Part shown: in pieces, positions 1 through 64,000 of the stretch | Layout of the letters: each line of letters starts with the position of its first letter | How positions within the stretch are numbered: position 1 is the stretch's first letter | DNA from: Niebla homalea | Taxonomy: Eukaryota > Ascomycota > Lecanoromycetes > Lecanorales > Ramalinaceae | Length of the DNA stretch: 64,000 nucleotides | Reading direction: 5' to 3' | Assembly: GCA_019925105.1 (NCBI GenBank) | Contig: JAHGAU010000015.1 | Span: 1 to 64,000, forward strand | Made by a program: the position numbers and the translations under genes | The notes under the pieces: model-generated | Seen by the model: only the letters and a program-made list of their open reading frames with translations | Database searches by the model: none | Told to the model about the DNA's origin: nothing

Positions 1-930
1 TATAATAACCTTTATAATACGCTTATAACCTTATTATAATACCTTTTATAATACGTTTTTAATTACTTTATAACTTTATTATAATACTTTTTATAATTCC
101 CTTATAAACTTTTTTTAACCTTTTTATTTATCCTTTATAAATCCTTTATAATCCTTTATTAATATCTTTATTTATCCTTTATAACCCCTTAAAATACCTT
201 TTAACCCTTTTATAATACCCTTATAATCCCCTTATAATTCCCTTATAACTCCCCTTATAAACCTTTATAACTCCCTTATAAACCCCTTATAAAACCCCTT
301 ATAAACCCCTTATAATACCTTTAATAAACCCTTAATAATTCCCCTTAATAACCCCTTAATAACCCCTTATAAAACCCTTAATAAACCCCTTATAATACCT
401 TTAATAAACCCTTAATAATTCCCCTTAATAACCCCTTATAATTCCGCTTATAAACCCCTTATAAAACCCTTAATAAACCCTTTATAATACCCTTAATAAA
501 CTCCTTATAAACCCCTTATAACCCCCTATAAACCCCTTATAATCTCCCTATAAACCCTTTATAACCCCTTATAAACCCCTTATAACCCCCTATAAATCCC
601 TTATAACCCCCTATAAACCCCTTATAACCCCCCTATAAACCCCTTATAACCCCCTATAAACCCCTTATAACTCCCCTTATAAACGCCCTATAATACCCCT
701 TATTAACCCCTTAAAACCCCTATAAACCCCCTATAATACCCTTATAAACCCTTAATAATTTCCCTAATAACCCCTTATAACTCCCCTTATAAACCCCTTA
801 TAATAACCCTTATAAACCCCCTATAATAACCTTTATAAACTCCTTAAACCCCCCTATAATTCATTATAACCCCTTATAATACCCCTTATAATTACCTTAT
901 AATTCTTTATATAACCCTTATATTCTGCTT
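1..930. repeat. Degenerate C-rich minisatellite (CCCCTTATAAA-like)
   Basis: Nearly a kilobase is built from variants of an 8-12 bp unit of the form C(2-5)TTATAA(A), e.g. CCCCTTATAAA and CCCCTTAATAA. Unit length and sequence drift, so this is an old, diverged array. The C-rich strand is the plus strand, which is the polarity a left-hand chromosome end would have, but the unit is not the CCCTAA telomere repeat. No coding potential. Confidence 0.8.
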
Positions 931-935
931 AAGTA

Positions 936-952
936 TTAGGGTTTAACCCTAA
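936..952. repeat. Head-to-head telomere-like motif
   Basis: The sequence TTAGGGTT-T-AACCCTAA has two 8-bp inverted arms around one base, each arm a bit more than one copy of the canonical fungal telomere repeat. It sits exactly at the end of the C-rich minisatellite. It is short enough to be chance in this composition. Confidence 0.4.
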
Positions 953-2377
953 TAACCCGTTTTTAAATTATTACTTTAATTTACGATTAAAATAAAAATA
1001 TATAATATGTATTATTACCAATAAAAAACCTATAAAAATAATATAAAAAATATAAGTTATCTTAAATTTTTTATTTAAATTAATTTATTAAATTATTCAC
1101 TTTATTTAAATTAATTTATTTATTTAATTCACTTCTTATTTTATTAATTTATTTATTTACTTTATTTAATTTATTTTATTTAATTTATTTATTTAACTTA
1201 TTTATTTAATTTATTTATTTAATTTATTTATTTAATTTATTTATTTATTTTATTTATTTTATTTATCTGCTTATTAAGCCGTTTACCACCCTTAAACCCT
1301 ACCGCTCGTTCATAGTTTATCTTTTATTAGCCAAAACCCCCTTGCGGCAGCGGTTTTCTCTATGATTAATAGTGCTTTACCCCCTTTTTTTATTTTAATA
1401 TAAAAACCCTTTATAATTAACTTTTACCCTGGATTATTTACCCTGTAAAAATGAATTAAGCTTAATACCCTTAATTCATTTAGGGTAATAATTAAACGGT
1501 GAATTCAGTAATACTTTATTATTTTATTATTTTATTATTTTATTATTTTATTATTTTATTATTTTATTATTTTATTATTTTATTATTTTATTATTTTATT
1601 ATTTTATTATTTTATTATTTTATTATTTTATTTTTTTATTTTTTATTATTTTATTACTTTATTAGTTTATTACTTTATTACTTTATTAATTTATTTATTT
1701 AATAATTAATTTATTTTTAGGGTTATTTTTTACTTTATTTATACTTTATTTATTACTTTATTTATTACTTTTTTATTACTTTTTTTTATAACTTTTTTAT
1801 TACTTTTTTATTAATTTATTTCTTAGTTTATTTCTTAATTCATTAATCTATTTATGTTTTAATTATTTTATTTGTTAATCCATTTTTTAATTATTTTATT
1901 TATTACTCTATTTCTTAATTAATTAATTTATATATTTCTTAAGTGATTTATATATTTATTTATTTCTTAATTAATTTTCTCATTTATTTATTTAATCATT
2001 TGTTTATTTTCTTATTTATTCATAAAGGGTATTTTCGTAATAAATCATTCATCCTTAGCCTTTTATAATAAGAGATTTTATTTAATTATATATTTATTTA
2101 CCTATTTATTAATTAATTTATTATTTATTTATCCGTTTTACAATTTACTTATTTTTTCCTTTACTTATTCCTTTCTTTATCCATCTATTTATTTATTTAT
2201 TGTATTTTACCCATTATTTATTTATCGTTATTTCCTTTTTTCCTTTTTTTTTATCTAGCTTTAAATTCCTTGTTTATTTATTTATTAATATTAACCCTTT
2301 TAATATAATTATTAATAAATAATAAAAGAACTTGTTTTTTCTTTTAATCTGAACTCGAATATTCTATTATAAAAATT
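953..2377. repeat. AT-rich low-complexity repeats
   Basis: No gene is visible. From about 1080 to 1265 the sequence cycles through TTTATTTAA/TTTATTTA. Positions 1506-1635 are an almost perfect 8-bp tandem repeat (TTATTATT); its open frame is merely the repeat read in threes. From 1700 to 2300 it is mostly TTTATT variants. About 1290-1440 is less simple (for example the stretch around 1340 with GCGGCAGCGG) but contains nothing recognisable. Confidence 0.75.
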
Positions 2378-5300
2378 TTTTTTAAAAAAGGTATAAGGCA
2401 AATATTTAAAAGCTTTTCTTAAAAAGATATTTATAAATTATCTATTTATTTATCTCCAAATTGAATTAAGGTGAAATTATACAATAATATCTCAATAAAC
2501 CCGTTAATCTCCGTATTTCTATAACTCCTTTTTGACCGTTTATAAGTCAAAATATCCTTTAACTCCACTTTATCCTTAATAAATGGGTATTGGATATTTT
2601 CCCAGTATTGTTTTATCGATAATTAAAAAATCGGCTGGTCCTTTATATAATAAAAATAGGTAAAAAGGGTTTCGAAGATTAGGCTTTATCGATATAAATA
2701 GGATTTTTTTCTAGTAGGTTTATAACCCTTATTTATAGGTAAAGGCTTAAACCGGGTATAAAAATCCTAAAGTAAAAGATATTTAAAATATCCTGAATAT
2801 TTATCCATATCCTAATAATGGAGTTTATTAATCCAAGTTCTTATAAAAGACGTATATCATAGATATTATAATTTTAACATTTATTAAAAAAGTATTATAA
2901 TAATACCGGTATATCCGAATTCATATATATTTTATAGTTAATATAGTTTTTAGATTAGTACTATAAAGTCAATTTTAAGTTATTTAGATTTATTTCGTTT
3001 TTCCGGTTTTCCAGTAAATATCGATCTTTTAATCCTAAATTATAAGATTCCTATAATTCAAAATCTGTAAAATCGATATTTATAGGTCCGGTAAGGTCCG
3101 TAAATAAATCCTTTTTGATTTCAGTATTAAGTTTTTCCTTTTAAATAAACCCAGAATAAAAATCATATTTTTCCTCGTTTTTCTTATATTTTTTCCGGTT
3201 TATAGAGCCGTCTATAATTAAGTCCAGTATAATCCGTTAACATTTATCGTTTTCAACGTAATCCTTTATATCCGGATCTTTAGGCTAAGATAACCGAGGG
3301 TTATAAAGGATTATAGCTTTACTTTTTTCCCTTTATCGGCCGGCTCGTTTACTTTCTTAACTATAAGCCTTTAAATCCCTTAATAAACCGACGTAAATAA
3401 TAACCCGTATATCCGGTAAATCCAGTCCTATAGATAAAGCCGAAGTAATCGTTAAAATAAGGGCTTTTTTATTACGGAAATTATCGAGTATTTAACGTTT
3501 TTAATTTATAGTCCCGATTTTTACGTGATATTTAAATATATCTAAGACTTCACTGACTTGATCCGTAAGGTAAATTGTCTTATAAAAGATAAGGATTTGG
3601 TTACTTAAATAAAGCCTTTTTTTTGAATTTATTAAAGGTAATAAACCATCCTTTAAATCATTTATTATAGCGTGTTCTTAAATTGAATATTAAATATTTG
3701 GTTTTATAGTCGGTTCCCGTAATAAAAGTATATTGGATATATTAATACCGGCTAACTAGAACCAGGTATTTTCATTTTTTAATAATAAGGAAGCCGTTAA
3801 ATAAACGAGTTACGTTTTATATTTAATTAAGGACTTTAATTCCTTAATTTTCGGCCGAAAATCCTTAATAATATCCAGTAAAATATAAGCTTTATTAATA
3901 ATAATACGGTCTAAACGGCCTTATCGTTTTAATCGATTTAAAAATTAATTAAAAAGTTCAGTAACGACTATTTCCGGGGTAACCAGTATAATATTAGCCT
4001 AATCTTTAAGGCTTTTTAAGGTCTACTCCAGATATTTAAGGCCTTAATTTTAAGTTTTAAGTAATATTTCCTCCCTTAAAGATATAAAGGGTAATATTAT
4101 TATGGTAAGTCTATTTGGGCCGGTAATAATAATAAAGACTATAAAAAAAGTACTTTTTCCGCGTTTAATACCAGATATAATAACGATTGGACTTTTTCCG
4201 GATAGAATTGCCGTTAATCCGGTTTTTTATAAACTTTGAAACTCTAGATTTTAACCGTATAATTGCTAAAAAACCGGTAAAATTCAAATAAATCGAAATC
4301 TCTAATATTTTTCTTTATAAATTTCCTTAATAAAATTTATAAATAATTTAGATTTTTAGTCCAATTTTTCCGGTATAAATAAAGTACTTAAGAATTAAAA
4401 GAATTAAAAAAGCCAGATAAATAAAGTTATAAATTTTTCCTGTTAAGTATATATTTAACCCGGTATTTCGTTTAATAACCGGGAGTATATATTATTAGTA
4501 ATATTATTAATATAAACGGCTTATAAATCGATAATTTCGTTTTTTTTTTATTATTATCGTTTGGATTAATAGCGTTTTCCCAGTCTTTATTAGTGAATTT
4601 ACCATAATAACGTTGAAAAATAGCAATAATAATATGCCGTTAAATTAAGGTTTTAATATTTACTTTTACCCGGGACCGGAACTCCTTAAATAAAGCCGTA
4701 TTAAAAGAATTAAACGTCCAGGTATTATAACGGTAAAGGATATTTTAAAATTCCTATTAATTTAAATCCTTTTTTTAAATTTCGTCCAAGTTACTATTAA
4801 TTACCGTTTAACGTTTCAATCGTTTTTATTGTTTTTTTGATTTTTCAGTTTTTTTAAGGTTTTTAATAGAGTAAATCCGTTTAGGTTAAAGGTAAAAGGT
4901 AATATTTAATTTTTTTAAATATAAATTCGATAAATTCGTTTTTAAAGGAATATAAAGTTAAAGGTAATAAATAAATAAAACCGATAATTTATAAGGTATA
5001 AACCGGTTTATAATCTTAATTAATCTAGTAATAATAAAGCCTTTATAATATAAAGTAATAAACATAAGTAGGCCGTTCTAAATAAAGATATTCCGTTTAA
5101 AATTTAATTAATTTTAATATTAAATTAATTGGATTTTAAGGCTTCGAGCTAAACCACCTTAAATAAGCTATAATAAAACTATTAGCTCTTCTTTAAATTT
5201 CCGGTTTTCTTTAAATAAATAGTAAACTTTATCTAGTTTCCAATGGATATCGTTATTTTTAAATTTAAGAAAACGGTTTTATAAGGTCGGTATTTAATGG

Positions 5301-7327
5301 ATTTTTTTATAAAGCTAAAAATCACCTTTAAAAGGTAATTTATTCCGTTTATCTATAAAGAAATTCCAGTCCGATATACTATTAATAATATTATCAGAAA
5401 AAGTAATAAAATCCACGGAGGGTAAATCGTTTTAACCGGTAAATAATAAATTATTAAATAATTGGAATTTAACGGTTTTTAGTAATCCAAATATTATAGA
5501 ACGGTATTAATTTATAGTTAATAAGAAATTTTTATAAAAAACCTCATTATTTTCCCAGGATATAGTACCTTCCTTAATAATATTATAATTAAGGGTAAAT
5601 CCATAAGTCCGTAATTTAAAAACGAAATTAATAAACCGTAATAAGGTATCGGTATTAGTAAGGAATAAGTGATTTTTCGTTAATTCAACAGTTTTACTAA
5701 ATAAGGTACTAATAAGTAAATCGGAATCCGAAATTAAAGGTAAATTTATCGATATATCTGAATTGATAATTTAATCCTTAAATTCCGGTAAACTGGGTTA
5801 AAGGGTATAAGCCCTTAAAAGGATAAGGGTTCGAAAAAAGGTAATAATATTACTTAATTTAGTGGTATAATTCGTAGGTGGGGACCAGGTAAAATCAGTG
5901 CTAATACCGTATATTATTAAGTTATTAAATAAAGGGCTTTAATAATCGTCTTCAGATAAATTTTAATGTAAAAAGCTTAAAAAAAAGCGTAATAATAAAT
6001 CCTTAAATTCATTTAAAGAATATAATAAATCCTTAAAATCATTATCGGATAAATTATTAACGAGTTCTTCATTAGATTCATTAAAAAAAAGTTATTAATA
6101 TATATATTTAAATAAAAGATAAAAGTAATAAAAGTAAAAATAAAAAAAAAGGGTAAAGTAAAATATAAAAAAGGTAAAAAAAAAAATAAAAAAGGGTAAA
6201 AATTATAAGTTAAAAAGTAAATATAAATAATAAATAATAAATAACAGGGAAAAAATAAAGATAACTTACTTTTCTGACTAATCTTTTATAAATCTTAATA
6301 CTTTAATAAATAAAGTAAGAGATAATTTGGTATATTTATACCTTAAACGGTTCCTTAGAGTAAATAACCTAATATTCTATAAATAAATGAATATATTAAG
6401 TTAAACCTCGGTATAAGAGTAGATCGTATTTAGACCGATATATATTATAAACGGTTTTTTATTTATAACGTTATCAGTTTCTTTGTAATTTATATATTCC
6501 AATAAATTCCGGCTTACGGTACTTGGCTTATTAATTAAAACCGCTTTTTTAAATAAAGCCTTAATCGATTTTATTATTAAATATAATGATAAAATCGATA
6601 ATTACTCTGGATCGTTCGATTTTAAAGTCGGTTTTACCGGGGGTTTTAACTAAGACCGGGCTATAATTGGATTGAAATTAAATAAATGGGTAGCTTACCC
6701 GGTACGGGCTACCCAGGCATTAGCCTCGAATTTTTCCGGTTCCGTAATCGTTATATTCGTGTTTTCGGTAACCGTTTTAATTCGTTCCGTTAATTTCTTT
6801 ATTCTAACAATATAAATAAGGGCCGGTATATCCAATAGGTCTATAATATTATCGTTATTTTTAATATTAAATACTTTAAATAAATAACGATTCGATTTTT
6901 GGGTATATAATTATTAGAATTTAACAGATATTTATTTATTATTCGATTTTAATTGGTTTTTTCGATGAAAATTACCTTATTTTTGGGCTTAATAAATATC
7001 CGGGTGATCGTTCCGTTGGTATATCGTTATCGTATTCGGGGATAAGTAAATATAAGTGTAATAAATACACTTTAAACCCGAAGAAACGGGTAATAAAGGT
7101 AAAGGGGTAACCGGTCCGTCCGGAATATCGATATTATCTGAGTAAAACTTAGTAATATAAGTAAAAATCTTATTCCGGGTAGTAGGGGCAAGGTAAGGAT
7201 GTTGTTTATCCAGGTGGCCGCGTAATTCCTGGAACCGGACGCCGTATTTATAATTACGGCATATTAAAGTTTTATAATCAGATAAATAAAGGAAGGCCTT
7301 TTCGGTAAGGGCTTAAGGTGAATCCAT
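2378..7327 (-). pseudogene. RIP-inactivated telomere-linked RecQ-type helicase, copy 1
   Basis: Minus-strand remnant of a superfamily-2 RecQ-like helicase. Reading in frame through stops, I see a Walker A (G-I-K-R-G-K-S-T, 4149-4172), then L-V-T-P-E; a DEAH-box position now reading N-K-A-Y (3885-3896); a motif III remnant Y-L-T-A-S; a motif V (T-S-A-L-S-I-G-L-D-L-P-D-I-R-V, about 3400-3450); and a motif VI ending E-S-K-R-A-G-R (3336-3359). The N-terminus starts at ATG 7327-7325 with M-D-S-P-stop and contains L-I-C-R and F-Q-E-L-R-G-H-L (about 7200-7250), the signature of the fungal OrsD-like/DUF3505 C2H2-type domain. Stops are TAA/TAG where Gln or Trp codons are expected, and Cys, Asp and Gly codons are changed by G-to-A or C-to-T, as RIP does. 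The least mutated of three copies. Family role (known): subtelomeric helicases of unclear function. The 3' limit is uncertain. Confidence 0.85.
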
Positions 7328-8585
7328 TATATAAATGGATATAAATAATATATAAATAAAAGGTGAAGGTAAAGGTAGGTAAAGGTAAAGGTAGGTAAAG
7401 GTAAAGGTAAAGGTAAAGGTAAAGGTGAATAAAGGTAAAGGTAAATAAAGGTAAAAGTAAATAAAGGTAAAGGTAGGTAAAGGTAAAAATGAAGGTAAAG
7501 ATAAAGGTAAAGGTAAGGTAAAGGTATAAGTAATAGTAAAGGGTAAAGGGTAAAGGGTAAAGGGTATTTGGTTTACTTGGGTATTAAGTAGATTAAGTGA
7601 CTTGAGTGTGATGAGAAAAACAGAAATTTGAAGGGGGGGAAGGGTAATTATATAGATAAATTATTAGCCAAGCCTTTACCAAGAGAATTATAAGTTATAA
7701 GGCTTAAATAAGGCCGAGACCGGGCTTAGATAGTTAAGTTACTTAATAATTTAAAAATAAATAGGCCGGTTCCGGATTAATAATTATTGGTGGTAATAGT
7801 GTAATAATTTAGGTAACAGTATAATAATTTAAAAATAAAGATCTATTTATAGATTATTCTCGTATTCAGACGGATATTACGGCCGGATCTTAAAGCCTTA
7901 ATATAGGGAGGCGACGTTAGCCGTTACCCTATATTAAGAAATATTAAAACCCTTATATTATTAATAAAATAATAAAAGTATTATATAAGTTTTTTTTTAT
8001 TATTATTAAGTAATATAATCTTAAATAAAATACGGATCTAAGTTTTCCCGTTACCGTTATAAAGCGCTTTTTTTAAGCTATTTTTTAAATTAAATAGATT
8101 AAATAAAGGATCAATAATAATCCGGATATACCTTAAAATCTTAAAGAATTACTTATAAATTTTTATAAATTAATATTACCGTAACCGTTAATAAACGGAT
8201 TTTCATTTTCCTAATATTATTAAAGAGCGGAAAAACGTATAAAGAAAATTAAATTATTAAATTTTACCGGGGAATAACCGATAAAAAAGTAATAATTAAC
8301 GCCAGGAAGTAAACTTAAACCTTATAACCCGGAATTTATAAATATTTAAAAATCGATAAATAAATAATTACTATTTAAATAAACCTCGGAGGTCTCGGGA
8401 TTAATAAACCGTACTAAAATTTATACCTTTTATATAGAGAGTAAATAAATCCGGGCCGGTTTTACCCTAGAAAGAATCATTTTTAAAAATAACTCTTTCT
8501 TAAATTAAGTCCGAGAAGGCCGAATTAACGCCGAGTAAGTAAATAACTCTTTTTAGGCAGGAAAGAGTAAGAACTAAATAATAAA
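7311..8585. repeat. TLH upstream segment, tail A of unit 1
   Basis: A 1.27-kb segment directly upstream of the helicase start. It opens with the first six codons of the gene and continues with a GGTAAA/GGTAGG minisatellite (about 7360-7530) and four copies of GGGTAAA (about 7537-7566). Next come an AT-rich middle with repeated AATAATTTAAAAATAAA and an end with an inverted repeat (8465-8503). It is repeated as tail B and in the other units. Possibly the promoter/5' region of the helicase; no ORF. Confidence 0.8.
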
Positions 8586-9860
8586 GCTTAAGGTGAATCT
8601 ATTATATAAATGGATATAAATAATATATAAATAAAAGGTGAAGGTAAAGGTAGGTAAAAATAAAGGTAGGTAAAGATAAAGGTAAAGGTAAAGGTAAAGG
8701 TGAATAAAGGTAAAGGTAAATAAAGGTAAAAATAAATAAAGGTAAAGGTAGGTAAAGGTAAAGGTGAAGGTAAAGATAAAGGTAAAGGTAAGGTAAAGGT
8801 ATAAGTAATAATAAAGGGTAAAGGGTAAAGGGTAAAGGGTATTTAATTTACTTAAGTATTAAGTAGATTAAGTAATTTAAGTATAATAAGAAAAACAGAA
8901 ATTTAAAGGGGGGGAAGGGTGATTATATAGATAAATTATTAGCCAAGCTTTTACCAAGAGAATTATAAGTTATAAGGCTTAAATAAGGTTAAGACCGGGT
9001 TTAAATAGCTAAATTACTTAATAATTTAAAAATAAATAAGCCGGTTCCGGACTAATAATTATTAATGGTAATAGTATAATAATTTAAATAACAATATAAT
9101 AATTTAAAAATAAAAATTTATTTATGGATTATTCTCGTATTTAAACGGATATTACGGCCGGATCTTAAAGCCTTAATATAGGGAAATAACGTTAACCGTT
9201 ACTTTATATTAAGAAATATTAAGACCCTTATATTATTAATAAAATAATAAAAATATTATATAAGTTTTTTTTTTATTATTATTAAGTAATATAATCTTAA
9301 ATAAAGTACGGATTTAAGTTCTTCCGTTATTATTATAAAGCGCTTTTTTTTTAAGTTATCTTTTAAATTAAATAGATTAAATAAAGGATTAATAATAATC
9401 CGGATATACCTTAAAACCTTAAAGAATTACTTATAAACCCTTATAGGTTAATATTATTATAACCGTTAATAAATAGATTTTTATTTTTTTAATATTATTA
9501 AAGAGCGGGGAAACATATAAAAAAAATTAAATTATTAGATTTTACCGGGGAATAACCGATAAAAAAATAATAATTAACGCCGGGAAATAAACTTAAATTT
9601 TATAACCCGGAATTTATAAATATTTAAAAATCGATAAATAAATAATTATTATTTAGATAAATTTTAAAAGTTTTAGGATTAATAAGCCGTATTAAAATTT
9701 ATATTTTTTATATAAAAAATAAATAAATCCGGGCCGGTTCTACCTTAGAAAGAGTTATTTTTAAAAATAACTCTTTCTTAAATTAAATTTAAGAAGGCCG
9801 AATTAACGCTAAATAAGTAAATAACTCTTTTTAAATAAGAAAAAATAAGAATTAAGTAAT
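8586..9860. repeat. TLH upstream segment, tail B of unit 1
   Basis: Direct repeat of the preceding 1.27 kb, beginning with the same GCTTAAGGTGAATC block (the mutated start-codon end of the helicase) and carrying the same minisatellite, GGGTAAA block and terminal inverted repeat, with more A/T substitutions. It joins the next helicase body at about 9861 within a T-run/A-run. Confidence 0.8.
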
Positions 9861-12800
9861 AGGTTTTTTTTAAAAAAAATATAAAGCAAATATTTAAAAG
9901 CTTTTCTTAAAAAGATATTTATAAATTATTTATTTATTTATCTTTAAATTAAATTAAGGTAAAATTATATAATAATATCTTAATAAACCCGTTAATCTTT
10001 ATATTTTTATAATTCCTTTTTAATTATTTATAAGTCAAAATATCCTTTAATTTTACTTTATCCTTAATAAATAAATATTAAATATTTTCTTAATATTATT
10101 TTATTAATAATTAAAAAATCGGTTAATTTTTTATATAATAAAAATAGGTAAAAAAAGTTTTAAAAATTAAGCTTTATTAATATAAATAGGATTTTTTTTT
10201 AGTAAATTTATAATTTTTATTTATAAATAAAGGCTTAAATTAAGTATAAAAATCCTAAAATAAAAGATATTTAAAATATTTTAAGTATTTATTTATATCT
10301 TAATAATAGAGTTTATTAATTTAAGTCCTTATAAAAAGACGTATATCGTAGATATTATAATTTTAATATTTATTAAAAGAATATTATAATAATATTAATA
10401 TATTTAAATTTATATATATTTTATAATTAATATAGTTTTTAAATTAATATTATAAAGTTAATTTTAAGTTATTTAAATTTATTTTATTTTTCCGGTTTTT
10501 TAATAAATATCGATTTTTTAATCTTAAATTATAAGATTCTTATAATTTAAAATTTATAAAATTAATATTTATAAATTTAATAAGGTCCGTAAATAAATCC
10601 TTTTTAATTTTAATATTAAGTTTTTCCTTTTAAATAAACTTAAAGTAAAAATTATATTTTTCTTTATTTTTTTTATATTTTTTCCGGTTTATAAAGCCGT
10701 TTATAATTAAGTTTAATATAATCCGTTAATATTTATCGTTTTTAACGTAATCTTTTATATCCGGATCTTTAGGCCGAAATAATTAAGGGCTATAAAGGAT
10801 TATAACTTTACTTTTTTCCTCTTATCGGCCGGTTTATTTACTTTCTTAATTATAAGCCTTTAAATCCCTTAATAAATTAATATAAATAATAACCCGTATA
10901 TCCGGTAAATCCAGTCTTATAGATAAAGCCGAAGTAATTATTAAAATAAAGGCTTTTTTATTACGGAAATTATTAAGTATTTAACGTTTTTAATTTATAG
11001 TCCCGATTTTTATATAATATTTAAGTATATCCAAAACTTTATTAATTTAATCTATAAGGTAAATTGTTTTATAAAAGATAAGGATTTAATTACTTAAATA
11101 AAGCCTTTTTTTTAAATTTATTAAAAATAATAAATTATCCTTTAAATTATTTACTATAATATATTCTTAAATTAAATATCGAATATTTAATTTTATAATT
11201 AATTCTTATAATAAAAGTATATTAAATATATTAATACCGGTTAATTGGAACCAGGTATTCTTATTTTTTAATAATAAAAAAGCCGTTAAATAAATGAATT
11301 ATGTTTTATATTTAATTAAAAACTTTAATTCCTTAATTTTCAGCCGAAAATCCTTAATAATATTTAATAAAATATAAGCTTTATTAATAATAATACGGTT
11401 TAAACGGCCTTATCGTTTTAATCGATTTAAAAACTAATTAAAAGGTTTAATAATAGCTATTTCCGGGGTAATTAATATAATATTAACTTAATCTTTAAGG
11501 CTTTTTAAGGTTTACTCTAAATATTTAAGGCCTTAATTTTAAGCTTTAAATAATATTTCTTCCTTTAAAGATATAAAGGGTAATATTATTATAATAAGTT
11601 TATTTAAGCCGGTAATAACGGTAAAGACTATAAAAAAAGTATTTTTTCCGCGTTTAATATTAGATATAATAACGATTAAACTTTTTCCGGATAGAATTAT
11701 TGTTAATCCGGTTTTTTATAAACCCTGAAACTCCAGATTTTAACCGTATAATTATTAAAAAGCCGGTAAAATTCAAATAAATTAAAATCTTTAATATTTT
11801 TCTTTATAAATTTCTTTAATAAAATTTATAAATAACTTAGATTTTTAATCCAATTTTTCCGGTATAAATAAAGTATTTAAAAATTAAAGGAATTAAAAAA
11901 GCCAGATAAATAAAGTTATAAATTTTTCCCGTTAAATATATATTTAACCCGGTATTTTATTTAATAACCGGGAATATATATTATTAATAATATTATTAAT
12001 ATAAATGGCTTATAAATTAATAATTTCATTTTTTTTATTGTTATTATTTAAATTAATAGCGTTTTTTTAATCTTTATTAATGAATTTACCGTAATAATAT
12101 TAAAAAATAATAATAATAATATGTTATTAAACTAAGGTTTTAATATTTACTTTTACTTAAAACCGGAACTCCTTAAATAAAGTTATATTAAAAGAATTGG
12201 ACGTTTAGGTATTATAACGGTAAAAAATATCTTAAAATTCTTATTAATTTAAATCCTTTTTTAAATTTCATTTAAATTATTATTAATTACCGTTTAACGT
12301 CTTAATTATTTTTATTATTTTTTTAATTTTTTAGTTTTTTTAAGGTTTTTAATAGAGTAAATCCGTTTAAATTAAAGGTAAAAAGTAATATTTAGTTTTT
12401 CCAAATATAAATTCAATAAATTTATTTTTAAAGGAATATAAAATTAAAGGTAATAAATAAATAAAATTAATAATTTATAAAATATAAACCGGTTTATAAC
12501 CTTAATTAATTTAATAATAATAAAGCCTTTATAATATAAAATAATAAATATAAATAAGCCGTTTTAAATAAAAATATTCCGTTTAAAATTTAATTAATTT
12601 TAATATTAAATTAATTAAATTTTAAGGCTTTAAGCTAGATTATTTTAAGTAAATTATAATAAAACCATTAATTCTTCTTTAAATTTCCGGTTTTCTTTAA
12701 ATAAATAATAAACTTTATCCAATTTCTAATAAGTATCGTTATTTTTAAATTTAAGAAAACGATTTTATAAAATCGGTATTTAATAAATTTTTTTATAGAA

Positions 12801-14813
12801 TTAAAAATCATTTTTAAAAGGTAATTTATTCTATTTATCTATAAAGAAATTTTAGTCCGGTATATTATTAATAATATTATTAAAAAAAGTAATAAAATCT
12901 ACGGAGGGTAAATTATTTTAACCGGTAAATAATAAATTATTAAATAACCGGGATTTAACGGTTTTTAGTAATTTAAATATTACGGAACGGTATTAATTTA
13001 TAATTAATAAAAGATTTTTATAAAAAATTTTATTATTTTCTTAAAATATAATACCTTCCTTAATAATATTATAATTAAGGGTAAATTTATAAATCCGTAA
13101 TTTAAAAATGAAGTTAATAGGCCGTAATAAGGTATCGGTATTAATAAGGAATAAATGATTTTTTATTAATTTAATAATTTTACTAAATAAGGTATTAATA
13201 AATAAATCGGAATCTGAAATTAAAAATAAATTTATTAATATATTTAAGTTAATAATTTAATCCTTAAATTCCGGTAAACTAGGTTAAAGGGTATAAGCCC
13301 TTAAAAGGATAAAGGCTTAAAAAAGGTAATAATATTACTTAATTTAATAATATAATTCATAGGTAAGGACCAAGTAAAATCGGTGTTAATATTATATATT
13401 ATTAAGTTATTAAGTAAAAAACTTTAATAATTGTCCTTAAATAAATCCTAGTATAAAAAGCTTAAAAAAAAAGCGTAATAATAAATCCTTAAATTTATTT
13501 AAAGAATATAATAAATCCTTAAAATTATTATTAAATAAATTATTAATAAGTTCTTTATTAAATTTATTAAAAAAAAGGTTATTAATATATATATTTAAAT
13601 AAAAAATAAAAGTAATAAAAATAAAGGTAAAAAAAAAAGGGTAAAGTAAAATATAAAAAAAATAAAAAAAAAATTAAAAAAATAAAAATTATAAGTTAAA
13701 AAGTAAATATAAATAATAAATAATAAATAATAAAGAAAAAATAAAGATAATTTACTTTTCTGATTAATCTTTTATAAATCTTAATACTTTAATAAATAAA
13801 GTAAGAAATAATTTAATATATTTATACTTTAAACGGTTCTTTAAAGTAAATAATTTAATATTTTATAAATAAATAAATATATTAAGTTAAACCTTAATAT
13901 AAAAGTAAATTATATTTAAACCGATATATATTATAAACGGTTTTTCGTTTATAACGTTACCGGTTTCTTTACGGTTTATATATTCTAGTGAATTCCGGCT
14001 TATAATATTTAACTTATTAATTAAAACCGCTTTTTTAAATAAAGCCTTAATTAATTTTATTATTAAATATAATAATAAAATCAATAATTACTCTAGATCG
14101 TTTAATTTTAAAGTCGGTTTTACTGGGGGTTTTAATTAAGATCAGGTTATAACTAAATTGAAATTAAATAAATAAGTAGCTTACCCGGTACGGGTTACTT
14201 AGGTATTAACCTCGAATTTTTCCGGTTCCGTAATCGTTATATTCGTATTTTTAATAACCGTTTTAATTTATTCTGTTAATTTCTTTATTCTAATAATATA
14301 AATAAAAGCCGGTATATCTGATAGATTTATAATATTATTATTATTTTTAATATTAAATACTTTAAATAAATAACGATTTAATCCTTAGGTATATAATTAT
14401 TAAAATTTAATAAATATTTATTTATTATTCGATTTTAATTGGTTTTTTCAATAAAAATTACTTTATTTTTAAACTTAATAAATATCCGGGTAATTATTCC
14501 GTTAATATATTATTATCGTATTTAAGGATAAGTAAATATAAATGCAATAAATATACTTTAAATCTAAAGAAACGGATAATAAAGGTAAAAAGGTAACCGG
14601 TCCGTCCGGAATATCGATATTATTTAAATAAAATTCAGTAATATAAGTAAAAATCTTATTCCGGGTAATAAAGGTAAAGTAAGGGTATTATTTATTTAAA
14701 TAACCACGTAATTCTTGGAATTGGACGCCGTATTTATAATTACGGTATATTAAAGCCTTATAATTAAATAAATAAAAAAAGGCCTTTTCAGTAAAAGCTT
14801 AAGGTAAATCTAT
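9861..14813 (-). pseudogene. RIP-inactivated telomere-linked RecQ-type helicase, copy 2
   Basis: Collinear with copy 1 over its full length but with many more C:G-to-T:A changes. The start codon is lost (ATG to ATA at 14811-14813). The Walker A serine codon has become Asn (G-K-N-T, about 11639-11665). The DEAH-box position reads N-K-A-Y (11374-11385). Motif VI is at about 10826-10850. A 65-codon open stretch at 13887-14084 is an accidental stop-free part of the same frame, not a separate gene. Confidence 0.85.
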
Positions 14814-16068
14814 TATATAAATAGATATAAATAATATATAAATAAAAGGTGAAAATAAAAGTAAATAAAGGTAAAGGTAAATAAAGGTAAAGGTAAAGGT
14901 AAAAATAAAGGTAAATAAAGGTAAAGGTAAATAAAGGTAAAAGTAAATAAAGGTAAAGGTAGATAAAGGTAAAAATAAAGGTAAAGATAAAGGTAAAGGT
15001 AAAGTAAAGGTATAAGTGATAGTAAAGGGTAAAGGGTAAAGGGTAAAGGGTATTTAGTTTGCTTAAGTATTAAGTAGATTAAGTAACTTAAGTATAATAA
15101 GAAAAATAGAAATTTAAAGGGGGAAGGGTGATTATATAAATAAATTATTAATTAAGCTTTTATTAAAAGAATTATAAATTATAAAGCTTAAATAAAACTA
15201 AGATTAAGTTTAAATAATTAAGTTATTTAATAATTTAAAAATAAATAAATTAATTCCGGATTAATAATTATTAATAATAATAATATAATAATTTGGGTAA
15301 TAATATAATAATTTAAAAATAAAAATCTATTTATAAATTATTTTTATATTTAAACGGATATTACGGCCGGATCTTAAAGTTTTAATATAAGAAAACGACG
15401 TTAACCGTTACTTTATATTAAGAAATATTAAGACCTTTATATTATTAATAAAATAATAAAAATATTATATAAGTTTTTTTATTATTATTAAGTAATATAA
15501 TTTTAAATAAAATAAAGATTTAAGTTCTCCCGTTATTATTATAAAGTGCTTTTTTTAAGTTATTTTTTAGATTAAATAAATTAAATAAAGGATTAATAAT
15601 AATCTAAATATACCTTAAAACCTTAAAGAATTACTTATAAACCCTTATAAGTTAATATTACCGTAACTATTAATAAACGGATTTTCATTTTTCCGATATT
15701 ATTAAAGAACGGAAAAACGTATAAAGAAAGTTAAATTATTAAATTTTATTAAGGAATAACCGATAAAAAAGTAATAATTAACGCCGGGAAGTAAACTTAA
15801 ACCCTATAACCCGGAATTCATAAATATTTAAAAATTAATAAATAAATAATTATTATTCGGATAAACCTTAGAGGTCTCAGGATTAATAAGCCGTATTAAA
15901 ATCTATACCTTTTATATAAAGAATAAATAAATCCGGGCCGGTTTTACCCTAGAAAGAGTTATTTTTAAAAATAACTCTTTCCTAGGTTAAATCCGAGAAG
16001 GCCGAATTAATGCCGAGTAAGTAAATAACTCTTTTTAGGCAGGAAAGAGTAAGAACTAGGTAATAAAG
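14801..16068. repeat. TLH upstream segment, tail A of unit 2
   Basis: Same 1.27-kb upstream segment: GGTAAA minisatellite at about 14850-15010, the GGGTAAA block at about 15025-15052, and the terminal AAAGAGT inverted repeat at about 15950-15985. Collinear with the tails of unit 1. Confidence 0.8.
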
Positions 16069-17338
16069 CTTAAGGTGAATCCATTATATAAATGGATATA
16101 AATAATATATAAATAAAAAATAAAGGTAAAGGTAAATAAAAGTAAAGGTAAATAAAGGTAAAGGTAAAGGTAAAGGTAAAGGTAAATAAAGGTAAAGGTA
16201 AATAAAAGTAAAAGTAAATAAAGGTAAAGGTAGGTAAAAGTAAAGGTAAAGGTAAAGATAAAGGTAAAGGTAAGGTAAAGGTATAAGTGATAGTAAAGGG
16301 TAAAGGGTAAAGGGTAAAGGGTATTTGGTTTACTTAAGTATTAAGTAGATTAAATAACTTAAGTATAATAAGAAAAACAGAAATTTAAAGGGGGGGAAGG
16401 GTGATTATATAGATAAATTATTAATCAAACCTTTACCAAGAGAATTATAAGTTATAAGGCTTAAATAAGGCCGAGACCGGGCTTAAATAACTAAGTTATT
16501 TAATAATTTAAAAATAAATAAACCGGTTCCGGATTAATAATTATTAATAGTAATAATGTAATAATTTGGGTAACAATATAATAATTTAAAAATAAAGATC
16601 TATTTATAGATTATTCTCGTATTTAAACGGATATTACGGCCGGATCTTAAAGCCTTAATATAAAGAGGTAACGTTAACCGTTACCTTATATTAAGAAATA
16701 TTAAGACCTTTATATTATTAATAAAATAATAAAAGTATTATATAAGTTTTTTTTTATTATTATTAAATAATATAATCTTAAATAAGGTACGGATTTAAGT
16801 TCTTTTATTACCGTTATAAAACGCTTTTTTTAAGTTATCTTTTAGATTAAATAGATTAAATAAAGGATTAATAATAATCCGGATATACCTTAAAACCTTA
16901 AAAAATTACTTATAAACCCTTATAGGTTAATATTACCGTAACCGTTAATAAACGGATTTTTATTTTCCCGATACTATTAAAAAGCGGAAAAACATATAAA
17001 GAAAGTTAAATTACCAGATTTTACCGGGGAATAACCGATAAAAAAGTAATAATTAACGCCGGGAAGTAAACTTAAACTTTATAACCCGGAATTCATAAAT
17101 ATTTAAAAATCAATAAATAAATAATTATTACTCGGACGAACCTTAAAGGTTTCGGGATTAATAGGTTATATTAAAATTTATACCTTTTATATAGAAAGTA
17201 AATAAATCCGGGCCGGTTTTACCCTAGAAAGAGTTATTTCTAAAAATAACTCTTTCTTAGGTTAAGTTTAAGAAAGCCGAATTAACGTTAAATAAGTAAA
17301 TAACTCTTTTTAAGCAGGAAAGAATAAGAATTAAATAA
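16069..17338. repeat. TLH upstream segment, tail B of unit 2
   Basis: Direct repeat of tail A, starting at the second GCTTAAGGTGAATCCAT block of this unit. Here the duplicated helicase start codon is still ATG (16080-16085 region), although the frame leaves the gene after six codons. It ends at the junction with helicase copy 3. Confidence 0.8.
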
Positions 17339-20300
17339 TAGGTTTTTTTTTTAAAAAAATATAAAGTAAATATTTAAAAGCTTTTCTTAAAAAGATATTT
17401 ATAAATTATTTATTTATTTATCTTTAAATTAAATTAAGGTAAAATTATATAATAATATCTTAATAAACTTATTAATCTCTGTATTTCTATAATTCCTTTT
17501 TAACTATTTATAAGTTAAAATATCCTTTAACTTTACTTTATCCTTAATAAATAAATATTAAATATTTTCTTAATATTATTTTATTAATAATTAAAAAATC
17601 GGCTAATTTTTTATATAATAAAAATAAATAAAAAAAGTTTTAAAAACCAGGCTTTATCGATATAAATAGGATTTTTTTCTAGTAAGTTTATAATTTTTAT
17701 TTATAAATAAAAGCTTAAACCGGATATAAAAATCCTAAAATAAAAGATATTTAAAATATTTTAAGTATTTATTTATATTTTAATAATAAAGTTTATTAAT
17801 TTAAGTCTTTATAAAAAGACGTATATCGTAAATATTATAATTTTAATATTTATTAAAAGAATATTATAATAATACCGGTATATTTAAATTTATATATATT
17901 TTATAATTAATATAGTTTTTAAATTAATACTATAAAGTCGATTTTAAGTTATTTAAATTTATTTTATTTTTCCGGTTTTTTAATAAATATCGATCTTTTA
18001 ATCTTAAATTATAAGATTCCTATAATTTAAAATTTATAAAATTAATATTTATAAGTTTAATAAAGTCCGTAAATAAATCCTTTTTAATTTTAATATTAAG
18101 TTTTTCCTTTTAAATAAACTTAAAATAAAAATTATATTTTTTCCTTATTTTTCTTATATTTTTTCCGGTTTATAAAGTTATTTATAATTAAGTTTAATAT
18201 AATCCGTTAATATTTATCGTTTTTAACGTAATCTTTTATATCTAAATCTTTAAACCGAAATAATTAAGGGTTATAAAGGATTATAGCTTTACTTTTTTTC
18301 CTTTTATCGGCCGGTTTATTTACTTTCTTAATTATAAGCCTTTAAATCCCTTAATAAACCGACATAAATAATAACCCGTATATTTAATAAATCCAGTTTT
18401 ATAGATAAAGCCGAAGTAATCATTAAAATAAAGGCTTTTTTATTACGGAAATTATTAAGTATTTAACGTTTTTAATTTATAGTCCCGATTTTTATATAAT
18501 ATTTAAGTATATCCAAGACTTTATTAATTTAATTTATAAGGTAAATTATTTTATAAAAGATAAGGATTTAATTACTTAAATAAAGCCTTTTTTTTTTAAA
18601 TTTATTAAAAATAATAAATTATCCTTTAAATTATTTACTATAATATATTCTTAAATTAAATATCGAATATTTAACCTTATAATTAGTTCTTATAATAAAA
18701 GTATATTAAATATATTAATACCGGTTAATTGGAACTAGGTATTCTTATTTTTTAATAATAAAAAAGCCATTAAATAAATAAATTATATTTTATATTTAAT
18801 TAAGGACTTTAATTCCTTAATTTTCGGCCGAAAATCCTTAATAGTATTTAATAAAATATAAGTTTTATTAATAATAATATAGTTTAAATAGCCTTATCGT
18901 TTTAATCGATTTAAAAATTAATTAAAAGGTTTAATAATAATTATTTCTGGGGTAATTAATATAATATTAGCTTAATCTTTAAGGCTTTTTAAGGTTTAAT
19001 CTAGATATTTAAGGCCTTAATTTTAAACTTTAAATAATATTTTTTCTTTTAAAGATATAAAGGGTAATATTATTATAATAAGTTTATTTAAGCCGGTAAT
19101 AACGGTAAAAACTATAAAAAAAGTACTTTTTCCGTATTTAATATTAAATATAATAATAATTAAACTTTTTCCGGATAGAATTACTATTAATCCGGTTTTT
19201 TATAAACCCTAAAACTTTAGATTTTAACCGTATAATTATTAAAAGGCCGGTAAAATTTAAATAAATTAAAATCTTTAATATTTTTCTTTATAAATTTTTT
19301 AATAGAATTTATAAATAACTTAAATTTTTAATCTAATTTTTCCGGTATAAGTAAAGTATTTAAGAATTAAAAGAATTAAAAAAGCTAGATAAATAAAGTT
19401 ATAAATTTTTCCCGTTAAATATATATTTAACCCGGTATTTCGTTTAATAACCGGAAATATATATTATTAATAATATTATTAATATAAGTAATTTATAAAT
19501 TAATAATTTTATCTTTTTTATCGTTATTATTTAAATTAATAACGTTTTCTTAATCTTTATTAATAAATTTACCGTAATAATATTAAAAAATAATAATAAT
19601 AATATACCGTTAAATTAAGGTTTTAATATTTACTTTTACTTAAGATTGGAACTCCTTGGATAAAGTTATATTAAAAGAATTGGACGTTTAGGTATTATAA
19701 CGGTAAAAAATATCTTAAAATTCTTATTAATTTAAATCCTTTTTTTAAATTTCATTTAAATTACTATTAATTACCGTTTAACGTCTTAATTGTTTTTATT
19801 ATTTTTTTAATTTTTCAGTTTTTTAAGGTTTTTAATAGAGTAAATCCGTTTAAATTAAAGGTAAAAGGTAATATTTAGTTTTTCTAAATATAAATTCGAT
19901 AAATTTATTTTTAAAGGAATATAAAATTAAAGTTAATAAATAAATAAAATTAATAATTTATAAGGTATAAACCGGTTTATAACCTTAATCGATTTAATAA
20001 TAATAAAGCCTTTATAATATAAAATAATAAATATAAATAAGCCGTTTTAAATAAAGATATTCCGTTTAGAATTTAATTAATTTTAATATTAAATTAATTA
20101 AATTTTAAGGCTTCGAGCTGGATTATTTTAGATAAGTTATAATAAAATTATTAATTCTTCTTTAAATTTCCGGTTTTCTTTAAATAAATAATAAACTTTA
20201 TCCAATTTCTAATAAGTATCGTTATTTTTAAATTTAAGAAAACGGTTTTATAAAGTCGGTATTTAATGGATTTTTTTATAGAGTTAAAAATCATTTTTAA

Positions 20301-22299
20301 AAAATAATTTATTCCGTTCGTCTATAAAGAAATTCCAGTCCGGTATATTATTAATAATATTATTAAAAAAAGTAATAAAATCTACGGAGGGTAAATTATT
20401 TTAACCGGTAAATAATAAATTATTAAATAATCGGGATTTAACGGTTTTTAATAATCTAAATATTACGGAACGGTATTAATTTATAATTAATAAAAGATTT
20501 TTATAAAAAACCTTATTATTTTCTTAAAATATAATACTTTCCTTAATAATATTATAATTAAGGGTAAATCTATAAATCCGTAATTTAAAAATGAAGTTAA
20601 TAGGCCGTAATAAGGTATTAATACCAATAAGGAATAAATGATTTTTTATTAATTTAATAATTTTATTAAATAAAGTATTAATAAATAAATCGGAATCCGA
20701 AATTAAAAATGAATTTATTAATATATTTAAGTTAATAATTTAATCCTTAAATTCCGGTAAACTGGGTTAAAGGGTATAAGCCCTTAAAAGGATAAAGGCT
20801 TAAAAAAGGTAATAATATTACTTAATTTAATAATATAATTCATAGGTAAAAACCAAGTAAAATCGGTGTTAATATTATGTATTATTAAGCTATTAAGTAA
20901 AAGACTTTAATAATTATCCTTAAATAAATCCTGGTATAAAAAGCTTAAAAAAAAAGCGTAATAATAAATCCTTAAATTTATTTAAAGAATATAATAAATC
21001 CTTAAAATTATTATTAAATAAATTATTAATAAGTTCTTTATTAAATTTATTAAAAAAAAAAGGTTATTAATATATATATTTAAATAAAAAATAAAAGTAA
21101 TAAAAATAAAAATAAAAAAAAAAAAGGGTAAAGTAAAATATAAAAAAAATAAAAAAAAAAAAAAAAAAAGTAAAAATTATAAGTTAAAAAGTAAATATAA
21201 ATAATAAATAATAAATAACAAAGAAAAAATAAAGATAATTTACTTTTTTAATTAATCTTTTATAAATCTTAATACTTTAATAAATAAAGTAAAAAATAAT
21301 TTAATATATTTATACTTTAAACGGTTCTTTAAAGTAAATAATTTAATATTCTATAAATAAATAAATATATTAAGTTAAACCTCGATATAAAAGTAGATTA
21401 TATTTAAATTAATATATATTATAAACGGTTTTCGTTTATAACGTTACCGGTTTCTTTACGGTTTATATATTCTAGTGAATTCCGGCTTACGGTATTTAAC
21501 TTATTAATTAAAACCGCTTTTTTAAATAAAGCCTTAATTAATTTTATTATTAAATATAATAATAAAATCGATAATTACTCTGGATTATTTGATTTTAAAG
21601 TCGGTTTTACCGGGGTTTTAATTAAGATCGGGCTATAATTAAATCGAAATTAAATAAATAAATAGCTTACCCGGTACGGGTTACCTAAGTATTAACCTCG
21701 AATTTTTCTAGTTCCGTAATTATTATATTTATGTTTTTAATAATTGTTTTAATTTATTCCGTTAATTTCTTTATTCTAATAATATAGATAAAAGCCGGTA
21801 TATCCGATAGATTTATAATATTATTATTATTTTTAATATTAAATACTTTAAATAAATAACGATTTAATCCTCGGGTATATAACTATTAGAATTTAATAGA
21901 TATTTATTTATTATTCGATTTTAATTGGTTTTTTCAATAAAAATTACTTTATTTTTAAACTTAATAAATATCCGGGTAATTATTCCGTTAATATATTATT
22001 ATCGTATTCAAGGATAAGTAAATATAAATATAATAAATATACTTTAAATCCGAAGAAACGGGTAATAAAGGTAAAAAGGTAACCAGTCCGTCCGGAATAT
22101 CGATATTATTTAAGTAAAACTCAGTAATATAAGTAAAAATCTTATTCCGGGTAATAGGGGTAAGGTAAGGGTATTATTTATCCAGGTAACCGCGTAATTC
22201 CTGGAACTGGACGCCGTATTTATAATTACGGCATATTAAAGCCTTATAATTAAATAAATAAAAAAAGGCCTTTTCGGTAAGGGCTTAAGGTGAATCTAT
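17339..22299 (-). pseudogene. RIP-inactivated telomere-linked RecQ-type helicase, copy 3
   Basis: Collinear with copies 1 and 2. The start codon is mutated to ATA (22297-22299). Walker A keeps G-K-S-T but the preceding Arg has become Tyr (about 19122-19150). Motif VI sits near 18308-18335. Some bases mutated in copy 2 are intact here and vice versa, so the two were mutated at least partly independently after the array had formed. Confidence 0.85.
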
Positions 22300-23560
22300 T
22301 ATATAAATGGATATAAATAATATATAAATAAAAGGTGAAAATAAAAGTAAATAAAGGTAAAGGTAGGTAAAGGTAAAGGTAAAGGTAAAAATAAAGGTAA
22401 ATAAAGGTAAAGGTAAATAAAGGTAAAAGTAAATAAAAGGTAAAGGTAGGTAAAGGTAAAAGTAAAGGTAAAGATAAAGGTAAAGGTAAGGTAAAGGTAT
22501 AAGTGATAGTAAAAGGTAAAGGGTAAAGGGTAAAGGGTATTTGGTTTGCTTAAGTATTAAATAGATTAAGTAACTTAAGTATAATAAGAAAAACAGAAAT
22601 TTAAAGGGGGGGAAGGGTAATTATATAAATAAATTATTAATTAAGCTTTTATTAAGAGAATTATAAATTATAAAGCTTAAATAAAACCAAGATTAAGTTT
22701 AAATAATTAAGTTATTTAATAATTTAAAAATAAATAAACTAATTCCGGATTAATAATTATTAATAGTAATAATATAATAATTTGGGTAATAATATAATAA
22801 TTTAAAAATAAAAATCTATTTATAGATTATTTTTATATTTAAACGGATATTACGGCCGGATCTTAAAGTTTTAATATAGGAAAACGACGTTAACCGTTAC
22901 CCTATATTAAGAAATATTAAGACCTTTATATTATTAATAAAATAATAAAAATATTATATAAGTTTTTTTTTTATTATTATTAAGTAATATAATTTTAAAT
23001 AAAATAGGGATTTAAGTTCTCCTATTATTATTATAAAGCGCTTTTTTTAAGTTATTTTTAGATTAAATAAATTAAATAAAGGATTAATAATAATCTAAAT
23101 ATACCTTAAAACCTTAAAGAATTATTTATAAACCCTTATAGGTTAATATTACCGTAATTATTAATAAACGGATTTTTATTTTTCCGATATTATTAAAGAA
23201 CGGAAAAACGTATAAAGAAAGTTAAATTATTAAATTTTACCGGGGAATAACCGATAAAAAAATAATAATTAACGCCGGGAAGTAAACTTAAACCCTATAA
23301 CCCGGAATTTATAAATATTTAAAAATTAATAAATAAATAATTATTACTCGGATGAACCTCGGAGGTCTCGGGATTAATAAGCCGTACTAAAATCTATACC
23401 TTTTATATAAAGAGTGAATAAATCCGGGCCGGTTCTACCCTGGAAAGAGTCATTTCTAAAAATGACTCTTTCCTGGGTTAAGTCCGAGAAGGCCGAATTA
23501 ACGCCGAGTGAGCAAATGACTCTTTCCAGGCAGGAAAGAGTGAGAACTAGGTGATAAGCT
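22284..23560. repeat. TLH upstream segment, tail A of unit 3 (tail B absent)
   Basis: Third-unit copy of the upstream segment. Its last 220 bases (about 23340-23560) are nearly free of RIP: GC-rich blocks such as CCGGGCCGG and a 40-bp inverted repeat (23438-23477) survive. The expected tail B does not follow; after GAACTAGGTGATAAGCTTA the sequence runs into the target site of an LTR retrotransposon. Confidence 0.8.
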
Positions 23561-23571
23561 TAGTATAAAAT

Positions 23572-23766
23572 TGTTAGGGAATTATCACTGACCTGCAGCT
23601 ACGTGCATGCGGCTCTAGGCCTTGGCACTTCGCTTATTCTAGACATTTTACCTTATTAAATAAAGCGTCCTATATATTCTTATAATATCTGTAATCCCTT
23701 TATATGCTATATCTATATAGTTAAAATTTACTTATATTTAAAACCACCTTACTTAAGCCTTTAATA
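23572..23766 (+). repeat. 5' LTR (195 bp)
   Basis: Begins TGTTAGGG and ends CCTTTAATA; the matching 3' LTR ends CCCCTGACA, so the original ends were the inverted TGTCAGGG/CCCTGACA type. It contains the shared block CCTTGGCACTTCGCTTATTC. Differences from the 3' LTR are almost all transitions, as RIP produces. Confidence 0.9.
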
Positions 23767-25503
23767 TAATTCTAACTATCCCTTTAAAGTAATTACGACC
23801 TGCTATTTAAGTGGATATAGTTGAAAGGGAGCTTACTACGTACTTCACCGTACCAGACGCCGAGAGGGAGCGTAATATATTTATTAAATATTATAATAGT
23901 TAAAATATAATTAAGATAGTTAAATTATACTTAAATTTCTAACTTTATTTTATAAGATAAAGGTTTTTAATAAAGGAAAATTTAAGAGAATAAAGATAAT
24001 AGTAAGAAATAAGTTAAGATATATTATAAAGAAACCAGCTTATTAATACGTTAAGAAATACCTTTAAAATCCTTAAGATAGGCTTTATTATAATAAGTTA
24101 ATTTTTTACTTTTTAATTAATATTCCGTGATAAGTATATTAAGTTATATTAACCTTATTTTAACCCCAACGATTCAGAAAAAGATAAAAAAAACTTACTC
24201 TTTAAAGATAATAACGAGGGAGGTATAATAATTCCTTTATAGGGTAAAAGCCGAGGTAATAAGCATAGTCGTATCCGTTTATTTATATAAAAGGGTAGTA
24301 AAAAATATATTTTAAATATAGAAGAAAAGGAACTATAATTATTAAATACCGGGAATATAATTACGTAAATACGTAATTCCGCCTTTTTTTAAGAATTTAT
24401 TAATCGATATCTTAAATATTAAAGTAATATAATCGCGGATATAATTATTAAAGTATTAAAGCTTAATAATAATAATTTTATATTAAGATAAAATATTAAT
24501 AAAGTAAAACTTATAATTATTAGCTTAAAAACTAAGCTTAATACTATTAAAGGATCTTAAAGCTAAGCAAAAGATACCCTTATTCGTATCCGCCATATAA
24601 GAATAAATTACTAATATAAGGCCAAGGATATTTATATAGAAAATTCTTAACTAAGGGCTAAAATCGTTTGACTTTAATAAAATTCAGGAATATTAAAAAA
24701 CCTAAATAATTCAGAAGAAAAAGATATTGATAATTATTATTTAATTTAAAACCATTATTAAAACAAAGAAAATACTTCTAAGGGTATTATTTATTTATTT
24801 ACGTCGGCGGCACCGGGAATAAATAAACGATATCCAGACCCAGGAAAATTTAAAGGTATCGGAAACGATTAAGACTAAGATACTTAAAGATCTTGTTTTA
24901 ATTTAAAGTTTAATTAAAGTATAATTTTCTTCCCTATTAAAAAAATAAAAATTAAATATATATAAAACCATTATAAAGAATCCGTTTTTTAAATTATAAA
25001 AACCCGTACTTTAAATAACTCTTTAAACTTTTACTTAATAATAAAAGAAATCCTGAAAGATTTATATAATATATTTAATAAATATAATAAGTTTATAAAA
25101 ATAAATATAATACTATATAATCTTAAGTTTAAAATAGGAAGTATTAAACGTAAAGAAACCTTTAACAAATTCTATATTAAATTTATTATTATTATTTTAT
25201 TTTTAAATTATCGGAAATATATAAGATTCTTAATCTTAAGCGTATATTTAATTAACGTTTACGATATAAGCTTTTTAATAATATAATATATAATAACTTT
25301 AAAGAATTTATATAACGTTTACGTTAATATAACCTTAATATAAAATAAGTTAACATAAAAAATAAAAGGAAGTATGGGAATAAATTAAACCTTAAAAATA
25401 AATTTAAAAAGAAGGAAGATATATTATCGAAAATACTACGTATTAATAATTAAGGAAATTCTGGTAGAGTTTCTTATTTACCTTATATTTTTATTAAGCT
25501 TTA

Positions 25504-25560
25504 TATTAAGGGACGTTACTTTAAGTATGGTAAGAAAGGTTATCGTTTTAATAATGATAA
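25504..25560 (+). pseudogene. gag zinc-knuckle remnant
   Basis: The frame reads G-R-Y-F-K-Y-G-K-K-G-Y-R-F-N-N. The spacing fits a CCHC nucleic-acid-binding knuckle in which Cys and His codons became Tyr by G-to-A or C-to-T changes. It lies upstream of the protease remnant, as expected for the nucleocapsid end of gag. Confidence 0.6.
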
Positions 25561-25869
25561 AACCCTTTATAAGGATAAATAATAAGTACTTATAGAGAAA
25601 CTCGCTATTTATTCAAAGTTAATTAAAGTTATCCCTATTTAAACCGGTAGAAACGAGGATAAGTCGGAAAATAAATAGTCTTTAATAAAAGATATAATTA
25701 AGGACTTTATTTAATAATATATAAACGAGTATATTAATTTAAGTAAGAATAAAAGCTTACGACAATATACCTTTCTTTATATTATTTAAACTCGAAAAAG
25801 TTATTATAATTTAATCGTTAATTCAACTTCTAAGGAGAACTTATTATAAATAAAGGATTTAATAAGATT

Positions 25870-25925
25870 AAATATTTAATAGATATTAATACGTCCGTAT
25901 ACGGCTTCGTTAATACGACGTTTAT
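25870..25925 (+). pseudogene. Retroviral-type aspartic protease remnant
   Basis: The frame reads Y-L-I-D-I-N-T-S-V-Y-G-F-V-N-T-T-F. The catalytic Asp codon (25882-25884) survives; the following residues differ from the family's D-T-G-A/S signature only by transitions. Located between the gag knuckle and the reverse transcriptase. Confidence 0.6.
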
Positions 25926-26699
25926 TAAGAGATATAAACATATTACGATACTTTTTATAAAGTTATATCGGCTTAAGCTTATAAATAATAAAGTTATTCT
26001 TAATATTATTTATATAGCGAAAGTCCTTTTTTAACTAAGAAAAAGATACTTAAATGAATTATAATATATAATAATATCGTTTGGGAGTTTTAATATTATA
26101 CTCAATATATTATAGCTTGAGTTATATGACCCAGAATTAAAATTTTCAATAAAATTATTAATTTTTAATTTAAATTATTATATAATTTATTGCTTAAATT
26201 ATTATAAGCCGGTTAAGATATATAATGGAAAGGGCTTATTATTAAAGGAATTTTTATAATAAGAAAATATTATGGAAGTATTAATATATACTTTTATAAA
26301 AATAACTAAATACTTTGATAACGAGGTAATCTTTATATAATTAGAATACTTTGAGTTATTAAAGTTATTATATAAAACTATTTTAATAATCACTATAGAT
26401 ATAATAACAATTATTACTGAAGACTATAAAAAATTCTTTATAAAAATTAATAAGTTTTTTTATTAAAAGATAAATTAAAAGAAAGAATTCTTAAAGAATA
26501 TTACCCTTAATTAAAAGTTTAAAACCCAATAGAAACAAATAAAGTCCTATTATTACGGGAGATAAATTATTATATAGATTTAAAGGAAAAAATTATTTTA
26601 TTAGTTAAGAAAATATATAAAATATTTAAAGAATAAGTAATAATAATAAAGAAATATATTAATAAAATACTTAAGAAAAAGTATATCCGGCCGAATATA

Positions 26700-27250
26700 T
26701 TACTATATATAGCGTTAGTTTTTATCGTTAAGAAACCGGATAAAAACTTAAGAATATATATTAACTATTAAGCTCTTAACGTATTAATAATAAAAAATTA
26801 TAATATATCTCCTCTTATCCGTAAAACCTTATTTAAGTTATATTACGTACGGATTTATATTAAGTTTAATATTATTACCGTTTTTAATGAGATTTATATT
26901 AAATAAAATTATAAAAAAGAAAACTACGTTTTTACGCGTTATAATTTTTATAAATATATAATAATACCGTTTGGGCTATATAATACGTTAAGTATATTTT
27001 AATCTTTTATTAATAAAATCCTCCGGAAATACTTAAATATATATTATATAGCTTATTTAAACGATATCCTTATTTATAATACTTTTAAAAGCGAATATAT
27101 AATATATATTTAAAAATATTATAAAAGCTTTAAAACGCAAAATTATTCTTAAATATTAATAAGTATAACTTTAATACTATTAAAGTTAAGTACTTAAGAT
27201 TAATTATAATTATTAAAGGCTTACGTATAAACCTAAGAAAAGTAAATATA
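26700..27250 (+). pseudogene. Reverse transcriptase remnant
   Basis: Shows F-I-V-K-K-P-D-K-N-L-R-I-Y-I-N-Y (26721-26768), Y-N-I-S-P-L-I, I-I-P-F-G-L-Y-N, and the catalytic loop now A-Y-L-N-D-I-L-I-Y (27051-27077), in which the first of the two adjacent aspartates has become Asn. Order and spacing match Ty3/gypsy polymerases. Several in-frame stops. Confidence 0.85.
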
Positions 27251-27499
27251 ATAAGAAATTAAAAAATACCCCGCTATATAAAGGACGTTTAAGTGTTCCT
27301 AAAATTCATAAACTTTTACCAACGCTTTATTCTTATATATTTAAAAATCGTTATATTACTAATAAAGTTAATAAAATCATTATATACCTAGGAATTTAGA
27401 TATTTATAAGCCTTAAATAGTCTTTAATAGAAAGCTTTTAAAACCTTAAAATACTCTTTTATAATAATATTTATCCTTAATTATTTTAACCTTAATAAG

Positions 27500-27840
27500 G
27501 AAATATGGATTAAAACAGACGTATCGGATTACGTTATCGTAACTATATTCTCGTAAAAAGATAATGAAAAAAGGCTTTATTTAATCGCTTTTTTATTTAA
27601 GAAAATAAGTCCTTAAGAATATAATTATGAAATATATAAGAAGGAACTACTTATTATTATTAAAGTATTTAAAGAATAACGGTTAAAGTTAATTAAAATA
27701 TTTATAAAAAATCTAATCTATATTATTATAAATTATAAAAGTTTTAAGTATTTTATATTATTTAAATAATTAAATAAACGATAAGTTCGTTAAATAAAAT
27801 TTCTGTTAGAATTTAACTTTTAAATTATATATTAACCGGG
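27500..27840 (+). pseudogene. RNase H remnant of the retrotransposon
   Basis: Reads W-I-K-T-D-V-S-D-Y-V-I, then Y-N-Y-E-I-Y-K-K-E-L-L and K-S-F-K-Y-F, the usual Asp/Glu blocks of Ty3/gypsy RNase H, with stops replacing Gln and Trp codons. Confidence 0.75.
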
Positions 27841-28379
27841 TAAATAAGGTATAAAACTAAATAGTTTTATTAAACGCCCCGGTAATTTTCTTAACGACGA
27901 AAAAAATACCCGTTATATTTTTTAATAATAAATTATTATCCAGAAATATTATATCAACCCGCGTTTAAAAATTAAGCTAATACTTTTACTTCTTAATAAA
28001 GTAAAATATTAATTTACGGAGTTATTAACTATAATTTATAACTTAAAAGAAAAAGAGAATAATAATGGGGAATTAATAGAAGAACCGTTACCGTAAACCC
28101 TTAAAGATAAGACCTTAAATAAAAAGCTAATAAAAGAATTACTTAATAACGATCTCATTTCTTAAAAATAGATTCTTAATTGTTTCCGTACGGCTTATAG
28201 CAAGGATAATACGGTATAACGTATTATAAATATAAAAAGAATAAGAGCTCGTAAGATTCCTTTGGATATTATTAAAAGGAAGAACCTTAAGCTAGAATTA
28301 AGATAATATAAAATAAAGAATAATTTCCTTTATATAAATAACCGTATTTTTATATTTATAAATAATAATAACTTAAGAA

Positions 28380-29010
28380 TAAAGATTATTAAGCTCCTAT
28401 ATAAGTTATAAATAAATAGATATACCGGGTAAACCTTTACTTATAAGAGAATTAATCGCGAATATTATTAGTTAAATATTATGAATTTAATTATATAATT
28501 TATAAAGAACTATTAAGCTTATAAACTATTTAAAAGCTACCGTGAAAGGAAATAAGGCTTATTAAAGCCCTTATTAATCACAGATATATATTAAACCAAT
28601 ATCTTAATAGACTTTATTATTACTTTATTAAAGTACCGTTAATATAGTAAGGACTATAAATATATTATAATAATTATTAACCATTTTTTAAAGAAGAAGA
28701 AATTCTATACCCTTAATTCTTTTAAAATATAAGTTATCGTATAAACCTTTATTAATTAAGTATAAAGGGAGGAAGGATATCTTAAATTAATTATATTAAA
28801 TAAAGATAGTTAATTTACGTTATATTTTTAATAGCACTTTTATTAATATATAAGTATTAAGCTTAAGCTATTAACGGTATTCTACCTGGAGACGGATAAG
28901 TAAATAGAGAATATAAACGCCGGATTAAAATAATACTTAAGGGTATATATAAATTATAATTAAAATAATTAAATAAACTTCCTTTTAATAACTAAATTCG
29001 AAACGAATTT
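28380..29010 (+). pseudogene. Integrase remnant of the retrotransposon
   Basis: Contains R-E-Y-Y-W-type remnant followed by I-I-Q-F-I-K-N-C, G-L-L-K-P-L, T-D-I-Y, I-D-F-I, then S-Q-F-T and L-E-T-D-K-stop-I-E-N. These correspond to the zinc-binding and catalytic DDE parts of the Ty3/gypsy integrase. Position after RNase H supports the assignment. Confidence 0.7.
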
Positions 29011-29479
29011 AAATATGAATATTTTAATTAAATTATTGTTATTCTTAATTATAAAAGGTTATTTACCCTATTCCGGGATGGAAGTATTTACCGTGGATTT
29101 ATTTACGGTTTTTTAATTATAAAATAAGATAAAAGCGGTTAATCGGTTAACCAAGAAGGTAAATTACCTTCAAAAATACCTTAAAAATAAGTTTAAATAA
29201 ACTTAATTTATATAAGCTTAATATATAAATAGGTACTGTTTACCAATTCCGGAGTATTATATAAATAATATAATAATGCTTAACTTAAGATTTATTAAGA
29301 TTATTTACCTATTAATATCCCTTAATTATAAGAATTTAGGACCATATAAAGTAGTACGCGTTATCGATAATAATAATGCCTTTAAACTTAAATTACCAGA
29401 TTTAATAAAGGGTATTTATTTAGTTTTTTATTTATAACTTTTTTATCTAGAGAAGAATAACTTATTCCCAGGCTAGGTA

Positions 29480-29765
29480 ATATTATTACCGCCGCTTATA
29501 AAGGTAAATAACGAAAGAAAAGAATACGAGGCCTTAAAAGTAGTTAACTTAAAGATAAACGGAAGGAAAAGAAACCCCGTCTTAAGAAAGAAAGGATATT
29601 TAATATATAAGATTATATATTTAAATTTAAATATTTAGAATACGAGATTATTATAATAGTTTTAAATAGAAGTTGCTGGATATCCTAACCTTATAGTTAA
29701 CTTCTATTATATATATTCTAATAAGTTTGGTCCTTATAATTTTTTTATTACCCTAGAAGATTAAA
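29480..29765 (+). pseudogene. Chromodomain-like C-terminal remnant
   Basis: After a G-P-Y-K-V-V-R-V-I-like tail of the integrase, the frame reads N-E-K-E-Y-E-A-L-K-V-V-N-L-K-I-N-G, a 10-15-residue gap, Y-K-I-I-Y-L-N, and later N-K-F-G-P-Y. That is the layout of the chromodomain at the end of fungal chromovirus integrases. Aromatic and Asp/Glu positions are eroded by transitions. Confidence 0.55.
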
Positions 29766-29945
29766 GCCCGATACTTATTATTTTACTTATTTAAAGATAT
29801 AAGTAATAGATTTTAATTTAATAATTATATTGCCAAGTTAAAGTAGACCCAGGTTTATTAACTACCTGAGGAAGCATACCACAAATTACCGTTAGTACGC
29901 TGGATCTTCAATAATTATAAGTAATTTAATGGAGCTCGTAATTAT

Positions 29946-29954
29946 AAAGGGGGG
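29946..29954 (+). other. Polypurine tract
   Basis: AAAGGGGGG three bases upstream of the 3' LTR: the position and composition of a plus-strand priming site. It escaped RIP on this strand. Confidence 0.65.
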
Positions 29955-29957
29955 TCG

Positions 29958-30152
29958 TATCAAGGAATTATTACTAACCTATAGCTACGTATATACGGCT
30001 TTAAGCCTTGGCACTTCGCTTATTCCGGATACCTTACCTTATTAGGTAAAGCGTCTTACATATTCTCATAATATCTGTAATCCCTTTGTATACTATACCT
30101 ACATAGTTAGAATTCACTCATGTTCAGAACCACCTTACCTAAGCCCCTGACA
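29958..30152 (+). repeat. 3' LTR (195 bp)
   Basis: Same length as the 5' LTR and alignable without gaps; starts TATCAAGG and ends CCCCTGACA. It is less A/T-converted at its 3' end than the 5' copy. Followed by the AAAAT target duplication. Confidence 0.9.
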
Positions 30153-30157
30153 AAAAT

Positions 30158-30835
30158 AGCGGTTAAGATTTTAATATCGTTATTTTATATTAAGAGTACT
30201 TTAATATAATAATTATATAATTTAATTATTAAAAATTCTGAATATTTAATAAAATATTTAATAATATAAGTATTAATAATACCCGGATTATAATATATCC
30301 GGCTTAAATTAATACTGTTTTAATAAAAATCCTTTTAAATTTAATAAATATAATTAATAATTAAAAATAACTTAAATATATTTTATTAAACCTTAAAAAT
30401 TAAACGGAAAAATATTTACCTTAATACTATTATAAGTATTAATAAACGGAATTTTATTTTTCCGATACCGTTAAAAAGCCCCGATTTTAAATTAAAAAGT
30501 AAAATTATCATATTTTAACGGGGAAAAACGGGGGAAAAAGTAAGTTTTAACGCCGGGAAGTAAACTTAAACTTAAATTTCCAGAATTCTTATACTTAATA
30601 AAATCGATAATTAAATCGCCCCTTAACCAATCCGGGTTAAATAGGGCTCATTTTATAGCCCGTATTAAGCTTTATACCTTTACCATATAAAGTTAAGGGA
30701 TCCGGTCTGAAAAATACCTTAAACCATTTATTTTTAAAAATGAATGGTTTAAGGGTGCAGCAGGGGTAAGGCGGAATTCCCCCCGGCGGAGGGAATGAAT
30801 GGGTGGAGGCTGCAACCATTCAAAACTAGATGATA
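30158..30835. repeat. Diverged, truncated copy of the TLH upstream segment
   Basis: From about 30270 the order of short blocks matches the second half of the tails: an AATAAACGGA..TTTTCCGATA block, then ACGGGGAAAAACG, then TTAACGCCGGGAAGTAAACTTAAAC, then TATACCTTT..ATATAAAG, then a long inverted repeat at 30717-30754 and a final CAACCATTCAAAACTAGA. Similarity is patchy, so this is an older or different tail variant. 30158-30270 is featureless AT-rich sequence. Confidence 0.6.
30717..30754. repeat. 38-bp near-perfect inverted repeat
   Basis: CCTTAAACCATTTATTTTT and its complement with one mismatch. It occupies the position of the AAAGAGTCATTT inverted repeat in the other tails, but with unrelated arm sequence. 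Confidence 0.7.
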
Positions 30836-32128
30836 GATTAATAGCTTTATAATTAACGCGTTATTCGTGGAGTTAATATAAGCTATTAGAATAAGTACTA
30901 CGCGCAAAAAGTAATACCGAGGATTCTTAAGCAACTTGCTCGCGCTAAATAGTGGTAGATCCAATTCATGTCACCCTGTCCCTATTTCCGCATATTGCAT
31001 CAGTTACCATTATGTGCAGTTATCAAGACTTCAACACTTAAGTATCTCGGTCCCACTGCCAAGCCTCTCTGGTCCTGCCGACCATCGCCGATCGTTGCAA
31101 CCCTTCGTCTTGCCGGAGTTGGTCCTCGCTACGCTATCGAATCGCCAGCCCTCCATCTCACCTGTGCGTATCTCGTCACCTGGCCAATCGCCTGTGACAA
31201 CTGAGGGTGTATCAGAGCAGATCCCTCCCAGATTGGACACGCCGGCCTTCTATGCCGTCGCGCCACCTCAGCTGGGGTGTACCTGATGCCCCGTTTGAGG
31301 AGTCGCCGAAGGCCTCGATGCGCTGAATCTACGGAACCCCTGCCTTTTGTTGCCTGCCATCGTCTCACCACGGCTCCGCCGACCCTCGCCGCTGCGGTAT
31401 AATTGATAAATAACGTACAGAGGCGATCGTGGAGCAATGACCGCGGCATATATCGCAACAGGGGCACGGCTGCCGCATCCCGACAAGAAGATGCCTCACC
31501 GCACTCTTGCAGCATCCTGACCCTGTCTGCCTGGCCGCGTAACCTCGACAACTCGGCACTCTTGGGTTTGCGATCGCGGGCGCTCAGCTGCCGCTAAAGG
31601 GGTCTGCTGACCCCCTTGAATAGATCCGGACCCGGTGATGATAGGCGTTCTCCGTCGCTATTGGACCAGCTGAGATTGCAGACATTAGCCGTTGCGAATG
31701 TGGCGCCTGCGCCCTGCACTGCTCGACGGTATCTAGATCTGGGGAGCACCAGCGACCAGCCTCAGGGGGGCAGTGACATTGTATATGTATCTGTAGCTTT
31801 GTAAAGCAGCACTACGATCTTTGGAAATGGTGAGTCCCCATACATAAAGGATGCACCACTCATGAATAGTATGCGCTATTGATAAAGGGTGCACGCTTTA
31901 TGTATGGTGGCACACGATTTGCAAATGGAGTACTAGTTCGTAAAGGGTGCGACTTTACAATTGGTTGCCCTTAACAGTCTATTGGTCGTCCTGAAGATCG
32001 ACGCGGGGTAGTGTTACAGTAACACTGCATTGTTGTCAGTCAGTCTCGAGATGGTCGAGAGAGCATATTATATGTAGAAGCCCGTGACCCATTAACTCGT
32101 TTCATGCGACAAAATTTTCCCGGGAGAG
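30836..32128. other. Gene-free transition from AT-rich to GC-balanced DNA
   Basis: Composition changes abruptly near 30935. 30935-31620 is GC- and CpG-rich with overlapping open frames on both strands (up to 140 codons) but none has a recognisable domain, codon pattern or splice context; I do not call a gene. 31838-31958 holds an inverted-repeat cluster listed separately. 31960-32128 is presumably the upstream region of the NLR gene; no TATA box is obvious. Confidence 0.6.
31838..31958. repeat. Nested hairpins with TAAAGGxTGC motif
   Basis: Arms 31838-31857 and 31888-31907 pair over 20 bp with two mismatches. Inside them AATAG and CTATT form a second hairpin (about 31865-31880). A third hairpin GTAAAG..CTTTAC follows (31940-31958). 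The motif TAAAGG(A/G)TGC occurs three times. It could be a MITE remnant or a structured RNA; I see no flanking target duplication. Confidence 0.6.
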
Positions 32129-35100
32129 ATGGATCAACTTCGGACTTTCCTCCGAACAAAGATTCGACGACCTGCCAAAGCTGAGGCCGCTGCTGCTCCA
32201 TTTCCTGATGGAGTCAAGGAAGTTTATTGCTGCTCAAATCCAATAGTCGATGTTTGTTTTGTTCATGGTCTTAGTGGCAATAGAGAGACCACATGGACCG
32301 CACATGATGAGACGGAGCCATGGATAAAGCTCCTCCTGCCGTCTCGCTTGCAGCATGCACGGATTTTAACCTGGGGCTACGATGCATATATTGTGCGCAA
32401 AAGCTCGGCTTCCTTGAACTGCTTGACTGATCATGCGAACAATCTCTTGAACGACTTAACTCACGATCGAAGCAAGAACGAGGCCTCCGCACGCAGCATT
32501 ATCTTTGTCGCACACAGCCTGGGTGGCCTGGTATGCAAGGAGGCTTTACTCATCTCGAAAGACAACCCCCATCCACATCTCAAATGGCTCTTCCAATATA
32601 CTCATGCGATTGCATTTATGGGAACGCCTCACCAAGGCAGCTGGATTGCCGGCTGGTCTAAAATACCAATTGACTGTCTTGGAGTCCTGAAATCGGTTAA
32701 TAAGCCGTTGGTCTCCGTCCTTCAGACCGATGATCAATTCCTGAAATCTCTGCATACCAGATTTCTTTCTCTTCTCCGCGACCTTCGAGAAAACCATAGT
32801 CGCAGCATTTATGTAGCGTGCTTTTTTGAGGAGTTACCCATGACGAATGCGGTGGGAATGGTCGTCTCGAAAGAATCTGCGACATTTACTACCGAGAATC
32901 CAATGTCGATCCGCGCGAACCACTCGAACATGGTCAAATTTCGGCGGGAAGATGACAACGGTTTCACGAGGTTATTGGGAGAGCTTCTTCGTTGGCAAGG
33001 CGTTCTCATATCTTCTTCCGGACCTACGAACCAACGGTTGCAGGCTTTTCCAAAAGAACGAACAACTGTCGTCTCGGATGGTATGTAGACTTGACAGCAA
33101 AGGTGTAGAATTACTGTATTGACATGTTCCCCGAAGCCGAAATTGGCAAGCTTTACCTTCCCTTCGAAAAGTTGTGTCGCACATTCGAGGATCGTAAGGA
33201 GGTCATTGACGACATCAAGAAGAAAGTTGAGCAGACGAAGGCTGAAAATGAAATGCCTTTTGGGCTTATATATGGGATTCCCGGCATAGGGAAAACGCAA
33301 TTGTGCATCAAGTTTGCTAAGCGCCTGAGTGAGCGGTTGGTGGCACCAATCCCCCAGCTTCTCTAATCTAACAATTCTCAGTTATGACTGGATCTGGCTG
33401 GTAAACGCAGAAAGTTCTCGGACACTGGAACATGACTATACAAACATCGCTAGGGATCTTCGTCTTCGATCCTCTAAAGACTATCAAGACTTTGCTTCAG
33501 CACAAGACTACGAACAAGCATCACAGCCCGATAATAGCATCGTCAACGCTGTGAAGACAAAGCTATCGGAGACCAAGATCTCTTGGATACTCATTTTGGA
33601 CAATTTCAACAGGAATGAGGGGGTTCCACTTCGTGATTATCTTCCGAAGAATGTGAATGGGATAGTGCTGGTTTGCGCTCCCACATTCACCGCCACATTG
33701 GACATGGATTGTAATTTTAATATCAACCTGGTCGAGTTGCATATGGAATATCTAGAAAGGATCTTTTGGACTCACATGCAAGTCTCGACTCCGGAGGGCG
33801 AGTTGGGAAAAGACCTCTCTGTTTCAGTTCAGACATTGGTACGAACACTGGGATCTCATACATTGTCGGTTTATTTGGCTGCGGCATACCTGTGTACGGA
33901 TAGTAGTGGTCAACCGACAGTGAACGATTGCGAAGAATACATTGCAGCTTTCCAGCACAAGGGCGACGATCTTCCACCTCAACTGAGGGACATCCATGAC
34001 CCTTTGTGGCAAAGTTTCAAGCTCATCATCAACAGACTGAAGGGGAAAACGGAGGAAAGATTTGTAGATGCCATCAAGCTTCTACAACTGAAGACTATGT
34101 TCTCACATGAATATCTACCAAGACGAATTTTTGACAAAACCACCAGTGACACTAGCCCCGAAATGGGTTTCCTCAGCGATGGAATGCGGTATAAACAGGC
34201 GACGAGGGTCCTTAGGGAATTTGGCCTGATAACGCAAGAAAGCCTGCAACAAGAGCGCGGCACGTCAATGCTCCAAGTGCTCCATCGCTGCGCACGTGCG
34301 AGGATGTGGACTGAGCCTGGTGCGGAGACTACAAAGCTGGGGCACTGGCGCACTGCTATACGTATACTTGGGACCTCAATTCCCCCAGAGTGCAGGCAAG
34401 AAGATATCAATTTTCGGAGGATGATCGTACCGCATATCGATGCCTGCTTTGACAACTACACTGACCCTTGCAGCTTGCTCCTTGACGGTAATCTTGATCT
34501 CGAGGTGGCGATCAAAGTTTTACTGGATTTCTCACGAGTCTATCTAGAAAGTGGACGATTCAAGCGTTCCCAGACACTGCAGCATGGCGCTAGCATCAAA
34601 TCAGAAGCTGCCTTTGGGCCTATGAACGAGCTTACACTGAGAGCAAAGAGCGAGCTAGCTGTCAGCCTTGACATCCTTGGGGATTCGAGGGAATCCTTAC
34701 AACTTCGAGAGAGAGTATACAGAGAAAGCAAAAAGAAGTACTCTTCCGGAGATCAAGATTTGTGTTTGGCTGACAAAGAACAATTTGAGAGGCGATATTA
34801 CAGTGCGGCAGCAGATCTTGCAGTCAGCTATTCGAGACACGTAGCTCACCGAAAGGAAGCCCTACGTTTGCGAAACGAGGTTTTGAATTTTGCGGAAGCT
34901 GCAGCCCAATCATCCCACTGCACTGAACTCCATCGAAACCAGGTTCTGAAGGCAAAACGCGATTATGCAATGAGTCTCTTCGATTTCGACAATCGCAAGG
35001 AAGCCTTGCGACTTCGCGAGGAAGTCTGCGTCTCTCTCAGTAACAGCGGGCACGACTATGCCTGGAACGCCCGTCGTGAGCTCGTCATTAGCCTAGTGCA

Positions 35101-36259
35101 GACTGGACAGGTGACAAGAGCTACAAGCCTGGCAGAGGAGATCCTTGCCAACCGGAGGAAGGCACTTGGAGACGAGCATCCTGATACTTGTATCGCATGG
35201 GCTACTCGTGCCGCGGTTCACCTAAGGTGTGAGGAGCACCATGAGGCTCTGGAGTTGCTGCGGAAGGTCGTTGAGAAGTCCACCAGGATTTGGGGACGAG
35301 ATCATTTGATGACATTGCACGCTCGAATTGACCTCGGGAAAGTCCTGCTCAAAGTGCGCAGCACCCACGAGTCTGCGCTCGACGAAGCCACAGAAATCCA
35401 GAGGGACGTGTTTGAGACATTGAACGGAAGACCAGAAGATTTCGAAGTTTGGATGGCAAAGGTGCAGATGGCGCGGATAATCCAATGTCGAAATCCTCCA
35501 GTCGCCGCGGCCCAATTAACACATGTGATGGATTTTCTACGTCAACATGATGACCCCTATCATGATGTCGTCCTCCTTAAGTATGTTGATTGTTTGATCT
35601 TGTCGAACGAGCAGCTAACGGCTACCCAAATGCTTGAGGATCTGCTCAGTACCCAGCACGACAGGACAACACAATTAAAGCTAAAGGCAATGCTTAAACT
35701 TGCCACGCTCTACCTGAGGATCGCTGAACATCACAATCCCTTGCCAGGAGTTCCGCTTGGTTCGGCCAGGGAAATACCTCCAAATTCAGAAGAGGTCACG
35801 TCTCGTGTTTCTTGGAGGCCTGCCCCCAACAGCTCTTCCCAGGATTTGCCTGAAGAGACAGGGTCTGTGCATACTTTGGACGTACCATCCGAAGAGAATT
35901 TTGTATATCAAGAATACACAAGAGAAGATCTTGTCAAGATGTGCCTAGATCTGAGGAAGAAAGTCATTGAAACATTGGATTCTGCCAATAGGGAAGAGAC
36001 TCGCCTTCAAAAAGTCGGCGGCGGCAGCACGATCAGTGATTCCTTCACCGCATTGGCTTACCACGATTTGGCGCAAAGCTATGCAAGGGACTTATTGTAT
36101 GACAATGCAGTTGTTCTGCAAAGGGAAGTTGTCTCATATTTTGACGCAAATTGGGGGCGGCCTCATCAGAAGACCCGTTTCCATACAAGGAGTTTAAATC
36201 AATGGATGCGGGCGAAGGACGAGGTTTTTCACATCGCTAAATATCAAAGATCTTTTTGA
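32129..36259 (+). CDS. Fungal NLR: SesB-like hydrolase / NB-ARC / TPR
   Basis: Three exons (32129-33080, 33137-33335, 33382-36259; 1342 aa) by my splicing; introns are 56 and 46 bp and frames join exactly. Residues 30-300 are an alpha/beta-hydrolase of the SesB/DUF676 type: F-V-H-G-L-S-G, nucleophile elbow A-H-S-L-G-G (Ser130) and F-M-G-T-P-H. Residues 318-700 are a nucleotide-binding domain with P-loop G-I-P-G-I-G-K-T (364-371), Walker B-like I-L-I-L-D-N-F, and a degenerate G-L-P-L region (G-S-H-T-L-S-V-Y-L). The C-terminal half has tetratricopeptide-type repeats, e.g. around A-L-G-D-E-H-P-D-T. Family knowledge: such NLRs sense non-self and can trigger heterokaryon incompatibility or defence, with the N-terminal hydrolase as effector. 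The long C-terminus after the repeats is unassigned. Located about 1.2 kb from the RIP block. The second intron's donor (GTTGGT) is weak; a stronger GTGAGC seven bases upstream breaks the frame. Confidence 0.85.
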
Positions 36260-36588
36260 GCTTCCAGAAGCAAGAGACGAGTTCATTGGAGAATGTTGTT
36301 GTTCCATTCGAATGCAAAACTTGTGGATCATGTTGACAAGACCGTAAAACAGCGCCTTCCTAGACTAGCAATCTCCAACTTTCCGCCATGCGTTGATCAA
36401 AGTACATATAGTCCAGGATCTTGGCGTAGGCATTCGATGTAATTCAACCAAAGCGGGCCTCAAGCCATTACCAACTTGGTCTCGCAGTCACCCATTTGTT
36501 CCAACGGACTCGGGGCCTGAGCTCGCTCTGCTTATTGCTCCCGACATCTTGTCACTGTCGCTTGACGAATGATCGGCAATATACGTCA

Positions 36589-36876
36589 TCAAGCAGTTAC
36601 AACGGCACTGCGCCGGCTCAGCTCCTCCATCTCGTGCGTGAAGGGAGGCAGTAGACGTACGCAAACCCAGTGTCCCGGATGACTCCTTGAGGGCCCGCAC
36701 CAACATGTTACGTACCACTCCCCGTCCCTGAAATGTCTTTCCCACGGTTTAGCGACATGGTGGCAGCGATACTTTTGCAGGTAGTGACAACGAGGATTCG
36801 TGCATCGCCAGTAGCTATTATACTGGTAATCATTCTCCAAATCCTGGAGTTCTGAGTTGGAAGGCTTTCTCGGCAT
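36589..36876 (-). CDS. Possible small Cys/His-rich protein
   Basis: A 95-codon open frame, starting M-P-R-K-P-S-N-S-E-L, with paired cysteines (R-C-T-N-P-R-C, Y-R-C-H-H, T-C-W-C, W-V-C-V) that could bind metal. No signal peptide and no family recognised. Two other frames overlap it, and no supporting introns or promoter are seen. It lies in the intergenic region after the NLR gene. A real small gene and a chance ORF are about equally likely, or it may be a fragment of an older gene. Confidence 0.3.
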   Translation of the reverse strand: MPRKPSNSELQDLENDYQYNSYWRCTNPRCHYLQKYRCHHVAKPWERHFRDGEWYVTCWCGPSRSHPGHWVCVRLLPPFTHEMEELSRRSAVVTA

Positions 36877-37400
36877 ATCGCTATGCCAGTAAGCAATCGT
36901 GCTGTGATTGGGTTGACTCCGTTGAGCGCACAGGATGTACAGGTAAAAATGCTATAAAAGTATTAGATAAATGAGACTGTGGGATTGACATTTCACTATT
37001 GATAAAGAACGAAGGAAAACAGTAATCTGCTAATATATTCAGATCGGGTGCCACACCACCAGGCGGGCTTGCTAAAGCGGCGGTGCCTGGGGCGAGTCTC
37101 GAGTGACTTAGGTGCAGAATTCTGTCGCGTTCTCTTGCCAATCAGATGGAGGAACCCCCCTCGATCGCGATACTAAATACGATTGGATGCTTAAGACCAA
37201 GCATACGGCGATAAGACACAGCAGCGATCGAGTTCAACGTCTAACCCTTCAGGGAACAAATCTTGAGGTGTGGAAGGCAAGGAAAAATCCACAGTATAAA
37301 TGCTGCCTGAGGGCGATGCATCTTGCTGACCCTGTAATGTGCATTAAACTGCCGTAGCAACCGCTGAGCGTTTCCCAGCTCGCTCTTGGGTAGTTAAGTA
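36877..37400. other. Intergenic, no supported gene
   Basis: Mixed composition. Open frames of 81-86 codons (36881-37141 minus, 37112-37357 plus) lack domains or splice context. Confidence 0.5.
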
Positions 37401-37401
37401 C

Positions 37402-37478
37402 ACCACCTTCGCCACCCTCACCACCTTCGCTACCCTTACCACCCTCGCCACCTCACTATCCTTACCACCCTTATCAAT
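37402..37478. repeat. 9-bp minisatellite fading into the AT-rich block
   Basis: About eight imperfect copies of a CACCACCTT/CGCCACCCT-type 9-mer. Toward the right the copies change by C-to-T (CTATCCTT, ACCACCCTT, ATCAATATT), showing mutation pressure rising at the island edge. In the minus direction it could have encoded a Gly-rich tract, but no ORF is supported. Confidence 0.6.
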
Positions 37479-39895
37479 ATTATTACCAGACTTATTATTA
37501 CCGGCCTCCATACCATTCTATATATAACGGTAGTAAGAAGAATAAGGGTAATAAGGGTGGTAATTGTCCGGGAACCATAACTTACTTAGGGGTATTAATA
37601 GCTCAGGTGAAGACCCTACCAAGCCTACCCCGGGCCGAGCCGGGGTTAGTCCGATACCAAGAAGCGTTACTGACTGGCTATATTAAGGCCTTTAGCCCCT
37701 TTACTTTTATAACTTCTATACTTTAATATCTTTAATTAAATATAATATATTATTTCAAGTATACTGGCTTATAAGGGCAACTGGGTATTATACCTGGTTA
37801 ATAAATTATAAGTATTATAATAATAATATATAAGTAAGTTACTTGGGTTGTTTATCCCGGCTATTAATTGTAAAGGGTAAGGTAGCTTAATATATATTAA
37901 TAAAAGGCCTTTTCAATTATTATTTATATATTTAGTTTTCCTAGTTATTCTTTTAATTAATATATACCTTTATAATTTTACTTTATACACCGCCCTTATT
38001 ATAAGAATAATTATTAATTAACCCTTCTATAACTATATATTAAGGTATTAGAATAGGTAAGTCTTAATAATAAATAAATAATAGCTATAAAGGTTATTAT
38101 AATATAGGTAATATATATAAATAAGGTATATACGCCAAGACCCCCGGGAGCTAGTCCTTATAGGGTAAGTAGGCCGAGTATAGGAGCAAGGCTACTTGGA
38201 ACCATAATACTATATAGATTATAATTATTATTAAATAAACTTTAAAAGTTTTAACTTTTATTAAAATTAATAAGTTCTACAATATATATTAAGATAAGAG
38301 TTAAGCGATAATAAATCCCCTTAATTAATAATAATTAATTATATTAAAAACGTTATATAAAAAGATTATATAAAATCTTTTTTAAAGAGATTATTATATG
38401 TATTATATATATGCCAAGACCTGGGTACTAAGGCCTAAAGGGGTATAGCGAACGCCCGGTACTTAGCGTATATACTTATATTGCGTATATATAGGTAGAT
38501 AGCTTATTTATTATATATATTATATATATATTTTACCTTAATACTTTTAATACCTGAAAGAGATCGAAAAATATAAAGTTAATATTTGACTTTAAATAAA
38601 GATAAAATTCTAAATCTTTATTATCTTAAATAATAAGAATATTTTTATATTATTACCTTTATTATTTTGTATAAATTAACTTATTTTTCCGCTTAATTTT
38701 GATTTCAAGAAAAATTTATCTTAAAAATATTTATTTCCTGAAAATTTAAATTTAAATTTAATAATATAAATATAATCAATGTTATTCTTAAAATACTTTT
38801 TATTTAAATTAATTTCTGGCTTATTATATATATTAACCTTCTATCAGAAAATCTGCGACCTACTCAGATCGAATAGCCAAAAAAAAAGGAATTTGTTTAC
38901 TTAAACCGCTCGTAAATCACTTACGAGTATCCCGGGAAACTTACAAGCGCTTTAAGCGGTCCTGAACGGGTAAAAAAAGTTTAAAAATAAAAACATTTAA
39001 AGCGGTAAAATAATTGTTTTTATTTTTTATAATTTTTTTTATTAAGCTTTTTTAATAACGGGAATAGCTATAACCCCCTTATAAGCCGTAATATTCTACG
39101 TTTTTAAAAATAGATTTCAGATTCGGTTAATCTAAGTAAAAGTTACCCTTAAAGCTAATAATTTATCCTGAAGGGGGTAACTAAAGGGGGTAATTAAAGG
39201 GGTAATTAAAGGGGTAATTTTATTAAAAAAACGTTAAGTAAAAAAAACTTACGAGTAAACCGGATACTTACGAGCGCTTAAAGGTTAAGCGAAAAGGGAC
39301 ATAAGTTTAACCTATTTAATTTATTCGCTTATACTCGGAATACTTATATATTAGTTCATAAATTTACAGATATAAACTTTATATATAAAGAGAAAGTAAA
39401 GGACGTTTAGAATATTATAAATAAGGTTTTTTTAATGAATATAAATTAATTTTAAAAAGGGTTTAAGAGTATTTACTATAATTGATTTTAAAGTAAATAT
39501 AATTAAAATCATAAGTTTATAAAGGAAATTATTTATATAATAACTCTAGAAAAGGGGAGAATACGGAAGATATTAAGTATATAAGTAGGTATATAAGGTT
39601 ATATATATATTAAGGAAGTTAAATAAGGGTAGAAACGAGTTATATATACTTTAAAAAGGGAGAGTAAAACCAGTTAAACCAATAAATAACTTATATCTTA
39701 CTCACTTATATAAAGGCTTCGGCCCATCTCCAATTAAACTCCGCTAAACTTACTCATTTTGCCCCTTTTTAGTTATACCTCCCGTCTTTTCTGATTTTAA
39801 AAAAATTTTATTAACGGTTATATATATAATTCTTACCAAACATAGGTATTTCGTCCGCTTCCTAGCGCCGGGTACTATATCTTCTGAATTCTACG
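37479..39895. mobile_element. RIP-degraded repeat of unknown type
   Basis: An AT-rich block with sharp edges. GC-rich fragments survive (37590-37690; 38131-38200; 38413-38475). GCCAAGACC occurs at 38134-38142 and 38413-38421. A bipartite ACTTACGAG..ACTTACRAGCGCTT module is present twice (38919-38960 and 39247-39290), and a GGGGTAATTAAA minisatellite runs at about 39171-39220. A 50-residue stop-free stretch near 37550-37710 (T-Y-L-G-V-L-I-A-Q-V-K) has no family I recognise. No LTR pair or terminal inverted repeat was found by eye. Confidence 0.5.
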
Positions 39896-40062
39896 ATGGC
39901 TTAATGGTTGAAAGTTCTTTCAACGAAATTAGACTTGGCACCAACGCTAACCCAGTCTGCGAATAGCGTTACTGATGGCATGACAGTCGGGCTATCTTTT
40001 ACCCGAGACGATTCAAAGAAAGACTTTCATTCCAATCCCATCACGCGCAGGCATAGCTATAC

Positions 40063-41687
40063 ATGTCGGTTTCAAGCCTTTGGAAAGGCTGCATATTCCC
40101 ACACCTCCGCTTGGCATGCCAGAGATCGCTTTGGAGTTTAGTGCCTCTTCAGAAGCAGATGGCTGCCACATATTCTAGGACAGCGTCTATCAGAGATGTC
40201 CTCGCTCTTCACTGTGAGGTGGATGCTGAGCCTTTGCAACGATATAGGCAAGGTGGATATCATCCGACTCATCTATCTGAAGAATTCAAAGATGGTAGAT
40301 ACAAGATTGTACACAAATTGGGTTGGGGGGGCTATGCGACCATTTGGCTTGCAAAAGATTTTCTGTCAGTCACAACTTCCTACCATATTTTGCAAGCACT
40401 CACTCTTGAAGCAGTATATCGCGTTATGTTTCTATCAAAATCCTGGTTTCGAAGACCTCCGATCACGGCCGTGAACGACAGATCCTCGAAAAGCTGGCAC
40501 ATGGATCAGCCGACCACCCCGGAAAGAAGCACGTCATACAACTCTTGGATTCCTTCGAACATGAGGGTCCTAACGGCACTCATGAATGCCTCGTTTTCGA
40601 AGCACTTGGGCCAAACGTGCTCGCCGAAGCCGAGAGGTACAAGAGTAACAGGTTGCCCGGCAGAATAGCCTGGAAGATTTCAAGGCAGACAACCCAAGCA
40701 GTGGCATACCTTCACGCAAATGGCATTTGCCATGGAGGTCAGTCTTGGTTCTGGGATGTTTGACTGTATGGGAGTAGATCTCATAGCTAATGCCTACTGC
40801 CTCCTAGATGTGCATCCTGGTAATATAGTCTTTGCTCCCACTCCGTTAACATCGTATCGCTCAGATGAAGAAGTCATGGAGTACCTAGGTAAGCCAGAGA
40901 TTAGTGACGTTTTGCCCTCAAGGGGCCATTCGTGGACAACACACGCTCCCCGGTATCTTGTTCGTCCGGCCTCGTCCACTTCTCTTGTTCGAGACGCTGG
41001 AAGTTGTCAGATCAGGCTCATCGACTTCGGAGAAGCCTTTCCAGAGGGACAGCAACACCAAGTCCACTGCCCCTTGGTGTTCCGAGCCCCTGAAACTATT
41101 CTCACATCCCATTGGGACCTTCGAATGGACATATGGAGTTTAGGGTGCACGGTATTATCACAAGTGAATGCTCTCATGGGACTTCTCACTGATGAAATTA
41201 AGCTGTTTGAACTTGTTGTGGGATATCCACCTTTTGATAATATTTTTCCTAAAGAAGATGAATTGATTCGAGAATGGGTTTCGATGTTTGGCGACCTGCC
41301 GACTGAATGGGGAGAAGATCTTCCCTCATTGAAAGATATCAGTAGGTGCATTTTACATGCCTATGCTCAATTGTACCTCATGATTTGGCCCACTGCATTC
41401 CAAGCCACCAATCTTCCTTCGAGTATCCACAGTCCTGGCTTGGTAATTCAAGAAGACTAACATCAATTTAAGGAGATTCAGAGTTCGATGCGTTTAACTT
41501 ACGCGATTGGCTTCATCAGACATATTTCGACGAAGATAAAAAGCCCGACTTCTCGAGGAGAGACATCGATGCACTAGGTGATCTACTGGACTTAACGCTA
41601 CAGTATCGCAATTCCGACCGCCCTCAAGCATCTGAGTTGCTTGATCATGCCTGGCTTCGGCGCAATCCGTTTGATCTACTACAGTGA
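40063..41687 (+). CDS. SRPK-like Ser/Thr protein kinase
   Basis: Five exons by my splicing (40063-40364, 40415-40737, 40808-41151, 41203-41341, 41473-41687; 440 aa, all phases agree). After Y-R-Q-G-G-Y-H-P, typical of fungal SRPK-like kinases, come the glycine loop K-L-G-W-G-G-Y (85-91), the V-x-I-K lysine (Lys109), the catalytic H-G-D-V-H-P-G-N (Asp209, Asn214; the family's R-D is replaced by G-D), D-F-G (Asp281), an A-P-E motif, and W-S-L-G-C. The C-terminus ends with the usual R-P-x-A-S-E-L-L-x-H-x-W. Known family role: phosphorylation of SR-type or other proteins; many fungal members are lineage-expanded and uncharacterised. The first 32 residues before a second Met (40159) are basic and hydrophobic, so a mitochondrial presequence or a downstream start are both possible. 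Intron 3 is 51 bp and stop-free, so retention would insert 17 residues in frame. Confidence 0.85.
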
Positions 41688-42300
41688 TAAGAGTTGTGTT
41701 ATGTAACACCCTATCAGCCAAGCCTTTTGGTGGGTGACAATAAGTTCTGCGTGGCAATATGAAGACAGTAGCAAGCCCCTTGACTTCGACTTCCGTTGTG
41801 CCCTGGCGGGTGTCTCTTAAAGCGTGGTCGTGTTGACATTGGTTGCTTAATTGATGAAGAGCAACGGAAGCATGGGGTTGCAATCGTCGGCTTCTAACAC
41901 TGTGTCTAAATGTGTGTTCCTCTGATGATCATTTAAGCATCAGTTGTGTCAAATGTGCCAATTCTTCAGGAAATTTTTGCCCCACTACTCACGAGCGTCA
42001 GCACCCATCGATGTGTGGTGGAGCTTCTCTATGATAACACACGACCTTGACACTTGTGAATTCACTTATCGCCTGTCCACTAGCGTGTTCAGGCACCTGT
42101 GTCAGTTCTCAGTGTCGGCCAGTGCACCTCTTCTATTCCTGCATCTTCTGTCATCAGCGTCTTCCTCCACATTCTGTTCGTCTTGCACCACAACATACCT
42201 AACCCCTCAATCAAACCTGACAGCTCACCATCACGATAGCCTTGCATCTGCATTTGCAGTTTCCACTTACGTCAATCTACTTTCCCTTACTAGCTACACA
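41688..42300. other. Intergenic region, no gene seen
   Basis: Pyrimidine-rich from about 42120 to 42300, fitting the promoter/5' UTR of the next gene. An open frame continues upstream of that gene's chosen start to 41944, but its Phe/Ser/Thr-rich translation does not look like protein. A 129-codon minus frame (41494-41883) is an antisense shadow of the last kinase exon. Confidence 0.5.
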
Positions 42301-44139
42301 ATGGTTAGGACTCGTTCAAGCCTTGATACTAGTAAAGGCTTCCCATGTGTGATGTCTGAGCGCAGTCGCAAGAGAAAGACCTCGGCCAATCCTCTCTCTT
42401 CGGAACAGCTAGGTCAAAAGCGAAAGTCTGCACCTGATACCTCACCATCAGAGCAACCAGTGAGGAAGAAGCAGGCGAGAGAAACTCGATTCGCCGCGGC
42501 TCGATGTCATGGCGTAGCTCCCATCCACAAGAAACGCAAGAGTGGAGAGGACGACTTCGCCTCTGAGGGTCACAAAGATGAAGCTGCCGACGATTCGGAA
42601 CCCTCCAATCACAAGAAGCTGAAGGTGACAGCCTCAGCAGCCGAGGAGGGCTCCGGGCGCAAGCTTCTTTCTCGAGGACCAACCTTGTTGTCCATGCCCC
42701 GAGAGGTACGGGACATGATCTTGGGGTGCATCGTTGGCAACCGGACGTTGCATATTGAGCGGGGAAACACCTGGAAAAAGGTCGAAAGTGCCTACCAGGT
42801 AAGTGACATGCTTGCTTCGAATCAGCGCTGGTCTAACCTTTGCTAGGTCTTGGATCGAGACGTTCTCCGTCATGCCGTCTGTGAAGCGCACGGTACTACG
42901 CGTTTAAGTCGCTGCAGAAAAGGTGACAACCAATCGACCCATGACGAAGAATCGCGGACCTACTTCCAACGCCACGGCAAGTGCTGTAGGCCAAGTTCCG
43001 ACATCTCTTGCGGTTACGAATTCCCCAGCTTCGTAAGTAACGAAGTTGAACACATCACACCCGCTATCCTTCAGACGTGTCGTCAGCTTCACGACGAAGG
43101 TACCACGATAATGTACGGATCCAACACCTTCTCGTTCACGGACGCTTCTTCCTTCCAGAAATTCTTGAGAGTACGGACGAGGGCTCAAGCGTCTGAGATG
43201 AAAAGCATTGAGTTGGGCGCTACTGGCGAGATGCCAGACTCAGCGAATCCAGGCTTTATGACTCCCAAATGTCGATCCTACTACCAGGAGTTTTACCAGT
43301 CTCTGAGCAGTTGGAATCTTGAGGCTTTGAGCCTTCTGCAAAAGCTCACTGACCTTAGACTCTACTACCTCGATCAAACGCCAATGTTCATAGTGAGCGG
43401 GCAAAGCAATGGCGGCCTCAGGTCTGCAAAGACGAGAATCATCAAGAGAGGCCTCAAAGCCGCGTTTGGGGACCTGCGATTTCTGGATTGTGTCAAGTCA
43501 TCCTGTCAAGTTACCGTGAAGGTGGCTGAGTATTTTGGTCCGATCAACTGCAATACCAATCCCGCGACGCTGAGAGTTCCGTCTAGTTCATCTTTGTCTA
43601 ACCCTGCTCTTAAGGCGCATGGGGCTCTTGCTGATTCGGAAGTCGACCGCCTGGCTAAGGACTTCAAGACTGAGATTGTGAGTCCAATGGCTCATCTGCA
43701 AGTCCTGTTCGACCAAGAGGAAGCAATCAACACGGAAGAGAGGCAATTTCTCGCTACTAAGGCACGTTGCCTCAAATCTGAACGACAAATACAGGCTCAG
43801 CGATCCAGGTCGGAGGAGATGGGAAGGAAGGAGACCTCACACCGGGCAAAAATAGCTTTCCTTGAAACAAAGATGAGGCGATATCGACACGCGTACATGA
43901 AGGGCGAGAACACTTATCTCCATATGAAAAAGGAGTACAAAGCTCTCAAGCGTGATGCAGAGGATGCCGGACAGGCGAAGCAGCTTGCGGCTTCCGTTAC
44001 CGGACGTATGCAAATTGAGCTTAACGACTTGGAACGTCAGCTTGAGCAGCGGGTGAAAGGAGTGTTCTGGCCGCTCGAAGACAGGCTGCAGTCGCTGAGA
44101 GATGCACTCGGAGCACCGCCTTCCTCTCAGCGTTCATAA
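42301..44139 (+). CDS. Basic, coiled-coil protein with fungal DUF7730/2EXR-like core
   Basis: Two exons (42301-42798, 42847-44139; 596 aa) separated by a 48-bp intron with perfect GTAAGT donor and TAG acceptor. Residues 1-130 are Lys/Arg/Ser-rich with K-K-R-K-like clusters (likely nuclear targeting). Residues 135-300 contain L-L-S-M-P-R-E-V-R-D-M-I-L, then P-A-I-L-Q-T-C-R-Q-L-H-D-E-G and M-Y-G-S-N-T-F-S-F. That is the pattern of the widespread F-box-related fungal domain (2EXR/DUF7730) of unknown function. Residues about 455-560 are a long charged coiled coil. I chose the start at 42301 because it follows a CT-rich leader and has ACAATGG context. Function unknown; dimerisation through the coiled coil is inferred. 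Confidence 0.8.
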
Positions 44140-44929
44140 AGCTGCCCTTGAGGATATTCACCCATGCATCCTCCAGAGGTATCTACCTGAAGCATCTTCA
44201 GGCGACCATCCACCAGTACACAACATACGAGATTGAGTGGCTCTCAGCCAGATTTCTTGTGATCACTGTAAACGCGCAGTGTTTTGCTTCTTGAGAAGAG
44301 GTCCTGAAAAGTTGACGTCTTGGTCACGAAGTGCTTCACTAATGCAATAACACTTAGGAAATTAGCAGAAACGCTCGAATTGCACACCAAAAGAGACTGT
44401 CCAGCGAAGTTGACTTCTCTCACATTTGGTAGTCAGGTCAAAAAGATTGGATGAGGGGGTCTGGGATTGTTGCATCTAGATCAAAAGCATGACAGAAGTG
44501 TCGGAATTGCCAAATGGGCTCATTGAGAGGCTGCGAATGAGATGTAAACCCTCGTCGCCATACTCTACATGTACAAGCGATTCCCTTAATATGTAGGTCT
44601 GCTACGTTTGATCTCTCAAACGCATTATGCAGAAAGCACTGGCACACCTAATGTATGTTGGAATAATTACTCAGCCCCAAATGGCTACTGAATAGAGACT
44701 ATTCTTCCTGGAGTCCATGATGCGTGGTTGGAATGAAGATGGTCAGGAATATGAATGAATGCGAGATTCATGAGGGTAATCCATTACCATGCCATTGATT
44801 GCCTTCAATTCTTGATCTTTGCATACCATGAAGTCCCGAGGATACTCCTCCATTTACCGTCTCGGTGTCCCTTACGTTGCTTCACGTCTCGCGCGCCAAA
44901 GTGGTTCGCTTTGTAAAGCCCAGACCCAC
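44140..44929. other. Intergenic region, no gene seen
   Basis: Lies between two convergent genes; only chance frames under 70 codons. It should contain both 3' ends. Confidence 0.5.
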
Positions 44930-46129
44930 TCACATAAATAGCCCCCTCAATACTCCCCCCAGCACATTCTCGAGACCAACATTCACTTCCCCCAGGCCAA
45001 CTAGTATGAGCTCCCTCCCAAGCCTGACGCACTCCTTCAAGGCCGCTTCGTCGCCCCACTCCGCTCCTAATCTTGCAGGCCAACAGATTAGATGCGTGCC
45101 CATGTGAATAACCAATCGATTCACGTCGATCGAATTGAGCTTCCCATACCGATCCAAAAATGCACGCAGCAGACCCTTCGACCCACGGAATGTATCGAGC
45201 AGCCAAGCTTCGGCTGCGAATTGCGCCACATCGGTTGCCGGGTTGCCGCGGCGGGACATCTCGAAATCAACGACGGTGAGGTGCGGTGATGGAAGCAATG
45301 CATTTGTCACGTCAGCGTGGATAGCGCTATCGCCGGAGGAAAGGAGGATGTTGCCAGGCCAGAAGTCACCATGGCAAATAGCGTCATCATCCCTCAATAG
45401 AGCGCTGCCGTATTTCACACTGACTCGCTCGCCAAGCTGATAACCTTCTTCGCCGTAGCCGTATTGCTTTAAAGTAGAGGCTAAGGCGTTGTACGAGAAG
45501 CGATAGATAGATTTCGAAAGGGTATCATTCTCCCAGGTGCACCACCAGTCTGATATTTTGGACGATGGGGAGATCGACTTCGAGGGGTTCACCGTCGAGG
45601 TGTGTAGTTGGGCGAGCCAAGAGGCGAGTTCCGAACCCAAGGTCTGGATAGTCTCTGCTTTTTGACTGCTGTAGGCGGCTTTGAGGGTGGTGGTACCACC
45701 GTCGAGGATGGTTAATACGTGGTTCTCTGTGTCGTAATTCTGCACTTGCACTGGAGCGACAAGGGGGTTCCGGGGAAGAATTTCAGCGAGTGTCGTCAGG
45801 ACTGCATGTTCCAAGTTCATGCGTGAGGTGGGGAAGGCAAAGGCTGGATTTTGAGCAATGTACGGTTGGGCGTGCTTCAAAATGAGAGCTGATTTGTTTG
45901 TGCCAGAATCACCAGCACCATGGGACACCAGTGGATAGGTCAGCGTAAGGCGGAAGACGAAATTGCAGGTGCCACCGGAGAGTAACTCCAGATCTTTGAA
46001 TGCAATATTTCGGCTCGTCAAGTAAGCTGACATCTTTGGCACGGTCGTGAGGTCCATGGTGGGATTCCACTCGCTTGCCTTGTCCATACAGTAATCGGTG
46101 ATGGTGCAAGCTTCCCTGCTGTGGGTCAA
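44930..46129 (-). CDS. APH-family phosphotransferase (methylthioribose-kinase-like)
   Basis: Single-exon 399-aa protein with an aminoglycoside-phosphotransferase (protein-kinase-like) fold. Seen: S-G-G-T-C-N-F-V-F-R (nucleotide loop, about 51-60), A-L-I-L-K-H (Lys85), Brenner motif C-H-G-D-F-W-P-G-N-I-L (252-262; catalytic Asp255, Asn260) and metal-binding V-V-D-F-E (Asp288), followed by R-G-N-P-A-T-D-V-A-Q-F. These motifs match fungal phosphotransferases annotated as kinase-like or as methylthioribose-kinase-related. The substrate cannot be told from sequence; a role in small-molecule phosphorylation is inferred. Internal Met codons at about residues 15 and 25 are alternative starts; the family region begins near residue 28, so a shorter form is quite possible. 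Confidence 0.85.
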   Translation of the reverse strand: MTHSREACTITDYCMDKASEWNPTMDLTTVPKMSAYLTSRNIAFKDLELLSGGTCNFVFRLTLTYPLVSHGAGDSGTNKSALILKHAQPYIAQNPAFAFPTSRMNLEHAVLTTLAEILPRNPLVAPVQVQNYDTENHVLTILDGGTTTLKAAYSSQKAETIQTLGSELASWLAQLHTSTVNPSKSISPSSKISDWWCTWENDTLSKSIYRFSYNALASTLKQYGYGEEGYQLGERVSVKYGSALLRDDDAICHGDFWPGNILLSSGDSAIHADVTNALLPSPHLTVVDFEMSRRGNPATDVAQFAAEAWLLDTFRGSKGLLRAFLDRYGKLNSIDVNRLVIHMGTHLICWPARLGAEWGDEAALKECVRLGRELILVGLGEVNVGLENVLGGVLRGLFM

Positions 46130-46415
46130 ATGTCGGCAAGAAATTCAAGATTAGTGGCTACAGCAAGGCGCAAGTACGGATTCAGTGGGTTCGCAAAGAG
46201 TGCAAATTGTTGTTCGAGAAGAAAGTAAAAGCGATCAATGATCAAAATCAAGCCCGGCACAAGCGGAGATGATGTGAGTCATTCTCGCTTGTATACGCTA
46301 AGCTCAGAGACCTCAGAGGGCAGAACAATGTAAGAAGACGTCACGACGTAATTCCCCGCCAGTTGTAATGCTACGATACAAATTCATCCCAGCCTGCCCT
46401 GCCGAGTCAAGTGAA

Positions 46416-46855
46416 TCAATCCACTCTGCACTGCAAAAAGTCATCGCCGCTCGCGCCCGTATGGGTAATGACACCCTGGTATGCACAGCTTTCGGTGAAG
46501 ACGACACGGTCTGCGCCTGGGCTGCCACCTGTGTACACCTTGTAGCTGTTCAATATCGGGAACTCATAGTAAGGACCGTTGGCTGGGAAGCTGAACCCTT
46601 CGTAATCGTTGTATTGGTGCGGGTAGCCTCCAGGATCGCTGCCGGAGTTCAGATCCGAGCATCCTTGAGAGACGGCATCGTCGATGTCAGACTGATAGTA
46701 ACATGTGCTACCGCAAGTATCCACACATTGACGGCGAGTGAGTGAGGGGAGGGCGAGTGCAAGTGGTGCAAGAAGAATGAGAAACTAGATACCAGAAGTC
46801 AGAGATCGTGAATAGTAGGGTGAAAGGATCGAGATAATACCTTTGCAGCCTGCAT
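46416..46855 (-). CDS. Secreted guanyl-specific ribonuclease (RNase T1/F1/N1 family)
   Basis: Two exons: 46841-46855 (M-Q-A-A-K) and 46416-46784; 56-bp intron; 127 aa. Residues 1-17 form a signal peptide (hydrophobic F-L-I-L-L-A-P-L-A-L-A), possibly followed by a Arg-Arg propeptide site (22-23). The mature enzyme has the catalytic set His61, Glu79, Arg98, His113 within Y-P-H-Q-Y, Y-Y-E-F-P, G-A-D-R-V-V-F and T-H-T-G-A-S-G. Their spacing (18, 19, 15) equals that of RNase T1 (His40, Glu58, Arg77, His92). Cysteines near both ends fit the family disulfides. Known activity: cleaves single-stranded RNA after guanosine through a cyclic phosphate. The intron within the signal-peptide codons makes a plain ORF search miss the start. 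As a secreted RNase it may be nutritional or act on a host or competitor; that is inference. Confidence 0.93.
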
Positions 46856-46955
46856 TGTGTAGACGACCAAAAGTTTCAACAGGGAGACACAAGGGAGACT
46901 GGAGTGATGGAATTTGGGGGTCGTAAAGTTCGTGTCAAGGAACAGCGACCGACAG

Positions 46956-46965
46956 CTTTTTATAA
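46956..46965 (-). promoter_or_regulatory. TATA-box-like element of the RNase gene
   Basis: TTATAAAAAG on the minus strand, about 100 bases upstream of the RNase start codon, in otherwise GC-balanced DNA. The position fits a TATA box with a short leader. Confidence 0.45.
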
Positions 46966-46969
46966 CCAG

Positions 46970-48841
46970 GGGTGCCGCAATGAGCCTTTGCCCCCTTTCA
47001 CTCCAGGCTAGAGAATGATGTCAGATTTCACATCTATTGGCAAGCGGTGCAAGTTACCGCAAAAGGCAGCTCTTGATGGTACGCAACATCCACGACTTTA
47101 CAAGGGAGATTCGCGACTTGGGCTATTTGAGGGGACCAATGGCTTGTTGTTCCTCCATCACATGTAAGTAATGATGTGAGTGAGCAACGTCGCGAGCTCT
47201 CAGCAGGCGACGAACCCAAAAATTGGTGCATTCGATCTATTGGCGAATAGAGATCCTCAAAAGCACCCACATGCATGGAGGGATTGATATGCGAAGCACT
47301 TTCTCAGACTCCATAGGCAGCGGCGGGCGCCGAGATGCACGGATCATCATTCGCTTAGGTAGTCAAATAAGGGCGCAGCTAGTCTCAGGGGCTTCGACCT
47401 CCCTAAAATGGGTTTTACTCCGCAAAAATGATGTCAATAATTTCATCAACCCTGAATGAGCCAGAGTCTTGAAGGGGCCAATCTGTAGGTTTTATAACCC
47501 TTCAGCGAGACATGTAATGCGCCAATCTATCCCTGGACGTATCGAGTGAACCATGCATCCGCCAGGCATTGCCAATCTTCAACCGTAGATGTGGATGATC
47601 AGCCCTTACTCATCTGCTCCAACAGAACTCAATGTAATTCTATCTATCAATGCGTACCTCGAGAGATGACGTTGCGGCCAGCTAGTGTTAATGAGGGACC
47701 ACTGAACAGAGCCCTGTTTGCCCTCGGCCTCCGGAGTCTGATCAATTCGCGGGGTGCGAGTTGCAGAGCCTACAGTTGAATTCGCTTGGTGAAGGGACAT
47801 ATTGCCAACCGCAGTGGTCACTGATCTTCCCTACCCTCAATCTTGTCGGATACAGTGACAGTGACAATCTGTGCCGGCTCTTTGAAGAATATGCTGGCGT
47901 TGGGAAAGGGGCAAGAAGATTGGGACGAGATCACAAAGAGAAAAGGCCGAGTGGTGTCACTCTTTCCACTTGGTCGTGCGTAGTTTTGTAATTCGCCTTC
48001 AATCATCACCTTGCATGGCGTTGAGCAACGATTAAAAGTTTAAGGGTGTAGAATTCAGCGCCATTCCGCCTCTGACAGTAGCTGCAGGATCGGTTCTTCT
48101 ACCAATTTCGAGAGACTTGATCGACTCTTCCAAGATCTTTGTCATTGGCGTTCAGCTGCCCCAACTTCTCCCATGCTCGGGGCTGACTCAAGGTTCGGTC
48201 CGGACAGCCGACCTGTGCCGGGCTGCGTACCAAATCTTGAATTGAGATGAGAGGGAGCGCTTGCTTCGCAGAAGCCACTTCTCGACGCAGAGATTGGTTC
48301 GACAAGGCGAGATGCACTGCTCTCCCGTACATTGTGCACATAGCGATTGACAAGAGAAAAGTTGAAGGCTGCTGAGATGGCTGAGATTGATGCCTAGATT
48401 TCGACGAGTATCTCAGGCAGTAAAACGTGGGAGGAAATCGTGAACAGAGCCATGCGTCAGGATCACTCCCTTCCCCGCTTGTAGTGCAAAGTTTTGTCTC
48501 CAATATCCTTCAGTATCGCATTTGTATAAGATACGCGGCACAGTAACTTCCCGGCGAAAACGGTGGGAGACTTAAGCTGTTGAGATGTAAAAACGCCCTG
48601 CCGCAGTGAGGCTCAGCAGCAGTCGCACACACTGAGGGTTAAATTGTCACTTCAAGTCGGCCTTATCTCTTGCATAGAGCACGTCACCCCGCCGCAAGCG
48701 CAATCTCGATAGTCTCCACGAACATATATTATGATTGCTATCAGCCATCAGCCCAATTACGGTCAGTCGTAGTACAGTCAACTCTGGGCTATCACGTGGA
48801 ATTTAGAAGTCTTCAAAGTAACCGGGGATACAGAGGTTTGC
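46970..48841. other. Long intergenic region without supported genes
   Basis: Nearly 1.9 kb between the divergent RNase and membrane-protein genes. Frames up to 134 codons (48099-48503 minus) have no domain, no signal peptide and Ser/Gln-biased translation. It may hold regulatory sequence for the secreted RNase or a poorly conserved gene I cannot see. Confidence 0.45.
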
Positions 48842-49984
48842 ATGCAGAAGATCATGTTGCAGTTCCCATCATCGAGGAATGATTGGAGGTTCGATGTCGT
48901 CAGCATTCTTGCCGTCCTTGGGGAGAGCAACGTCCGGCTCAGCTACCAAATGATTACAGCCTCGGAATTCTGCCTACTGCCCCGTCTGATACCTGCACCG
49001 CAAGCTTTTCTTCGAGAGAAGCGGCCAGAACACTTGGAATCCGAGAGAGATGTCGGTGTCTACGGTGCGCACTCTGGTAACCAGCGACAAGGCATCAATT
49101 ATCTGCCGAACATGTTACTTGAAACAGACAGTATCCCCGCCTATACTGTCAGAGAAGTGACGATTAACAAGACAGAGCCGGCATTTGATGTCCGGATTGG
49201 GTCTTGGAAATCACCACTCAACTTGCTTTCCATCTGCAGCTGCGTCCTTTCGATTGGCCTCGTGATCTGGGCAGCACTCCTCCGTGATGGCGTTGCCTTG
49301 ATAGGGGTACTGCTCATGGCTATAGCTTCTTCAGCCCTTGGCTTAGCCTCGCTTTGGAAGCAATCTCCTCCGAATTTGATGTACGAAGATCAAAGGAGAC
49401 AACGCGAGACCGAAGATATCATTGTGCATCTGCGCTGGGGTGCTTTTGTTGTGGTGCATTGTGACTCCGAAATAGCACGTCGCCTGTACTGGGCTCCAGA
49501 GAAATGCGTCTACAAAGTGAGCGATGCTAATTATCGCCTTTCGGGTGGAGTACTTGCTGGTCTTGCCATCACGGTCGCAATTGTGCTATTTGGCAACTGT
49601 GGCAGCGTCATGCAGATTGCCATTGGGATCTCTTATGCTCTACTGAATGTTATCTACTGGTTAATCTCAACACTCCCGCCAATTCGGTCGTGGGACCTCC
49701 GTGGACTAGAAGTCAAGCCTGTTGACCACAAGATGTCGACGTTCACATCTGCCGTTTGGCGTGCTATCCAGTCCACTACGTCTTCAGAGTGGGTTCGCTC
49801 CCACAGGGTCCTGCCGGAAACAAGTGCGTGGAGCGAATGGCTCGATGAGGCCGATTGCAATATCGGTGAAACATGGGATTGCGAGCAGGCACTCACGAGG
49901 CATCTCAGGGAGGAAGTTGAGAACCCGCTTGACAAGGTGGGCAATAATGCGGCCTCAGGGAATGTTGGGCTGGAGCAGTCGTGA
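48842..49984 (+). CDS. Multi-pass membrane protein of unknown function
   Basis: 380-aa open frame. Residues 10-50 (L-A-V-L-G-E-S-N-V-R-L-S-Y-Q) look conserved-type soluble sequence. Four hydrophobic segments follow, at about 127-147, 150-172, 235-251 and 256-280, grouped as two hairpins with an 60-residue Trp/Arg-containing loop between them (about 174-232). The C-terminus is acidic and soluble. I do not recognise a family; the two-hairpin plan is reminiscent of fungal integral membrane proteins of unknown role. The N-terminus lacks a signal peptide and an upstream exon is possible, since a CAG acceptor-like site lies just before the second Met. Confidence 0.65.
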   Translation: MQKIMLQFPSSRNDWRFDVVSILAVLGESNVRLSYQMITASEFCLLPRLIPAPQAFLREKRPEHLESERDVGVYGAHSGNQRQGINYLPNMLLETDSIPAYTVREVTINKTEPAFDVRIGSWKSPLNLLSICSCVLSIGLVIWAALLRDGVALIGVLLMAIASSALGLASLWKQSPPNLMYEDQRRQRETEDIIVHLRWGAFVVVHCDSEIARRLYWAPEKCVYKVSDANYRLSGGVLAGLAITVAIVLFGNCGSVMQIAIGISYALLNVIYWLISTLPPIRSWDLRGLEVKPVDHKMSTFTSAVWRAIQSTTSSEWVRSHRVLPETSAWSEWLDEADCNIGETWDCEQALTRHLREEVENPLDKVGNNAASGNVGLEQS

Positions 49985-51295
49985 CTGCCGCCTTTCGAGG
50001 GCCGATCTCCGTTCCTGTCATATCCCCAATTACATTTTTGAAGCATCCAAAAGTTGGAGATTCAGACTGGCTGGATATGATCGACACTGTCCATTCTTGA
50101 CTTCAATCGTGGCATAGTCTGACGTATCATCAATCTGTCAGGTTTTGTGGCGGCAATTCGAGCGTTAGAATCTAACAAGCTAAACACCGAACATGAAAGC
50201 GGACGTGCAATGCAGTCATCGAAATCCCAAATTCGCCGTCGGGGATCATTCAGCAAGCTCAATACAAGCTATGCAGCTCATGCTCACCCCGTATCACCGT
50301 GTCATGGTCACCGGACGAGATCCTATCACCTCGGGGCAGTTGTCTGTCACGCACAGGGAACGAGACCTCTTTCAATGTAAGTCTTCTTTCACGCACCATA
50401 AAAGGTGAATGTTACAAAGCCTTTTCTTGGATCAGTGCAGATGGATCAAAGAGTAAAGGATCCGGAAGACCACAATCAAGACTCCTCACATCAAGACCGA
50501 TGATTGTCATTGGAGTCGGAGCAATGATCCCAGGTAGTAGTGCAGTGAGAGACATCATAAATAGAACGTCCCAATGTGATATTGAATGTCTACTTCACCG
50601 TAAGACCCGAATAGCCAGAAGCCATTCAATGGTCCCCCAGCAGACGCTACGAAGCAATGGAAAGGAAAGTAAGGACGAGGACTGGAGATCATCGAACCCA
50701 TGAGTATGATGATTGGACGACCTCAAGGATCGCCGCCTGTTGAGTTGCTGATGAAAGTGTCATTGGGGTCGACTTTGTGCCCATGAATCTGCACCAGTCC
50801 GGACTTGAAATCAGAATACCGGAGATTGCGCACGACAGAAACATGAGCTGACCAGCCATAACGTAACCAACTATAGAATGAGCCTTACCCTTGGATGCCG
50901 GGTTTCTCTTATAGCTACGTACCTCGCACGTAACCTTTCAGATGTCTGACATTGAAGGGCTGGACTTTGACAAACGCCTTGATTGTATCGCGTATCGCTC
51001 TGAGATTTAATCTGCTATATAATGCAAGCGCTCAGGTGACCCTGTCAAACCCATCACTCTTACGAAAGACACAATTGCTATTTGATAAGGCGCCATTGAA
51101 TCTTGATCGCGCTTGGGAGAGTATGTGCTTAAGACTCTTCTTCGTCATAAGAGAAACAGATAACAGTGTACAACTGTTTGGTTGCCAGTCAGCCAAGCAA
51201 GTACCTTGAGCCTCGCGGGTTAGTGAACGATGCATTCGCCATTTGACCGATTCCTGAGAGCGTCTGTTCCGTCACTATCATCAGAACTCCGGGAG
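49985..51295. other. Intergenic region without supported genes
   Basis: Frames up to 134 codons (50299-50703 plus) show no domain or reliable splice context. The region separates convergent genes, and part of it must be their 3' UTRs. Confidence 0.45.
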
Positions 51296-51970
51296 CTAGT
51301 CTACCGGAACTTCGCTTTCAAAACGTGCTACTTGTGCAGTCTTAAAGAGCGCTATCGTTCCATTGACCCCAGCGCCTGACGGTGGCGTGCTTATATCCAC
51401 ACTGAGCGACAAATCATGTAGCCTCATATTAAGTTGTACGCACGACCTGGTCGCGGGTGGATAGCAATATTTAACAAATGTACCATCCTCTTTCTTGACC
51501 CATGTCGTTATTTGAACTTTGCTTGTTGCACTCCAGGAAATCCAGTAGATCTGGTCTAGGTCTACCCTAGGGGAAGAACGGGTTCGAAGAAAACCGCGCG
51601 CATTTTCAAAGGTAAGTGAAGCGACCTCCTGACAAAGTCGCCCACGTGATGGTGGCACCGTGAGGCCGAAGCTAGGAAAGTCGTTTTCTGGAAACGTAGT
51701 TGTGCAAGCTGTGATGGGAGCCAAAGCGTCTAGCTTAAGAGGTAACAAAGGAAGGTCTTTCCAAGGGTTATCATTTGAGATATTGCATTGCGATGGTTTG
51801 ATCTGAGGTGGGAAAGGAAGAGGTGGGAAATTGTCAATGGAGTAGATCGGTCCTGTGTATTGTGGGGAAATATTTGCTACGCTTGCTTGGATATTCGCGG
51901 GGAGTGCGTGGCTGCTGATGACGATGAGAGCGAGCCAAGATAGGCGGTTTCGGTAGTCCATCGCAGGCAT
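51296..51970 (-). CDS. Secreted protein of unknown function
   Basis: Single-exon 224-aa protein. The N-terminus M-D-Y-R-N-R-L-S-W-L-A-L-I-V-I-S-S (from the second Met, 51961) is a typical signal peptide with cleavage near A-L-P-A or I-Q-A. The mature part is Pro-rich at first (P-P-L-P-F-P-P), has five cysteines and N-glycosylation sequons (N-I-S, N-G-T), and no transmembrane segment. No family recognised. It is divergent from another secreted-protein gene 0.5 kb away. Candidate effector or cell-wall protein, by inference only. Confidence 0.65.
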   Translation of the reverse strand: MPAMDYRNRLSWLALIVISSHALPANIQASVANISPQYTGPIYSIDNFPPLPFPPQIKPSQCNISNDNPWKDLPLLPLKLDALAPITACTTTFPENDFPSFGLTVPPSRGRLCQEVASLTFENARGFLRTRSSPRVDLDQIYWISWSATSKVQITTWVKKEDGTFVKYCYPPATRSCVQLNMRLHDLSLSVDISTPPSGAGVNGTIALFKTAQVARFESEVPVD

Positions 51971-52215
51971 TAATCTGGATAGCTACTGCGAGTTCCAGAA
52001 GACGTGAATGATGTAAGGAAGGTTGGATCTCCTTCTCGATCCTGATCACAGGTTTTCGAAAGCTCAAGAGGAGTTGTAAGACATTTCTTTCCCTTGACGT
52101 ACAAGGTTTTCCGGACGAGAACAGGCGTTTAATCAACAAAAGCATGCGCGAGATTTGGCTGCTATTAGGGGTTCGAGAGTTTGCGAAGCCTACGGCCGCG
52201 ATCACAAGTAGGAAC

Positions 52216-52327
52216 CTTTTACTCATGGAAGCATGGCGCTGCGGATAAGCAGGATCATTCCACAGGGGCCTTTTGCTCATAAAAGCATGGCGCTGCTAAA
52301 CGCATGGCGCTGCGGATAAAGCAGGAT
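52216..52327. repeat. Short direct repeats GCATGGCGCTGC
   Basis: Three copies of GCATGGCGCTGC (52231, 52285, 52302); copies one and three extend with GGATAA(A)GCAGGATC, copies one and two share an upstream CTTTT..CTCAT block. They lie in the shared upstream region of two divergent secreted-protein genes, so a regulatory role is conceivable. Confidence 0.6.
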
Positions 52328-52454
52328 CTATCCGTGGTTTGTGTCTCCCGGCGATAAAGCGCAAGACAAATGTAGATATATCGGAGCAAGCCCGCATTTG
52401 AAAGCCTTTCGAATGCCGACAAATACACTTACGTTTGCATGGGGAGTCATCACG

Positions 52455-53253
52455 ATGAATCCAATCCGAAGCATCCAGATCTCGTTATTCTTGTTCATGA
52501 CTACAGTGGCTGCGAGGCATACCAGGCTCACAACCAGTAACAAAAACGATCTCTTACCAAGTCCAGCCAGCTCAAATCTTGAGGATATTGTCCTTCGCAC
52601 CTATTCCAATAACGATCTGAGTAGAAGGCGTACAAACATCACCGCATTGGGAGCCTCGACGACCCGACACGAGGGGCCCTGCACTTTCACATTCGAAACC
52701 AACAACATTGGGGCCACACACTTTCTGGAATTCTTGAAATTCTATCCAGGCGCTTTAGTCACCAACAACTTGAATGTGTGTAATATGCCGGTATCTGATC
52801 TTAATGAAAAGCGTTCCCGTCTTACGAAGATCAAAGCTGATAAGAATTCTTCCATTGTAGAGTCTTAGACGCGCAGCAGACGTACACACACCAGCCCTAT
52901 TACCCGGTGCTCCATACGCGTACAACTTCTTCATGACACCCGGCGCATTTCGCCTTTCAATGTCTCCTCAACCATTTGGTGGTAGAATGCCCTCGCCATT
53001 GACCTATAGTGAAATCACGACATTGTTATATCTCTGGTATAGTTTCCTGTGGACCTTTCGGCATGGTGACTGGATTCCCTCTCAGGACATAAATCTTACA
53101 TGCGCAACATCCTCGCAGAATGTAAGGACATACCTTGGGACTTTTCGTTCAATGACTCCAGCGGATATGGCAGCTTCTACACCGGTGGACGAGGGTGCTG
53201 TGGATGCGGATATTGTGGCTCCTACACAGGTAGATAACGTAGCTGTAGATTAA
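52455..53253 (+). CDS. Secreted protein of unknown function (spliced)
   Basis: Two exons by my reading (52455-52790 and 52861-53253; 242 aa), with a 70-bp intron GTATCT..TTGTAG carrying a CTGAT-type branch site; phase 0 at both sides. The N-terminus M-N-P-I-R-S-I-Q-I-S-L-F-L-F-M-T-T-V-A-A is a signal peptide. The mature chain has only three cysteines, a central T-F-E-T-N-N-I-G-A-T-H-F-L-E-F block and a hydrophobic L-T-Y-S-E-I-T-T-L-L-Y-L-W-Y stretch near residue 170. The tail is acidic with a V-D-repeat pattern (P-V-D-E, A-V-D-A-D, Q-V-D-N-V-A-V-D). No family recognised. Without splicing, the first frame stops at 52868, so a 137-aa product from intron retention is possible. Confidence 0.6.
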
Positions 53254-54141
53254 ACAATTATTGTCGGGGCCCTTACGCTCGTTCACTTGTGTCACCGGTA
53301 GAGCCTCATCTCACTGGCTGAGCTTCATACCTGCTATACATGTGAGATGCACGGCACCCTGGACATACCAACATGATGGGTACAAGGTAGGGACACCATT
53401 TGGAATCCTCTCCGGTTTGTGGACTGTTTGCTCAACCCTTGGGCTCTTCTTCAATCCAAATGCGGTAATTTTGGGTGGTAGCCATGGGACCGTGTAATTG
53501 TCAGGCATGGCCTCAGATTGAAGGTTTTGCTGAGGGGCTCTTTGTCTGAGGCAGAAGGGATGAGAGAGGCTAATCCGTTAATGATCATTTGATGGATGGA
53601 CCGAGGGGACTATTCTGGAAGGAGCACCCCCACACGACCCCGGCGTCAGACCCCCACGCGGTCTAGAACGTTTCGATCTTTAGACGACTTTCAACATTTC
53701 TTTTACGATCGGAGCAAGCTCCACTACTTAATGAGTATGATACTATCTATTGTATACTGCCAACTGCCCCCGCACAACATGGATGCAAGCAGCCTCAAAC
53801 GTGCTCAAACGGGCGATACAGAGAGACCCGAGTCACGACATACTGGGTGCTATCGTGCAGCCTACAGTGTCCATTATGTGCCGTTTTCATTCCTTGTCAG
53901 AACTCGCTTCTGCTTTGTCACCCATTATTGTGGCTTCTCGAAGCTTGCCAGTTTGAGTCGTAGATGCGTCCACTACTTCCCCTCCAGCCTTCATACCGTG
54001 CGGCCCTCGAGCTGGACTTCTGCACGAGACCTTCGCCACGTCTTTTCAACTCTTTGACTGCCTTCCTTCTTTCTGCCCCTTTCTGCCTTCTTTAGTGTCC
54101 CCTCCTGTCTGACCGATCCTCAAGCGCACTTCATCGTCACA
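53254..54141. other. Intergenic region and leader of the antiporter gene
   Basis: No supported gene. The last 100 bases are strongly pyrimidine-rich (CTTCCTTCTTTCTG), as usual for the 5' UTR of well-expressed fungal genes, ending in GTCACAATGG. Confidence 0.5.
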
Positions 54142-56869
54142 ATGGCAAAGGTAGCTGAGCAAGGTGGCATCCTCGAGGGGGCCAATCCCTCCAAGTATGA
54201 TCCGAAGAACCCTGTCATCATCTTCATCATTCAGGTAGGTCATTGTCCCCTCTCTCTGGTTGGCTCCTCATCATCATACTAATGTATCTGTCGATATTCT
54301 CCCTAGGCGACCATCATCATCATCTTCTGCCGAATCCTTCACTTTCCCCTCTCCAAGATGCGCCAGCCTCGAGTCATCGCCGAGGTCATTGGTGGCATCC
54401 TCCTTGGTCCCTCTGTCTTTGGGCGTATACCCGGCTTCACGGAACACATCTTTCCGACCGCCTCCATGCCTACCCTCTCAATGGCTGCCAATATCGGCTT
54501 GATCCTGTTCCTATTCTTGGTCGGACTTGAGGTGGACCTGCGGCTGCTCTTGTCAAATTGGAAGATTGCTCTGAGCGTCGGACTGGCCGGCATGGCCCTC
54601 CCATTTGGACTGGGCTGTGGCATTGCCTACGGCCTATACCATCAGTTCCGGGAAGAGGCAGGATTGGCTCCAATTAGCTTTGGGACCTATATGCTGTTCA
54701 TTGGCGTTGCCATGGCCATTACAGTGAAGAGGAAGCCCGATACACGTCCCCTTGGACTCAGGCTGACTAGGGTAACAGGCCTTTCCCGTCCTTTGTCGCA
54801 TCCTCACAGAGCTCAAGCTGCTTCAGTCGCAGGTCGGAGTTGTCGTCCTCTCGGCAGGGGTTGGCAATGACGTGGTTGGCTGGATTCTGCTTGCCCTCAG
54901 CGTGGCTCTCGTCAACGCCGGGTCGGGCATCACTGCCCTCTACGTCTTACTGACTGCAGTCGCCTACATCCTCTTCCTTGTCTACGCTGTACGACCGACC
55001 TTCATGTGGATCTTGAAGCGCACCAATAATATCCACAACGGCCCTTCGCAATCCATTGTCGCTCTCACTGTCCTCATGGTGCTTGGTTCGGCCTTCTTCA
55101 CCGGCATCATTGGTATACATCCCATCTTCGGCGCCTTCTTGGTCGGCCTCATCTGTCCTCATGACGGTGGCTTCGCTATCAAGTTGACCGAAAAGATTGA
55201 GGACCTGGTCACCGTCTTCTTCCTGCCACTCTATTTCGCCCTCTCCGGTCTCAGCACCAATATTGGCCTCCTTGACAATGGCATCACATGGGCCTATGTC
55301 GTTGGCGTCATCGCTGTGGCTTTCTTAGGGAAGGTGATAGGTGGCACACTCGCAGCACGCGCCAACAAGCTGGTCTGGCGCGAGAGCTTCACTATCGGCG
55401 TCCTGATGAGCTGCAAGGGATTGGTCGAGTTGATTGTCCTCAATATTGGCCTACAAGCAAAAATCCTTAGTCAGAGAACATTCACCATCTTTGTGGTGAT
55501 GGCTCTAATCACTACCTTTGCCACCACCCCCTTAACGTCCTTTCTGTTTCCACCTTGGTATCAGACCAAACTAGCATCCTGGAAACGCGGCGAGATTGAT
55601 TGGGACGGCAATCGCTTGAATCGTGAGGACGCTGCTGGGGAGGCGTCCACTGAAAGCGTCGAGAAGGATGTTACCGGGGATTTCTGCAAATTCCTCGTTG
55701 TCCTTGGTTTAGACAGTCTCCCAACCACCTTCACATTCATGGATCTCCTCGGCGGCGGAAAGCTAGAGGAAAAGCCAGCAATTGTCCACCCATCCCTAGG
55801 GACCAAGGAAAATGCTCCTGATACTGCCGTGACAATATACCGGCCCACCAAAGTACACGGACTTCGAATGCTGGGTGTGACTGAACGTATGTCGTCTGTT
55901 ATGCAGGAGTCTGAAGTCGAAGAATTGTTAACGGAAGATCCAATCATTAAGGCATTCCATACCTTTGGCCAGCTTCACGGCGTCGCAGTTTCTGGCTCGG
56001 TCAAGCTTGTACCCGAAGACTCCTACGCAAATGTCCTGACAGCCTCAGCCATGGCAATTCACAGCGATATGATTCTACTACCTTGGACTGAAGTCGCAAG
56101 TCCATTGCCCACATTGCCATCCGATCGGAACGACTTACCAGCATTGCCCTCGGGCTACAGTGACCCCTCGTCTGCGCAATACGTCGAGTCGGTTCTCGAA
56201 CTTGCACCCTGCTCGGCAGCCATATTCGTCAACAATGGATTTGGCATACAACTTCCGTCGAGAAACCTGCGTCGCCTCCCTTCCATGCGTAGCCTCCGTA
56301 ATCATGGCGCAAACGCTCAAAATTCCTTACCGACAATCCCCGTCTTTGAGCGCAGCCATCACATCTTCCTCCCCTTCTTTGGCGGCGTGGATGACTACAT
56401 GGCCTTGATGCTTCTGCTTCAACTTGCAAGAAATCCAATAGTCACTGCCACCGTGATGCGCATGCCCAGTTTGTCCTCGTCGAAAGCAGAATCCATCGCT
56501 TCGGGCTCTCAAGTGGTCACCCTTGGGAAGTCAGGCATGCCAACCGTCACGACAGCTACCGTACCCGAAACCTCGATCGAGATGGATGCCGAATTTTTCA
56601 GTACGGCGCGGAATAGTTTGCCTAAGGAGCGAGATTTACGAGTCAAGTTTTGCGAGACGGAAGCTGGGAGGGGACTCGTCGACATTGTCAATGGGGAGGT
56701 CGGGTGCAATTCGAAGAATGCGGGCGATTTGGTCATCACAGGACGCAGGCATGGAGCCATGACTCATACGCCTAGTCATGTCATGGGAGACACCGTAGCG
56801 TTGCTGATGCAAGCGGGAGTCAGGGCTAGCTTTTGCACTGTGCAGGCTGGGAAAGGTAATGCAATGTGA
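54142..56869 (+). CDS. KHA1: K+/H+ antiporter, CPA2 family, KHA1-like
   Basis: Three exons (54142-54234, 54307-54723, 54779-56869; 866 aa); introns of 72 and 55 bp, both phase 0. Yeast Kha1 is a similar size. The N-terminus has Y-D-P-K-N-P-V-I-I-F-I-I-Q; it is followed by a Na+/H+-exchanger domain of about 12 membrane segments to residue 440, with R-V-I-A-E-V-I-G-G-I-L-L-G-P-S, L-F-L-F-L-V-G-L-E, the G-V-G-N-D-V-V-G-W motif with its ion-coupling aspartates, and S-C-K-G-L-V-E-L. Residues 460-860 are a soluble C-terminus with universal-stress-protein-like halves (V-T-G-R-R-H is seen as V-I-T-G-R-R-H near the end). Known family role: potassium/proton exchange in endomembranes, pH and cation homeostasis. 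The short first exon and clean frames make the model reliable. Confidence 0.92.
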
Positions 56870-57178
56870 GGAGATCTTTGTTCCTTGAGATACGTTGAGA
56901 GGAAGGGGAATGATCGTGAGCTATCAATCTGTTTAAAACGCACGTAAGTGGGACTCCTCTACCTCACACCTAAGTTGAAATTCCATCTGGACCTTTCCAG
57001 CAAAAAGTCGAGAAGAGTTGAGGATTCGATTCTTTGCAAGATCAACCCGTATGATCCCTCGCTATATAGTTTACGAATCGCTTAGAACCTTGTGTCTGTG
57101 TCCGACCATGCAGTCGCGTCTTACTCCTTTCGTGACCTCTGCAGCGCGATCACTTGTAGCATCTGTAAGATTGCATTT
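56870..57178. other. Intergenic, 3' end of the antiporter gene
   Basis: No supported gene; only chance frames. Confidence 0.5.
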
Positions 57179-57460
57179 TCACCTTTTAAGAAGATTGCCA
57201 AAAAGACTGTCATGGATTGTCCGTCCCCAAACAGGCACCGGCTGTTTTAACAACACCTCATGAAGCTGCTTGCCCTCTAATTCGTGCTCTTTGCGTTTCT
57301 TTGCATCAGAACTCCAGATATTCATCAAGGGGGTAGGAAAATTGATGGAGGTGGTGGAGAAGACGTCAGGGTTTGCATGTCGAGTAAGTAAGGCGCGTGA
57401 AGATCCGGACTCCTTTGACGGATAAGTCGATGGTAGGCATCTCGGTGCTAGAATGTCCAT
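57179..57460 (-). CDS. Possible small conserved-looking protein
   Basis: A 93-codon frame starting M-D-I-L-A-P-R (57460) inside a longer open frame that extends to 57733. The C-terminal half is protein-like (amphipathic K-K-R-K-E-H-E-L-E-G-K-Q-L-H-E-V-L-L, then P-V-P-V-W-G-R), whereas the upstream extension is Ser/Leu/Pro-rich and looks non-coding, so I place the start at the internal Met. No signal peptide and no family recognised. A short gene missing from automated annotation is possible; so is chance. Confidence 0.35.
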   Translation of the reverse strand: MDILAPRCLPSTYPSKESGSSRALLTRHANPDVFSTTSINFPTPLMNIWSSDAKKRKEHELEGKQLHEVLLKQPVPVWGRTIHDSLFGNLLKR

Positions 57461-57939
57461 GTAAATTGCAGGACCAATGAGCAATCTGCTAAGATGAAAA
57501 CATGTCAGGCACGCAGTCGTCGGAGAAGGGGGAAAACACAGGAAGTAGAGTTCGCAAAGAGGTGGGCTGAAGGCCGGAAAAGGACAGAGGCCGAGTGATG
57601 GAAGTGATTGATTGCGAAGTGAGAAGGCAGAAGATATGAAAGACTGTCTTATTTTGTTTCGGTTTAATGAGTGTCTGTGAGATTCGGAAACAGCCTCGTT
57701 ACAATTCGAATTTCCATACAGCTCTGTCGACACATATTAAAGATAAGTACACGACGCAAGAGTACCCCTAACAAAATCTTGCCCTTCTTAGCTGTAGACG
57801 CGTCCCCAAGGCGCCCCACGAGTGGGTGAGCCTATTCGTCGACTACCCCCATGAAGGACACCCTACCAGGTCGAGGTAGGAGCAGGACTTGGGGGAGGGT
57901 CGCATACACGAATAGGCACACCTACGCCTGGCCGTCCTG
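57461..57939. other. Intergenic, no gene seen
   Basis: Open frames here overlap without domains. The region lies upstream of the possible small gene and downstream of the RNase III-like gene. Confidence 0.4.
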
Positions 57940-58443
57940 CTACGGCGCCACAAGGCCCAAGCGTTGCATCACCCCCTTTACAACCTCCAGGTCCCCACCA
58001 CAGTCCAACCATACAGCACCAAGGATCGCTTCCATTGTGGCGGTCATGACTTTGGTCGGCACCCACATCCCCTGTGACTGGTTCTTGAGGACGAATCGGT
58101 CGAGTCCGAGCTGATTGCCCAAGCGGTCCAAGTTGGCATTGCTTGCAACCCCCTGAATGATTGTGCTGAGGGCGGCCTTGGAGGCGCCGGTCTTGAGCCA
58201 ATCGTCGGTAAGGGCAGCGTCCATGATCTTATCCCCAAGGATGGCTAGGCGTGTGTTTCCATCACAGGTCAAGCCGTAACCAGGCATGAATATGATGCTG
58301 CGGGGGCTGCCGGGTGCGGTGAGGGCGTCCCACGCGAGGGCAGGGTCCGAGAAGGTGTAGCCGATAATGGCGTCTTCGAATTCGGTAAGTTTGACTTGAG
58401 ACATATCGCTGGATTGTTTGGGAATTGGGAGTGCTGTGGGCAT
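57940..58443 (-). CDS. RNase III-domain protein, single domain
   Basis: 167 aa in one exon; a second Met (58404, M-S-Q-V-K-L) is the better start by family fit. Residues 14-165 match a RNase III fold: a F-E-D-A-I-I-G-Y-T-F-type first helix, R-L-A-I-L-G-D-K-I-M-D (signature helix with the conserved Asp, although the usual Glu-x-x-Glu-F-L-G-D is altered to Thr-R-L-A-I), then L-G-L-D-R-F-V, and V-M-T-A-T-M-E-A-I-L-G-A-V-W-L-D near the end with the metal-binding Glu. No dsRNA-binding domain. The first metal-binding glutamate of the signature appears replaced, so catalysis is doubtful; similar single-domain proteins include mitochondrial ribosomal RNase III-like factors and small fungal homologues of unknown role. 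Confidence 0.75.
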   Translation of the reverse strand: MPTALPIPKQSSDMSQVKLTEFEDAIIGYTFSDPALAWDALTAPGSPRSIIFMPGYGLTCDGNTRLAILGDKIMDAALTDDWLKTGASKAALSTIIQGVASNANLDRLGNQLGLDRFVLKNQSQGMWVPTKVMTATMEAILGAVWLDCGGDLEVVKGVMQRLGLVAP

Positions 58444-59281
58444 GTTGTATGGATCGGTGGAGACACTAGTGCAGTAGGGGTGTGGTCAAGCTTTTTATGC
58501 ACTTCAGTTAGGCTGGACCGGGAGTATATGGAGAACAGAGGACGAGAAGGGTAGATTCGCGGGCTTTTGTAACCTGAGGAGACCCATGGTACAACACTTG
58601 GATGTTGTGACAGCTCAGTACCGTTGTTGTAGGCAACAGCGCTCCGCCATGCGAGAACGCCTACATAACGTTATCCCGCAGCACTGAGAACAAAGAACGG
58701 CATCTGAGATCCACTCAAGACATGTTCCCGAAATGGTGTGACTTAATACTACATGATAGGTGCAACGATGGGGGTCATATCATTCGTGTAGGGTTCTCCG
58801 GCATTCCACGGACAGTGTGGCGGTGCCAGGCTGCCCATCCAGTGAGGACACCCTCGTGCTCAGAGACCGGGTCACGCATTGCATGGCTTGAGAATGATAG
58901 GATCCCATGAAATGTGCATCGAAGCGCCTGGAACAGCACTGCCCTGGCGATACAAGTGGAAATGGAGAGTGGCTGAAATGGAAGTGACAAGTGGGGGACC
59001 TCGGTATCATATATGCCAACTCCTAGGTATTTTTCATCACGACTTCAGCCCTACAAAGTTCCCTTTTCGCGCTCTCGGCCCAGAGCCCTGGTGTGTTTCG
59101 ATGTGTGTGACTCATTTCGCATCGTCAAGGTGTGACCAGCTGAGATACAATTTTTCGTCCTAACATTCCCCTGGATCACTTACTCGAGATTGAGCAGAAC
59201 AACTTGTTCCCTTCAGATTCTGGTCTTCAATGTTGCAGGCTCCAGGAAATACACTCCTGAGCTTCTACTAACGCGTCAAGG
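58444..59281. other. Intergenic, no gene seen
   Basis: Divergent promoter region between the RNase III-like and F-box-like genes. Frames up to 94 codons overlap on both strands and show no domain. Confidence 0.45.
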
Positions 59282-60694
59282 ATGCCTCCAAATGCACCCA
59301 TGCGGGCAAGATCTGAGTCTCCGAGTGTGGATTTAATGCATGCCACACTGGACTGGCTGCCTGTCGACTTAATTGAGATTGTGGCTGATGATCTGGAAGT
59401 CAGCGACCTCATCTCATTGCACTCGAGTTCAAGAGCTCTTGCCGACAATACGTACAGAGCCTTTAGTAAACGATGTTTCAAGACTGTGTCGACAGATCTG
59501 TCATACAGGAGTCTATGTAAGCTGAGAGACATCTCCGATCGCGAATCATTGCGACTCTCGGTCCAGAGCATTTTGATCACACGCCAGGATAACTCTTCAC
59601 TGCCCTGGCTTCACCGCAATTGCCCGTACCGGGAGATTGTTTGGCGCAAAGGTCTGTCCGGGTTTGTAGAGCAAAAGCCATCAACATCTCTGGATCTGCT
59701 CCAATTGCTGCGTACGAAGCTGGTCAACGTCAACTCATTCCGGATAGTAGATAATGGCGTGGGTTACAAGGAAGGCCACATAATAAGCCGGTGTAAGCCC
59801 TTGGAGGGGCTCCCTCGATTGAGTCTGTTGGACGGAGTGACAATCGCTCTCACCCTCGTGGCCGAGCTCGAAGGAGCTATCCAGCACTTTAGTCTGGATA
59901 CCGAAGTCTGGCATGGGATGCCGGCTCTGCTGCGGAAATCCTCGACATTCCGCCACAGACGGGACTTTCAGTCATCATGGTCTCAGATTCAGGATCTTCA
60001 ACTGAAGACACACATTTCAGGCGCCGACTATGATTGCGTCCTCAAACTCATCAGAGATGCAGCTGCACTACAAAGACTATCCCTGAGAGCGATTGAGACG
60101 TGGCGTCATAGGAGTTTGGACAGGTCGTTCCTGGTCCGGCTTAAGAACTATCCCCTAGCCTTCCTACGCGACTTGGAACTGGATATGATGACGATCACGA
60201 GTCAAGAGCTCTTGGGATTAATTTCCAGTATACAGACCACACTTGAAAGATTGCGGCTGGCCCGAATCCGACTGAAACCTCAGTCGACCTGGCTTTCGAT
60301 TTTCAAGTACCTTCGAGTCGCCATCTTTCCGAATCTGAAGGAAGTTGGGTTGCGAAATCTTGTAGAAGTCATTCGAAACGCACCCACTTGGTTGGACATC
60401 GATTTCACACCACTCATACGATACGTAAAAGATACTTATGCCGGGAACGTGGTCAGTCATGCGTCCGATGCGTGGATCTATCGATCACGGGATAAGTCAA
60501 TCCGATTGATTTTGCCGCCACAGGGTGAGGACCTGGAACAGCGTGTCATAGGGGTTCAGTATAACGGGAAAGACACGGATCTATTCCTGGATGTCCTGGT
60601 AGAGAATACCTCGAGTCAGCTGAGTACAAGAGACTTCATGAATACAAGAGATTTGATGCAAGACGTGAGCCTGTGGGAAGAATTCGGGTCCTGA
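59282..60694 (+). CDS. F-box-like protein of unknown target
   Basis: Single-exon 470-aa protein. Residues about 22-70 (L-D-W-L-P-V-D-L-I-E-I-V-A-D-D-L-E, then D-L-I-S-L-H-S-S-S-R-A-L-A-D) follow the F-box pattern: Leu-Pro at the start, then a Leu/Ser/Cys-type second helix. The rest has weak leucine-rich spacing (L-Q-R-L-S-L-R-A-I, F-L-R-D-L-E-L-D, L-E-R-L-R-L-A-R-I, F-P-N-L-K-E-V-G-L) like the LRR-type tails of fungal F-box proteins, ending without a further domain. Known family role: substrate receptors for SCF ubiquitin ligases. The alternative Met at residue 7 is close. Confidence 0.75.
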   Translation: MPPNAPMRARSESPSVDLMHATLDWLPVDLIEIVADDLEVSDLISLHSSSRALADNTYRAFSKRCFKTVSTDLSYRSLCKLRDISDRESLRLSVQSILITRQDNSSLPWLHRNCPYREIVWRKGLSGFVEQKPSTSLDLLQLLRTKLVNVNSFRIVDNGVGYKEGHIISRCKPLEGLPRLSLLDGVTIALTLVAELEGAIQHFSLDTEVWHGMPALLRKSSTFRHRRDFQSSWSQIQDLQLKTHISGADYDCVLKLIRDAAALQRLSLRAIETWRHRSLDRSFLVRLKNYPLAFLRDLELDMMTITSQELLGLISSIQTTLERLRLARIRLKPQSTWLSIFKYLRVAIFPNLKEVGLRNLVEVIRNAPTWLDIDFTPLIRYVKDTYAGNVVSHASDAWIYRSRDKSIRLILPPQGEDLEQRVIGVQYNGKDTDLFLDVLVENTSSQLSTRDFMNTRDLMQDVSLWEEFGS

Positions 60695-60819
60695 TTTTAA
60701 TAGTCACAAAGCGCTACTGTGCTTAGTATATGAAGCCCGAGATTCATGAGTTAGACACCATGGAGAGCTAAAGCTGTTCTATGTCTCTTGAGACTCGGAA
60801 ACATATCACCCGGGATAAG

Positions 60820-61986
60820 TTACGCTACACTGACCGACGAAGACGGCAAACACGATAATATACCTCCGAGTTTAACCAAAGGAACAGCCTGCTCAGCGGC
60901 AGTAGCATCAAGTTTCGTGTCCGCATGCCCCACACTAATACTGGCATAGCATCCGTCCGTCCCCAAAACAGCATTCTCAGTCGGCAACCTAAAATGACAG
61001 CCCTTCATCAGCATTTTCTCTCGATCATCGCCAGAAAGCCACACTCACCTCGCATCATTCCCGCAGGTCACAACATCCTTCCCAGTGATGAGCGGCACCG
61101 CCGGATAAATCCGACTCAAGACAAACTTATATCTGCCCACGCCCTCCCCACACGCCCCTCCCGTCTTGGGGAAGTTCACATTCAACCACACGTTGGCCGG
61201 CAGATACGGCTTGCCACTCTCAACGAGCGTCTGCGTCACATTTTTCGCGAGGTCTGCGTACACGCTCGCCTCCATGGGCGGGGGATCGACATTCCACGCT
61301 GTCTGCTTGCCGGTAGCACCACTGAAGGCAATGCCGGGTATGCCCTCCTTGACGGCCTCGGTGGCTGCGCCGACGGTGCCAGAGAACCTGACTTCCAAGC
61401 CGAGGTTGGCACCGACGTTGGGGCCGGCGAGGGCGAGGTCGGGTTTCTGGTCGGAGAAGAAGTGAAGGGAGGTGGTCTGGATGCCAGTGCGCATTGCCGT
61501 TACCGGAAAGCTATGGTAATCAGGTAAGCGTGGAGCCGGTGGAGGTTAGTGGGAGCGAGCATGAATGAGAGCGCGGCGGAGATGCTCGGACAGGACACGT
61601 GTGGGCAGATTTGGAGGGATGGACCGCTCACGAGTTCACGTAGTTGAAGCGCGGCATTGAGGCATTGCTCCCTATGGCAGGACTGCCGGCTGGACAGGAA
61701 TTGAATTCACAGGGGAGGTTCCGCTTGGTGGGGGGCGCGTCCTGCGAGCCTTTTGCAGAGAGTCAGCATTCTATCGTATGTATTACGACTGCCGGAAATC
61801 GGTCAGACCTTTGCCGGATTGATTCTCCGCTGGTGCAGAGATGACGACTGAGTCTCCCGCATCGGTCAACGCATTGTAGAACTGCCTTATGTTGACTTCG
61901 GCCCACCCATCGTCATTCGAGAGGATGATGTTGATGGCAAACGCTGGGGAGCAGGAGAATACCAGGAGAGCTCTGGAAAGGTGCAT
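60820..61986 (-). CDS. Secreted SurE-like acid phosphatase / 5'-nucleotidase
   Basis: Four exons on the minus strand (61809-61986, 61632-61749, 61049-61510, 60820-60988; 308 aa); introns 59, 121 and 60 bp, phases 1, 2 and 2. Residues 1-17 are a signal peptide (H-L-S-R-A-L-L-V-F-S-C). The SurE signature S-N-D-D-G (23-27) supplies the metal-binding aspartates; E-N-Q-S-G-K-G (54-60) and A-G-P-N-V-G-A-N-L-G are the other active-site loops. F-N-Y-V-N-S-F-P-V-T-A lies across intron 2. The C-terminus has G-T-D-G-C-Y-A-S-I-S-V. Known activity: metal-dependent phosphatase on nucleotides and other phosphomonoesters; fungal members are often secreted. The first donor (GTCTGA) is non-consensus but is required for the frame. 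Confidence 0.88.
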
Positions 61987-62280
61987 TTCTACTCATGCGC
62001 TCAGAAGTAGAGATTGATTTATAACATCTTGCGTTACAAGCAGCAGACCGGATATTTACGCAACCCTGCTGAAAATTTCTTTAGGGGATGATGCGTGATA
62101 AAACATTGTTTCCCCTCTGATGCAATATGCGCAAATGGGTGCAGGGTGCAGGGGAAGGGTGAGTAAGCCGAATCACTTGTATTGAGTCTACCACTATGCT
62201 TGTCTAATTACACCGTGACAACGACCGTATTTGTGTCCATCCCAAGGGCCGTTTGATGACCGTATACTCACCGCACCTTA
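61987..62280. other. Upstream region of the SurE-like gene and island edge
   Basis: No gene. Composition falls off sharply from 62270 onward where the third AT-rich block begins. Confidence 0.5.
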
Positions 62281-64000
62281 TATACCGGTGCACCTATAAT
62301 ACCGTTAATAAAAGGCCGTTTAATAGGCTTTTATGCGATAGGGTCTTTAATATAAAGGCTATTAAAATAACCGCGGAATACCCCCGTATATTACTCCCTC
62401 TTTAAAGTTACGATAAATTTATGATGGTAATACCGTTATTAACTTATTAAATATAATCCGAATTTTAATCGATTTATCTTAAAGGGTTATTTTAATAAAA
62501 GCTTTATTATAATATTTACGAGTTAATCCTTAATATTAATATATTTTATTAAAATAAAACTTTCTTATATTTTTTTTTAAATAAAGTAATATTAAACGTT
62601 AATATATTTAATCTATAAATAATTCTTTAAATTCTTAATAAAAGAGATATTACCGTTATTATTATTAAATAGAACGATAAACCCGTAACCTTTAAAAATC
62701 CGGTTTTATTGATTTATTTTATAAATTAAATATTTATTTTATACCCTTCAGAAAAAGCTATATACTTAACATTTATAATAAAGGTAATAACGGTACGCTA
62801 TTTCCGAATATATTATACGTATATTATACCGGTATTTAATATTATAAAGTTATATAATAACCTTTTATTATTTTTATTATTAATAAACGTAATATTTATG
62901 AAGTATTTAAATAATCCGTTATTATATTAAAAGCATAAACTTAAATCTAATATATTCTTTAAATATTTAAGTACCCGTATTAAATAGTTTTAATATTAAA
63001 TAATAAGGTTATTATAAAATTAATTTAATTTTAAAATCGAAAAACCAGGTTTAAATGGGTAATAACTTAAAGGAATATAAGCTTATTAAGAAGCTATTAA
63101 TAAGTATATTAATTTATTTATTACATATTAAGTTAAGCTATTTATATATTTTTATATTTATTTATTAAAATATTAATATTATTATAATTCATTATATAAT
63201 ACTTTTTAAAAACGTTAATAATATAACTTATTTAATTTATAATGATAATATCGTTATTTTAGGATACTTATATCCTGAGGATTGCCTTTAACGGGCCTTT
63301 TTTAATAAGCTTAAATATTAAAGTTAAATAATTCTTTATTTACTTATAAATTTTTAAGTTTTTAATAATAATAACGATATTATTAACGTAAAGGGCTATT
63401 AAATATATTTCTTTATTAAACTTTTTAATAAATACGTATGGATTAACCTGAATAAAAATAAAACCGAATTTATAAAGTTATAATTAAAATTTCTTAACTT
63501 AAATCCTTTTTAATTATTTAAGCCTATAAAGGCCTTTAAATAAATAAAGGTATTTACCGGTATTTTATTAAGTTATCGGAATACCCTTAAGAATACTTAT
63601 ATAAATCTCTTTATCTAAATTACCGTTTAAGTATATAATAATAACATTTAAGAACTATAATTAAAGTCTATAGATAACCGTAAATACCAGAAGTAAGCAG
63701 AGTAACTTATACCTTAAAGTAAATAAAAAAATTTCCTTATAATTAATATTTTACTTTTAAGTAAAGCCTTTTATAATAAGTTTTACTTTATATTTATTAA
63801 TAAAATTCAAAGTAAAAAACTTATTCTTAAATACTTACTTAAAGTTAATAAGTTTATAATCCTTTAATTTATTTATAAATTCTTAAGTTTTATTTAATAA
63901 TAAACTTATAATCTTTTTATTAATAATTCTAATTTATTTAAATTAATTTAAAGAATTTATAGCTTATTAATAAATAAATAAATTAATATAAGCCGTAATA
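62281..64000 (-). mobile_element. RIP-degraded Ty1/copia retrotransposon fragment
   Basis: On the minus strand, read through stops, the region around 63300-63560 shows F-K-G-L-Y-R-L-K, G-F-I-F-I-Q-V-N-P-Y-V-F-I, and the catalytic loop A-L-Y-V-N-N-I-V-I-I (63379-63390 encode Y-V-N-N, where the family has two adjacent aspartates). It continues with F-K-L-I-K-K-G-P-L-K. That order is diagnostic of copia-type reverse transcriptase. The element's 5' part (gag, integrase) would lie beyond 64000; its RNase H and LTR should lie between 62280 and 63100, where I recognise nothing certain. Confidence 0.75.

What the first reader, a model, noticed from the sequence alone, without database searches (positions are those of the whole stretch)
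2378..23560. Three tandem RIP-killed telomere-linked helicase genes
Seen: three collinear minus-strand RecQ-type helicase remnants with Walker A, DEAH-box, and motif V/VI positions in the expected order, in 7.5-kb units. Known: telomere-linked helicases sit next to fungal telomeres and RecQ-like helicases recur there. Inference: this window is subtelomeric, and the array was formed by tandem duplication and then destroyed by RIP, which itself targets duplications. The three copies allow ancestral comparison.
Basis: partly seen in the sequence, partly recalled or inferred. Interest (0 to 1): 0.8.

Follow-up and report, generated by a model that had tools for sequence, protein, structure and literature searches.

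The report
RIP-killed telomere helicase layers, lichen fungus
The end of this fungal chromosome is built from stacked, mutation-destroyed copies of a helicase gene that also sits at many other chromosome ends of the same genome; the gene type is already known, but the way the layers join and the sharp edge of the mutation damage are informative.

Summary
Window 2376-23557 carries three collinear minus-strand copies of a broken OrsD-RecQ helicase gene (RecQ-family E 1.9e-18 for unit 1; 4.4e-31 for a milder copy on contig C22). The window starts a contig, about 0.5 kb from a telomere by homology; long copies sit at 18 other contig ends. The damage is RIP: unit 1 and the C40 copy differ by 481 transitions and 0 transversions, CpA first.

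Units 2 and 3 are tandem sisters that share RIP mutations beyond expectation, so RIP began before they separated (or they were homogenised later). Unit 1 groups with other chromosome ends. A fourth, older layer, split by an LTR retrotransposon, runs inward to 30837.

Two points are less expected. (1) The layers whose inner end I could read begin at a shared hairpin-plus-AACTAGRTGRTAG terminus, joined to at least 23 different flanks, often through 2-4 shared bases. (2) RIP falls off over the last 150-200 bp before that terminus where homology ends, but runs through it where the junction itself is repeated.

Known kind (telomere-linked helicase), new member, probably a lichen-forming Lecanoromycete. 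The terminal-addition mechanism is inferred.

The parts
1..2375 (.). Telomere-adjacent block (tel): degenerate CCCTTATAA minisatellite, then T/A-rich low-complexity DNA; contig start
   Evidence: C22:519-1500 aligns to window 1-969 at 98%, and C22 begins with about 95 bp of CCCTAA repeats
2376..7310 (-). Unit 1 OrsD-RecQ helicase pseudogene (body1), least RIPed of the three (GC 0.256)
7004..7297 (-). OrsD domain PF12013 of unit 1
   Evidence: E 9.5e-9; found again in the own-genome scan
3330..4175 (-). RecQ core of unit 1: motifs I 4143-4175, Ia 4068-4103, II 3873-3905, III 3780-3809, V 3405-3452, VI 3330-3362
   Evidence: recQ_fam E 1.9e-18; positions by alignment
3156..3242 (-). Cysteine motif resembling the RecQ zinc module; legible in the C22 copy, mutated here
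   Evidence: the zinc-module name is recalled
7311..8585 (.). R1, 1.27-kb upstream repeat (no Pfam domain found in the C22 copy of R)
8586..9863 (.). R2, second R; sister of R4
9864..14796 (-). Unit 2 helicase pseudogene (body2), GC 0.165
   Evidence: Helicase_C at 10825-11094 E 1.4e-4
14797..16067 (.). R3; sister of R5 (the two share one transversion not seen in 15 other R copies)
16068..17341 (.). R4; sister of R2
17345..22282 (-). Unit 3 helicase pseudogene (body3), GC 0.171; sister of body2. No Helicase_C hit at E<=0.001 on its own; assigned by alignment
22283..23557 (.). R5; its terminus is the inner end of the three-copy array
23500..23557 (+). Fixed inner terminus: hairpin GACTCTTTCC-AGGCA-GGAAAGAGT, then GAGAACTAGGTGATA; almost un-RIPed
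23558..23571 (.). 14-bp fragment of the older (R'-type) layer, with left target duplication AAAAT
23572..30152 (+). RIPed LTR retrotransposon (LTRs about 23572-23766 and 29958-30152), inserted in the older layer; probably Ty3-type
   Evidence: 83.5% terminal direct repeats; RNase H domains E 5.2e-14 and 5.4e-11; AAAAT on both sides, empty site in other R' copies. Ty3 is inferred from a weak SH3_Tf2-1 hit (E 0.005, below its cut-off)
30153..30837 (.). Remnant of the older R'-type layer ending in AACTAGATGATAG; gene-rich DNA begins next to it

Best explanation
This is a chromosome end made of successive layers of a telomere-linked OrsD-RecQ helicase block in a RIP-proficient, probably lichen-forming fungus. 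Each block runs from a fixed inner terminus (hairpin plus AACTAGRTGRTAG), through a 1.27-kb upstream region R and the helicase gene pointing at the telomere, to an AT-rich tel segment and the telomere. Shown: the family, its place at chromosome ends, its destruction by RIP, the shared terminus with different flanks, the order of layers, and the closer relation of units 2 and 3. Inferred: when a chromosome end erodes into an older block, a new block is joined to it, starting at the fixed terminus and using a few shared bases; later exchange between ends by homology refreshes outer units (unit 1), and unequal crossing-over duplicates inner ones (units 2 and 3). RIP then mutates the copies in sexual cycles, so the outer, younger layer is milder and the inner ones worse. 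In this window the block can make no protein; its present role is at most a spare, recombining buffer between telomere and genes.
For: RecQ/OrsD identity. Position: the 20 long DNA copies all lie within 22 kb of a contig end, on 18 ends; six of seven contig ends with TTAGGG arrays carry family pieces within 10 kb. RIP: 470:0, 481:0 and 386:0 transitions to transversions between unit 1 and the C22, C40 and C4 copies; relative to C22, unit 1 has CpA converted 191/292 against 84/504 CpC, 60/420 CpG, 95/433 CpT. Terminus: 32 and 27 matches of two RIP-degenerate patterns, reversed controls 0 and 0, 23 distinct flanks among the held loci. Eroded inner layers: the terminus joins inner body at 899 (C4), 1074 (C19) and 4341 (C22), inner tel at about 1312 (C9) and 939 (C37, 34 bp only); C8's right end is a telomere joined to R at position 98. 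Sisters.
Against: Terminal addition was never observed, only read from junctions; ectopic recombination could have carried existing junctions to more ends. One of eight readable joins (C4) lacks AG in the target, and two more joins could not be read. Not all copies sit at ends: a group with two helicase and two OrsD hits and one terminus lies inside C11, beside an internal telomere tract. Transversions do not separate the units: units 2 and 3 differ by 5, unit 1 from them by 3 and 4. The two indels shared by units 2 and 3 alone are in poly-A runs, so the sister claim rests mainly on shared RIP sites and one R transversion; R1 and R2 also share some (4 vs 1.2 expected). Telomere repeats are not on this contig. 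No intact source gene was found, but one stop-free Helicase_C hit near a contig start (C31:17022) could not be typed.
Confidence: 0.7

Rival explanations
1. Plain tandem duplication of one telomere-linked helicase unit into three, then RIP of all three together.
For: Regular 7.49-kb period and the same R|R and R|body junctions in two places each. RIP runs through these repeated junctions, so part of the RIP followed duplication. R1 and R2 share 4 two-copy sites against 1.2 expected.
Against: Units 2 and 3 share RIP mutations far beyond expectation; unit 1 hardly does with either. Unit 1 is much less RIPed (GC 0.256 vs 0.165 and 0.171) and is 0-1 transversions from the copies on C22, C40, C4 and C9, against 3-4 from units 2 and 3.
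Confidence: 0.15
2. Only homologous break-induced replication between chromosome ends (Y'-like): the block spreads passively and the fixed terminus is where homology happened to end in a few founder events.
For: Unit 1 and tel are close to C22 and C9 (tel 97-98%); C40 and C7 share flanks at 98% and C9 at 87%.
Against: 23 distinct flanks behind the same terminus, and two subfamilies (R and R') with unlike upstream DNA but the same 13-bp end, need many joins at one point; readable joins share only 2-5 bases with the target, which is short for ordinary homologous exchange.
Confidence: 0.3
3. A classical transposon: R as LTRs of an R-body-R element, or a Helitron.
For: R-body-R occurs twice; the terminus has a hairpin followed by CTAG, like the recalled Helitron 3' end. 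Similar Colletotrichum elements were filed under the code DHX (PMC5576322), which I recall as the Helitron code.
Against: No reverse transcriptase, integrase, Rep/HUH or transposase domain in the minus-strand body frames or in the six R frames scanned; plus-strand body frames were not scanned. Most single copies have R on one side only. CTAG is followed by 7 further conserved bases, and flanks do not begin with a fixed base.
Confidence: 0.07
4. Assembly artefact, or ordinary AT-rich decay instead of RIP.
For: The reads were not available here; the internal telomere tract on C11 shows that a misjoin somewhere in this assembly is possible.
Against: Each unit has its own mutation pattern; the change is almost purely C-to-T with CpA preference and falls off at homology edges.
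Confidence: 0.04

Closest known systems
Subtelomeric helicase + DUF3505 elements of Colletotrichum higginsianum (DHX_G198, DHX-chim_G203, DTX-chim_G199; PMC5576322: section 27 and passages seen)
   Same: RecQ-like helicase with DUF3505 (recalled as the older name of OrsD), single copies at subtelomeres, same orientation to the telomere, between telomere and unique DNA
   Different: There single full-length copies of 11.3-18.5 kb with telomere motifs inside; here RIP-destroyed, layered and tandem, with no two TTAGGG units in a row anywhere in the window
Telomere-linked helicases (TLH) of Fusarium oxysporum, Magnaporthe oryzae, Ustilago maydis (PMC12857005 and PMC8381367: passages seen; the original TLH papers are recalled or seen only as references)
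   Same: Helicase gene next to many telomeres, full and truncated copies
   Different: Table 4 of PMC12857005 lists many full TLH regions with ORFs of about 3.5 kb; here the helicase halves that I read (C22, C40 and the three window units) all carry stops
Low-GC subtelomeric RecQ family of Mycosphaerella graminicola (PMC4522978: passages seen)
   Same: RecQ genes tied to telomeres, 13 copies (7 full, 6 truncated), very low GC
   Different: 34.7% GC with a 3.2-kb open frame; here 16-26% GC in the window and no open frame
Yeast Y' elements (recalled; mentioned in the PMC4522978 passages)
   Same: Helicase-bearing terminal repeats that spread between ends and form tandem arrays
   Different: Y' is bordered by telomere tracts (recalled); here the inner border is a fixed hairpin sequence, and RIP is added
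Drosophila HeT-A telomere arrays (recalled)
   Same: Layered addition to eroded ends with a fixed inner end and truncated older layers
   Different: No reverse transcriptase or other retroelement gene found in the block; the gene points away from the fixed end

Membership tests
Telomere-linked helicase (TLH) | RecQ-type helicase gene | tested here: met
   TIGR00614 E 1.9e-18 (66.5 bits, window) and 4.4e-31 (108.2 bits, C22), both below the curated cut-off of 219.8 bits; best PDB match 7a8r 'ATP-dependent DNA helicase' E 1.3e-21, next 'helicase Q1' E 2.3e-20
Telomere-linked helicase (TLH) | Lies next to the telomere | tested here: met
   Contig start; the homologous block on C22 is capped by telomere repeats. 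Not seen on this contig itself
Telomere-linked helicase (TLH) | Multicopy, at many chromosome ends | tested here: met
   18 other contig ends with long copies (20 of 231 candidates scored), further ends by domain hits
Telomere-linked helicase (TLH) | Functional gene product | tested here: not met
   64-91 stops per window copy in the RecQ half; these are pseudogene members
OrsD-RecQ fungal helicase family | N-terminal OrsD with C-terminal DEAD + Helicase_C | tested here: met
   (DEAD found in C22 and C40, not in the window copy); homologues P0004-P0008, P0010, P0013 carry all three Pfam families
RIP | C-to-T transitions with CpA preference in repeats, unique DNA spared | tested here: met
   the neighbouring gene-rich DNA has GC about 0.5 and mostly negative composite RIP index
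RIP | RID/DIM-2 methyltransferase genes present | tested here: inconclusive
   Two DNA-methylase genes, on C1 and C17; not typed as RID or DIM-2
Helitron | Rep/HUH + helicase protein | tested here: not met
   No such domain in the minus-strand body frames or the six R frames
Helitron | 3' hairpin with CTRR as last bases, A|T insertion (recalled) | tested here: not met
   Hairpin and CTAG present, but 7 more conserved bases follow and flanks vary in the first base
LTR retrotransposon (R as LTR) | LTRs on both sides and retroelement proteins | tested here: not met
   R on one side only in most single copies; no such domains in body or R

The most novel reading that the evidence does not exclude
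The TLH block is a telomere-terminal mobile element in its own right: a hairpin plus AACTAGRTGRTAG forms a dedicated end that is joined to eroded chromosome termini with a few bases of homology, possibly from an RNA or DNA copy, so that chromosomes are extended by whole helicase blocks in a HeT-A-like way without an encoded reverse transcriptase; the OrsD domain may recognise this end.
Probability: 0.22. Interest if true: 0.8.

Novelty: new member of a known kind. Interest (0 to 1): 0.5.

Why it matters
Helicase genes recur at fungal telomeres and, as far as I recall, their role there is not settled. Here one genome holds more than twenty copies whose history can be read. RIP marks give relative ages, and a fixed inner terminus with many different flanks suggests how such blocks reach new ends. 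The same 1.27-kb sequence lies both at a homology edge and inside a repeated junction, which gives a natural measure of how close to the edge RIP works (about 150-200 bp). I saw no paper reporting TLH in lichen fungi among the listings; that says nothing beyond those searches of open-licence papers.

Tried and rejected
R as LTR and the Helitron reading: tested by Pfam on the frames named above and by flanks, rejected. A transversion-only tree of the copies: too few characters. Typing the species: only the class is supported (Psora testacea 62%, Bacidia gigantensis 59%, both Lecanorales; three unnamed proteins at 84-85%). Looking for an intact source gene: of 108 Helicase_C hits, 27 carry TAA stops; I take 26 of them as this family by position (not typed by sequence), 24 near contig ends and two inside C11; the 27th is C24:382582. 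A stop-free Helicase_C hit, C31:17022-17345 (open frame 507 aa), lies 17 kb from a contig start and is untyped: the own-genome protein search meant to type it did not complete. OrsD is stop-free on C40, in the window's unit 1 and in an internal place on C5, but the C40 and unit 1 copies have stops in their helicase halves. No structure was predicted. The C28 and R5 joins could not be read clearly and were left out of the count of eight. The edge test used 13 edge copies and 4 internal ones; C50, C1 and the outer C9 copy were not included.
Full report
WHAT THE WINDOW IS. The window is bases 1-64000 of contig C15 of a 50.57-Mb, 52-contig fungal assembly. A K+/H+ antiporter at 54776-56869 is closest, among named proteins, to Psora testacea (62%) and Bacidia gigantensis (59%), both Lecanoromycetes, Lecanorales; three unnamed proteins are 84-85% identical. 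So it is most likely a lichen-forming fungus; the genus was not determined.

THE OBSERVATION. Three collinear units are there. Parts: tel 1-2375; body1 2376-7310; R1, R2; body2 9864-14796; R3, R4; body3 17345-22282; R5 to 23557. The body is one gene: OrsD (PF12013) at the start, then DEAD and Helicase_C (DEAD is recognised in the C22 and C40 copies, not in the window copy). In the milder copy on C22 recQ_fam scores E 4.4e-31, and the solved structures matched best are RecQ-family DNA helicases (7a8r E 1.3e-21, then helicase Q1 E 2.3e-20). Homologues with OrsD, DEAD and Helicase_C exist as single proteins of 1530-1738 residues (seven of the first ten hits). A frame change and about 200 extra bases between the OrsD and RecQ halves suggest an intron or an old insertion. 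R lies upstream of the gene; its C22 copy has no Pfam domain in six frames.

POSITION. Of 231 first-look candidates only 20 were scored; they gave 83 matches on 16 contigs, and the 20 long ones lie within 22 kb of a contig end, on 18 ends besides this one. The 211 unscored candidates could lie elsewhere. C22 starts with about 95 bp and C50 with about 85 bp of CCCTAA repeats; the block begins at C22:2903 and C50:2191. C22:519-1500 is 98% identical to window 1-969, so window base 1 is about 0.5 kb from a telomere by homology. Seven contigs have TTAGGG arrays at a known or apparent end (C1, C8, C20, C22, C27, C32, C50); six of them have a family piece (helicase hit or terminus) within 10 kb, and C27 showed none. 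In the Helicase_C scan (108 hits) 26 stop-bearing hits fit this family by position: 24 near contig ends, two inside C11.

RIP. Between unit 1 and the copies on C22, C40 and C4 there are 470, 481 and 386 transitions and no transversion; against C9 426 and 1. With C22 as yardstick (itself 12% converted at such sites), unit 1 has 191 of 292 CpA converted, against 84/504 CpC, 60/420 CpG and 95/433 CpT. Two DNA-methylase genes are present, the number I would expect for RID plus DIM-2, but they were not typed.

HISTORY OF THE THREE UNITS. Given site susceptibility, body2 and body3 share 881 conversions against 743 expected (z 19.5, the highest of all pairs of 23 copies, next 8.4; 17.4 when strand and 500-bp region are also held). 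Sites converted in exactly two copies: of 162 in the body, body2-body3 have 15 (2.3 expected); of 59 in R, R2-R4 have 9 (2.7) and R3-R5 6 (0.1). R3 and R5 share one transversion not seen in the other 15 R copies. Body2 and body3 also share two one-base indels, but in poly-A runs. So the duplicated unit is R-body-R, and it was already RIPed when duplicated, or was homogenised later. Unit 1 is not their sister: z 2.0 and 1.0 (2.5 and 1.2 in the stricter test) with a background median of 1.7, and 5.2 (5.6) with C9. Against this: R1 and R2 share 4 two-copy sites (1.2 expected), and transversions alone do not separate the units (5 between units 2 and 3, 3 and 4 to unit 1).

THE FIXED TERMINUS. The R copies that I could read to their inner end finish with a hairpin and GAGAACTAGGTGATAG (C50 has CACTAG in place of AACTAG); the second subfamily (R') ends in AAAACTAGATGGTAG. 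The hairpin folds better than shuffles in three R-type examples (z -2.7 to -3.0) and in one of two R' examples (z -2.4; the other -1.05). Degenerate patterns for the two ends match 32 and 27 places, with 0 in each reversed control. Of the 32, 30 are within 27 kb of a contig end, one is inside C11 next to the internal telomere tract, and one (C25) is on a contig of unknown length. Of the 27, 26 are within 31 kb and one (C3:2095790) is on a contig of unknown length (lengths). Among the held loci 23 distinct flanks follow the terminus, counting the related C40, C7 and C9 flanks as one. Where the flank is an older block, that block is usually truncated: body at 899 (C4), 1074 (C19), 4341 (C22, 78% identity); tel at about 1312 (C9) and 939 (C37, 34 bp only). 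In the window itself the terminus meets the very start of body and of R. On C8's right end telomere repeats are joined to R at position 98. Of eight joins whose intact target is readable, seven have AG in the target at the join, shared with the terminus (binomial 7e-7 for AG frequency 0.10; joins may not be independent, and one of them is blurred by RIP); the C4 join shares GG only.

A FOURTH LAYER. R5 abuts 14 bp of an older R'-type layer, then an LTR retrotransposon with RNase H domains (23572-30152, target duplication AAAAT), then the rest of R' to 30837, where gene-rich DNA begins. The empty site is visible in R' copies on C19, C8, C28 and C30.

RIP AT THE EDGE. In 13 R copies whose terminus borders unlike DNA, conversion in the last 25 bp is 1 of 130 sites, 47 of 767 at 26-150 bp, and 490 of 1430 at 601-900 bp. 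In the four window copies whose terminus lies inside a repeated junction (R1-R4) it is 19 of 40 in the last 25 bp. The ratio of terminal to inner conversion is higher in all 4 internal than in all 13 edge copies (exact p 0.0004, copies not independent; closest pair 0.54 vs 0.50, the latter resting on 7 inner conversions). R5, in the same array, has 3 of 69 in its last 150 bp and 120 of 240 at 201-900 bp. So the repeated junctions existed before part of the RIP. [quoted passage not shown]

MECHANISM. Shown: the layers, their order, the shared end, the shared and unshared RIP marks. Inferred: addition of a new block at eroded ends, from the fixed end outward. An RNA- or DNA-templated route, or end-joining of a cut block, would all fit; I cannot separate them.

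CHANGES AFTER CHECKING. C11 turned out to be 1,626,075 bases long, so its copies are internal; a stop-free helicase at C31 is now reported; the shared indels are downgraded.

LITERATURE. Seen as passages or sections: PMC5576322, PMC4522978, PMC12857005, PMC8381367, PMC4858203, PMC12542154 (a strongly RIPed lichen genome; its main text has no occurrence of 'helicase'). Other TLH papers are recalled or seen only in listings and reference lists.

Noticed in passing
G000:C11:957494-958571 (L055, L056), contig length 1626075: Head-to-head telomere tracts (4 TTAGGG, then about 1 kb, then 5 CCCTAA) deep inside a contig, with helicase or OrsD hits on both sides (951971 +, 965319 -, 968988 -, 972099 -): a telomere fusion fossil or a misjoin.
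   Followed up: partly
window 38001-40000 and 62001-64000: Two more AT-rich stretches (GC 0.26 and 0.22) with RIP-like dinucleotides inside and after the gene-rich part.
   Followed up: no
window 32096-36259: An esterase-like (DUF676) frame followed by a TPR frame, the first long frames inward of the telomere blocks; the pair resembles a fungal NLR-type protein (the NLR label is by eye).
   Followed up: partly
G000:C8 right end (L043): Telomere repeats joined directly to R at position 98: a chromosome apparently healed inside the block.
   Followed up: partly
R1|R2, R3|R4 and R5|R' joins in the window: All three join at the same short string GCTTA, in R and in the unlike R' sequence; chance or target preference.
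   Followed up: no
window 7313-7660, 14813-15151, 22285-22620: A pyrimidine-rich minisatellite at the start of three R copies gives open, low-complexity frames of 111-115 residues.
   Followed up: no
G000:C31:17022-17345: A stop-free Helicase_C hit (open frame 507 aa) 17 kb from a contig start; not typed because the search machine did not answer.
   Followed up: no
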